Of a DNA stretch of 64,000 nt, positions 1 through 64,000 are shown piece after piece. The notes under the pieces are model-generated. The model ran no database searches, had not been told where the DNA came from, and worked only from the letters and a program-made list of their open reading frames with translations. The stretch covers positions 4,776,927 to 4,840,926 of the forward strand of contig KK106981.1 in the NCBI GenBank assembly GCA_000611775.1, read 5' to 3'. The position numbers and the translations under genes are program-made. The DNA is from Umbilicaria muhlenbergii (lineage: Eukaryota > Ascomycota > Lecanoromycetes > Umbilicariales > Umbilicariaceae). Position 1 is the stretch's first letter. Each line of letters starts with the position of its first letter.

Positions 1-1290
1 TAATTTAATATTAAATTAAAAACATATTAAAAGAAGTTTATTATAAGAATATTTTTAAAAACACTCATTGTTATGATTATATCATGATTTTATTAATATA
101 TTATTAATATATTAACTTTCTTAGTCACCTGTTCAGGCTTAACTTAGTTTAATTCATATATAACAGGCTTTAACATTACTAATAAGAATTAATCTTCTCA
201 CATCAAATAAATGAAACATGTTCAACAATTTGATAACAACACTTATCTCAAGCATCATAAAATACCTTGAAATAATCAGTTCTTTAAACAAATCATGATG
301 TCACTGTTGATTAATTTAAAGTTATTCAACTTTAAGTTTTAACTCCTCTTCATTATCAGCTGCTTAGTCATCATTGATTAGCTGATTACTTTTCATTAAG
401 CAGTTTATCATCAGTTAACTGTTTACCTCTCATTGACTGCTGTTTATATAATAAATCTTTCAAGTCATTGAGCTTCCTGTTGAATCAAATGATTTATATC
501 AGCAATTAAATGATTTGTATTAATATTATAATTAAACTGACTTCTTCTTCTTCTTTCTTAAGTCAGCAAGCTTTTTTAACTTTAATAAATAATTTAATAT
601 CAACTCTTGCTTATTAAATTCAAGATTTTATTAACTCTGAGCACTTTTAAAGTCAAGAAATCACCTCCTCTCACAGGCAAATCATTGCTCAATATCTCTG
701 AATCATAATTCAATCAGGTCAGACATTCAGCTGACAGACTCATTTAAAGTTCAAGGAAGTTATTACTTGACTTAAAGAGTGAATCACTGACTTATTCAGG
801 TTTAAATAAAACGTCAACTGTACTGTTCTTGTCATATGAGCTTCAATTGAGAGTGAAACTCATGATTTAATCACATCTGACACTGAATGAGACTGTCACC
901 TTTTTACAAAATAACATCTCAACTCTTCACCAGCTTCTGAGCTTCTCAGATCAGAAAAAAAAGCTTAAAAATTCATGACAAATAACAAAAAAGCAGGTTA
1001 AACAGATTAAAAAAAACATGAGCAGTTATCATTAAACTGAGGCTTTATTAATAAGCAACAAGCTGAACTTACTGACCTCATAACTTAAGCAGTAACCACT
1101 GTTATGATAATTCAGCAAGCATGCAACACTAAAGAAAGAGATAATAATAAAAGTAATAATAAAAATATTAAAAATGATACTGACAACCCTTCAATTAACA
1201 GTGATGAAATCAATAAACATATTACCTTTTAAGTGAAAGATATCAGTTACTTTAACTCACAAGTTAATGCTACTGAGAATGTTGTTGTTA
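1..1290. other. AT-rich non-coding stretch
   Basis: Strongly AT-rich sequence without a gene I can recognise. CpG is almost absent. The right part probably runs into the 5' end of the Gypsy relic that becomes readable from about 1,300. No terminal repeat or tRNA was seen. Confidence 0.5.
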
Positions 1291-3060
1291 AAGATTAAAA
1301 TATAATATATCAGAACATCTTCTCCTTCATAAATTAAGTTTGAGTTAAGACAATCATGATTGAATCAGGATTAATTCATCAAAACCTCAACTTCTACTTA
1401 TTAAATCAAGCAAATAAGTGATACATTGAAAAGCTTTCACACATTCAATGATTGAGCTTATATCTTGATATCAACAGAGCTGAAAAATAATGCAAGGCTC
1501 TTGAATTACACTTTTAAGATCTTTTTAGCAAATCATTAATTATGCTTAAAATCATCTGTTACACTGTGAAAGATGCATGAAAGAACTGTGAGCCTGCCTT
1601 TTATATTAAATTCATAATCATCAATGAATGAAAAACTGAGATTATCATTACTGATTATGCTTAAGTACTTTTAACTTATGAGCACTTAAATAATGAGCTT
1701 CAGCTCACTCTCACTGAATCAACACCTCAGATTACAGTGATTAAGTTTATTGAATAATTAAACTCAAAGAAGCACGCCTGGTTTGAGATTTATGAATAAA
1801 ATCAAAGTCATATCATGATGCATTAACAGAATAATCAAGAATGTGATAATTAAAACTTTTAAACCAATGATAATTGAAGCTCTTGATTTGAAGGAAGTCA
1901 GAATGATCAGTTTAAAAACTTTTATTCTTTTTTTAACTTTTTTAATTAAGCTTTATATCAGCTCTCATATTAATCTTCTTATCATTAACTTTTTTTTCCT
2001 TCTTCAGATCATCCCCTTCAGACTTTTTCTTTTCATTTAATAAATCAGAACCTCTTATTTAATAATTATCAGCAGTGATTTACTGATATAACTGTGATTT
2101 CACTGCAAGCTTTTATTAAGAACAACAATCAACATCAGTCTCTGCAACTTATGCAAGGAAATGCAAACCTAAACTTGAATTAATATCATGAGTCATATCA
2201 GAACTGAGCTGAATCATTATATAATCAGTGAAATGAAGGAGAGTACAGGTTTAATTACTTTCAACAGATCAAAGTGTATTATGATGAGATTGTAAACTTA
2301 TACAATCACTTTGAAGACTACAAAAACAATTACTATATTAATGATCAGTTCAAGCAGGAAGACAGCTGAGTAAATTACATTATTAATTAAGTATTTTAGA
2401 ACTCAGGTTAAATATATGAAGAGAGTTTCTTTAAGGTAAATGACTTAAATAAAATTAACATTAATCACATCATAAAGCAGACCTCTTATCATTATTAATG
2501 CTGCTTAAAATTCTTCATTTTAAATAATGACCTACACAAGCACATCAGATTCAGTCATGATATTATTAAAATAAAGCAGAACTTGACCTCAGAGCTTAAG
2601 CTTAAATCAGTAATTTACTCAACAGCATTAACATTAAATGAAAACCTAGTTCAGTCAAACACTATGAACATCTCAGCCAAAGGCTATGAATTTTGAGGAT
2701 GATGTTATATAACAGTAAATGTTAAACTTTCTCAGAATAATCAAATTATTCTTATATACTTAAATATCAGCTGTATTGTTAATCTTATTAACTGAGACTT
2801 CCTCAAGAAACATGCTTTCACTGCAGAAGTTAAGAAAATAACTTTTTCAATAAAAGTTCAAGATTTAAGCTCAAGCTCTCATGTGATTAAAAATTATGTA
2901 AAATTAAATCTCTTCTTCTCAGCTGATCATGATAGAACTGCAGTTGTATATTACAAGATTCACATCATTAATGATTGAGAGATAAACATGCTCATTGAAA
3001 CTGATATTCTAGTCTCAGAGTAGATCAATGTACTCTTATCTTAATAAAAAGCAGTCACAA
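1290..3060 (+). mobile_element. Ty3/Gypsy-type gag-protease relic
   Basis: Fossil LTR-retrotransposon fragment. Conceptual translation of the + strand shows a gag-like region (about 1,300-2,400), a short Cys/His finger region (about 2,490-2,560) and an aspartic-protease-like region (about 2,690-3,030) whose end resembles the retroelement protease motif LIGTDIL. It is heavily broken, with many breaks, and I found no LTRs, RT or integrase attached. Its base composition is that of the surrounding mutated DNA, so it is old. Family assignment rests on the gag and protease resemblance only. Confidence 0.6.
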
Positions 3061-3735
3061 AAAGCTGTGAGATGTAAGAGGCTGATCTATAACATGAGGT
3101 CATATAAGTGTTGAATGAGGTATTGTAGGCAATATAGTCATGATAAAGTCAATGCAGTGATATATGTGTCTTTTATTCAGTGGCAAAACTGATCACTGAG
3201 GAAGCAGGTTTTCAAACCTTCTTGTGAAAAGTTTTCACTTGATGTCAAGATGCTAGGCGCTGAGTCATCATGTTTATATAATGTCATACTATAGTGTCAT
3301 ATTATAATGTCATATTAGTGTCATACTGTCATATTATTATATGATGACCTTGACACAGCATTTCTCTTCTCATGACATCATCTCTGAAGTCAACTGGCTA
3401 TTCATAAGCCTCATTATGACATCATAACAGTTGAGGTTGTAGGGTGATCATGTGAGACTGCATTAAAGTAAGCCTGATCATGTGCCCTCACTTAATTGTG
3501 ATGATATCATGCTGGCAGTAAGCTTTCTTCATAACACAAATATTAAATTCATCATGTTTACAGTAGGTTCAAAACACTCTTCTCTTTGTGTTTATTCTTC
3601 ATTGTTTGTCTTACAACATGTTGTTATATCTTTCACAACTTTTTCACAGCTTATTAAGTGACTTGATGACTTCATGATGTCATCCTCATTGCAGAGGTGA
3701 TCACCTCATGAAGAAACTTTCATCATATATTTAAG
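3060..3735. other. unassigned AT-rich segment with short GTCATAYTA repeats
   Basis: No gene seen. Around 3,280-3,350 a short unit of the form GTCATA(C/T)TA recurs about six times with variable spacing. The segment separates the Gypsy relic from the partial LINE copy on its right. Confidence 0.4.
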
Positions 3736-4671
3736 CTCTTGTTTTGCATTAATACTGAAGGTTTCAGCCTTATTTGATGCAATTTGACTGTTTTGTATTT
3801 CTGCGTGCTGTTTTTAACTATTTTGTGCAAATGCTGCATTTACAACTTTTTGCATTTTCCTCATGTTTTCTGCAGCTGTTTTTACACTTGCATTCACACT
3901 GTCTGTTTTGTGCAGTAGTAAATTCATTTTAGAATTTATGACCTGAATTTAGCTTTGCAAGTGGTGGTTTTGCATGTTTGTGTTCAAATTTGCCAATTGT
4001 GGACTTTTCACATTTTGTGAGTTTTGTGACTTTGTGAGGTGGAAAATTGCCTGATTTAGGTCAAATTTTTGCGACGGGTGTGATGCATTAACTAGATTTA
4101 ACAGCGCAGAATTTGCTGTTAAATACAGTGATTTCATCATTTTGTGTCTCAAATTCAGCATTTTTCCACTTTTACTCTGTTCACTGTTTTGCAGATTTTC
4201 ACAGTTTTCCTCTGAACTTTGAATTTGCATCTTCACCAGTTGACTTTCCTGTGAGGAAGTGATGTTTTTGTGTTTTTTATCTTGCAATGTGACTTTTTTG
4301 ATTTGCCTGTGTGTTTGTGAGAAGGTGAACAGGCTGTTTTAATTATTATTCATAATAAAGTAGTTTTCCTTTGTTATGAATGCTGCTGGCATAAGTGTAG
4401 GTATAGTGCACTGACTACTGTTTTCAGACTTCATGTCTGATGTTATATTCATTATAATGTTTTTTGGTGTTTTCCTGATGTTTCAGTCCTGGTGGTATCC
4501 TGAATTTACCTCAAGTTTAATATCCCTTTCTTTATAAACTCAAGCACAATCAAGAGTTTAAAGGCTTCATTTTCTATTCCTGATACTCAGAATAAGTAGC
4601 CCTTATGATTTTTAGAAATTTAAGTCTTATAAAAGCCTCTAAAATCACCTGTAGCCTGACTTAATCTGAGC
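3735..4671 (-). mobile_element. Tad-like LINE, 5' fragment (copy A)
   Basis: Reverse-strand 5' UTR and N-terminal ORF1 of a Tad-clade LINE. It is closely similar to 13,040-13,955 (copy B). Homology ends on the left near 3,735 and on the right near 4,671, just before the terminal repeat of the left hAT copy. The ORF1 part (to about 4,450) encodes a Gln/Asn/Ser-rich N-terminal region, with an uninterrupted stretch from 4,287 down to 3,949. No endonuclease or RT is attached, so this is a 3'-truncated or rearranged copy. Confidence 0.75.
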
Positions 4672-5341
4672 TTATTCTAGGCTGTCATTTGAGTCAGGTC
4701 AGGTCAAGTTAATGATTAAGAACTTGATTTATAAATTCAGCCCCTTCATGAATCTGATATTCAGTGATCAATCAGGTTAACTCTGAGGTACTTACATGAA
4801 CACTGAATTAATTATATACAGTTAAAATTGCTTAATCATCATAACTGTAGTAAGTTTAATATAAGTAATAACATCACTTTTCTTCTCATGTTATCACAGC
4901 TTTATATTGTGTTGTTATTAAAAACAGGTATTGTGATAATTGAATATTTTTACATATTTTTAATTGAATTATTAATCTGCAAAGACTGATATTATACATT
5001 GTGAGCACTGTGCAAACATGAAGAAAAACATAATATGCTAAAAAAGTAATGCTCAAAGGTAATGCTCAAAGGTAATGTTTATCTAGAATTTATGATAATT
5101 ATATACTTTTTTTTAACTTTGCAGACTGTATCTGTAGTTGATCTTGTAATGTAACTTGATGTTGATCTGCAGACAGCAATACTGATTGACTGATGCTGAT
5201 AATGATGTGTCATTCATATGTTGAATTCATAAGTTGCTTGCTTTAATTGACTACAGTTGATCTTCTCTGAGCTTCACTCCTTTATGCTGAAGTGAGGGAG
5301 GTCATCAGGTCATTAAATGATAAAAACATGTTAAAATCATC

Positions 5342-7900
5342 TTACTCTCTGCTCTCTGATACATCTTCAATCATAATAAAAGTGTCTGAGTCATTACTCT
5401 GTCTCATTTTCACTCTCATCTGATGCATATCAGCAAGTTCATCTACTCTCATATCATCTGAATCATTCATATCAGACTCATTATGATTATCACTGTTCAT
5501 TGTCACTGCTTTGCACTTGACAGAGGTAAACTTCTTTTGTTGAAATGTCTTCATGAACTCATAAGCCTTCTCATCATCTGTTATAATTAACTCATTCAGA
5601 ACAGAGGTTTTTTGAGCTCAGGTTTCAGAGGCACTGACTTTCTCATCATTGTTGTCATCATCAACAAGGTCATTCAACAAGGTGTTTTGCTCATAATACT
5701 TAATTAAACAGAGCATACATATAATCTCAGTGCTCAGATGTTCACATCATCAATTGCAGATGTCTTTAATCATATTAAAGATGCATTTCACATCTACTTT
5801 AAAAACACATACAACAAGAACATCTCTTGTCATTTAAGAGAAATCTTTGAGATCACTGTAGTTGACACTTCACATTTAGTGATGTAATTAACTCAAGCCT
5901 CATATCAGCATTATCTTTGAGCATTACCTTTAATGAATCATTGACATAATTGACTGATGTGAAAAGATATTTAAAGATATCATTTTAAGTATTTATTCAT
6001 CATTGATCCTTCAGCTCTGTTTGTTTAATTAATGCATTAAAATTCATATTCTGTGACTGACCTGCAGTGATAGTTGAGTTCATAATCAGACTCTCATATT
6101 TTGAGTAATGTAGATCATAATAATCTTGAAACTGTTGATTTTATTTAATTTCTTAAGATTTTGTTACTTCCTTCCCTTATGATGCATTAGTCATGATCAA
6201 GCAGATATATGCATTGAAGTTATTTTATACTTAATCATCTTACATGACAGGTTTAGAACAGTTGCAAGATTATAAATTCATCATTAACTTGCTTATGAAT
6301 TTTTATAATAATCCCTCAACTTATCCTGACAGGCTTTCAGGGCAGTGATCAGTTCATGCTTTTAAAGAGAGATTTTTAACTGCACTCAGCAACAGTGATC
6401 TGCAATGTGACTGATGAGTTGATTGTACATGTATCAGGTCTTATGTATTGTAACTTTAATAATTTTCAAAAGTGCTGCAGTTCAGTCTTTAAATGATTTT
6501 AATAATGTTAAAAGATAATAAACTTATTCTCATTCTGAATTAATAATTGCAAGAACTCAGAGCTTTTTATCTTGTTCATTAAGAACAAAGTTGCACAGGG
6601 CCTCTCATAAAACATAAGCTTAAAAAAGCATGTCATATATGAAATTTCATCATATCTTGATGTCCTGAATCATTCAAAGAAGTTTTTAATTTAAGTTGTT
6701 TGCATAAACTTGCTGTTGAATATCTGCAAATTGTTCAAATCTCTGTGAGAAAGAGTTGATTGTGATTGAGAGATATTGAATCTGTCACATGTTGTTAATA
6801 TTCAGACATTATCAATGAGCATTATTATTTCACTTGTCTTTTGCATGATGTTAATTAAAGATATCTTCTCTTGAATCTTTGTCAACTTGTCTGCATTTTA
6901 TATCTTTACATGATGATCATTTCTGATGTTCACATCAAGTGACCTCAGTAAAGCCTTGACAGCAAGAGTTAAAACATGTGTCATGCATGATATTGTTGCT
7001 TCAGCATTATCTCATTGAATATCATGATCATCACTCAAGACTGACTTCAGATGTGTGTGCATAATGATGTTATTCTTTAAAAGATGTTATTCATAATGAT
7101 AATGAAAAGCTTATTTTTGATTTTAAAAATCTTCAGAACATTAAGAATGTGATCTGTTAAAGTGACTTCAATATGTGACTCATTTACATGCTCAAATCCT
7201 AATAAGGCCTCATTGTAGTTTCAGTTATTATCAATGTAATAAGCAGTAACCGCCAAGAAAGATAAGTGATTATGAGATCAACAGTTTAAAGTTAATGACA
7301 TTTTATTATTTGTCTGAGCAAGACTTTCTTGTACAGTGAGCATCACTTTTTGATATCAATCTGTGACAAGGTTTCAGATTTTATTGCAGCAAGATATCTG
7401 AATGTCATCTTGAAGCATCATAAGAGTGATATGAAGCTGCTTGTTCTCAATGAATCAGAAGGAGGTGTTCATAAATATGAATGCATTAATGATTTGCTGT
7501 TCAAAGGCTTTCTTCATGTATATTAAAATGTCAAGGTTGCATACTGTTCATTTTTAAGGAATATCATAAAGGCATTAACTTTTAACATTAATACTGATAA
7601 GAAAGATAATACATAAAAAGAAACAAACTTACTGTTGACTGCAACAGTTCATTCAGTGTAGATTGTAAATGCTTTCACTTAAATGATATTTTGCAGCAGT
7701 TTGAATGCAAATGCTTTTTTATAATGCTGAAATCAGTGTTCTTCATATTCAGGTGACTGATGACAGCTTGATAAAACTTGCATTATAAGTTTAACTTTTC
7801 ACTCTGCATGACTGTGACCTGCTCAAACAGGTTTCAGTAGTTGAAGGACTGAGTAATGAATCTTCATTTAAAATTGCCTTTCAGTTTGTCATGAGTGTGA
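5342..7900 (-). pseudogene. hAT transposase (left copy)
   Basis: Transposase of the left hAT element, decayed. On the minus strand the central catalytic region (about 7,290-7,000) contains SHNHLSFLAVTAYYIDNN followed by an MNNTFNNI stretch; hAT transposases have a D-x-W-(S/T)-S...FL.(V/I)TAH(Y/W)ID box and T-x-DNASNN here. The C-terminus carries the hAT dimerisation region and an acidic Asn/Asp/Met-rich tail (5,554-5,342), with the stop codon at 5,342-5,344. Many Trp positions are TGA and the second catalytic Asp reads Asn. Several short introns are likely, so exon limits are approximate. The ORF at 7,329-7,526 on the opposite strand is a shadow. Confidence 0.75.
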
Positions 7901-8841
7901 AGATCATGTAGAGTTGACTTTCATCACTCATGAAAGAGTTTTACATATCACTTGTCACTTTTTCAGAAAACATGTGTCTTGAGAGTGTTGTGTTGAAGTG
8001 CAATAAGTGATGATGAATTTTAAAGAACATGAAGTAAAATTTAAGCATCCTCAGATTCCTGAGAGGTTTATGATTATAAAAAAGAGATGAGAATTTCTTC
8101 TGCTTCTGAGAGAGAAAAGTCATTATCATATTAAGACATATTAATAGAAGTGTATGCAGAAATTGCAGTGATGAGTGATTTGAGAAAAGAGATATTGTTG
8201 TGTAGAGAATAACTACACTTATATGCATATCAAAAGAGATGTTGAATAAATATGTTACACAGAAAACCCCCTTTACTCTTGAAAGATAATGCTGAAAGGT
8301 AATGATCAAGACACATGTATGAAACATGTGTAATCTTGCAGTGTAATTGAACAGATATCAGATTGCATGTACTTTGCATTAAAACACTCCTTTGCTCATC
8401 AAAGATAATCACTGCATTACATGTAACTCTGCAGTATTAATATTTAATCACATTTATGATGCATGAAAAAGCCTGTTTGTGCAACAAAGATGATGATCAT
8501 CTTATAAATAATCTTACAGTGACTTATGATGATCTGTTAAAGAATATTAAGCTCATTTATCTTCAGCTTATAAAATCAAGTAATTAAAAAGATGTTAAAA
8601 ATCATGAAAATGAAAGAAGTTGTGAAACAGTTGTGATTAAATGAAATTTAAGATTTCAACATGTTACTCATTTTAATAGAAATAATCATATGCTAGAAGA
8701 AACATGCTCTTTCATTATAAATTCATGACTTTAATTTTCATGTTAAAGCATGATATTATGCATCAATGAAAGTGAGCAAATGATAATGTCAGTAGGTAAC
8801 ACCTGAACCTATTATATAAATGTGCAATTAATAAAAAAAGA

Positions 8842-10000
8842 TTAAGCTTCAGCTTCTTCTTCTGATGCAGATATCTTCTCATACTTTAATTTTAAACTCT
8901 CATTCTTTTTAATATCATTCATCACAAAGTCCTCCTCATTATACATTAATAAGTTCTTCATGAAAAGTTTATAATCTGTTATTGAATCATCTTCTGACAT
9001 TTTAATAATTTTCTTCTCAATCAGCACTTCCTTCTTCACTGATTCTTTAACTGCATGAGTATTATTTTTAGCCTTCAGATCATCCTTCAACTCATTAACA
9101 TCACATGTAATGTATGCAAGAAAATGAAGATTTTTTTAAAAGTCTGTAAGCTTCTTTTTCAGGTTCTGTATTCATGTTAAAATCAAGCTCATCAGCATTA
9201 TCTTTAAGCATTATCTTAAAGTCAGCTTGCTTCAACAACTTATAATCAGCATGATATATCAGTCATTCAAGATGCTGCATAATTGAAACATTATATTTAA
9301 AAATTACCTCTTTGATCTCCTTCAACATTTATACTCATTGATCAGTAAGTAATGTCAGTAAATAATGCTCATATCTGCTTATCTTCTTCTCTTCATCATC
9401 AGCATCAGCATCATCATTATCTTCATTGTCATCTTCATTCTTTTCATCATTAATATTAATGTCTTCATCATTGTTGTTCCCTTCATTGATGTGTGTTAAA
9501 TTTCACTCAATTTTGTTACTCTTTTGCAGCAAAACTTGAAGGAACTCATCTTTTGCATCTTCATGCTTAAAGATAATCTTATTTTAAATATTCATGAGAT
9601 TTTGTTTGAGTCATTCTGTTATAAGTGTAAGTAGCTTGTAAAATAAGCATTATTTATTAACTTCACTTGACAACTTCTTCTTGAAATGTTTCACAGATTC
9701 AACTTCTCAGGCATTCTTCAACAAGACTTAACATTCATCATGATTCATTTCATTTCAACTTGATGTTACCTTTTATACTTTTCAATGACATTTCAACTTA
9801 GCCTGCTCATCTGCATTCCTAGCATGTGCAATTATAACTTGATTGTTAATTTCATTATAGCGCTTTTGCTGCTTTCTGATTATGCTTTCATGCTGACTAT
9901 ATTCACTGAGGTGCTTTTGTGAAGTGATTAATGCAGCACTTATCTTACATTGACTTGCTCATCAAGGCGTGATAAGTAGATTAATCATGATGAAGTGAGA
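8842..10000 (-). pseudogene. acidic accessory ORF of the hAT element (left copy)
   Basis: Reverse-strand coding relic sharing orientation with the transposase. The readable C-terminal part (9,090-8,842) is rich in Lys, Glu and Asp and ends in KEEVEA/EEEAEA. Upstream lie an Asp/Glu-rich tract (about 9,400-9,470) and a Gln/Lys-rich helical region (about 9,700-9,950). The same order appears on the plus strand of the right copy (17,520-18,621). I do not recognise the family. It may be a second transposition protein or a separate cargo gene. Confidence 0.5.
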
Positions 10001-10175
10001 AAAGAACTTAATTGCATCATTATTACATAAATTAATGATCTGTTTTTTATGATGTGAGTATTATCTTTGATCATTACCTTGCTTCTGACATAAAAGAGTG
10101 AAAAAGCGGGTGATCAAGTGTACTGATAAAGAAGTGATGTGAGTTAAACAGTAAGTGTTAATAATTATCATTATC

Positions 10176-10400
10176 ATTGACATATAAGCAGTACCTGAAG
10201 AAATAAGACATGTTGTTAAATGATGAAGAAGGATGAATGTTGAAGAGAGTTAATATGCACAGCTGATAAATTATTCTTTAACTTATGAATTTTAATATTA
10301 AGGCTTATGTAATTAAAAGCGCTGCTAAACAAGATCTGATGTTGATATTAATTTACAACATTATTTAAATGATGAGGTGAAGTGCAAATCAAATGATGAT
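10176..10400. repeat. segment present only in the left hAT copy
   Basis: About 225 bp with no counterpart in the right copy, where the flanking sequences meet directly apart from a small TIR element. Similar short words (ATATAAGCAG and ATGTGAGCAG) border it, so loss from the right copy by short-repeat deletion is a simple explanation. Confidence 0.5.
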
Positions 10401-11269
10401 AATGTGAGCAGAGGTGAGTTGTGCAAGAAATGTTTATATTTATGTATTTCAATCATGTTTCTGAAAACTTGTGTTAATATCACAGCATCTCACCTCTGCA
10501 GTGAATGCATCAGAAGTTAAATATTAATGTTACAACATTTCATCTTTACAGTGAATGCACTGAAAGTGTTATGTTGATCTGACAACTTAATTATAGATGT
10601 GAAATCTGCAGCTGATCATGTTCTTCTTTTCATGCACTTTAACATCCTTCTTTTACACCTCATTATTGAAGTTTCAGTTAAATAATGCTTTTAAATAATA
10701 CCTGTGATATTTATTCATGTTGATAAAGATTTGCTTCTCTTCAGATCTTCAAGCTCTGTGTACTTTCCTCATTATTTTTAATGCACATCTTTCATGTTGT
10801 TCTCTGCTTAAATACCTGTCAGTTAAATAATGCTCATAAATAATGTCTGTATTCATTCTTGATGACTGATATTTTATTATCTTCAGATTTTACACACCTT
10901 TTTGATATACTTCTTCATCTTTGATATATCTTCTCAACTTCAATGCATTTCATCACCTTCAATAAACTCATCATCTTTAATGCACTCTGTCACCTTCAGA
11001 ACTCATCACCTTCAACACATTTTATCATCTTCAACATACTCAGTCATCTTCAACTCACTTTGTTGCAATCATCATTCTCTGTCACATTCAACATATTTCT
11101 TTAATGCACCTCTTGACTCTTTTAGTTAATCATACACCTTCATCACTTTTCACAAGTATAGTTAAACAAGTTAACACTCATAATAATGCTGAAAGCTAAT
11201 GCCTACTAAGTAACTGAAGTATGATGTGTATTAAGAGTGAAGTTAAACATCTGTCAGCTGTCTCTCCTC

Positions 11270-11927
11270 CTTTTAAAAATGAGCTTCATCAAGTCAAAAA
11301 GTCAGTGAAGATCTACAAATCATCAAAGAATAAAGCTGCAGAGAAGCATCAGAAAGATTTAACATAATGATGATTAATTATATAATCTGCACCTCAAGGA
11401 AAAGGACCTGCTCACTCAGAGTAATTAAAGATTTTGTGAAAGATCAAGTCAGAAAGTAAGTTTCTCATATTAATTAATAATGTCAGAAGTTAATGCCCTT
11501 TTGCAGTGAGAACCCTTCATGAAATTAAACATTATCAGCTTATAAAAGAGCTACTTATTCTGAAAGCTGCATTTCAATATTTAATACATGAAATCATGAT
11601 TTATCTGTCAGGCATGCAGAACATTAATGTTAAAAAAATATGTTAACAGAAGACTGCTCTGCTGATGTTGCAGAAGTCAACAGAGGTGTTGTTGATTTCA
11701 TTTTTTAAGAGTAAGTTGTCTGAAATACAAAGTAATGCTAAAGTTAATACCCTCACGCAGATATCAATTTGCTCATCATTCATGAAAAGTGAGTCATTAT
11801 TCAGAGTAAAAATATGATCTTAACAAAATGTCTCTTGCTTCTTAATTCAGGTGAAAATCTTGTGCTGTATATCATTGAAATGCAGAATTCAAGGGCCATA
11901 CCTGCTTCAAGGCAGCATGATGGCTAA
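11270..11927 (+). pseudogene. histone H3-like gene carried by the hAT element (left copy)
   Basis: A spliced histone-fold gene lies inside the transposon, on the strand opposite the transposase. Exon 1 (about 11,270-11,455) encodes a basic tail. Intron 1 is 11,456-11,506 and intron 2 is 11,711-11,760 (GTAAGT...GCAG and GTAAGTT...GCAG). Exon 2 reads RTLHEIKHYQ, then ELLILKAAFQYLIHEI, then TALLMLQKSTEVLLISFF. Exon 3 continues across the splice as FKNINLLIIHEK, matching H3 FEDTNLCAIHAK, and then QSKNMILTK. It stays in frame to TAA at 11,925, giving a roughly 40-residue C-terminal extension. Loop 1 between helices 1 and 2 is about seven residues longer than in canonical H3. A few TGA codons interrupt it (including the Arg of HAKRV). 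The start codon is unresolved. The H3 relationship is clear; whether it is H3, CENP-A-like or a diverged class is open. Confidence 0.82.
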
Positions 11928-12252
11928 AGAAGTAATATCAAATGATAATGCTTAAATTGTTTCTGTAGGATAGAATACTAATGTAGTAATAAGAACATGA
12001 AACTTAAACTGAGATCACTCTGACCTGCATAAGTGATAACCTTAATGCGTAAAAGTAAAGTTTTAACTCTTGTGCAGATAAAATGCATCATGTATAAAAG
12101 CTTGACAGGTTCTGCAGAACCCTCAGTGTCTTATTTTATTACTCACTCTGACCTGACATGTCAAGGTGAGTTCAAAATCACTGAGACACTGTCACTCAAC
12201 TTGATTTAACTCAACTTGACTCAGTGTCACCCTGACCTGCAGTGACAGCCTA

Positions 12253-14016
12253 GTAATCAAATCCTTGACATTTGATGCATTGCTCATAAGGTTTGTAGTC
12301 TGTGTATTCCATGGTATGCAGTGAATTTTCAGTCATTATTAACTTAGATCTCAAGGCTTTTTCAGCCTCTTGACTGCTTGCAAAGGCAATGACTGCAGAT
12401 GAATGCTTTTTAAATTTTCTACTCTCTGCTGTAGACATTCAGCTTGATTTACACATCAATTTTAAACCTTTATTGAAGATCTCCACCTCATTTTTTAGCA
12501 ATTGCATTCCCTCTGCATTGTCAAAAATCTCTGTAGATACTTCATGTAGAATTATCTTATATCATTTCTGGTCTTTTTGCACATGAACTAGATTCAGGTT
12601 TAATTCTGGCTCTCAGATATTTTTATATTGTAATAACTCTTCTGCACTGCTCTCTTCTACTGCAGTGAGGATTATGCTATTTTGTGATCTAGAAATAGTA
12701 GCTGTTACAATCAACACCTTTGCAATTTTTGCCTTTTTCAATGCATTGTTGACTTTGTCTTGAACTTGCATTGAGTTGAAGCTTGCTGTTGCAATTGATG
12801 TTTTTGATGTTAACAGTACTCTGCGTTCCCTTTGTGTAATCTGCTTAGTCTCTTTGATTAATGCAGACTTTTGCGCCTTTTTAATCACCTCCGTCCATGG
12901 TTTATTGCTGTTTTGGGTCAACATTTGCGCAAATGTTGATTTTGAGCTTTGGTGTTTTTGAGCGTTTTCAGCATTTTCAGTCATAATGAACTCACTGAAA
13001 AGTTACCTGATTGAGCTGAATTTTTCACCATAGATTCAGGCCCTTGATTTGCATTAATACTGAAGGTTTCAGCCTTATCTGATGCAATTTAACTGTTTTG
13101 TGCAAATGCTGTATTTGCAACTTTTTGCATTTTCCCCGTGTTTTCTGCAGCTGTTTTTACACTTGCATTCACACTGTCTGTTTTGTGCAGTAGTAAATTC
13201 ATTTTAAATTTTATGACCTGAATTTGGCTTTGCAAGTGGTGGTTTTGCACGTTTGTGTTCAAATTTGTCAATTGTGAACTTTTTGTATTTTGTGGGTTTT
13301 GCGACTTTGCGAGGTGGAAAATTGCCTAATTTAGGTCAAATTTTTGCGACGGGTGTGATGCATTGACTAGATCTCACAGCGCAGAATTTGCTGCTAAATA
13401 CAGTGATTTCATCATTTTGTGTCTCAAATTCAGCATTTTTCCACTTTTACTCTGTTCACTGTTTTGCAGATTTTCACAGTTTTCCTTTGAACTTTGAATC
13501 TGCACCTTCACTGGTTGACTTTCCTGTGAGGAAGTGGTGTTTTTGCATTTTTTACCTTGCAATGTGACTTTTTTGATTTGCCTGTGTGTTTGCAAGAAGG
13601 TGAACGGGCTGTTGTGATTATTATTCATAACAAAGTAGTTTTCCTTTGTTATGAATGCTGCCAGCGTAGGTGTAGATGTAGTGCACTGACTACTGTTTTC
13701 AGACTTCATGTCTGATGTTATATTCATTATAATGTTTTTTTGATGTTTTTCTGATGTTCTGATCCTGATGATATCTTGAATTTACCTTAAGTTTAATATT
13801 CCTTCCTTTATAAACTCAAGCACAATCAAGAGTTTAAAGGCCCTGTTTTCTATCCCTGATACTCAGAATAAGTAACTCTTATGATTCTTAAAAATTTAAG
13901 TCTTATAAAAGCCCCTAAAATCACCTGTCACCTGGCTTAATCTGAGCTTATTCAAATAGAAAATGATATAAACTCACTGATCTTTACTCTTTATATATGA
14001 AATGCTTGATGAGAGT
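12253..14016 (-). mobile_element. Tad-like LINE, 5' UTR and N-terminal ORF1 (copy B), inverted
   Basis: Reverse-strand LINE part between the two hAT copies. ORF1 starts at 13,727 (MNITSDMKSENSSQ) and continues through a Gln/Ser-rich region, a PWTEVIKKAQKS stretch near 12,900 typical of fungal LINE ORF1, and the start of a CCHC knuckle (CIKCQGFDY) that is cut at 12,253 by the left hAT end. The rest of the knuckle and the following ORF1/ORF2 lie on the plus strand from 22,767. Homology to copy A ends near 13,955; 13,956-14,016 is short flanking DNA. Several in-frame stops are present, mostly TGA or TAA. Confidence 0.85.
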
Positions 14017-14341
14017 TAGGCTGTCACTGCAGGTCAGGGTGACACTGAGTTAAGCTGAGTCAGGCTGAGTCAGGTGACAGTGTCTCAGTGATTTTAAACT
14101 CATCTTAACATGTCAGGTCAGGGCAGGTAATAAAGTAAGACACTGAGGATTCTGCAGAACCTGTTAAGCCTTTATACATGATGCATTTTATTCACACAAG
14201 GGTTAAAACTTTACTTTTGCGCATTAGAATTATCACTTATGCAGGTCAGAGTGATCTCAATTTAAGTTTCATGTTTTTATTACTACACTAATATCTTATC
14301 CTACAGAAACAATTTAAGCATTATCATTTGACATTACTTCT

Positions 14342-15985
14342 TTAGCCATCATGCTGCCTTGAAGCAGGTATGACCCTTGAATTCTGCATTTCAATGATAT
14401 ACAGTGCAAGATTTCCACCTGAACTAAGAAGCAAGAGACATTTTGTTAAGATCATATTCTTACTCTGAATAATGATTCACTTTTCATGAATGATGAGCAA
14501 ATTGATATCTGCGTGAGGGCATTAGCTTTAGCATTACTTTGTATTTCAGACAACTTACTCTTAAAAAATGAAATCAACAACATCTCTGTTGACTTCTGCA
14601 ACATCAGCAGAGCAGTCTTCTGTTAATATATTTTTTTAACATTAATGTTCTGCATACCTGACAGATCAATCATGATTTCATGTATTAAATGTTGAAATGC
14701 AGCTTTCAGAATAAACAGCTCTTTCATAAGCTGATAATGTTTAATTTCATGAAGGGCTCTTACTGCAAAAGGGCATTAACTTCTGACATTATTAATTAAT
14801 ATGAGAAACTTACTTTTTGACTTGATTTTTCACAAAACCTTTAACTGCTCTGAGTGAGCAGGTCCTTTTCCTCACATCTGTAATTTAACAACTCACTCAA
14901 AAATAAGATTTTAATTAATAGTACTTTATGCGCTCAGAGCACTCTCTGAGCAGTAAATCAACTCATACAAATCTTACACTTTAAATAACTATTATACCTT
15001 CATGAATAATGAAAAACTTTTTATTGAAAAGTTTTAAATCTCTTTATTCTGTACACTTTATAAACTAAAGATTTCTTCATAAGTTTTAATTTGCAATAGT
15101 TATGAATTAAAAAACTTTTAACTAATTATAAATATATTAGTGTATTGAATAACTATTGCGCTTTTATACTTATAATATAACTTTCAGTTTATAAGTTGTA
15201 AAGAATAAGCTGTTTAAGAGTTTTCTTATACAAAGTTTCTTTTTATGTGTTGTTGTTGTTGAGTTATTCAAAAAGTCATTAAAAGTCTGTTTATTAATGT
15301 TGTGATTTTCACCACTGAAAGTTTAAAATCAATGTAACTTTTTAACAACAACAGTTATAAAAAAACTTTAAGTTATAAAACTGTTTAATAACTTCTTCTC
15401 TACAACTTATAAACTGAAAGTTATAATATAAGTATAAAAGCGCAATAGTTACTCAATATGCTAATATATTTATAATTAGTTAAAAGTTTTTAATTCATAT
15501 CTATTGCAAATTAAAACTTATGAAGAAATCATTAGTTTGTAAAGTGTACAGAATAAAAAGATTTAAAACTTTTCAATAAAAAGTTTTTTATTATTCATAA
15601 AGGTATAATAGTTATTTAAAGTGTAAGATTTGTATAAGCTCATTTACTGCTCAGAGAGTGCTCTGAGCGCATAAAGTACTAGTAACTAAAATCTTATTTT
15701 TGAGCAGGCTGCCAAATTGTGAATAATGTTTCAACACTTCATTAATAATGTATTACTTAAGGTGCTAAGAGCAGCTGTTAACTGAGACATGAGATCAGAA
15801 GCTCAGAGCGCTCAAAGTGTTAAAAACTAACTCAGAGCTAACTTGCTAAATTGCTGATGCAAGGTACAAATTATGTAATTAATCATCATCATGTTAAATC
15901 TTTCTGATGCTTCTTCACAGCTTTATTCTTTAATGATTTATAGATCTTCACTGACTTTTTGACTTAATGAAGCTCATCTTTGAAA
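14342..15985 (-). pseudogene. histone H3-like gene of the hAT element (right copy), interrupted
   Basis: Counterpart of the left-copy gene on the minus strand. The histone-fold exon reads RALHEIKHYQ, ELFILKAAFQHLIHEI and TALLMLQKSTEMLLISFF, so even where bases differ from the left copy the H3 features are kept. The same two introns and the C-terminal extension (stop at 14,342-14,344) are present. The N-terminal tail exon is split by a 985-bp TIR element at 14,875-15,859; the tail resumes to about 15,985. Confidence 0.78.
14875..15859 (-). mobile_element. non-coding TIR element M1 (985 bp)
   Basis: Bounded by CATCTGTAATTTAAC and AAATTGCTGATG, the degenerate TIR shared with four other copies in this window. 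It is flanked by CA on both sides, and comparison with the left hAT copy shows the empty site. It has no ORF of note; much of the inside is imperfect inverted repeats, including GCGCTCAGAGC-type palindromes near the end. Confidence 0.75.
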
Positions 15986-16831
15986 GAAGAAGAAACAGTT
16001 GACAGATGTCTGACTTCATTTTTAATACACATCATACTTCAATTACCTAGTAAGCATTAGCTTTCAGCATTACTATGAGTGTTGACTTGTCTAATTATAC
16101 TTGTGAAAAGTGATGAAGGTGTATGATTAGCTAGAAGAGACAAGAGGTGCATTAAAGAAGTATGTTGAATATGATGAGAAGTGATGATTATGATAAAGTG
16201 AATTAAAGATGACTGAGTGTGTTGAAGATGACAAGATGTGTTGAAGATGATGAAATGCATTAAAGGTGATGAATTTGCTGAAGGTGATGAGATGCATTAA
16301 AATTGAGAAGATATGTCAAAGATGAAGAAGTATATCAAAAAGGTGTGTAAGATCTGAAGATAATAAAATATCAATCATTAAGAATGAATGCAGACATTAT
16401 TTATGAACATTATTTAACTGATAAGTATTTAAGTGAAGGACAACATTAAAGACATGTGTTGAAAATAATGAAGAAAGTATGCAGAGCTTAAAGATCTGAA
16501 GAGAAGTAAACCTCTGTCAACATGAATAAATATCACAAGTGTTATTTAAAAGCATTATTTAATTAAAACTTCAATAATGAGATATAAAAGAAGGATGCTA
16601 AAGCACATGAAAAAAAGAACATGATCAACTGCAGATTTCACATCTGTAGTCAAGTTGTCAGATCAACATAACACTTTCAGCATATTCACTGTAGAGGTGA
16701 AATGTTGTGACATCAACATTTAATTTTCAGTGCATTCACTGCAGAGGCAAGATGCTGTGATATCAACACAGGTTTTTAAAAACATGATTAAAATACATAA
16801 ACATAAACATTCCTTGTGCAACTCACCTCTG

Positions 16832-17275
16832 CATCAGCAATTTAGCAAGTTAGCTCTGAGTTAATTTTTAACACTTTGAGCGCTCTGAGCTTCTGATCTC
16901 ATGTCTCAGCTAACAGCCGCTCTTAGCACCCTCTTGAGCACTTTGAGCTCAACCTTAAATCTTGAGCAGAACATCAAAATTTTGTGATAAAAAAACAATT
17001 ATTAAAACAATTGTTTAAACAAGTACACACACAGTGTTATAATAACAGTAAAACTTATAATAAGTAAACTTTTGCTAAAATTCACTTTTCTGCAATAAAA
17101 AATCATGATTTGTTGAGTCTGAAAGCACTGTATAAGTGTTGAGTTCTGAATATTTAAAGAACTTCAAGATTTTTAAGATTTGTATGAGCTCATTTACTGC
17201 TCAGAGAGTGCTCTGAGCGCATAAAGTACTATTAACTAAAATCTTATTTTTGAGTGAGCTGTCAAGTTGCAGATG
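16832..17275 (+). mobile_element. non-coding TIR element M2 (444 bp, internally deleted)
   Basis: Same family as M1, in the other orientation. It starts CATCAGCAATTTAGC and ends TTGCAGATG. The middle half present in the longer copies is missing. The empty site in the left hAT copy (near 10,400) shows that CTG is repeated around the insertion. The outer dinucleotides are TG and TA. Confidence 0.72.
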
Positions 17276-17519
17276 TACTGCTCACATGTTAATGATAATA
17301 ATAATTATTAATACTTACTGTTTAATTTACATCACTTCTTCATCAGTACATCTGATCACCCGCCTTCTCACTCTTTTATGTCAGAAGCAAGGTAATGATC
17401 AAAGATAATACTCACATCATAAGAGACAGATTATTAATTTATATAATAATGATGCAATCAAGTTCTTTCCTCACTTCATCATGACTAATCTACTTATCAC
17501 GCCTCAGTGAGCAGGTTGA

Positions 17520-18621
17520 TGTAAGATAAATGCTGCATTAATTACTCTGCAAAAGCACCTCAATGAATATAATCAACATGAAAGCATGATTAGAAAGCAG
17601 CAAAAGTGCTATAATAAAACTGACAATTAAACTATAATTGCACATGCTAAGAACACAGATGAGCAGGCTAAGTTGAAATGTCACTGAAAAATATAAAAAA
17701 TAACATCAAGTTGAAATGAAATGAGTCATGATGAACATCAAGTCTTGTTGAAGAATGCCTGAGAAGTTAAGTCTGTGAAATATTTTAAAAAGAAGTTGTC
17801 AAGTAAGGTTGATAAATAATGCTCATTTTGCAAGTTACTTACACTTATAACAGAATGACTTAAACAAAATCTCATGAGTATCTGAAACAAGATTATCTTT
17901 AAGCATGAAAATGTGAAAAATGAGTTCCTTCAAGTCTTGCTGTAAAAGAATAATAAAATTGAGTGAAACCTAGCATGCATCAACAAGAGGAATGATGATG
18001 ATGAAGACATTAATATTAATGATGAAGAGAATGAAGATGATGATGAAGATGATGATGAAGATGATGATGAAGAGAAGAAGATAAGCAGATATAAGCATTA
18101 CTTATTAATATTATCTACTGATCAATGAGTATAAATGTCAGAGGAGATTAAAGAGGTAATTCTTAAACATAATGTTTCAATTATGCAGCATCTTAAATGA
18201 CTGATATATCATGTTGATTATGAGTTATTAAAGCAAGCTGACTCTGAGGTAATGTCTGAAGATAATGCTGATAAGCTTAATTTTAACATGAATACAGAAC
18301 CTGAAAAAGAAGTTTATAAACTTTTAAAAAGATCTTCATTTTCCTGCATACATTACATGTGACATTAATGAGTTGAAGGATGATCTGAAGGTTAAGAATA
18401 ATACTTACATGATTGAAGAATCAGTGAAGGAGGAAGTGCTGATTGAGAAGAAAATTATTAAAATGTTAAAAGATGATTCAATAACAGATCATGAGCTTTT
18501 CATGAAGAACTTATTAATGTATAATGAGGAGAACTTTGTGATGAATGATATTAAAAAGAATGAGAGTTTAAAATTAAAGTATGAGAAGACATCTGTGTCA
18601 AAAGAAGAAGTTGAAGCTTAA
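17520..18621 (+). pseudogene. acidic accessory ORF of the hAT element (right copy)
   Basis: Plus-strand counterpart of 8,842-10,000. A Gln/Lys/His-rich helical region (about 17,540-17,800) is followed by an Asp/Glu run (about 17,995-18,075, with EDDDEDDDEDDDEE) and a Lys/Glu-rich C-terminus (18,373-18,618) ending in EEVEA and TAA. Several Trp positions are TGA. The family is not recognised. The acidic tract would suit a histone- or DNA-binding partner, but that is inference from composition and from its histone-like neighbour. Confidence 0.5.
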
Positions 18622-19599
18622 TCTTTTTTTATTAACTGCACATTTATATAATAAGTTCAGATGTTATCTACTGACATTATCATTTGCTCACTTTCATTGA
18701 TGCATAATATCATGCTTTAACATGAAAATTAAAGTCATGAATTTATAATGAGAGGGTGTGTTCCTTCTAGCATATGATTATTTCTATTAAAGTGAGTAGC
18801 ATGTTGAAATCTTAAATTTTATCTAATCACAGCTGTTTCACAACTTCTTTCATTTTCATAATTTTTAGCATTTTTTTAATTACTTGATCTTATAAACTGA
18901 AGATGAATGAGTTTAATATTCTTTAACAAATCATCATAAGTCATCACAAGATTATTTATAAGATGATCATCATCTTTATTGCATAAACAAGCTTTTTCAT
19001 GCATCATAAATGTGATCAAATATTAATACTGCAGGATTACATGTAACATGATGATTATCTTTGATGAGCAAAGGGGTGTTTTAATGCAAAGTATGTGTAA
19101 TCTGATATCTGTTTAATTACACTGCAGGGTTACATGTGCTTCATACATGTGTTTTAATCATTATTTCTCAACATTATCTTTCAAGAGTAAAAAGAGTTTT
19201 CTGTGTAACATATTTATCTGACATCTCTTTTGATATGCATATAAGTGTAATTATTTTTTACACAATAATATGTTCTTTCTCAAATCACTCATCACTGCAA
19301 TTTCTGCATACACTTCTATTAATATATCTTAATATGATAATGACTTTTCTCTCTCAGAAGCAGAAGAAATTCTCATTTCTTTTTTATAATCATAAACCTC
19401 TCAGGAATCTGAGGATGCTCAAATTTTACTTCATGCTTTTTAAAATTTATCATCATCTATTGCACTTCAATGCAACACTCTCAAGACACACATTTTCTGA
19501 AAAAATGATAAGTGATATGTGAAACTCTTTCATGAGTGATGAAAGTCAACTCTACATGATCTTCACACTCATGACAAACTGAAAGACAATTTTAAATGA

Positions 19600-22116
19600 A
19601 GATTCATTACTCAATTCTTCAACTACTGAAATCTGTTTAAGCAGGTCACAGTCATGCAGAGTGAAAAGTTAAACTTATAATGCAAGTTTTATCAAGCTGT
19701 CATCAGTCACCTGAATACAAAGAACACTGATTTCAGCATTATGAAGAAGCATTTACATTTAAATTGCTGCAAGATATCATTTAAATGAAAGCATTCACAA
19801 TTTACACTGAATGAACTGTTGCAATCAACAGTAAGTTTATTTCTTTTTATGTATTATCTTTCTTATCAGTACTAATGCTGAAAGTTAATGCTTTTATGAT
19901 ATTTCTTAAAAATGAACAGTATGCAACCTTGACATTCTGATATATATGAAGGAGGCCTTTGAACAGCAAATCATTAATGCATTCATATTTATGAACATCT
20001 TCTTTTGATTCATTGAGAATAAGCAGCTTCATATCACTTTTATGATGCTTCAAAATGACATTCAGATATCTTGCTGCAATAAAATCTGAAACCTTGTCAC
20101 AGATTGATATCAAAAAGTGATGCTCACTGTACAAGAAAGTCTTGCTCAGATAAATAATAAAATGTCATTAATTTTAAATTATTGATCTCATAATCACTTA
20201 TCCTTCTTGACGGTTACTGCTTATTATATTGATAATAACTGAAACTACAATGAGGCCTTATTGAGATTTGAGCATGTAAATGAGTCACATATTGAAGTCA
20301 TTTTGACAAGTCATGTTCTTAATGTTTTAAAGATCTTCAAAATCAAGGACAAGCTTTTCATTATCATTATGAATAACACCTTTAATAACATCATTATGCA
20401 CACACATTTGAAGTCAGTCTTGAGCAGTGATCATGATATTCAATGAGACAATGCTGAAGTAATAATATCATGCATGACACATGTCTTAGCTCTTGATATC
20501 AAGGCTTTACTGAGGTCACTTGATGTGAACGTCAGAAATGATCATCATGTGAAGATATGAAATGTGAACAAGTTGACAAAGATTCAAGAGAAGGTATCTT
20601 TGATTAACATCATGCAAAAAGTAAGTGAAATGATAATGCTCATTAATAATACTTGAATGTTAACAACATGTGATAAATTCAGTATCTTTCAATTGCAATC
20701 AACTCTTCCTCACAGAGATTTAAATGATTTGCAGATATTCAATAGCAAGTTTATGTAAACAACTTAAATTAAAAACCTCTTCAAATGATTCAGAATGTCA
20801 AGATATGATGAAATTTCACATATGACATGCTTTTTTAAACTTATGTTCTATGAGAGGCCCTGCGCAACTTTGTTCTTAATAAACAAGATAAAAAGCTCTG
20901 AGTTTTTATAATTATTAATTCAGAATGAAAACAGGTCTGTTACTTTTTAACATTATTAAAATCATTTAAAAACTGAACTGCAGCACTTTTGAAAATTATT
21001 AAAGTTATAATACATAAGACCTGATACATGTACAATCAACTCATCAATCACATTGCAGATCACTGCTGCTGAGTGCAGCTGAAAATCATTCTTTAAAAAC
21101 ATGAATTAATCACTGCCTTGAAAGCCTGTCAGGATAAGTTGAGGGATTATTATGAAAATTCACAGGCAAGTTAATGATAAATTTATAATCTTGCAACTGT
21201 TTTAAACCTGTCATGTAAGATGATCAAGTATAAGATAACTTCAATGCATATATTTGCTTGATCATGACTAATGCATCATAAGGGAAGGAAGTAACAAAAT
21301 CTTAAGAAATTAAATAAAATCAACAATTTCAAGATTATTATGATTTACATAACTTAAAATATGAGAGTTTAACTATGAACTCAACTATCACTGCAGGTCA
21401 ATCACAGAATATGAATTTTAATGCATTAATTAAACAGACAAAGCTGAAGGATCAATGATAAATAAATATTTAAAATGATATCTTTAAATATCTTTTCATG
21501 TCAGTCAATTATGTCAATGATTCACTAAAGATAATGCTCAAAGGTAATGCTGATATGAGGCTTGAGTTAATTACATCACTAGGTGTGAAGTGTCAACTAC
21601 AGTGATTTTAAAAATTTCTTTCAGATGACAAGAGATGTTCTTGCTGTATGTGCCTTTAAAGTAAATGTGAAATGCATCTTTAATATGATTAAAGACATTT
21701 GCAATTGACAGCATGAACATCTGAGTGCTGAGATTATACATATGCTCTGTTTAATTAAATATTATGAGTGAAACACCTTGTTGAATGACCTCATTGATGA
21801 TGATGACAATAATAAGAAAGTCAGCACCTCTGAAACCTGAGCTTAAGAAGTCTCTGTTCTGAATGAGTTAATTATAACAGATGATGAGGAGGCTTATGAA
21901 TTCATGAAGACACTTCAATAAAGGAAGCTTACCTCTGTCAAGTGCAAAACAATGATAATAAACAGTGATAATCATGATGAGTCTGACATGAATGATTCAG
22001 ATGATATGAGAGTAGATGAACTTGCTGATATGCATCAAATAAGAGCAGAAACAGAGCAGAGTGATGATTTAAACACTTTTATTATGATTGAAGATGTGTT
22101 GAAGAGCAGAGAGTAA
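19600..22116 (+). pseudogene. hAT transposase (right copy)
   Basis: Plus-strand transposase. The catalytic-core region near 20,210-20,450 reads LTVTAYYIDNN, then GFEHV-like (RFEHVNESH) and MNNTFNNIIMHTHL, aligning with the hAT boxes FLGITAHYID and T-x-DNASNN. The dimerisation region near 21,600-21,770 contains FNMIKDICN and HLSAEIIHMLCLIKYY, the fungal hATC pattern. The tail is acidic and ends at TAA 22,114-22,116. Most Trp codons are TGA. One possible intron runs from GTAAGTGAAATG near 20,620. The N-terminal boundary is approximate, and a BED-type finger was not confidently seen. Confidence 0.77.
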
Positions 22117-23039
22117 GATGATTTTAACATGTTTTTATCATCTGATGACCTGATAACTTTTCTCACTTCAGCATAAAGGAGTGAAGCTTGAAGAAGATTA
22201 ATTGCAGTCAGTTAAAGTAAGCAATTTATGAATTCAACATATGAATGATGCATCATTATCAGCATCAGTCAACCAGTATTGCTGTCTGCAGATCAACACT
22301 GAGTTGTGTTATGAGATCAGCTACAAATACAGTCTGCAAAGTTAAAAAAAATATACAGTCATCATAAATTCTAAATAGACATTACCTTTGAGCATTACTT
22401 TTTTAGCATATCATGTTTTTCTTCATGTTTGCATAGTGCTCACAATGTATAATATCAGTCTTTACAGATTAATAATTCAATTAAAAATATATAAGAGTAT
22501 TCAATTATTATAATATCTGTCTTTGATAACAACACAATGCAAAGCTGTGATAACATGAGAAGAAAAGTGATATTATTACTTATATTAAACTTACTACTGT
22601 TATGATGACTAAGCAATTTTAATCATATATAATTAGTTCAGTGTTCACATGAGTACCTCAGGGTTGACTTGATTGATCACTGAATATCAGATTCATGAAG
22701 AAGTTGAATTTATAAATTAAGTTCTTAATCATTGACCTGACCTGACCTGACTCAAATGACAGCTTATTGATCACACACAGCATAAGTGCACGCATGAAGT
22801 CAAATGCCAAATATGTGCTGAAAATCATTATATCAGGAAGCACACGTGCTTTATTTACAAAAAGAGACAAGAAATATGCAGTCACACAATAATAAAGTGT
22901 GCAAATTGCAAAGAAAATCACCAGGTGAATAGCAAAGACTGTGAATATTACAAAGCAGTTGAACCTTATTCAGCAGACAGAGACTCTTTAATCATGAATG
23001 AATAATGTGTAATATAAACACACAATATTCAAACACAGA

Positions 23040-26000
23040 CCTGCAGGAATTATTTAAAATACAGATTTTTCAACATAACTGCAATAAATCAACAAATGCT
23101 ATGCAATCATGTCTAGAAGCTGCGGTGGGGAAAATAAATATTATGTTAATTCAAAAACCATGAATTGAGTTAAATAACAGTATTATTTCATACTCAGCAT
23201 TTACTAGCATTATCTCAACGTCAGAACTCAAACCATGAGTTTTAACATTTATTACAAAAGCAAACAAAGGAATAAAATGCACGCCTAGATCAGATATATC
23301 AAAGAATGCAGATTTACAAGCTCTGTTTATTTCTGCATCAGATTTAAAAGAAATTCTACAGTTGAATGTATATAATAAAAAGTCTCTTCAGCCTGAATTA
23401 AATACATGAACAATGAAAAGAGCATTAAGTCAAATAAGTGCAACAAATAGAACATTAGTTTGTGAAGACTTTAATGCACATCATGCATGATGAAATTCTA
23501 CAATCACAGAGGCAAAAAATGCAGAAAGTTTATTACAATGACTGCAAACAAATCACTGTGATTTAGTCAATATATCAGACGTCATGACATTCATTAAACA
23601 TATTGTAAACAGACAATATTCATCAGTTCTAGATTTAACATTTGCAACAAATCAATTAATACTGAAAATAATTGATTGACAAGTTAATGAAGAAGTGTAT
23701 ACTGATTTAGATCATGAGATTATTCAGTTTTTCATAATTACTGAAAACCTTACACTGATGAAAAGTTCTTTCAACGCGCTATTCAATATACAAAAAGCGG
23801 ATTGAGAGAACTTTACAAAGGAATTACAGCAAAATGCAAAAGTAATAAGTTTAAATCAATCATTAGAACAAATGGCTGAAAACTTAAGAGACTTAATTGC
23901 ACAAACTGCAGAAGACAATATTCCTAGATGTAAATCATGCAACAAATCTAAAGTATGATGAATGGAAAACCTCATCAGGCTAAGAAAAGAAATGTTAACA
24001 GTAAAAAGACATTACAACAAGCATGATCAATCTGAAAGACAGTGAATTAAATTCACAACAAGCAGATCTGAGTACTTTCAAGTTATTAAAAATCCTGAAC
24101 AACATTTCTTACAGAAGCAAGTGGAAAAGATGTATTTTAAGCATATAAATACACAAAGCCACGACTTATAAAGAAAATACCATCAATACAAGATCAAAAT
24201 GATAGATTATGTCAGGAATTTCAAGACAAATATCAAGCATTCATTACAGCAATGTATTCAGAACCTTCTACAGTTGAAATTAAGAATAATCAAGACACAA
24301 TACATGTAAATTGATCAGACTTAACAGAAAATAAAATTAAACAAGTTATATTTACATCCTTCACAAAGAAAGCATCTGAATCAGATGATATTTCCTTTGC
24401 TATTATTCAAAAAGCATATCAGGCAATATCAGAATTAATGTTTACAATTTATAAATAATTAATTCAAGCAGGCTTTCACCTGAAATGTTGATGTCAAGGC
24501 ACAGGTGTTATTCTAAAAAAGCTGAGAAAGTCAGATTATTCAAAACCAAAAGCTTACAGAATAATTACATTATTAAACTGTTTAAGCAAAGTGGCAGAGA
24601 AAATCCTGACAACTAGATTATTATATTTAAGTCAAGTCACAGACTTATTAGATCAAGATTAAACTAAAGAAAGAAAACAAAGATCAGTAATTAATGCAGT
24701 ATTAACCTTAACACATGATATAGAATCAGCTCAAAACAAAGGAAATGTTCTATCATGTTTATTACTAAACGTCAAGGGAGCTTTTGATCATGTATCACTA
24801 CTGCAATTACTCTCAATTATGAAGAAATTGAAGTTATCAGTACAAATACAATCATGAACAAAATCCTTTCTAGAAAATAAAAAATCAGGATTAACCTTTG
24901 ATGATGAAAGACAAGAAATGCAAAAAATCAAAACAGGAATTTCACAAGGATCATCAATATCCTCAATACTGTTTTTGATATATATAAGGCATTTATTCTC
25001 AAAAATCAAGGCCAAATTCTCAGATATGAAAAAACCCAGCTATATAAATGATGTGACACTATATATTACTGGAAAATCAGCTGCAGAAAATTGTTTAAAA
25101 TTATAATCTGCAGCTGAAACAGCCTTCTTATGAGCAAAAACAAACACAGTACAGTTTAATGACAATAAATTTAAATTAATTCACTTTGAAAGTCAAGAAA
25201 ACCTGTGGAAAACAGTATTACACTACTAAATGACACGGTGATAAAATCAGTCAAAGAAGTCAAGTGGTTAGAAGTTTGACTAGACAGAAAACTGAACTTC
25301 AAAACACATGTTCAAAAAAAAGTCTCCACAGCAACAAGAGTAATGCACTTAATAAATAAATTAACAAACTCAGAATGAGGTCTTTCAGCCAAAAATACAA
25401 AACAACTCTATCAAGCATGCATTACATCAATTAGTGACTACATCAGCAATTTAGCAAGTTAACTTTGAGTTAATTTTTAGCACTTTGAGCGCTCTGAGCT
25501 TCTGATCTCATGTCTCAGCTAACAGCCGCTCTTAGCACCTTCTGAGCGCTTTGAGCTCAACCTTAAATCTTGAGCAGAACATCAAAATTTTGTGATAAAA
25601 AAATAATTATTAAAACAATTGTTTAAACAAGTACACACACAGTGTTATAATAACAGTAAAACTTATAATAAGTAAACTTTTGCTAAAATTCACTTTTCTG
25701 CAATAAAAAATCATGATTTGTTGAGTCTGAAAGCACTGCATAAGTGTTGAGTTCTGAATATTTAAAGAACTTCAAGATTTTCACCACTTAAAAATTTACA
25801 CACTTTAATAACTTTTGCACCTCAACAGATATGAAGAAACTTTCAATGCATAAATTATAAAAAACAGTATTATCTATTAATGTTAAATTAAAAGTTTCTT
25901 CATAACTGCTATTGTTGTTAAGTTATATTTAATTCAAGTTTTCAACAGCGAAAAATCTTTCAAAAAAAGTCACATACTTTGAATAACTATTGCGCTTTTA

Positions 26001-27690
26001 TACTTATAATATAACTTTCAGTTTATAAGTTGTAGAAAATAAGCTGTTTAAGAGTTTTCTTATACAAACTTTCTTTTTATGTGTTGTTGTTGTTGAGTTA
26101 TTCAAAAAGTCATTAAAAGTCTGATTATTAATGTTGTGATTTTCATCACTGAAAGTTATATCATAAGTATAAAAACGCAATAATTATTCAAAGTATGTGA
26201 CTTTTTTTGAAAGATTTTTCACTATTGAAAACTTGAATTAAATAAAACTTAACAACAACAGCTTTGTATGAGCTGATTTACTGCTCAGAGAGTGCTCTGA
26301 GCGCATAAAGTACTATTAACTAAAACCTTATTTTTGAGCGGGCTGTCAAGTTGCGGATGTACAGGTCAGAAATTTGATGGAAAAACCAGAAAAACTACTT
26401 AAAGCAATTAGAAAAATTGCAAAACTCAGCATTACACAAGATCTTAAGAGCTTTTAAAACTTCCCTGAGGGCTGCAATGAAAATTGAAGCAAATATTCAG
26501 CTGGTACAAGTCAGATTAAACAAAAAATGCAGGAAATATGCATTAAGGATTATAACCTTATCAGAAAATCATTGTATCAAGCAGAGAATACTCACTTCAT
26601 ACCTGTCAAAGTCACAAATAAGTCAAGACATATCTATAAACTTTAAATTTCTAGACTGAAATCAAAATACATCAGGGAAAAAACACCCTACACAATTAAT
26701 TAAAATACTGAACAGTATATCTACATTAATACCATCAAGACAAGTGGAAAAGCTTATTACAGCTCAAAAACCATGACTACAAAGTAATACACAGATTGTA
26801 GATATTCAAGTTTCAGCAGAAACAAAAGAAATCACAATTAAAAAACACTTTGCTCAAGTAAAGCATTTGATTGCATGCAAAACATCAGTTTTTTACACTG
26901 ATGAGTCAAAAATCAGTGTAATGATAACACAAAGTACAAAAGACCACGTAGGAGCTGGAATTTACTGTATAAAAGACAATTATACAAGTACAAAAAGCTA
27001 CTTTCTAGGTCAGTACATGAAAGTACTAGATGCAGAGCTTTATGCTATAATGCAGGCTACAAAACAAGCAATACAAAGACAGTTTTTAAGAAAAAACATC
27101 TGAATATTTACAGATAGTCAAACAGCAATACAAAAGTTACAAAAATCTGCAAATACAGAAGTTTTACAACAAATTCAGTCAAATCTGCAGGAATTACAGC
27201 AAAGTCAAAAGTTAATTCATATACACTGAATTCTGAGCCACAGTCAAATACCAGGAAATGAATTAACAGATAAAGCAGTCAAACAAGAAGCTTTAAACTC
27301 AAGAAATGCAGTTATTAATGCAGACTTAAGACATACTTCTTTATCTTATATTCAAAAAGATATTGAGAAAATTGTCAAAGAGGAATGATTAATAAAATGA
27401 CAAAATGCAAATCAAGGTTAATAATACAAGACATATGCTACAAGGCCTGATCTAATTATAAAGTTAAAAGAATTATACAAATGTGAAAAGTTAACCTTTA
27501 CAACATTTACACAATTAAAACTAGGACACAGCTATTTTAAATCATATCTTTGCAGATTATCTACATATGAAAACAATCAATGTTTTCAGTGTAAGGTAAA
27601 ACAGTCATCAGAGCATTTACTGTTAAATTGCAGGCAATATAGACAAGAGCAGCAGGAGCTGAAAAAGAAAATGCAAAAAGCAGAATTTAC
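23040..27690 (+). pseudogene. LINE ORF2: endonuclease, reverse transcriptase, RNase H, CCHC
   Basis: Domains in order. An APE-type endonuclease (about 23,050-23,740) has LQYNCNKST at the start and CEDFNAHH, the family's GDFNAHH box. The reverse transcriptase (about 24,500-25,110) has AYRIITLLNCLSK, LLLNVKGAFDHVS, GISQGSSISSILF and YIND where YIDD is expected. After the nested element an RNase H (about 26,880-27,330) has FYTDES, LDAELYAIMQATKQAI, IFTDSQTAIQKLQ and WILSHSQIPGNELTDKA. A terminal CCHC knuckle reads CFQCKVKQSSEHLLLNC near 27,590. RNase H after RT is typical of the Tad clade. The active-site Asp changed to Asn, plus many TGA codons, rule out function. Confidence 0.85.
25441..26359 (+). 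mobile_element. non-coding TIR element M3 (919 bp) in LINE ORF2
   Basis: Starts CATCAGCAATTTAGC and ends AAGTTGCGGATG, with TA on both sides (25,439-25,440 and 26,360-26,361). It has no coding capacity. It keeps more CpG (for example GAGCGCTCTGAGC and GAGCGGGC) than the LINE it interrupts, suggesting it is younger. Confidence 0.8.
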
Positions 27691-28009
27691 ATAATTAACA
27701 TTACAATCACTACTTTGTACAAAGGAAGGGATTAAAAATACTTTAATATTTTTAAAACACACAAAAATAGCTACATGAAAGTGGCTTTTAAGGGGGGTTG
27801 AGGATGAAAATCAGAGAGTAGAGTGAGGAGATATTAAAAGAAATATTTAAAAATGTGCAATTCTGACATCAATAACAGTCACAAAAGAAATTGACAAAAC
27901 AAGTTGACTTGAGGTAATAAATACCTCACACATGTAAACTACACAGTGTCATAGTCTTAAACTGCATACACTTAATGAAGAAATAAAAAATAAAAAACAT
28001 AATAATATA

Positions 28010-28690
28010 AAGTACTTTATTAAACTTTGCTATGAATTGAGTACTGTTAAACTTAATATATAAGTTAATTTAAAGGAAATAAATCTGAAGCTTGATTTTT
28101 TTTTTCTTAAAAAAATAAATGAAGTTATTTTAAGCAATTTAATAATAATTATATTAAAAATAATCACAGCTTGCTTCTTTACTGAGATGACAAAAAAGCT
28201 TCATTATAAAGTAATTATTATTTAATTTAAAGTAAATAATAAGCTAATTTTGATACTTAAAATATAATAATTAATTCTTAATTCTTAGTTATATAAAGTT
28301 GTCTTAAGATAAATTTAAAAACTTATTAAGTACTTTAAATCATTAAGATTAAAAGTCATTACTAATAATGTATAATTATTATATTAAGTTAAGCATAAAG
28401 CTCTTAATTATACAAAAGTTAAGTTTATTTATATAATAATTTATGAACCCTTCTCCTTCTTATAATTGAAGTAGTTAATATTTAATCAGTTTAATTATGA
28501 TGATTAAAGTAATTAACACTTCATCAACTTAATCATAATAGTTAAAGTGATCAACACTCAATTAGTTTAATTATTTTAAAATATAATTATTTCTTTTTAT
28601 GATTCTACTGACTAAGCTTATTATAATAATTATATTAATAATTATATAATAACCTTAATTAAATAAGTAAAAAGAAGTTTTATAATATTA
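28010..28690. other. AT-rich spacer
   Basis: About 680 bp of very AT-rich sequence between the LINE end and the next TIR element. No gene, tRNA or terminal repeat seen. Confidence 0.5.
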
Positions 28691-29585
28691 CATCTGCAAC
28701 TTGGCAGCCCGCTCAAAAATAAGGTTTTAGTTAATAGTACTTTATGCGCTCAGAGCACTCTCTGAGCAGTAAATGAGCTCATACAAATCTTACACTTTAA
28801 ATAACTATTATACCTTCATGAATAATAAGAAACTTTTTATTGAAAAGTTTTAAATCTCTTTATTCTGTACACTTTACAAACTAAAGATTTCTTCATAAGT
28901 TTAAAACTTTTAATGACTTTTTGAATAACTCAACACCAACAACACATAAAAAGAAACTTTGTATCAGAAAACTCTTAAACAGCTTATTCTCTACAACTTA
29001 TAACCTGAAAGTTATATTATAAGTATAAAAGCGCAATAGTTATTCAAAGTATGTGACTTTTTTTGAAAGATTTTTCGCTATTGAAAACTTGAATTAAATA
29101 TAACTTAACAACAATAGCAGTTATGAAGAAACTTTTAATTTAACATTAATAGATAATACTGTTTTTTATAATTTATGCATTGAAAGTTTCTTCATATCTG
29201 TTGAGGTGCAAAAGTTATTAAAGTGTGTAAATTTTTAAGTGATGAAAATCTTGAAGTTCTTTAAATATTCAGAACTCAACACTTATACAGTGCTTTCAGA
29301 CTCAACAAATCATGATTTTTTATTGCAGAAAAGTGAATTTTAGCAAAAGTTTACTTATTATAAGTTTTACTGTTATTATAACACTGTGTGTGTACTTGTT
29401 TAAACAATTGTTTTAATAATTGTTTTTTTATCACAAAATTTTGATGTTCTGCTCAAGATTTAAGGTTGAGCTCAAAGTGCTCAGCAGGTGCTAAGAGCGG
29501 CTGTTAATTAAAACATGAGATCAGAAGCTCAGAGCGCTCAAAGTGCTAAAAATTAACTCAGAGTTAACTTGCTAAATTGCTGATG
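28691..29585 (-). mobile_element. non-coding TIR element M4 (895 bp)
   Basis: Reverse orientation: begins CATCTGCAACTTGGCAG, ends AAATTGCTGATG, and is flanked by TA on both sides (28,689-28,690 and 29,586-29,587). Internal order is the mirror of M3. Only non-coding inverted-repeat-rich sequence inside. Confidence 0.8.
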
Positions 29586-29844
29586 TATAATTATATTGAA
29601 GGACAATTATTTATTTATTTTAACAGGATTAATTTTTTTTAAAATATAATATATTAAAAATTAACTAAATACTTCTTTATTAAGAGATATATTAAACTTC
29701 TTTGAGAATAATACTCAAATTTAATAACTTTTAAGACTTATATACTTTGAAGTTATAATAATTATCATGTTTACTTTTACCTTTATCACTTTTAAAATTA
29801 TTAAGAATTTTCTTTAAGTTTTTATTTACCTTAAAGTATTATGT

Positions 29845-30298
29845 TGTGAGCATTTAATATACAGAACTCATCAAGTGCTAGTTTAAAATAAAAAAATTAT
29901 GCTTAACAACAACACAACCTTGCAAAGGTAACTTTTATTAGTGAATTAATCTCATGAGAAAGCTCAGTTAATAAACATCATTCTTGACACTTCATGAAAG
30001 TGATTAAAGAAGTTAACATCATTAATGACATCTTATGAAAATGTAATTTAATAATAAACATCTTGTGAAGACAGCTTCATTGAGATGACAGCTTTATGAG
30101 ATCTTTCTTAAGCAGATTAACTTCAAAAAGAATATATTATAAGATTAAAGCATGTTTTATTTTCTTTCTTAATAATAATTCTCTACCTACTAACAATATC
30201 ATATTATTGTGAATCATCAACTATAAGCTTAAGTCATTATTGTCATATAACTTTATAATTTCTTAGTTAAGATATTACTTCATGATAATACACTTACA
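29845..30298 (+). repeat. 5' LTR of outer chromovirus (454 bp)
   Basis: Starts TGTGAGCATTTAATATAC and ends AATACACTTACA. Its partner is 46,039-46,493. Confidence 0.88.
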
Positions 30299-33200
30299 GT
30301 TTTATTGCTTCAATTCATTGTAAGAATGCTGTTCAGCAAGAATGATTAAAAGCTCATAAACTCTTTAATTAGTTTTTATAATAATTTCATCAACTGCTCC
30401 TGAAACCTCACAAGCAATAGTTCAAGATGATTTTATCATTTTTAATTCTCAGTCATAATACATCACTTCTACATTCTCTGAGGAGTTCATTGTGATGAAT
30501 ATCAAAATTCAACTTGTGAAGATTTAACTCATAAGTGAGAAGGAATATACTAGGCAGATTGAGCTTAAAATTTATAAATAATTTACATCAGATTTATCTT
30601 CAGCTCTGAAACATGTCTGTTATGAAAAGTGAGTCAAAGATGAAGATCTTTATCATATGAAGGATTACTCTCACTTTCAGTAATATATATATTAAATTAA
30701 GCACCTTCTCATGAATTTTTGTCTTGAAAAGTCAGATCATTATCTGAATTACAAAATTATAAAATGATGAGTCACACATCATGAAGAAAAAAGCTTGAAA
30801 GATATTTAAAAAAGTCAGAAGAACTTTTTAAAGTCTTTTTTAAAAAATTATGATAACTGAGTATATAATGCATGAATGAATTGAATGAATTATCACAAGT
30901 TAAGCAGTGAATCTGATGATGAGTATTTTCACAGATCAGATAAACTTCTGACTTAAATAAAAAATGAAGTGAAGAATTATTATTAAATTTAATTAATGAT
31001 CTTCTTCAAGAGCCTGAATCATGTTATGAAGCAGAAGATTCATGAACACTCTGTGTTTTTAAACTCTCATGAAGATTTGATTACACTTATGAAGAAACTT
31101 CATCTCAGCATCAAGATTAAAACTCACTCATGAGCAATAATCATAAATAATGACTTCAGCAGGAGCATCTCTGTGAACATTATGAAATAAAAAGATTACA
31201 AATCTACAATATTCATCATCATTACATCACATGATTTAAAATCTTCATGAAAAGTGTTCTTTAACAGAGACTGCAACTACTGTGATAAGTATGAACATAA
31301 AGAGCTGAACTGTCTTAAGAAGAAGTTAAACAACACTGTAAGTAAAACTCTGTCAACTGATTTAATTAATAACAGTAATCATGTCATGACAGTCTTTGAA
31401 GTTATTATAAAGATCACTGTGAAGTTAAGATCTGAAAAAAGTGTATCATTTAAGATGAAGACACAATTATAACTCATAATACATCTTGCAGAAAAATCAC
31501 TTTCAGCTGTTTTTAATAATGTTAATGACTTAATCTCCTTCATAAGAACATTGTAAAGGGTTTATCTTCAGTCTTTAAGATGTTATTACTTCATCATGCT
31601 GAAGAAGATACCTTGTGAACTTATTTTATTTATCATAAAGTAATAAAGGTTCAGGAGTCTCTCAGAGTTTAAAAATAAACTTATAAATCTTTTACCTCTG
31701 CTGACTTAAAGATGTTAATAATCTTAAAATTATCATGATTATGATAAAATAATCTGAAGGTTGACTTCATTAATCTTATAATACAGTGAAAATCAGATGC
31801 AGAGAACTTTTTAATAACTTCATTGCTGAAAAAAATCATCATAAAAGACCTCATAAGAAAACTTAAAGATTTTAAAGTAAACTACATAATGCAGAGATTA
31901 CAGGTGATAAATTTTAATAAATTAAAAAACTTCATGAATTTAATTCCTGAAGCTTACAAGAGTCTTATAAAGATCTTTTTAAAAACTTAAATGAAAACTT
32001 TGTCTCCTCATCATAAAGAAGATCACTCAATTAATTTATTAAAAAAGACAACATCATCTTTTAACTTTATGTATAACTTTTTCATGAAGGAGTTAACTGT
32101 ACTATGAAAGTATTTAAATATTAACCTCATGAATAAATTTATTTAGCTGTTGTGATCTTCTGCAGAAGTGTCAGTACTTTTTATATTTAAAAATGATGAA
32201 GGCTTGCAGCTCTGCATGAATTATCAAAGGTTAAATGTTATTACTTAAAAGAATCAGTACTTTTTATCATTAATTAATGAGATTATAAATCATGTCTGTG
32301 ATGCTCAGATCTTTATGAAGATTAATATTAAAAACACTTATTATCACATCTGCATGCATGAGGGTGATGAGTGAAAGACAACATTTTATATTAAGTATAA
32401 ACTGTATAAATATTTAATTATGCTTTTTGAGCTTATCAATGCTTCTGTGAGTTTTTAATTTTATATTCATGAAGTTCTTCATAAATATTTAAACATCTTC
32501 ATGATTATATTCCTGAATGATATTCTGATTTACTTAACAGAAGAGAGTCAACATAAACAGCATATTCAAATTATCTTGAAAGCTCTGCTCATGACAAAGT
32601 TGTTCACAAAGCTTTTTAAATATTTATTTAATGTGAAGCGTGTGCCCTTCCTGAGATATGTTATCACAGATATAAGGGTTGAAATGAAGATGAATCACAT
32701 ATTCATCATTATTAACTGATCAGAGTCAGAAAGTGTATGTGAAGTGTAAACATTTTTAAGCTTCATGAACTTTTATTAAAGGTTCATACAGAGCTTCTCA
32801 TGTATCATTGCATCTTTCACAGAGATTATTAAAGGGTTTAATGCAAAATCAAATAAGAAGTTAATCTCATGAAGGACAAGCTTTTTATTTTTAAAAACAC
32901 AAACTGTCTTTAAGGTTCTTGTGTGAGCTTTCACTATCACTTCATTCCTGCAGCATTTCAACATCACATTATTAATACAACTTGAAACTGATACCTCTGA
33001 GTATGTGATCTCAGGCATTCTCTCACAAAAGCATCTTAATGAGTGAAAAGTTATAATCTATTTCTCATGAAAGATGATACTTATGAAATGAAAGTATAAA
33101 ACTCATGATGAAGAGCTGCTCATGATAATTGAGAGTTTTTATCATTGATGATATTATTTAAAAGGATTCACTCATTCAGTTGAGGTATTATCAGATCATT

Positions 33201-35385
33201 TAAGCTTATGAAGCTTTATAATTACTCATAAGCTCTCATGAAGATAGGTTTAATGAGTGTTGACTTTATCAACTTATGATTTTATTATCATTTACTGAAA
33301 GAGAAATTTAAATTTTATTAACAGCTCTTTATGAAGACCTGATCATCAATATGAAGTGAAACAAGAGGATTAAACTGAGAATGCTTTAATGTTGCAACAA
33401 GTGCTGTTCTTGACAGTAGTTTTAATTTTAATTAAACTTAAAGATGATTTATTAACTCAAGAGGTACATTTTCATGAAGTATTAATTACAGACACAATAA
33501 GTTCCTGACAGTGAAATTAATGAAAACAGGCCTCTGAGGCTGTTTTAAATAAAAAACTTTATGAGAAGGTTGATACTTCTCTTATTAAAATATTACTTGA
33601 ATTCTTGTGAATTAATCCTCTCATGAAGCATATGCTAAAACAGATTACTGCTCATGAAGTTAATTCAAGAATGTCAAGTTTTCACTCACTCTGATCATGA
33701 AGAGATGATCTTTTATACTTTAACTCAATGCTTTATATACCTCATGCAGAGTCATTATGACTGAAGATTATTAAGAAGCATCATGATGAGTCACTTGCAA
33801 GTTATTTCATGACAGAGAAAACCTTTGCTCTGATACATGCAAAGTATTACTGACTGAACATATGAAAGCAAATTCAGAAATACTGTAATTCTTGTCTTGT
33901 TTATCAGAGAGTCAAAGTCATTCATGAAAGATAATCTGAATTATTACAGCTCATACTTATCTTGAAAGAACCTTGAGAGATAATGTATTTTACTCAGCAA
34001 CACTGCAGTATAAGCAACATTGTACTTCTCTCTCCCCTCCTCTCACCCCTGCTTGAACATCAAAATATTAATTAAAAATTAAAAGTTCATCAATTGAGCT
34101 GTAGATTTCAGTTTAAATAAAAAGTTTTAAAGTTCTACATTGTAGTCTATTGTAGAGCTGTAGGATTTATAAAGTTTAAAAACTTTAATGCTGTCTTCAT
34201 TGTGATAACTGTTATCTTCATTATTTGCTTCTTCTTTTTATTCTGCAGTTGTTTCAACTTTTTGATCTGTGTCTTCAGTTATTTTATCTTCTTTAACATC
34301 TTCCTCTGCTGTGTTAAGTCCTTTTTAACTTGTTGATTAATTAATTGATTCTGCTTTTTCTTCTCTTTAATCTTCTGTAGCTTCTTCACCTCCTTCTTCA
34401 TCAATACTCTTTTTAACTTTATATATATTTTTTTAAATTAAGTCTGCTGCTTCTCCTTCTGCTGATTGGCCTCTGCAAGGGCTTTGTTTTGATGTTTCAG
34501 TAGAATATAATCTGCAATTGCTTTGATAGCAGCTTTACTGAGCTGCATAACATGCTGTTTAACATGTGAAGTTTCATTCAAAATCTGATTCACAACCTGA
34601 TCAATTTCAGTGAGATTGATGAGTGTAAGAATGAGGCTGACTGATCATTCTGTAAAATCTGTAATTGTCAGTTCTGAAGGAGTTTTAAAATGAAGAGAAA
34701 GCTTAATTATAACTGCTGCAAGATTAAAAGGATATAATTCTGCAGCAGTTCAAGAAAAGGTTATATTATCTTGTGTAATAATCTTTGAATTAACTCACAA
34801 GTAGTGCTTCAAGAAGTCTCATTTATTAATGAAATAACAGTCTTCAAAATGACTGTTATTCTCAACTGACTTCTTATAAGCCTTCATCAGCAGTTCAAAA
34901 AGAGATATATCAAGAGGCTGTAGCAGATGTGTGAAATAAGGAGGTAAACATAACAGAATAATGTCTTTCTCATAACAAAAGTTAATGAATTGACTTGTGC
35001 AATGAGACTCATGACTGTTCAGAAGAAGAAGTTGTTTTGCAACTGCTTATAAAGCTGTGTAAAGCTCAAATATCTTCATTAATCACTTCAACTCAAGCTC
35101 ATTATCTGTTCAACCCTTCTCTGAAAAAGTTATCACAGTGCCTTTAATTATATCCTCTTTAAATCACTTCTTCAAGAGTCTTTTCCCCTTGAAAATAATC
35201 ATTGATGAAAGATGCTGGCCTTATGTAAATATACACTTCACTAGAGATGTTCATTCTTTATTCTCTGACTGTCAAATATTTTCAATCTTCATTACACAGG
35301 GTATAATGATCTTTGAAGATGTTATAACTTCATGCATTATTCTCTTTTCATTCATATTGTAGATATCTCCTGTAGCAATGTCATT

Positions 35386-35592
35386 TATTATGACATGATC
35401 AATTAACACTGATGGATATTGAACTACCTGATGTTAAACTAGATTGAGACTAGTGTGTCTTGACACTTTGACATTTATGTCATGACTGCACTCACAAGAC
35501 TGCTTTCTTCTTTGTACTTTTTTAAGTTCAAATAACTCACTTCTTGCAACAGTTTTAAGCCTGCTTATGAAGTGAAATAGCTAACTGTAACA
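35386..35592 (+). repeat. 5' LTR of inner chromovirus (207 bp)
   Basis: Paired with 41,490-41,696. The two are the same length and differ at a modest number of sites. Confidence 0.88.
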
Positions 35593-35732
35593 TTAAAAAA
35601 GTATCAACACTCTTTTCAACCTCTGAAGGTGACAAAATATCAGTGAGACAAATGCATGTATTAATGAAAAAATTCTTCCTCAACATCATCAAATATCTCA
35701 ACTCATAATTTACTGAGTGATCAAGAGGTTCC

Positions 35733-35952
35733 TAGAATATCTTAAATTTATTAATTAATTATCAACAATCAATTCTCAAGTCCTGCAAGAAGTAGATAAC
35801 AAACAATTAAGAAGTACTCTGTCATGATGACAGATAACTGTGTAGAACATTTTAAATTTATTAATTAATTATTAACAATCAATTCTCAAGTCCTGCAAGA
35901 AGTAGACAACAAACAATTAAAAAGTACTCTGTCATGATGACAGATAACTGTG
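35733..35952 (+). repeat. 110-bp tandem duplication in the inner chromovirus leader
   Basis: Two adjacent units, 35,733-35,842 and 35,843-35,952, nearly identical (for example both end GATGACAGATAACTGTG). They lie between the 5' LTR and gag. Confidence 0.8.
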
Positions 35953-38900
35953 AAAAGTAATCACAATAAATGAAAAGTTCTGCAACATGTAAACACCCTC
36001 AAAGACTTATTTGTAAGCACAGATCACTGCAGTAAAGGCAGTTAAAAAAGCAAGGTTCTGAACTAAATAATCTCAGCACTAAAAGTAAGTGTCTGAAGCA
36101 CTGAAGAAATCATGATTAAATCACATCAAGAGAAAGAGACTTCTTCTTAATCTGAAAGACTATTCTTGACTGAAGGACAGTCAGATGATCATGAGAGATT
36201 AAAAATAATAAACATCATGAAGATAAACTCTTAAAGTGAGGTGATCCCTGAAAACTTACAGTAATGAACAACACATGATTCAGAGAACATCTGTCATTTA
36301 ATGTTAAAGACACTAAATCAGAGAGATTCATACAAGACACAGATACAAGATTTAAAAGAATAAAATCATCAGAAAGACTCTCAGATAAAAGAGTTAACAA
36401 CTAAGAAATAAGAATTGAAACAGAATGTGTTGAAGTTAACTTGATGACTTAACAACTCTGAAGCAGAGCAGTCAAGAGAAGACATGTTTAAATTAAACAT
36501 GAATGATGCAATGAAGAAGCATTCAATGAAGTTTTTAAACTCATTAATTCTGAATAATGATCTTAAGCTCACGTTTCAGGTATGAAATGATCAGATGAAG
36601 AGCAAGTTATGAATCAATGATGATTGATTCAATCAGTCAGATCAAGATGAAGCTGAACATGTTAAAGTGATTTACATCAAGATGTGAATTGACAGCAAGG
36701 CTGCTGAACATCTTTATTCATGACTGAAGGCTCAGTCAAGAAGAGAGATTTATGTTGAGAAGATTATTTAATGCTTAAAGAACATCTTCAAGAATTCAGA
36801 TCATCATTTGAAGACATGAAAGCAATTGAAGAAGTTCAAGATGCTTTATCTTGAGGATTTTAACATGTTTCAGTTAAAGTTTCTATGACTGATGAACTCA
36901 GCAAAGATGCCTACAGATCAGTGAAAAGAAGAAATTCATGATAAGTTATATAACTCACTTTGAGTTCAAATGAAAATTTATGTCACTGATGAGAACATGT
37001 CATTTGATGCTTACTGTAAAAAAGCTCAACAGTTCATGAGAGATCTTGTTAAAACTGATGAAAAAATCAAGGAATGAAAGGATCAGCAAAAGCTGCAGAG
37101 GAAATAATCAACTTTTAAATTTAAAAAGAAGATAATCATCACAATCATCACTGTCATATGAGAAGTAATTAAGTTAATGTTAACTGATGTAACATGTTAC
37201 ATCTGTAATAAGAAAAAGCATTTAATGAGGAATTGTCCTGACAAGTTAAAGAAAGCTGAGACAAAAGCTGTAGAGTCTGATCATTCAGATTCAGAAAATG
37301 AGTTACTTTAAGTAAAGTCTTCACTTTAAAGTCAACAGAAGAAGCAAAGATAAGCAAGATGAAAATGTTAAACATTTTAAGAAAATCATCATTAACCTGA
37401 GATTATCAACTTGCAGTCAACAATTTAATCATGAGGGTAACAGCTCTGCTAAACATCAGTGTTGCTGAAAAAACTTTCATTCACAAGAAGTACTTTAAAT
37501 TTGTGAAAAAGCATCTGCAGTTATACATCAGAACAGCACAGAGGTCAGTTCTTTTAACAAGATATAATAATCAAAATGCTGAGATGATCTTTAAAGCATT
37601 TACAGCAAATTTAATAATTGATGAAAGATAAATCTTTACTCACTTCTTGTTTTGTGATATCAGCAGGCATGATGTTTTAATTAAAAGAAAATGATTTGAA
37701 AAGACCTGAGTCTTAATTAATTATTTCAATCAAAAGCTGATTTGGCCTGAGGAGGCTCAGTATCAGGTAAGCAGAAACTTGATAATGTCAAGATAAGAAA
37801 TTCAACTACTGAAACTCATATCAAAGCATCAGGCAGATGCTGAATGATGTGATAATTTGCATGAAGCAGTCACATCAACTTAAATTCTCAGAAGAATAGA
37901 GGACAACAGTCAGTAATTTAAATCACAGAAGTTGAGAAAGTCAGTTCTGCAGTTATAAACATAATCAAAGATGTGAAGAGCTTAACAGCAGATCAACATC
38001 AATGAGATGAAAAAACAACTAAATAAAAAAGAAGATTCAATGAATCATATGAGTAGTTTAATGAACCACATGAGTAGTTCAATGAATGAAGGTCAAAGTT
38101 CATTAAACATGAAAAAATCAAAGAATCATGAATCTTCTCTTTATTAAGAAGTGAATATTGCACTTCTGAAAGCAGAAAACTTCTTATGCAACATCAGAAG
38201 AGAAGAGGTGATTATTAACATCATTAACATTCATGAGGTTGATCATTTAATAAAGAACTGAAGAAACTCCTGTCTGCTGCTGCAGAATGAAATGAAGCTG
38301 AATTAAAGAATAAAGAAAAAATTACCTCATCAGTATTAAAAGTTCATAAAGGTATTCAGCAAGACAGCATCAAATCAACTACTTTTACACAAGGAAAAAG
38401 TGAATCACAATATCATCTTGAAAGATGAGAACAACCTGACCTCAAGCTTCTTATACAGTATGTCACTGAAATAATTAAAGTTGATTAAAACTTACCTGAA
38501 GGATCACTTGAAGAAGAGTTTTATAATTCTCAGTGATGCTTTTTACACCTCATCAGTTCTCTTCATGAAGAAGTCAGGAGAGAGGTGATGTTTCTGTGTT
38601 AACTACTGAAAACTCAATGTAATCATTAAGAAGGATAAGTACCCCTTGTTTTTAATTGAAGAGACTTTAACATGACTGATTAAAGCAAAGGTTTTTATCA
38701 AGTTAAATGTTAAGCAGGCGTTTTACTGAATAAGGATGAAAAAGTTCATTGAGGATTTAATCATCTTTTAAATGAGGTACAGATCTTACAAATACAAGGT
38801 TTTATTATTTAATCTTTGCAACAGACTCACCTTCTTTCAAAGGTATATTAATAATATCTTGTTTAATTATTTGAATGATTTCTGCACAATTTATATGAAT

Positions 38901-41489
38901 AATATCTTGATCTACTCAGAGGATCTGTTGAAACATGACACTTAAGTAAAAGATGCTTCAACACCTTAAGAAAGCAGGTTTACAAGTGAACATAAAGAAG
39001 AATGAGTTTAATGTTTAATTTACAAAGTTTCTGAGCTTTATCATCAGCACTGAAGGTATTGCAATGAACTCAGACAAAGTTTTCATCATCAAGAATTAAT
39101 TGTTATTAAAATTAATTAAGGAAATTCAATCCTTCCTGAGATTCTGCAACTTTTATTGTTGTTCATTAAAAAAATAAGGTTGAGTTGTACACCTGTTAAC
39201 AAAACTGACTGCAAAAGAAGCCTGACACCTCTTAGAAGAGTTAAAAATTCAAGCTTTTGAGAAGACAAAAGAGCTGATGTTATCAGATGCTGTCTGAACT
39301 CATTACTCACTTTATTTAAAGACTTGAATGAAGACAGATGTCAGCAGCAGAGTTGTTACAAGAGTGCTCACTCAGCAACAGAAAGATGATAAGTGAAAAC
39401 TTATAATTTACTTCTCAAAGACAATATCACCTGAGGAAATGTGATATGAGATTCATGACAAAGAGATGTTAACAGTTGTTAAAGCTTTACAAGAATGACA
39501 TGACATGTTATTAAGTTTACAAGCAGTCTCTTTTGTCACAATTATGAATCACTGAGTGCTGAAATACTTCATCATTAAGCGCTTACTCAACTCATGACAG
39601 GTTAGATGAGCTGATATTGTGATAAACTACAACTTCAAGATTATTTATCACTCAGAAATAATCAATATCATTGCTGATGCTCTGACAAGAAAACATGATG
39701 AGTTGATCACTCAGAAAGAAAAAAACATCACTGCATAAACACAATTATTTCTGAATTCTAATTGCGTAATAACTGCAATAGATAAGGGTTCAGTGAATGT
39801 TAAAAGTGATTCTTCAAATGAGACTGAACAGGAAAGTGATTCTCTGAATGAAATTAAACAGATGAAAAATTCTTATCAGCTGATGAATCAGATTCTGCAG
39901 GTCAATCACTCTCATGAATCATTGAATCAATATCATTAAATAACAAGGAAAGAGGAATGAGATTAAAAGCTTTAAGACAACCTTTTTACATGATTTGAAA
40001 AGCTCATGATGCTGAATGTGAACACTTTGCAGACTCATTTAATTAATGAGGCTCATTCAACATCAGTGATGATGCACTCAGGCAAGACTAAGATGACAAA
40101 GCTGTTATTAATTCAGTATTACTGATCAGGTCTGTCAAATGACTGTTTAATTTTTATTTCAAACTGCTAAACATGCTGTTGAATGCACATACTTTGAGAT
40201 AAAACCTCAGGCCTACTTCATCTGTTATCAATTGAAGATAAGTGCTGACAGCATGTCTCATTCAACTTTAAATTCTTCTCATGAGACAAGAAGGGCTTTG
40301 ACAACATATTTGTTGTTATTAATCACTTTAAAAAAAGGGCCTTCTTGCTATCATGTCAGAAGACAGTTACAGCAGCTTAAGTTACACAATTGTATTATAA
40401 GTACATCTGAAGAATCTATGAAACACCTGAGACAGCAATGTCAGATCAAGGGCCTCAGTTTATTTCAACATTCATGAATGAACTCTGCAAGCTTGTGAGG
40501 GTAAAGCAAAAGCTTTCAACAGCATATCACTCACAGATGAATGAAAGCACTGAGGTATTAAATTAATACATCAATCAACAGCTTCACTTCTTCATGAATC
40601 ACTTTCAAGACAACTGATCAGACCTTTTATTAATAATGAATTTCACTCAAGTGGTTCTCACTCACAAGTTCACAGGCATGTCACTTTATGAGTTAAAGTT
40701 GAAACAGACCCCTCATTTACACTTTCATTAAAAAGAGTGAACACAATCTTCAAACACTGTAAGAGAGCAACTGACAAGAGAAAAAGCTCAGACCTTTATT
40801 ATCAAAGCTCATGACATGATTAAATGAGCAAAGGAAAACCTGAAACAGACTTAAAATAAAATAACAGATCAAGCAAATAAGCACTGAAGAGAATTAAACT
40901 TCTTCATCAGAGACTGAGTTTACATTACTTAAAAGAATTGAATCACTGAAAGACTTAACTTAAAGTTGAATCATTAAGTGGCAAGCCTTTATTGAATTCT
41001 CAGCATGAAAGGTCACTTTTATGTTTTAAAGCTATTTAAACACATGAAGATGAACAACATCTTTCATGCTGATCATTTAAGGAAGATGATGAATAATTTA
41101 ATGCTGAATTAAATTCAAGACTCAGAGCTGCTGACTGAAGTTAATGATCAACCTGAGTACACAGTGAAAATTTTTTTAGCAAGCTGAATTCACAACAATG
41201 TCTTGCAATATCAAGTGACTTGAGAGGGATATGATTCAGACTCTGAATGATATGATGCTGATGACTTTATAGAGTCACCTTAAAAGGTAAAAAATTATCA
41301 TAATGCTTATCTGAACAGAGTGAGGTCATCAAGAAGATTATAAGTTTAATTAAATGTTTACAAGTCAGGTGAAGAGCTGAACCTGATGAATGAAAACAAC
41401 ATGACAGTCAATAAAAGATTCAAGAGGCAGTCAAGATGAAAGATTTAAGATGAAAACTGAAAACAGTCCTTCTGTCTAAAGAGAAGTGA

Positions 41490-41696
41490 TGTTATGACAT
41501 GATCAATTAACACTGACAGATATTAAATTACCTGATGTTAAATTAAATTAAGATTAGTGTGTCTTGACACTCTGACATTTATGTCATGATTGCACTCACA
41601 AGACTGCTTTCTTCTTTGTACTTTTTTAAGTTCAAATAACTCACCTCTTGCAATAGTTTTAAGCCTGTTTATGAAGTGAAATAACTAACTGTAACA
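41490..41696 (+). repeat. 3' LTR of inner chromovirus (207 bp)
   Basis: Matches 35,386-35,592 and is followed by the TCATT target duplication. Confidence 0.9.
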
Positions 41697-42591
41697 TCAT
41701 TCTTCTCAATCATGATGTTGTATAGTTGAAATCAGTGCTTAATGATTTCTAGAGAACCTGCTAAATATCATGACTGATTTAACTTTCATGAGAAGGTGCT
41801 TTTCAGGTCAGGATGACACTGTAGAAAATTTAAATACTAATGAATATTTAAGTCAGTCATATCTCCTTTTGCTAATAAAAGATCCTTAGTTAAAGAATGC
41901 AAATCTTTTATTCACAGTGATCACCCTCAGCCTGCTGCTAAAACAATGAATCTTTGTATAAAATTCTTTTTTATAATGAATAATCTTTGCATGATACTGT
42001 TGACTTCTTGTTTTAATTGTTGAGTGTTTTAAATTCTCCCTCTTAATGTATGATCTGATATGTTGTATTGGGTGACAATTTGATGATAGAAAGGTGAATT
42101 TGCTGAATCTTTAAATGCCTCATTATAAATCTTAATGATCTTTAGAAGATGCTCTTCTTTCTTCATTGAATGCATGCAGTTATGATGAAATTTTGATTTT
42201 CTATTAATGTTTATGTGTATTCATGTTTTCCTACTGAGGGGGGGGGGGAGGAGGGAGGTGCAGCATTATTTATACCTCAGTGTTGCTGAGTAAAATACAT
42301 TACTCATCTTAAACTTTATAATTAATCTTTTAGAGAGTCATGTTTATGAGGATATGTATGATGTTATACTGATGATGATGTGTAAATTCTCAAAAATGAC
42401 ATATTATATTTCAGTCAGGAAGGATTGAACTGTCAGTTAACTTATAAAGATTTTTATTAAAAAGATTATTAAACTACATGAAGTCACTTAAGCTTTAATT
42501 TCAGATCATGAATCTGTTTTTATCTCATGACTCTGAGTCAATCTGATGTTCATGTTGAAGATTGATTATTAATTGAGCACTGCCTTTCATT

Positions 42592-43710
42592 CATCAGCAA
42601 TTTAGCAAGTTAGCTCTGAGCTAGTTTTTAGCACTTTGAGCGCTCTGAGCCTCTGATCTCATGTCTCAGCTAACAGCCGCTCTTAGCACCCTTTGAGCGC
42701 TTTGAGCTCAACCTTAAATCTTGAGCGGAACATCAAAATTTTGCGATAAAAAAACAGTTATTAAAACAATTGTTTAAACAAGTACACACACAGTGTTATA
42801 ATAACAGTAAAACTTATAATAAGTAAACTTTTGCTAAAATTCACTTTTCTGCAATAAAAAATCATGATTTGTTGAGTCTGAAAGCACTGTATAAGTGTTG
42901 AGTTCTGAATATTTAAAGAACTTCAAGATTTTCACCACTTAAAAATTTACACACTTTAATAACTTTTGCAACTCAACAGATATGAAGAAACTTTCAATGC
43001 ACAAGTTATAAAGAACAGTATTCTCTATTAATGTTAAACTAAAAGTTTCTTCATAACTGCTGTTGTTGTTAAATTATATTTAATTCAAGTTTTCAATAGC
43101 GAAAAATCTTTCAAAAAAAGTCACATACTTTGAATAACTATTGCGCTTTTATACTTATAATATAACTTTCAGGTTATAAGTTGTAGAGAATAAGCTGTTT
43201 AAGAGTTTTCTTATACAAAGTTGCTTTTTATGTGTTGTTGTTGTTGAGTTATTCAAAAAGGCATTAAAAGTCTGTTTATTAATGTTGTAATTTTCGTCAC
43301 TGAAAGTTTGAAATCAATGTAACTTTTAACAACAACAGTTATAAAAAAACTTCAAGTTATAAAACTGTTTAATAGCTTATTCTCTACAACTTATAAACTG
43401 AAAGTTATATCAGAAGTATAAAAGCGCAATAGTTATTCAATATGCTAATATACTTATAATTAGTTAAAAGTTTTTTAATTCATAACTATTGCAAATTAAA
43501 ACTTATGAAGAAATCTTTAGTTTGTAAAGTGTACAGAATAAAGAGATCTAAAACTTTTCAATAAAAAGTTTTTTATTATTCATGAAGGTATAATAGTTAT
43601 TTAAAGTGTAAGATTTGTATAAAATAATTTACTGCTCAGAGAGTGCTCTGAGCGCATAAAGTACTATTAACTAAAACCTTATTTTTGAGCGGGCTGCCAA
43701 GTTGCGGATG
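42592..43710 (+). mobile_element. non-coding TIR element M5 (1,119 bp)
   Basis: Longest copy of the family, starting CATCAGCAATTTAGC and ending AAGTTGCGGATG. It interrupts the integrase of the outer chromovirus. Flanking dinucleotides are TT and TC, so a TA duplication is not evident here. It has several CpG sites left and no coding capacity. Confidence 0.78.
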
Positions 43711-44529
43711 TCTGCAAACTGATAAGCAGATTAAACAGCAGAATAACATGTTAAAATAATACTTATAAAGTTATGTTAATTATCAATGAAACAATTGAGC
43801 CTCACTTTTAATATTAACTGAGTTCATGTACAATGTGAGCTTATACTCTTTTATTAGAAAAGCACTGTTTAAGATTATTTATAACTTCATACTTAAATTG
43901 AATATGTTTACTGTGAAGGAACTCATGAAGTACTCTGCAGTTAAAGAAATTATCACAGAAGCTGAGCAGCTTGTGAAGTGTCTTCATAAAATTTAAATAA
44001 AAGTCTGCAAAGCTCTTGTGAAGTCTTAAAAGTATCAAGTTAAGCATTACAATCAGTCTCACCTTGATGTAACTTATAAAGTTGAACAGTTAATTTGATT
44101 AAAGATTAAAAACATAACTCTGAAGTGATTCTCACAGAAGCTGAATTAACAGTGTTATAAACTTTTTTAAATTATAAAGAAGATTAAGAATATTACTTAT
44201 CAGCTGAAACTATTAAAGAAACTTTATATTCATGATGTGTTTCATATTAACCTGCTTCATAATCATAAACTGCAGGCAGGTGAAAATACATCAGAGTTTA
44301 AATTACTTCACCTCATGAAAAACTCAATTGAAAGGGAGTGAGAGATTAAAATTATAATTACTTCATGAATTGTGATCAGTCCTGAGAATAAACCTGTTTT
44401 ATAATACTGTATTGTGTGAAAGAAATCCTCAGAGATCACTTAAAAACTTGCAGATAATATTCACAACTTTAAGAAATTAATTAAAAAGTTTCATGAGAAC
44501 TTCTCTGAGGCTCTGTGAGTTATAATTAA

Positions 44530-46038
44530 TGCTGATATACATTTGTAAGAGAATTAAACAAAGAGTTAAGATCTTTTCTGCTCATCAAAGCATTAAGTTA
44601 TCAAAGGATTGAAAGTGAAATCACTTCATGAAGCCTGAAGACTCATGAAGAAATGAGTCATGTTGACTTCAACCTGTTAAAACTTATTAATCTTTAACAT
44701 TATGAAAAGATTCAACTCAGAGTTAAAGTCCTGTGAGGAATAAACCTTCACAGAAGCTGATATTTACCTTTAAAAAAACTTAAACATCTCAATCATTATT
44801 AATTTATCACAGCAGTATTTTCCTTCAGTGAAGCTTATAAGCCTTCACCTTCACAGGAGCATTAAGTTTAAACAGTAATTATAACAACTTTATAAACTCT
44901 GCTCATTTAATGTTTTTTCTGTTTACACACCTTGCACGCCTCCTTGTGACCCTCAAGGTCAGAGTTGAGTGAAAGTGAAGACAGAAGTAAAGGTGATGAA
45001 AAGAACAACATAAAAAAAAATATAATTGAAGATGATAAAAATGAAGCTGCAACACAGTTAATCAAAAGTACTTTATGAAAACACATCATAAAGTCATACA
45101 CAAGAAGATGCAAGTTTTATTAATGTGCTGATGACACTATGTACACTTCATGACATGAGGGGAGAGGAAACACTCCTTAAAATGATTAAAATTGTGACTC
45201 ATGATAACAGCAACACATGACTCACAGACTTGAGAAAAGATGTCTTTAATCTTTATAATTATTATCATGAAGGTCAATCATGAAGCATTTTCATGAAAAG
45301 TGATCATGAAGATCATTTACAGACTGTTTTATAATCTTGCTCATGATCAGTGAGCTGAATAAGTTGTTGTGAGATGACATAATCATGAAGTTGAGCCTCT
45401 TCATGAAAAGCTACCTCACAGAAGGTATGATTACATGAGACTTCATTAACAACTCACATAAATGAAGGAAATAAATGAAAATCACAGATGATTTGCTTGA
45501 GAACATTAATGATGTAATTAATGTGAAGCATGATGAGCTGTATCACTGTTAATGAAAAAGCATCATGAAGACAAGCACTGTGAAGACAAGCATCATAAAG
45601 ATAAACATCACAAGAATGCATTATAATAATTATTATCATGAATCTACCTGATGAGAGGTGAGAGAGTTGAAGTTGTGAAAATTACTGACAGTGAAAACTC
45701 TGACCTTATGATCTCATGAAGTCATTCATGATACTTGACAAAGTAAATTTAAATAACCTTATGAACAGCTGAACAGGCTCACAAATGAGTAATAATCATC
45801 ATGAACACTGAGTCAATGTATAAATTAATCATAACTTCACAAACATCTTGTGAAAGGAGACTCTTTTTCTCATTGAGTTTTAATGAGCTTCACAATATAT
45901 TTTTTATGATTTTTTTTAATCTACAAGGTTATTTTTTTTACTGTTATTAATGCATTACAAAGCACTTCTCAGTGAAGGCTTGCAACTGTGAATGTCATCA
46001 TACTTATAAAAGCATGAGTTTTTAAAGAAAGAGAGCAA
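44530..46038. other. 3' internal region of the outer chromovirus
   Basis: About 1.5 kb between the chromodomain-like end and the 3' LTR. No domain recognised. It may be an extra 3' ORF or untranslated leader, or a further decayed insertion. Small ORFs at 44,907-45,113 and 45,454-45,639 are not convincing. Confidence 0.4.
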
Positions 46039-46493
46039 TGTGAACATCTGATGTACAAAACTCATCAGATGCTAGTTCAGAATAGAAAAAATTATATTTA
46101 ATAATAATGCAACCTTATGAAGGTAACTTTTATTAATGAATTAACTTCATAAGAAAGCTTAGTTAATAAACATCACTTTTGACACTTCATGAAAGTGATT
46201 AAAAAAGTTAACATCATTGATAACATCTCATGAAGATGTGATTTAATAATGAACATCTTGTGAAAGCAGCTTCATTGAGGTGATTACTTCATGAGATCTT
46301 CTTTAAACAGATTAACTTCAGAAAGGATATATTATGAGATTAAAGTATATTTTATTTTCTTTCTTAACAATAATTCTCTACCTACTAGCAATATCATATT
46401 ATTGTGAATTATCAACTATAAGCTTAAGTCATTATTGTCACATAATTTCATAATTCCTTAGTTAAGATATTACTTCATAGTAGTACACTTACA
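46039..46493 (+). repeat. 3' LTR of outer chromovirus (455 bp)
   Basis: Starts TGTGAACATCTGATG, ends AGTACACTTACA, and is followed by the TATGT duplication at 46,494-46,498. Confidence 0.88.
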
Positions 46494-46573
46494 TATGTAC
46501 TTGTTAAAGGTAGAGAAAAGACTTGCAAGTAAATAAAAAACTACAACTTCTTTGATGAGCATGATAATCAATA

Positions 46574-48520
46574 ACATATTTTACTCCTCAACATTACACA
46601 ATAAACAACACTGCACCACCCTCAATAAAAAAACAAAAATACACATAAACATTAATAGAAAATAATAATTTCATCACAATTGCATGCATTCAATGAAGAA
46701 AGAAGAGTGTTTTTTGAAGATCATTAAAGTTTATAATAAGGTTTTTAAAAATTCAGAAAATGCACCTTCCTACTGTCAAATTGTCACTCAATACAACATA
46801 TCAGACTATACATTAAGAGTGAGAGTTCAAGGCACTCAACAGTTCAAATAAGAAGTCAACAGTATTAAGCAGTGATTATCAGCTATAAAAGAGAATTTTA
46901 TAAAAAAAATCATTGTTTTAGCAGCTGGCTGAGAGTGATCATTGTGAATAAAAGATTTATGTTTAATAGTTAAAAATCTTCTAATAGTGAAAGGAGATAT
47001 AACTGACTTAAATATTAATTAACATTTAAAATTTTTACAGCATCATTCTGACCTGAAAAGCACCTTCTCATGAAAGCTAGATCAGTCATGATATTTAGCA
47101 AGTTTTCAAGAAATTATTGAGCATTAATTTCAATCATACAACATCACAATTAAGAAGAATGATATTGCTACTGAAGATATCTACAACATGAATAAGAAGA
47201 AAATAATACATAAAGTTATAACATCTTTAAAGATCATTATACCCTGTATAATGAAGACTGAAAATGTTCAACAGTCAGAGAATAAAGAATGAACATCTTT
47301 AATAAAGTGTATATTTACACGTGATCAGCATCTTTCATCAATGATTATTTTCAAAGGGAAAAAACTCATGAAGGAGTGATTTAAAGAGGATATAATTAAA
47401 GATGCTGTGATAACTGTCTCAGAGAAGAGTTGAACAGACAATGAGCTTAAATTGAAGTGATTAATAAAGATATTTAAGCTGTACACAGCTTCATAAGCAG
47501 TTGAAAAATAACTTCTTCTTTTAAATGATTATGAGTCTCATTGCACAAATCATTTCATTGACTTTTGTCATGAGAAAGACATCATTTTATTATGCTTACC
47601 TTCTCATTTCACACACTTACTACAGCCCCTTGATATATCTCTTTTTGAATTATTAGTGAAGGTTTATAAAAAGTCAATTGAAAATAACAGCTGATCTGAA
47701 GATTGTTATTTTATTAATAAACAGAACTTCTTGAAGCACTACTTACAAGTTAATTTAAATGTTATTACACAAGATAACATAACCTCTTCTTGAGCTGCTG
47801 CAAAATTATATTCTTTTAATTTTGTAGTAATTATAATTAAGCTTTTTCTTCACCTCACAACTTCTTTAAGACTGACAGTCACAGATTTTACAAGATGTAC
47901 ATCAGTTAATCTCACTGAAATTGATGAGGTTGTAAATAAGATTTTGAACAGCACTTCACATGTTAAGCAGCATGTCATGCAGCTCAGTAAAGCTGCTATT
48001 AAAGTAATTACAGATCAGATTATACTGAAACATTAAAACAAAGCTCTTGTCAAGGTCAATCAGTGAAAGCATTCATGACAAACTTGATTGAAGAAGGTAT
48101 ATACAGGGCTAAGAAGAGTCTTAATGAAGGAGAAGGTGAAGAAGCTACATAAAACTGAGAAGAAGAAGAAGCAGGAAATTAATCAACAAGTTAAAAAGAA
48201 CTTAACAGAGCAGAGAAAGATGTTGAAGAAGATAAAACAGCTGAAGACACAGATCAGAAAGTTGAAGCAGCTGCAGAATAAAAAGAAGAAATAAACAGTG
48301 AAGACAACAGTTATCACAGCACAAGCAGCATTGAAGTTTCTAAAATTTATAAATCCTACAGCTCTACAATAGACTACAATGTAAAGCTTCAAAACTCTTT
48401 ATTTAAACTGAAATCTACAGCTTGATTGATGAACTTCTAATTTCTAATTGATATTTTGGTGTTCAGGCAGGGGGGGGGTGCAGTGTTGTCTAGTGTGCGG
48501 CGTTGAGGGGTAGAATACGT
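46574..48520 (+). mobile_element. Fot1/pogo-like transposon Y2 (1,947 bp)
   Basis: Full-length element between TA dinucleotides (46,572-46,573 and 48,521-48,522). The left end is ACATATTTTACTCCTCAAC and the inverted right end is ACGTATTCTACCCCTCAAC; the TIR extends about 45 bp to AACAACACTGCACC. A single decayed transposase gene fills it. The right end kept more CpG than the left. A 9-bp G run (48,470-48,478) lies in the right TIR, at the position matching the G run of Y1. Confidence 0.9.
46684..48294 (+). pseudogene. Fot1/pogo-type transposase (DDE), decayed
   Basis: Reading from ATG at 46,684, the N-terminus resembles the helix-turn-helix region of pogo transposases (SYCQIVTQYNISDYTLRVRV). 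The DDE core includes MIIFKGKKLMKEWFKED (about 47,340), a LLLLNDYESH stretch where LLLDGHESH is usual (about 47,510), and CLPSHFTHLLQPLDISLFE (about 47,600), the most diagnostic box. The C-terminus (48,088-48,294) is a Lys-rich coiled region. In-frame TGA codons fall at Trp positions and one TAA occurs early. At about 535 codons the length is normal for Fot1-like proteins. The changes at acidic catalytic positions mean it is dead. Confidence 0.85.
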
Positions 48521-48522
48521 TA

Positions 48523-49116
48523 ACAGTGACATTAATAAGTTAGTTGTTATTAAGAGTGAGGGGGGTGAAGCAGCAGCAGCAGTAATGATAAGATAAAAAT
48601 CTTTATAAACATGTTAACAAGATGACATACAATGATTTACTTAAATATTAAACATTCAAAATCAAGTAATTAAAATCAGGTATTCTGAAATATGAGTCTG
48701 AAAAACAAGTTCAAAAAATTGAAGCAGTCTGGTGATATTTTTTAAGGTAAGGTAAGGTACTTACAGTAGTGAAGTCTAGTTTTTGGCTAGCAAATTATTA
48801 TGCAGAACGGCTGGCCTACCCTGACATGAAGATGCTGACTAAACTGAAGCTGTTTTAGTTTCAGTAGGTGACGAAAGGTGTCTGGAGACAAGCCGCTGAG
48901 AACATCTCACGTTTCAGCATAAGGCTGCATGATTGCCAATAATGAGGGATTGCTGGCACTTCCGTCTAGCTTCTACATATACATATATACATTGTTTCTA
49001 AGGGGTATATATGAAGAAATTACTACCGTATTGAGTTCTACGGGACTATAGAAATTGATATGATACGATCAGTGTGACCTTATCAAACTGGCAAACGACT
49101 ACTTACTATATGCGCA
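48523..49116. other. transition into the gene island
   Basis: Composition changes from AT-rich to balanced near 48,720. No ORF of note. A CAG/GCA microsatellite (about 48,570-48,583) and a TACATATACATATATACAT stretch (48,974-48,992) are present. The last 300 bp would be the upstream region of the amidase gene. Confidence 0.5.
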
Positions 49117-51218
49117 ATGTTCTCCGCGTTATATTTCTTGTTTCATTCTCTGGGCGCCAAATTGAGGCTCTCACCAGAACGAGGACTTCGCAAATTTGAC
49201 TCATTGACTGCAACAGCCTCAAATCTGCAGCATCTACTTTCGTCTGGAAAGCTCATGAGCGTAAAGCTCTGTCAAGTGTACCTGGATCAGATTCTTCAGC
49301 ATGATCACTATCTTAAAGCCGTTTTGGCTGTGGCTCCAACAGCCCTCTCGCAAGCCGCAGTGCTGGACGAAGAGAGGCTGCAAGGCCGCGTGTGAGGGCC
49401 TTTACACGGTATTTCAATTCTTGTCAAGGTAAGTTACGGAAGGCTGATCCAGGCTCTATGTTCCACGTTGACAGCTAAAGGACAACATCGCCACACTTCC
49501 CGCTTTTGAAATGAATACCACCGCAGGGAGCTTGGCTCTAAAGGGCTCCCGGCCTCCGCGCAATGCCGAAATCATAGATAGAGTGCGTCGCTACTCTACT
49601 ACTACATCACTCTTCTAGGCCGGCTGCGACTAACTGTGAAAAAAGATGATTTCTGCGGGGCTTATAATCTTGGCCAAGGCTCAATTATCAGTCCGTCTGT
49701 TCTGATCCCAAGTCTCTGATCAAAAAGCTGATCGTGCTGCTTTCGTAGGAATTTGCAAATTTCAAGTACGCAAGACCATCTTGATGGCGGTGGTCGTCGC
49801 TCTCAATAGCTCACCTTATGCAGGGGCTCAGACCTCATGTCTGGCTGGTCTGCCATCGGCGGTCAGACACAGTCAGCCTACACGCGGGGAAATGTAGATC
49901 TTCATGATAAGCCACTAGGCCATTCCGTAAGTACTTGTCTGTTTCCATCTGATGAAGCTCCTATGACTAACTCAATGAGTGCTAGAGCCCGGCGGGGTCC
50001 TCTACTGGATCTGCTGTAGGAGTAAGTGCCGGGTATAGCCCTTTAGCAGTCGGCACGGACTCTTGTGGCTCTTTGATTACCCCTTCAATGAGGGCTGCCC
50101 TCTTCACAGTACGACCGACAATGGGACTTGTATCGCAAGAAGGTATTATACCGGTCTCAAAACTTTTTGACACCGCTGGCCTGATGGTGAAAAGCGTTGT
50201 TGACCTCGTGAATCTCCTTGACATACTGGTCGAGACTTCAAAGAAGAAAACGCCAGGTACATACGCTCAGACCCTACCAGGAAAGTGGAGCGATTTGCGG
50301 GTTGACGTGCTGGACTCAGACGTGTGGTTCTTCGACAAGGACTTACAGAAGCCTGTTGCCACAGTGAGTCTTCAGATAGTAAGCCTCTTTCTTGATATTT
50401 GAGTTCCAGAGCCGTGTCCCTACTGATCAGATGCTAGGCAAGGGAAACGCGGAAAGCATACAAAAAGATAAAAGGGCTGGTAAAGGAATACCATGAGATA
50501 TCTCTTATCTCCTCAAGCAAGCTGATGCTCGACAATGAGCACAGCATGTATGCACTATGGAGTAAGTCTGGAGGAAAATCAAGCAGACCCCACAGATCTG
50601 ACCCTAACTCTTCACTAGATGTGGATTTCAAGGAGCATATCAATGGATATCTTGCCAGCCTTGAGTGGTCAATAGTCCACACCCTTGACGAGCTTATACA
50701 GTTCAATAAAAATAATGCTGCGGAAGAGCTCCCAAACGGTTTCAGCCCCACTGGCTCCAATGCAAGCGAAAGTACTGATACATGCTCAGATTATCCCAAC
50801 CAGGATATGCTTATCACCGCAGCTGAGACTAGCATGTCCCGTGAGCACCACGACAAGCTTCTAGCTCATGCAAGGCTTATTGGCGGAGAAGAGGGTATCG
50901 ATGCAGCCCTGAAGAGATGGGACATCAATGTAATTCTAGCGCCAGGGGACTCCGCTTATAACCTCTTGGTATCAGCTGCTGGTACGTCATCACGTGTGAA
51001 TGCAGCAGAGGGGCATTCTCTTATTCAGTATAGGTTACCCTTCAGTGACCATGCCACTGTCGTACCTCAAGTACAATGGCAGACCCATAGGACTAGCAGC
51101 CTTCACCACCATGCACTGGGAAGATGTTCTCCTCAAAGTTCTTAGTGCTTGGGAGACAACCTTTCCCGTAAGACGTCCGCCTCCGCTTTTGCAGCCTCAA
51201 CAGTCAGGTAAATCATGA
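49117..51218 (+). pseudogene. amidase (amidase signature family), one in-frame TGA
   Basis: Enzyme of the amidase-signature superfamily (amide hydrolysis by a Ser-cisSer-Lys triad). Best model: 49,117-49,428, 49,481-49,582, 49,646-49,690, 49,749-49,765, 49,824-49,926, 49,986-50,363, 50,438-50,981, 51,034-51,218. All seven introns have GT...AG ends and phases agree, giving 561 codons plus stop, a normal family length. Key motifs are GPLHGISILVKDN (catalytic Lys), [32 protein letters not shown] (both serines) and AGYPSVTMPL. The N-terminus MFSALYFLFHSLGA may be a weak signal. One TGA (49,393-49,395) replaces Arg in GRV-R-GPLHG, a CGA-to-TGA change, upstream of the catalytic residues. Either dead or truncated; the rest is intact, so decay is recent. 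It differs clearly from the second amidase at 58,858-60,608. Confidence 0.85.
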
Positions 51219-51426
51219 CAGATTTGAAAAGATGTGTATTGAAGATGACAGCACTGCGTATTACTAATTCAACCCTCATTGCCTCGCAAATACTTAAATA
51301 GAGTAGCCTTACCAAAAACATATATCTGCTGAACGCCTTCATCGAAAACAGGGCAATAGACGCCATTTAAGTCATTATACTTCAGCCGTTTCACAAATTT
51401 TCTCACCGTAAGAATGCGCACACTAA

Positions 51427-54400
51427 TCAATCGTATCTCATGTCTTCATCCATCCAAGTACTGTCCGGCAGCGGAGGAAGTTTTTCCAGCTCAATCATCA
51501 CCCTAATTTGAGCCGACACAACCTGCTTCTGTGTGACTTCAGGATCTTCTTCAGAGATCCTCATGTCCTGAGAAATGATTGCCTGTTTGTACATAATACG
51601 CGTGATCTCGCCAGGCGAATCTTGTTTATGTTGCTCGGCGATTATGAAGGCTGACTCAAGCAAATTCCTGCGTAGCTCAGCAACCAATGCCGTGAAAGAG
51701 TATCATATTTACTCACTTTGCAGACTGGAGGTCTCCGGCAGCAAGGTTGATGCAGGCCAGCTTATAAAGGTGCGCGGCTTTGAATATACTGATAGGCGTC
51801 CCTTGCGCATCTATCACCAGCAGACCTTGCTGATAATAGGACTGAGCCGCTGCTGCGTTACCCTTGCTTCGTTCCAAGTTGCCGAATGCATAATAAATGC
51901 TACCATGTGTCAGCAATTGTTTGCGTGTAGTTTTTCATTGGTGAAACTCTGTACTCTGGCATAAAGTGACCATTTTTGCCAAACTTCCGCAAAACAATAT
52001 CTCTCGCAACGTTGTACTTCGCCTCAGCAGAGATGTGGTCACCTCTTAGGTTCTGCGCGCGTCCAATACTCAGGGAACAAAGTGTGAGCCTGATGATGCC
52101 ATCTTCACTGAGCTTGAGTCGTGTAGCTTCTGCCTCTGTGAAGCAAGCCAAAGCTTCTTCAAGGCGCCCCTCTGCTGATTGGAGATTTGCCATGTTTCCA
52201 AGTGTATTGTTGTATTCTTCCACTGTATCTCGGCGCTTACGGATATCTAGGGCACTTTCGTAAAGTGGTCTAGCATTTATGAGGTCATTGAGCTCAAAAT
52301 AGATGCTTCCTGCAGTGTTTGCTAGATGCGCATAGAGAACTGAATCACGGTCATGGCAGGTACTCAACGCAACAGAAACAAGTTCAAGAGCGTCTGTCTT
52401 CTCTCTGATTTCAAGCAGATACCTTTCATAGTCAGTCTTAACATATTCAGCTTACGTGATTCGTGGCTTCTAAGGCTTATCAGGCACAACTTTTCAGTAG
52501 CTCAGCTAGCTTGAATGAAGCAGTGAGGGGATGAGGAGTATCTTGAGACTCCTTGTAGTGATCCGTGATATGCTTAGCATGTTGAATATATGCCTCACAA
52601 GCCTTCCACTGCAGGTGCAGTGGTCGCCCTTTCACTTGTTGTGGAAATGTCTTGTGTATCAAGGTGACCGCAGAGTCAAAGAAGGCTTGACGACTCTTGT
52701 CATTTAGATATTTGTCAAACGCGACTTGTACAAGTCAGTGGATATAGTGCGTCTGATGGTCTGAAGTAGCATTGATCAAGGCCAGTTCCATGAGCTCCTC
52801 CACAGCGTCTTCGAAACTGTAATTAGTCAGCATGTAAAACGTGGCGCTTTAATGATGCTTCTTACTCATCCCCGTTTTTGCAGAACGCTAACGTATGAGG
52901 CACTTGACCTAATCGACTGCTATCAAAGATTGTATTTGGCACACGGTCTGGAGACAGATATGCCATAACACCAAGGAGCTGAAACCTGAAACCCTTTCCA
53001 TTAACGTTCTTCTTTTCCAGCGTATCAAAAGCTGTCTGCCAAATCGTGTCCAATGAGAAACTGCAGTCATCCAGCTTTGAGGATCCATCATCATTCAACC
53101 TACCCTTTCTGTACCGGTTCAAGAAGCTTGCGACACCCTTCCCCTTTACCTTGATTAGCGCTGCCATCTGCCGAATGCCCAAGGCCAGGCCTTGAAGCTT
53201 TGTCAAGAGTAGCTTTGCTGCTTCAACTTCTGCCCTGTGCACAGATGTTATGTCATTCCATTTCATGAGCCTAATGAATAATACCCATGCTTCTGAATCG
53301 TTGAACGGCGTGAGAGCTAGGGATTCTCCCTTTACCACAGCCACTGTCTTGTATCTCGTGGTCAGTAGTAATGAACCCTTCAATGATGGCCAATATGATC
53401 TGATATGCTCGAATCTCTCAACGTTGTCCCAGATGAGAAGCCATCTTATACCTAAAATAGTCAGCAAAAGTTCACAGTAATTCAAAGCAGCTCACGCGTA
53501 CCGCTTTTCAATAGCCATTGCTGAACAAGCTCATGATCATCCTCCGCGTTACCAGACTGGTCTTGCTCTCGCAGACGAAGTTTGCGTGAGATTTTGGTAA
53601 AACTCCAACTAATAGACAATGGATTCTCGCTCTTGATTATGAAGATCGCATCGAAATCTGCCTTAAACTGAGTGGCATAGGCGAGAGCGAGTCTGGATTT
53701 GCCAACACCGCTCATGCCGTACACCCCGTAAGACTGTTGTCCAATCATCCCATCAGGTGAGGGACGTAAGGCTTCATCAATGAGATTCAGCTCTTCTGCT
53801 CGGCCACAAAACTCATTGTCATCGTGTTGCGGTAAATCATGGCAAGGAAAGGACACTTTGTTTTGAATGAGCTCATGGAATGCTGCAATGTCTTTATCAT
53901 GATCCAGAGACCTATCTGTAGGGGCCAATTTGCGCATGCTTGCATAGTGTTCAAGAACCTGAACCGCGCCATCCATCTCACTGATTGTCGCTTCAAATTG
54001 TTTTTCAATGTTCAACAATTGAACTGTTCTCCGTAAGCAGTCTGATTACATTGAGTCAGATAAGCAGTGATCAAATACCAAGGGGATTGGTTCTCATGTA
54101 ATTTGCTGAATCTGCCCAAAACAGAATCAAAGCTTTGAACATCTTTAGAAGCACGTTCCTGAGTTCCTCATTGATATTCACCCACTGCGCTGTGTGTCTG
54201 CACAAGCGCAGACTCTTCATTGCTCTCTCAAGCATTGCTTGCATCTTAGCCCAGCGCTGTCCGTCTTGCAGTGATAGCTGTATGCACGTGAGCTGGAGGC
54301 ACAACTTGAAGCCGCAGAACATCAAACCTCAATAATGACATAGAACAAGATATAAATCATGCTGGTTTCTATCATCTTAGGCTGCATAGCCATCAAGAAG

Positions 54401-54781
54401 ATTGAAGAGGTCTTTTCAAGCATCCTGACAGTAGGAGCCATCTCAATGTAGAGCTGAGAAAGCCATGGTCTTGTAGAGGTCTTCACTTTCTCCCGCTCCT
54501 TGAGATCATCTAAGAGCCTTTCTGGAGTGGAAAAGCTTAGGGCTTGTTCATAATCCTTCTGAATAAGTTTGCCGCGACACTGTTGTATAGCATCTTCCCA
54601 GCTTGCAACGAAATCAGCGAGCTCACTGCAAACACAGAATGAGTCTCTGCTAGAATTGATTAGATGGAATTAGATTGAACTCATCACTGATATCAGAAGT
54701 AGCCGGTGTCAAGACCTGTGTGCTGTTGGCTTTACAATCCAAGTCGACGTTGCTAAATGAGCGCAAGAGATTGTCCCTCAT
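51427..54781 (-). pseudogene. NB-ARC/TPR STAND (NLR-like) protein, damaged
   Basis: Fungal NLR-type protein. Model (minus): 54,781-54,681; 54,625-54,079 (with one unresolved intron near 54,340); 54,023-53,502; 53,451-52,866; 52,816-52,481; 52,422-51,955; 51,899-51,717; 51,667-51,427. The N-terminal helical part (ELADFVASWEDAI...GLMFCGFKLCLQL) resembles the domain found before fungal NACHT/NB-ARC modules (DUF7708-like). The P-loop is GVYGMSGVGKSRLALAYA, Walker B is WLLIWDNVE, followed by GSLLLTTR and GLALGIRQMAALI. The C-terminal half has TPR-like repeats (YFELNDLINARPLYESAL, YAFGNLERSKGNAAAAQSYY). Two lesions: TGA at 52,735-52,737 in IH-R-LVQ, and loss of a donor at 52,480 (TGGTAAG expected, TGATAAG seen). 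Such proteins act in heterokaryon incompatibility or self/non-self recognition; that role is inferred. Confidence 0.82.
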
Positions 54782-55262
54782 AGCAGTGGTGACTGTGCAC
54801 TGTGTAACAGTAATTCTTCTCCTAGCACAGGTATATCAAATATCCCTTAAGCGGGGTTATGATTGTTGATAGCGACATTATTAAGATCAGCATCTCTACT
54901 GTTTGACCAGGCGGCTTTACTAGAAGTCGTCAATTGGTTGAGGCTCAAGTATGTTATCAGCGCCCTCTGCATGCATAAATGCCGCACTATACCATGATTC
55001 TTTCGGGTGTAGCGTGATGCAATTGTAATTAATTTCGCTGTGTCTGGCATCATGCATTTGCCAGAAGGGCTCAGTCATATCTGAGAGCTCTCACTAGTGA
55101 TGAAAAAGTTGAAGACTCATGCACTGCATCAACTGATCAACGCGATCTAGCGTGAACCCTGAGAATCATGTGATATTGATGTGTCTTCAAAATGAAAGGC
55201 TGTGGAAACTTGGAGAAAGGTGAGGGTGTGCGGATAATCAAGAGGGTTAAAAAGCAACATTG
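54782..55262. other. upstream region of the NLR-like gene
   Basis: No gene recognised. It would contain the promoter of the minus-strand STAND gene. The small ORF at 54,847-55,053 has no familiar features. Confidence 0.4.
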
Positions 55263-55373
55263 TGTTGAGTTTTCACTGTCGCCTGCTTAGTGGCTTGGCA
55301 TCCCCCCCTCTATATATTCGCACCACTTTTCGTAGCAATTGAACTCCAGTCAATCCGTTGAATAAATTCAACA
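55263..55373 (+). repeat. solo LTR of a short-LTR (TRIM/copia-like) family
   Basis: 111 bp starting TGTTGAGTTTTCACTGTC and ending GAATAAATTCAACA, with a perfect CATTG duplication on both sides (55,258-55,262 and 55,374-55,378). It contains a TATATAT box and an AATAAA-like signal. Same family as the LTRs at 62,536 and 63,065. Confidence 0.9.
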
Positions 55374-55495
55374 CATTGTGAAGTATTGCCAATACTAAGC
55401 TAGCCTTACTAATAATAAACGTAATGCAATTTTCTGCTAAGTTTTGCGCAAACCTGTATTCAGTGCATAATGTTGATTTGCAGCAAAGTCATGTA

Positions 55496-55600
55496 TGTTG
55501 AATTTTCACTGTCGCCTGCTTAATGGCTTGGTATCCCCCCTCTATATATTCGCACCACTTTTTGTAGTAATCGAACTCTAGTCCATGAATAAATTTAACA
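55496..55600 (+). repeat. second solo LTR of the same family
   Basis: 105 bp starting TGTTGAATTTTCACTGTC and ending ATAAATTTAACA, with an ATGTA duplication at 55,491-55,495 and 55,601-55,605. It ends 15 bp from the stop codon of the neighbouring minus-strand gene and could supply or disturb its terminator. Confidence 0.9.
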
Positions 55601-55614
55601 ATGTATAGTTGGAG

Positions 55615-58123
55615 TTACTTTGCCGAATAGTACACTTGAACAAGACTAAGTATACACTGTATCAAACTCAGGGTAACAGATGCTCCACCAACCTATACAA
55701 CAGCTCAAAAGGTATAGTAACAAACTTGATGCATGTTAGCTGTAGTTCTAAAGTAATAGGCATGGTGTACCATACGAGTATCTCACCGGTCATGTTGAAG
55801 TCCATCCCAATCACTAGGGTTTTGGGAAAGGACAAACTTCTGCAGTATAATGAGCCGCTGGCCCAGTAGTGGAAATTCCCGCTTGGCGGAGTACTGCTGC
55901 GCAGCTTCGGAAGCCTTGATATGTTGATAAAGAGATTGACTGCAGTCTGTATCGCTCAAATCTGCCAATAGAGGATCAAGGTTCACTAAGTTGACGGTAC
56001 AGGCAGACCTTGTGTAGTACGCCTTGAACATCTTCCACGATTTCAGACTTTGGTTAAAGAGCAGTCGATACGAAAGAAGGGTTTCCCAAGCAAGATCTTT
56101 TGCGTAAGGCATGTTTACAATCTGCCGGTCAGATCCGTAGTCTTGTCCAGCGAAGTAATCACCATACAGGCTAAGCCAATAAGCACGTGCAGACCTGATA
56201 GGCAACCATGAACTAGATGCAAGAGAGACTTACTGAGAGAGATATGTAGCCCTTGAGGCATCATCCTTCAGGCTTTGGCTTGAGTTCCCTGAGCAGAGAA
56301 GGCGACAGTAAGAGGGAAAGCGAAATACCTTCAGCCACTTCATCTGCTCGTCAAACTCGAGATGTAGACTGAGTGAGTCCATGAAGACTATTTTGATCTT
56401 GGCAACCTTTGACAAGGTGTGAAAGTTCAGATAGCTGACCACGACCTGCTCTGTGAAGATGTCTGAATGAGCCGGCGAAGGCACTTCTTCCGCTCAGGCC
56501 AGAGAGCCCGGGATAAGTCTCCTGAATGCGTTTAGGAGCTGGTGAGTTTGTAGATATGAAGCTTCCACCAAAGAATAAGTATATCTCATGATAGTTTCTG
56601 TTGCAACTGGCCTGCCCGGAGCACGCGTTGGCCTTAGGATTCTGACATGATCTCAGATCAGATCGAGCTCCGGATCATAGAGCATGATAAGAAGACCAAT
56701 CGCAATAAAGAGTATTTGCAGAACGGCATCACTATCTTGGCAACAATGAAAGTACTGTGGTAAGATGTTCCCCTGGAGTTCAAGCATCATGGGTAGAACT
56801 TCCGTTGCAGTCAATTGTGTAGCGATGCGGGACAAAATCTGATAAAACTTGACTGCTACTGCGATTTCCATCTCTTCCGTAGTGCCATCATCTTCTTGAA
56901 GAGTTGGTTTGAGAGTTGAACCGATGGATCGCAGCTTCCCATTAAGATAGGCTATATACCAGTCTGAGTATGGATCTCATGAGTGTGCTGAAGCCACTGC
57001 AGTCGAGTCTGTAACGTCACTGTTACTTACAATCCGCAGAAACTCATCTTGAACTTGATGTAAGCCTCACTCACTCAAGAGCTCAAGCCCAGCTTCCTCC
57101 TGGCTCAGAATTAGTGACCAGTCTCGCACTTGCACTCCTTTGCTGAACCAAGAAGCGCGTTTCACCAGGAGCAGCTGTAAGCGACTGAGCATTTTCAATG
57201 TACTAATAACAAGTGATGAATGCGCTATGTAGGGCCTCAGGAAGAGCATATCAAGGACAAAAGTGCCCCTTGTGAACATTATATCCAGTTAACATGCCCA
57301 CCATGATGGAAATTATGTAGTCGCTGGCTGCGCCTTCGAAAAGTGGGCGTTTGGAAAAGGACTAAATTAAGGTACTTGCCCGGGCCTCCCGTCAAAATGC
57401 GATGGGTCAATATTGGTTGCACAGAAAGTAGACTAATCACAAGCCTTCAGGGAGACAAGCCTCTTTCAATTGGCTGATTCCAGCTGCTGCGGTCAGGGTC
57501 TGTTTCCAGGCATGTGTATGAGTAGGGCTAGGCGTACCTATTCAGTCACCTCACATCTGCAATTGCTGACATATTGCGAGTACGAGTCTGACGGCATGGA
57601 TGAGCAGTACATTTTTGTGAGGCTAATAGTAGAAATAGTAGTACTACTACTTTCTACATACATTCGCAATAGCTCACAAGCACATAATTTCAATCCATCG
57701 CTCTCGCTATTCATCAGCATTCTTCAAGTATCTCAACTCAGTGTTCCTCTTTGCCACTCATATTACTACATAGAGTCAGGACCTTCTATAAACCCCAACA
57801 GGAAATGAGGCTTTCACTAACCTTCAGTAGCCTCCCAGGCCACTGGAACCATAGTCACACTGGTTGGGAATGGCGACAACCAGAGCTTGCGGAGACTTTT
57901 CATCGACAAGCTTCACCCACTGCTTCCACGGTTGCGCTTTCTTGATGCTAGAAGGATATCCAGCAGTGCTAACTCCTGCAAAGGCTGTGGGCATTCTGTC
58001 TCGGAGCATGATGGTGAAAGAACCACGGAGTAGCGGATTCGCAATTGCTAAGTATATTATTAGTCTGTGAATATTATCTTGAGCTCCTGAACGTACGCGT
58101 TGGTGGTTTAAACTTGGATTCAC
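55615..58123 (-). pseudogene. fungal protein of unknown function with C-terminal membrane segment, decayed
   Basis: A multi-exon minus-strand gene of a family I recognise only by look from filamentous fungi; no function is known to me. Segments in order: an N-terminal block ending SPQALVVAIPNQCDYGSSG (58,070-57,827); a helical block (57,279-56,497) with LLVKRASWFSKGVQVRDWS and MLELQGNILPQYFHCC; SLSLHLEFDEQMKWLKVFRF (about 56,360); LSYRLLFNQSLKSWKMF (about 56,060); FPLLGQRLIILQKFVLSQ (about 55,850); and after an intron a C-terminal hydrophobic helix (VTLSLIQCILSLVQVYYSAK) ending with TAA at 55,615-55,617. In-frame TGA occurs at 57,067, 56,977, 56,653, 56,494 and 55,705, possibly also 57,824, and a TAG at 55,693. 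The link between 57,827 and 57,279 is unclear, so the N-terminal block might be a separate exon set. Confidence 0.6.
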
Positions 58124-58857
58124 AGTTTATTTCTTGATTTGGTAAAGTATCACTTCTTTGTCTTGATTAGCACTGGGAATGAGGCTCGGTCATATAGTTG
58201 CTTTCCATCGGCACACACCTAGGCGGAGTTAGCCATAGCTCATAGTAGTTCAAGCGTCCTTGCTTTGCATCTGGATTTCTGGTTCACAGCCTTGTACCAC
58301 GTACACTTACGGTTTCTGCATTCAGGTGCGGGCTGTTGCTGGTTGCATGCGGCACTTTGACTGGCTCCGTGCATCAACGATAAAGGTTGCATCAATTACC
58401 AAGGACGATAATGTTGGTTGGTGTTGAGCCACCAATGTCACGAGTCTAAACTGCGTCATGCAGAGCCGCAAGTTCCTTTGATATTCTGCAGTCCTCCGCC
58501 TCATACTACTAACGCAATGTGTCATCTGCTCTTTCCACTGATTGCTTGTGAAAGCATGATTGATCAGTACATACATGCAACTTGCTATCACTACTCCTGC
58601 TGCAAGCCTGTCAGATGTATGCATGCATGAGATTATTGAAATGTAACCCTGATTCACGATTAATGTACAGCAGTCACACTATGCAGCCAGAGGTGCCTGA
58701 TATCAGCTCACCCTCAAGTCTGGACCTGTCTAAAAGCGGGAGAGTGAGGAGTAAAATGACGATATTATTGGTATTTCTGTCAGTGAATTGTTTCTCACAC
58801 ACCAATACATGATCTGGTATCCATACAGCTTCCCTTTTCAATGATGCTCATATCATG
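58124..58857. other. spacer between the unknown gene and amidase 2
   Basis: No convincing gene. ORFs on both strands (for example 58,322-58,657 minus, 111 codons) overlap each other and show no family resemblance. It holds the upstream region of the left gene and the 3' flank of amidase 2. Confidence 0.45.
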
Positions 58858-60608
58858 CTAGAGATTTGAATTCACTTTCATTTCCGACCAACTTGTCAGC
58901 TGGGGTGGTGGCTTGCGCTCAGGCATCAACTTTTCCCAAGCGCTCATCACTTGGAATAGCCGACTTTCTTGGCCAGCTGCAGCAACCATTGTTACACCAT
59001 AAGCTTGATCATTCAGCTCATCCGCGTAGCCTAAAGGTACCACACCAACAGGATAGCCGGCAGCGGCGGTGATCATGACAATACAGCCATCCAGAGGACC
59101 CATGAGAAGATCAACATTGTTCTCGGTGAAAATTCTATCAAAGCCATTGGTCTTTGCTGTTAACTGAACGAGTTTGATGATCTCTGCATACTCATCATTG
59201 GTGATGTTGCTCTTCAGAGAATTTTTGAGCTGTTGCTGACCAGGGAATGCTTGATCGATGTACATTAGCAAGTCAAGCAGGTGAAAGGAGTTTGAAAGCT
59301 TCTTACAAGAAGGCAACTCCTTATCTGCATGTTTCACATTGAACTGTATGAGATCTTTCATAGTGCGGATAGGTGACTCTTGAAACTGTGACAAGAATGA
59401 ATCCATCGCCTTCTTGTAATCATGGTTCCAAAGTGTTTCTAGCGCATCTTCCCCTTTCCATGTCAGTTCGCTACATTGTGGCAGAACCACGTCTTTCACG
59501 ACATGCGCTTCAGCTTTTCCTATAATGCTGATCTGCTCATCAATTTCTCCCTTCTGTTTCTTCTGCAAGGCCTCATTCCGAAAACAGATGAACAGATGCA
59601 ATTCCCAGGCCAAAGGATTGATGAACGCAATGCTCTGTCCTTTCCACAACCCGGTGAGGAAGTGGCTATAATCTTCCCCCATCATGACTTCAACCAGAGA
59701 AGTCAAGTCATGAGTAGACTTGACAACTGCTCCAAGGCTGTCTGTTAGCGGAGATAACGGGGATGTTCCATCCGTAGACAATGCTCCAACTGTGACTTTC
59801 ATACCGTATAAAGAAGCCCTTCCCGCGGGCTGAGTGATGGATTCATCCGTTTCTGTAGCCAGAGACAACGGGCTAAATCCTGCCGCAACTGCAACACACG
59901 ATCCTGAGGATGATCCAGCAGGCGTGCTGTGCCCAAGCAACTTTTCACCTATGGTGACGCCTCCTTGAACATATGAGGACTGAGTTTGACCACTGACTGC
60001 AGATCAGCCTGTTGTGAGTCTGAAGCCTTTTGCTCCTGCCCATTCCTTAATGAAGTCAGTGAGGCGATCCCCAGGTATAGTGAAAAGATTACTGAAAGAT
60101 TTGCCTTCCCAAGAATAATCATCCCGGCTTTCAAGATTCAGTCAATGATCAGAGCATTCTTTGCCTTTGCGCCAACAAGAGCATATGAGCCACATGTAGT
60201 GTTCATTCCCAGTGCTGAATCTGTCATTATATTGTCCTTGACAATGATAGGAATGCCATGTAGAGGTCCCCTGAAGCTTCCATTGGCGCGCTCTTCATCC
60301 AGTTCCTTAGCTCATGCTGTAAGAAGATCCACCGGTGCTGTTGATATCATAGCATTAAGCTTTAGACCCTTGTGGTTGTGTCTGTCAATTTGATCGAGGT
60401 ACGTCTGAACCAATTCAAAGGTTGATGTTGTACCCACTGTAAGCCGTTCTTGCAACTCTGACGCAGTCACGGTAAGCACGTTGATGTTGTCGCTTTGTGA
60501 GCCTCGAACATGGTCGAGTGTAGTCCCGGAATCAGCAAAAATCAAAGACTCCCTAACTTGCCCAAGTAGATGCTGAACGGGTGCCGCTGCCGTTGAAACC
60601 CACACCAT
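58858..60608 (-). pseudogene. second amidase (amidase signature family), three in-frame TGA
   Basis: Two-exon model: 60,608-60,093 and 60,045-58,858, separated by a 47-bp intron (GTAATC...TTAAG); 567 codons, full family length. Motifs: GPLHGIPIIVKDNIMTDSA with the catalytic Lys, MNTTCGSYALVGA, GHSTPAGSSSGSCVAVAAGF with the serine pair, ETDESITQPAGRASLYG and AAGYPVGVVPLGYA. Compared with the family, ETDGSI has Gly changed to Glu. Stops: TGA at 60,312-60,314 (Arg or similar before AKELDEER), 60,138-60,140 (Arg before ILKAGM) and 60,004-60,006 (Trp of GWSAV). All are single C-to-T or G-to-A changes. No frameshift was seen, so inactivation is recent. Start chosen at MVWVSTAAAPV because VLTVTASELQERL, the usual N-terminal helix, follows at a normal distance. 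Confidence 0.85.
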
Positions 60609-61207
60609 GCTTTTGAATGAGCGTGAAAGCGAGGTGGGTCTAGGATGCTCAAAAGCTTTGTAGAGTAGAAAAGGCGTGACAAGGCCTGCTCATATATAAT
60701 CAAAGTGAGAAACTTATGACATGAGAGATGTGTGAGGTAGCCTCGCTGACTAATAATTTGGTATGATGGTAAACCCGTCCACGAGCTCAGCGCTAATGAC
60801 TGCATGTTATCACATAGAATTCAATCCCACTTGTACAGCCTCGTCCTATGCACCTTTCGCCGGCGATGATCCTCACATGCATAGCCTCGCTGCCTAATAA
60901 TTTGGTACGACGGTAGACCCGTTCACGAGCTCAGCGCTAATGAATGCATGTTTATCACACGGAATTTCAGGCCCACTTGTACAGCCTCATCCTATGCACC
61001 TTTCGCCGGCGATGATCCTTGCACGCATATATGCGGTAAGGTAGAGTAAGTGTTACCTCATTAGGATGGAACGGAAGCTCTTACTACATGTGAGTATCTC
61101 TGAGTCTCCTCGGTTCATATCGATTCAAGGATGTAATGCTGGAGAGTTTTGACAAGTATTACAGTGTCAAGCTATAAGTCCTTGCAGGTAATATCTCAAG
61201 ATTGAGA
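60609..61207. promoter_or_regulatory. divergent intergenic region with a 144-bp tandem duplication
   Basis: Lies between the starts of amidase 2 (minus) and the AsaB-like gene (plus), so it would hold both promoters. Two adjacent copies of a 144-bp unit (60,741-60,884 and 60,885 to about 61,028) share GCCTCGCTG, CGAGCTCAGCGCTAATGA and CACCTTTCGCCGGCGATGAT. The rest shows nothing recognised. Confidence 0.7.
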
Positions 61208-62287
61208 ATGCCTGACATTGTCACGTCACTTGTGTTCTTAGCAGATCTTGACCTGTACAAGATCACAAAACCCTACTACGTCTTGTTGCAGCCACAAGAA
61301 GGAGAAGACTCAGACAATGACCTCAAGTTGCAAAACCTGCAGTGGGAAACACATGACAATATCAAGATCACCGACATCCGTGATTGAGGTGATGAATACA
61401 CACTTGAAAAAACAGGATTCGAGGTTGTGTGCCATGTGAGTAAGTGCCTTAACTTTGAAACGCCAAATGCAATCGAGGCGTACAAGAGAGAGACAGAAGA
61501 ATTTCACAGAAAGAAGTTCAGTGCTGTACATGTCTCATGTTATGAAGTCCGAGTAAGTCTTTCTTCGTCAGAAATCAATGGGCTAGACTGAAGCGCAATT
61601 GCAGATTCAGAAAAATCAGCTTTTCAACAGGAAAACCATGGACTTGAGTGATCCGCTGCTGATCGAAGGGCCTGCACGAGGCGCTCATATCAGTAGGTAG
61701 TAGATATTGAGAAGAAGGGAGCTCAGAAGTATTAACGCTGCAGATGTGACATATGATAGCGGTCTGAGGATGATTGTTGATCGATTGCCCAAAGAGGCCA
61801 AGGAGCGTTACCTAAATCAGGCCGGGTATTGATATCACATCATCAAGTAGGTAACATCTTTTGATGCAAACATGCACACAGCTGATGAATTCCTCAGTAC
61901 CTGGAGATCTCTCGTACCGGTTCTAGAAGACAATCCGCTTGCAGTATGTGATGCTCGCAGCATAGACCCGGAAGACCTTATTGCAGCAGATCGTGTTGTT
62001 CTGACGTGACATGGTGAAGTCTACTATATTCGATACAACAAAGGTCAGAAGTGGTGTTGGCTGGAAAGAATGAAAGCTGAAGAACCACTCATCATGCTCA
62101 TGTATGATACTCAGAATGAGAGCCAAGCCGCCAAGTGTAAGTACACATCCTCTCAAGCATTTCACTGGTGATTGTGACGCTTCTAGATTGCCCGCATGTT
62201 CCATTTACGAACTTAAGGGCTCCAAGTGATGCGGCGACACGACACAGCATAGAGACACGTAGTATCGTAATTACGGAAGGTCTTTAG
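61208..62287 (+). pseudogene. AsaB/CmcJ-like oxidoreductase, three in-frame TGA
   Basis: Model: 61,208-61,552, 61,605-61,692, 61,744-61,846, 61,898-62,136, 62,187-62,287. All introns are GT-AG with matching phases, giving 291 codons plus TAG, the usual length of this family. Recognisable parts: LDLYKITKPYYVLLQP at the N-terminus, LEKTGFEVVCHVSK, VTYDSGLRMIVDRLP, NTWRSLVPVLEDNPLAVCDA, HGEVYYIRYNKGQKWCWL, EEPLIMLMYDT, then across the last splice YCPHVPFTN and HSIETRSIVI. These are hallmarks of the fungal CmcJ/AsaB-like group (hydroxylase/methyltransferase-annotated enzymes of specialised metabolism, for example in the aspergillic acid cluster). TGA codons at 61,385, 61,830 and 62,007 fall at likely Arg or Trp sites; no frameshift. 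It may once have worked with the adjacent amidase, which is inference from proximity. Confidence 0.85.
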
Positions 62288-62535
62288 TGTATCATAATAT
62301 GATATATTGATGGGTCTGAGTGATGTCTGAGTAGAGAAGCATAATACTGTTGCGGGATAAGGCTATCAATTTGTGGGAACTGCGCATGGAACACTAGTTT
62401 GACCACGCGCATTGTCTAGATCAAAGCCTTTATCGCATCTGAGAATGTTTTGAAGTGCTAGATGATGAACGTGTTGTATCCTTGATGTTGCATATGAAGA
62501 ATCATTTGTCCACCCTGCCCTGCAGCAGTCATAAT

Positions 62536-63174
62536 TGTTGAGTTTTCACTGTCATCTGCTTAGTGACTTGGCATCTCCCCTCTATATATTCGCATCACTC
62601 TTCGTAGCAATTGAACTCTAGTCAATCCGTTGAATAAATTCAACAGGTTATGAGCCCGGTCAGTGCAAAGGTGCTGTGGATTGACTCCATCCATGCTGAG
62701 AGGATGTTAAAGACTATGCAAACAAGCTCTCTACGGAGGCAGTAACAGAAGCCAGCTCACAGAGGTGATGTTTCAGTCATGAAAGCTTACAAAGGTGATC
62801 ATTTCACTTCAGAAGTCCTTCACAGAGAGGCAGTCATGAAAGTCCTTCACACAGAGGCATTACAGGCCTACAAGGCACTTAATTGAAAGCTCACAAAGGT
62901 GATCATTTCACTTCAGAAGCTCTTCACGTGAAGGCATTATAAACTTACAAGACATTTATTGAAAGCTCACAGAAATGATCATTCCTTTGAGAATATAAGA
63001 ATTTGAGTGAGAAAATGAGGTTGTGATTTTAAGATCATAAGGAAGCAGTCACAGTGAAGAAAAGTGTTGAGTTTTCACTGTCACCTCCTTAATGACTTGA
63101 CATCCTCCCTTTATATATTCACATTACTTTTTATAACAATAGAACTTTAGTTAATTTGTTAAATAAATTCAACA
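62536..63174 (+). mobile_element. TRIM-like miniature LTR element (639 bp), looks whole
   Basis: Two 110-bp LTRs (62,536-62,645 and 63,065-63,174) flank a 419-bp non-coding interior, with a perfect ATAAT target duplication (62,531-62,535 and 63,175-63,179). Directly after the 5' LTR, GGTTATGAGCCCGGTC (62,646-62,661) looks like a primer-binding site complementary to the anticodon arm of initiator Met tRNA, the half-tRNA priming known from copia elements. A purine tract (GTGAAGAAAAG) precedes the 3' LTR. The interior has imperfect tandem units (see 62,760-62,980). It has no coding region by design, so it must have moved with help from a full-length relative. Confidence 0.88.
62760..62980 (+). 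repeat. imperfect tandem units inside the TRIM
   Basis: The word CACAAAGGTGATCATTTCAC and the following TTCAGAAG...CTTCACA...GAGGCA recur with a spacing of about 75-100 bp, three to four partial times. The function is unknown; similar internal repeats often arise by template switching. Confidence 0.65.
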
Positions 63175-63179
63175 ATAAT

Positions 63180-64000
63180 ACATCTGTAACAGGAATTAAA
63201 TACTCTACATGCACTTAATCTGATTATAAACACTCAGTCAGTGTAAACAAGCCTTGAGCAGGTTAAAATTAAAAGTATTAAATAAATCTTGATTTCTATG
63301 AGATTGCTTTTTTCATTATATTTATTATTATCAATCAAGGTATTAAATTATTATAATATAATAACACATCAGAGTTAGTACTTTTTAAGTAACTTAACAG
63401 CATACATAATAAAACTCTGCATCATCTTTTTTTACTCCTCAGTTATTAGTTCTATATAGTTAAAGTTATATAATATACATATTTATATTTTATATTATTA
63501 TATACTTTGATTATACTTCTTTTTTTGATAAAAATTATTATAACTTTATAATTTTAATAATTTTATCTTTTAAAGAGTAATAATTTAAGATAAGATGCAA
63601 ATTTAAAATTAATTATATTAAACTTCTAAAACAAAATAAGATATAATAATAAAGAATTAATAATATATTAATAATATATAAATTATTTTTTCTATTATCT
63701 ATAAAGTTAACCTTATGAGTAAAAGATTCTAAGATATAATAATATATAATATTATTAATAAGATTATATATATAAGATAATAATAAAATAAACTTTTAAA
63801 ATAACAAAAACCTTAAAGATTTAACAAGAAGTTTTTATATTATAAATTAACTTACTTAAAGATTCTGTTACTTATATTACTACTTCAATTAAAAAGTTTT
63901 TTAAGTTTATTAATATTAAATTAATAATAAACAAGTGCAGTGCTGATAAGATATTATTAATATAAAATGTATAATTATAAATTTAAGCAAAGGAGTTGCT
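63180..64000. other. AT-rich non-coding stretch
   Basis: Return to extremely AT-rich DNA after the TRIM. No gene, repeat end or tRNA recognised. Confidence 0.55.

Follow-up and report, generated by a model that had tools for sequence, protein, structure and literature searches.

The DNA analysed here, which we call the window, is a stretch of 64,000 nucleotides from the ascomycete Umbilicaria muhlenbergii (contig C1, 4776927–4840926), and the searches covered 34.8 Mb of its genome in 7 contigs. The first part of the window (0–48000) is AT-rich, with 24–33% GC in 4-kb steps, a CpG observed/expected ratio of 0.01–0.21 and no depletion of CpA. At 48000 the composition shifts abruptly: from there to 64000 the DNA has 38–46% GC and CpG at 0.57–0.65 of expectation. 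Two hAT elements in opposite orientation were found in the window, and each carries a histone H3-like gene (H3L). They align with each other in three pieces at 87–93% identity. The terminal sequence TAGGCTGTCA is exact at both ends of element 1, and the far end of element 2 has it with one mismatch. The features are as follows.

4678..12252, plus strand: hAT element 1 (family D, see below), 7575 bp, with TAGGCTGTCA ends
4678..4687, plus strand: left terminal inverted repeat of element 1
6087..7827, minus strand: decayed putative hAT transposase, located by tblastn with the transposase frames of element L069
8842..9877, minus strand: central frame with an acidic stretch, read with X at stops
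11386..11455, plus strand: 3' part of H3L exon 1, which encodes the basic tail
11456..11506, plus strand: H3L intron 1, phase 1, in codon 45, predicted from GT..AG borders and frame
11507..11710, plus strand: H3L exon 2, helices alpha-N, 1 and 2, with a stop common to all 30 aligned copies
11711..11760, plus strand: predicted H3L intron 2, phase 1, in codon 106
11761..11834, plus strand: H3L exon 3, to the end of alpha-3; the frame continues to about 11927
12243..12252, minus strand: right terminal inverted repeat of element 1
14017..22766, minus strand: hAT element 2, inverted and interrupted by other repeats at about 14873–15861 and about 16833–17274
14342..14508, minus strand: H3L exon 3 of element 2, translated as L040, placed by the alignment of 11397–12252 to 14872–14017
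14559..14762, minus strand: H3L exon 2 of element 2, placed by the same alignment
14874–15719, 25439–26368, 28689–29588 and 42589–43715: partly palindromic repeat pieces

Element 2 is broken up by this partly palindromic repeat family, the pieces of which are 82–97% alike. Another repeat flanks the elements in two copies that are 89% alike (3718–4677 and 12613–13953); its minus-strand frames, of 129 and 135 residues, have a retrotransposon-like look, which is an impression only.

A sequence-only reading of this DNA had proposed that both elements contain, at the same internal place, a spliced frame with the H3 fold, and this was borne out by our alignment and by comparisons with PF00125 and the PDB. 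The joined exons 2 and 3 of element 1, with X at two stops, matched the PF00125 profile at E=2e-8 and 34.9 bits, over the cut-off of 26.4 bits, and in a PDB search they retrieved solved H3 chains from E=1.2e-9. Given that helices alpha-N, 1, 2 and 3 are present in the H3 order and that the profile score exceeds the cut-off, the exons encode a histone fold. The alpha-3 helix (VIIQSKNMILTK), which the earlier reading did not mention, was also found in the window H3L. The exon borders proposed at 11,507–11,710 and 11,761–11,927 hold, and the removal of intron 2 yields FKNINLLIIHEK, which fits the H3 counterpart FEDTNLCAIHAK. The helix boxes that had been quoted for the gene are correct for element 2 but not for element 1, which reads RTLHEIKHYQ and KAAFQYLIHEI. 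The aligned H3L rows retain H113 (H3 numbering), which we take to have a role in the H3–H3 contact. Exon 2 of element 2 corresponds to a protein-query match at C1:4791477–4791683. Neither window copy was among the matches of the genome-wide PF00125 search, in which two sister copies of the same family fell just below the cut-off, at 25.8 and 25.2 bits. A partly altered protein query from this family gave 56 genome matches; a sister family (E 6.5e-8) and the host H3 (E 4.3e-4) are among them. The window H3L is a genuine but decayed histone H3-like gene.

Copies of the element and its other genes

Across the genome, the DNA of 11,397–12,000 is matched 37 times at 84–100% identity, and some of these matches are fragments of one copy. 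Thirty of them, taken with their flanks, were used for the flank analysis: in 28 the alignment comes within 8 bases of the element end, 24 of these reach the last base, and the 28 end-reaching copies have 27 different flanks, L049 and L050 sharing one. These matches and flanks agree with the earlier view that the H3-like gene belongs to a hAT family and is not a host pseudogene at a single insertion. Two hAT features, short terminal inverted repeats and an 8-bp target duplication, were found. A full-length sister of the same length as element 1 (C1:3987476–3995049) is flanked by a perfect 8-bp duplication, AACTTAAC. Such a duplication is present in two of the six elements with both ends readable, namely this sister and a 672-bp derivative (L004), and was not seen at the other four: window elements 1 and 2, C3:1257367–1266069 and the derivative L008. 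Both L004 (C1:573690–574361) and L008 are short 672-bp elements with TAGGCTGTCA ends, 48–50% GC and retained CpG. They are probably internal-deletion derivatives that escaped decay, perhaps by virtue of their shortness.

The window transposase was recognized when the transposase frames of L069 were compared with it by tblastn (E 2e-23 and 6e-10). L069 is another H3L-carrying element, of family A, with a PF05699 match nearby, and its transposase is related to L070, an intact hAT protein of 785 residues (E 1.4e-14). About 3 kb of L069 between its H3L and its transposase (2153–5106) read N. Pfam gave no match for the decayed window frame, and no PF05699 match lies within the window; the DUF659 profile matched nowhere, controls included, and is hence uninformative. 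The window transposase is probably of a decayed, divergent hAT type and lies inside an H3L-carrying element.

The central frame has 35 matches in the genome. At 29 of the 37 H3L DNA matches it lies on the opposite strand, 1.9–3.3 kb away (27 different frames); for 8 of the 35 frames no H3L lies within reach. No Pfam family scored over its cut-off, and the best PDB match reached only E 0.58. Its acidic stretch (9383–9487) holds 18 D/E in 34 residues; that the product is a histone chaperone would be a guess from this stretch alone.

Five H3-like families, their introns and their divergence

The H3L genes of this genome fall into five families, A, B, B', C and D, of which D is that of the window. 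The genome-wide PF00125 search gave 44 matches, host histones among them. A family A query gave 64 matches, 16 of which are A copies (79–98% identical); it also finds copies of B, B', C and D, as well as the host H3 and CENP-A. Four of the 16 A copies have a PF05699 match in the same divergent layout, 5.3–5.6 kb from the H3L, and the remaining 12 have no such neighbour among the 13 PF05699 matches listed. The termini of family A, about TA[C/T]GGTGGCTGTTGAG, differ from those of D. At C2:6621700–6630134 (L016, L019, L032, L023, L071), four H3L genes stand on the same strand in the order B-C-B'-C, adjoined by a divergent hAT transposase-like frame; element ends were looked for at this B/C locus and not found. 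Contig C3 has four PF00125 places with a spacing similar to that of this row, the two examined being C and B', and contig C5 has two partial H3L sets. In families A and D and at the B/C locus alike, the H3L is divergent from the transposase.

In all five families, codons 45 and 106 are each interrupted by a phase-1 intron, as predicted from the GT..AG borders and the H3 frame. In the host H3, phase-1 introns split codon 44 and the Q of VTIQSKD, and codon 106 is uninterrupted; the intron of the host CENP-A lies at another place, after SRLV. Since the host intron in codon 44 is just a codon apart from it, intron 1 may derive from the host. That five families share two positions, of which the host H3 lacks one, does not resemble the outcome of separate transcript captures.

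The divergence between the families shows coding constraint. For exons 2 and 3, the amino-acid identity of all 10 family pairs (0.33–0.66) is above that of each of 500 random placements of the substitutions, a control that ignores multiple hits, and third codon positions differ more than first and second positions in 10 of 10 pairs (Fisher p 0.038 to 1.4e-5). As dS is saturated or undefined for every pair except B–B', a rate ratio is available for that pair, whose members lie 2.7 kb apart in one locus: NG86 gave dN 0.23 and dS 0.87, and the ratio was 0.37 by maximum likelihood and 0.61 by YN00, the latter being weaker than NG86 or maximum likelihood. Judged from these substitution patterns, the constraint between families speaks for a past use of H3L.

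Within the families, the picture is one of decay. Two family A copies differ chiefly at first and second positions, the pattern of unconstrained decay, and in family D transitions account for 311 of the 313 polymorphic columns. Outside CpG, the base next to the C/T columns of D on the 3' side is T in 53 cases, A in 42, C in 21 and G in 1, so that the present decay is not CpA-specific. In D the codon before alpha-2 is a stop in all 30 aligned copies (TAA in 23, TGA in 7), which indicates that the source copy was already broken when the family spread, and this shared stop speaks against H3L being needed for the spread of D. A 21-base GT..AG stretch around the stop was considered as an intron; it fits the H3 spacing, but introns here have about 50 bases, and it is not claimed as one. 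Family A has a stop at the codon after REIK in 11 of 12 aligned copies. All 12 also have one in the tail frame, 30 codons upstream of intron 1, which may fall outside the gene. One copy each of A (L028), B (L012) and B' (L022) is open from exon 2 to the end of alpha-3; an H3L intact from start to end was not demonstrated among the copies examined in the genome.

Relatives and published elements

Open H3L relatives with Met at position 106, as in B, B' and C, were found in Monilinia laxa, two Talaromyces and Trichoglossum (P0003, P0076, P0124, P0125). They represent Leotiomycetes, Eurotiomycetes (two) and Geoglossomycetes, the class of Talaromyces pinophilus being assigned by genus and the other three by species record. 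In the alignment search 8000 of 8000 scored candidates passed, mostly ordinary H3s, and the best 120 added little beyond P0076; none of the matches listed came from Pyrenophora or Pseudocercospora. Two candidates, P0001 (Schistosoma mekongi) and P0002, were rejected as H3L, being close to ordinary H3.

The final tree has 24 rows, after P0005, P0006, P0126 and P0127, which were long or unclear, had been dropped from 28. The transposon rows and the four outside relatives stand on one side of a branch with 85/72 support, which is not significant. The best tree, like the 28-row tree, places the transposon rows in two groups, and the test does not reject their union in one clade (p 0.28). The outside relatives are joined by B, B' and C at 77/70, with A and D apart; the latter two are long branches, which the program warns may join. 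A grouping of the transposon rows with CENP-A was rejected (AU p 0.0015) in a test with one CENP-A row and with groups defined after the 28-row tree had been seen, and this result speaks against a centromeric variant.

The assumption of the sequence-only reading that DNA transposons are not known to carry histone genes does not stand: two reports describe H3-carrying hAT elements, from Pyrenophora in 2013 (PMC3538342) and from Pseudocercospora, Cercospora and Sphaerulina in 2019 (PMC6710886). The window element is therefore not a new kind. As in the published elements, an H3-like gene lies at one internal place between hAT ends in many copies. The Pyrenophora tritici-repentis element likewise has a transposase, a central frame and an H3-like gene between terminal repeats, is multi-copy, and carries an H3L that is neither ordinary H3 nor CENP-A, as here (PMC3538342). 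It is described there as about 5.6 kb long (and 2.3 kb), with 26 near-identical copies that are mostly open and have ESTs, whereas the present element has 7.6 kb, is decayed and belongs to one of five families, a comparison made by description and not by sequence. In Pseudocercospora fijiensis and its relatives the elements are also hATs with 8-bp duplications and one or two H3-like genes per element, and hundreds of decayed H3-like copies lie in AT-rich blocks; they were read as separate captures of an intron-less transcript, with CpA-type RIP (PMC6710886). In contrast, the U. muhlenbergii genes have two predicted introns and up to four H3L per locus, with CpG nearly gone and CpA not depleted. 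An insertion of 16 residues is reported for the second Pseudocercospora copy, and it may represent an intron left unspliced.

Accessory genes for chromatin or DNA marks beside a transposase, for which an anti-silencing role is proposed, also include the TET/JBP genes of fungal DNA transposons, VANC and SET, as presented in PMC12730594. These are enzymes or regulators, whereas H3L would be a part of the nucleosome, and the likeness drawn here is one of function. The open-licence part of PubMed Central, which leaves out most subscription journals, yielded no account of introns shared between families, of loci with four genes or of selection acting on a transposon H3L. The present work adds the five families, the four-H3L locus, the shared introns, the constraint between families and open relatives in three fungal genera.

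Origin and possible role of the H3-like gene

We tentatively prefer the reading, to which we give a little less than an even chance, that H3L is one old transposon-borne H3 variant, taken up a single time by the hATs of filamentous ascomycetes and once useful to the element. A hAT lineage would have taken up the H3 gene long ago and would have retained it beside the transposase, in divergent orientation, as the element diversified into families. The gene, presumably spliced and expressed, would have kept the H3 fold and altered the tail. Most likely, its product would have paired with the host H4 and been deposited in nucleosomes that favour the element, for example by lacking the tail marks needed for silencing. 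A wider version of this reading appears unlikely: it would make H3L the selected protector or preparer of the DNA of one hAT lineage across ascomycete classes, join it to the central frame as chaperone in a three-gene cassette with one four-H3 branch, and reduce the published captures to one event.

The strongest competitor, a real possibility which we nonetheless consider doubtful, is that hATs copied pieces of H3, perhaps repeatedly, as useless freight. In its favour are the stops shared by the D copies (30 of 30) and by the A copies (one codon, 11 of 12) and the transition-type decay within families, seen in D in 311 of 313 columns; the published papers mostly take this view, and the reading of independent captures (PMC6710886) points the same way. 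Against it are the constraint seen in every one of the 10 family pairs, even between B and B' at one locus, and the two common intron positions in five families, one of them foreign to the host H3.

Improbable, in our view, is an old family of host H3 paralogues that was picked up by hATs more than once. The constraint could then predate several captures and have acted in a host gene, and to that extent the case for selection within the element is weakened. The outside relatives, open proteins on long contigs whose surroundings lay outside the comparison, would suit such a family, as would the grouping of B, B' and C with them apart from A and D. Against it stand the divergent layout common to A, D and the B/C locus, where the transposases are related, and the constraint that persists between the duplicates B and B' within one locus. 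Finally, that the frame is no histone at all, but a chance likeness or a host pseudogene of one insertion, is scarcely credible, for although the frame is decayed and the window copies are absent from the genome-wide PF00125 matches, this account is refuted by the PF00125 and PDB E-values, the 37 DNA matches and the 27 flanks.

If H3L was kept by selection, as the reading of a single old uptake proposes, a mobile element would have been building its own nucleosomes, unlike the known anti-silencing genes, which are enzymes or regulators. Moreover, the published inference of independent intron-less captures becomes testable with existing sequences. H3 evolves very slowly, and diverged natural variants that keep its fold can therefore reveal which residues and tail marks matter. 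One further H3-like stretch was placed in none of the five families: it lies at C1:2171851–2172006, is 38% identical to A (E 1.9e-6), and its match is free of stops.
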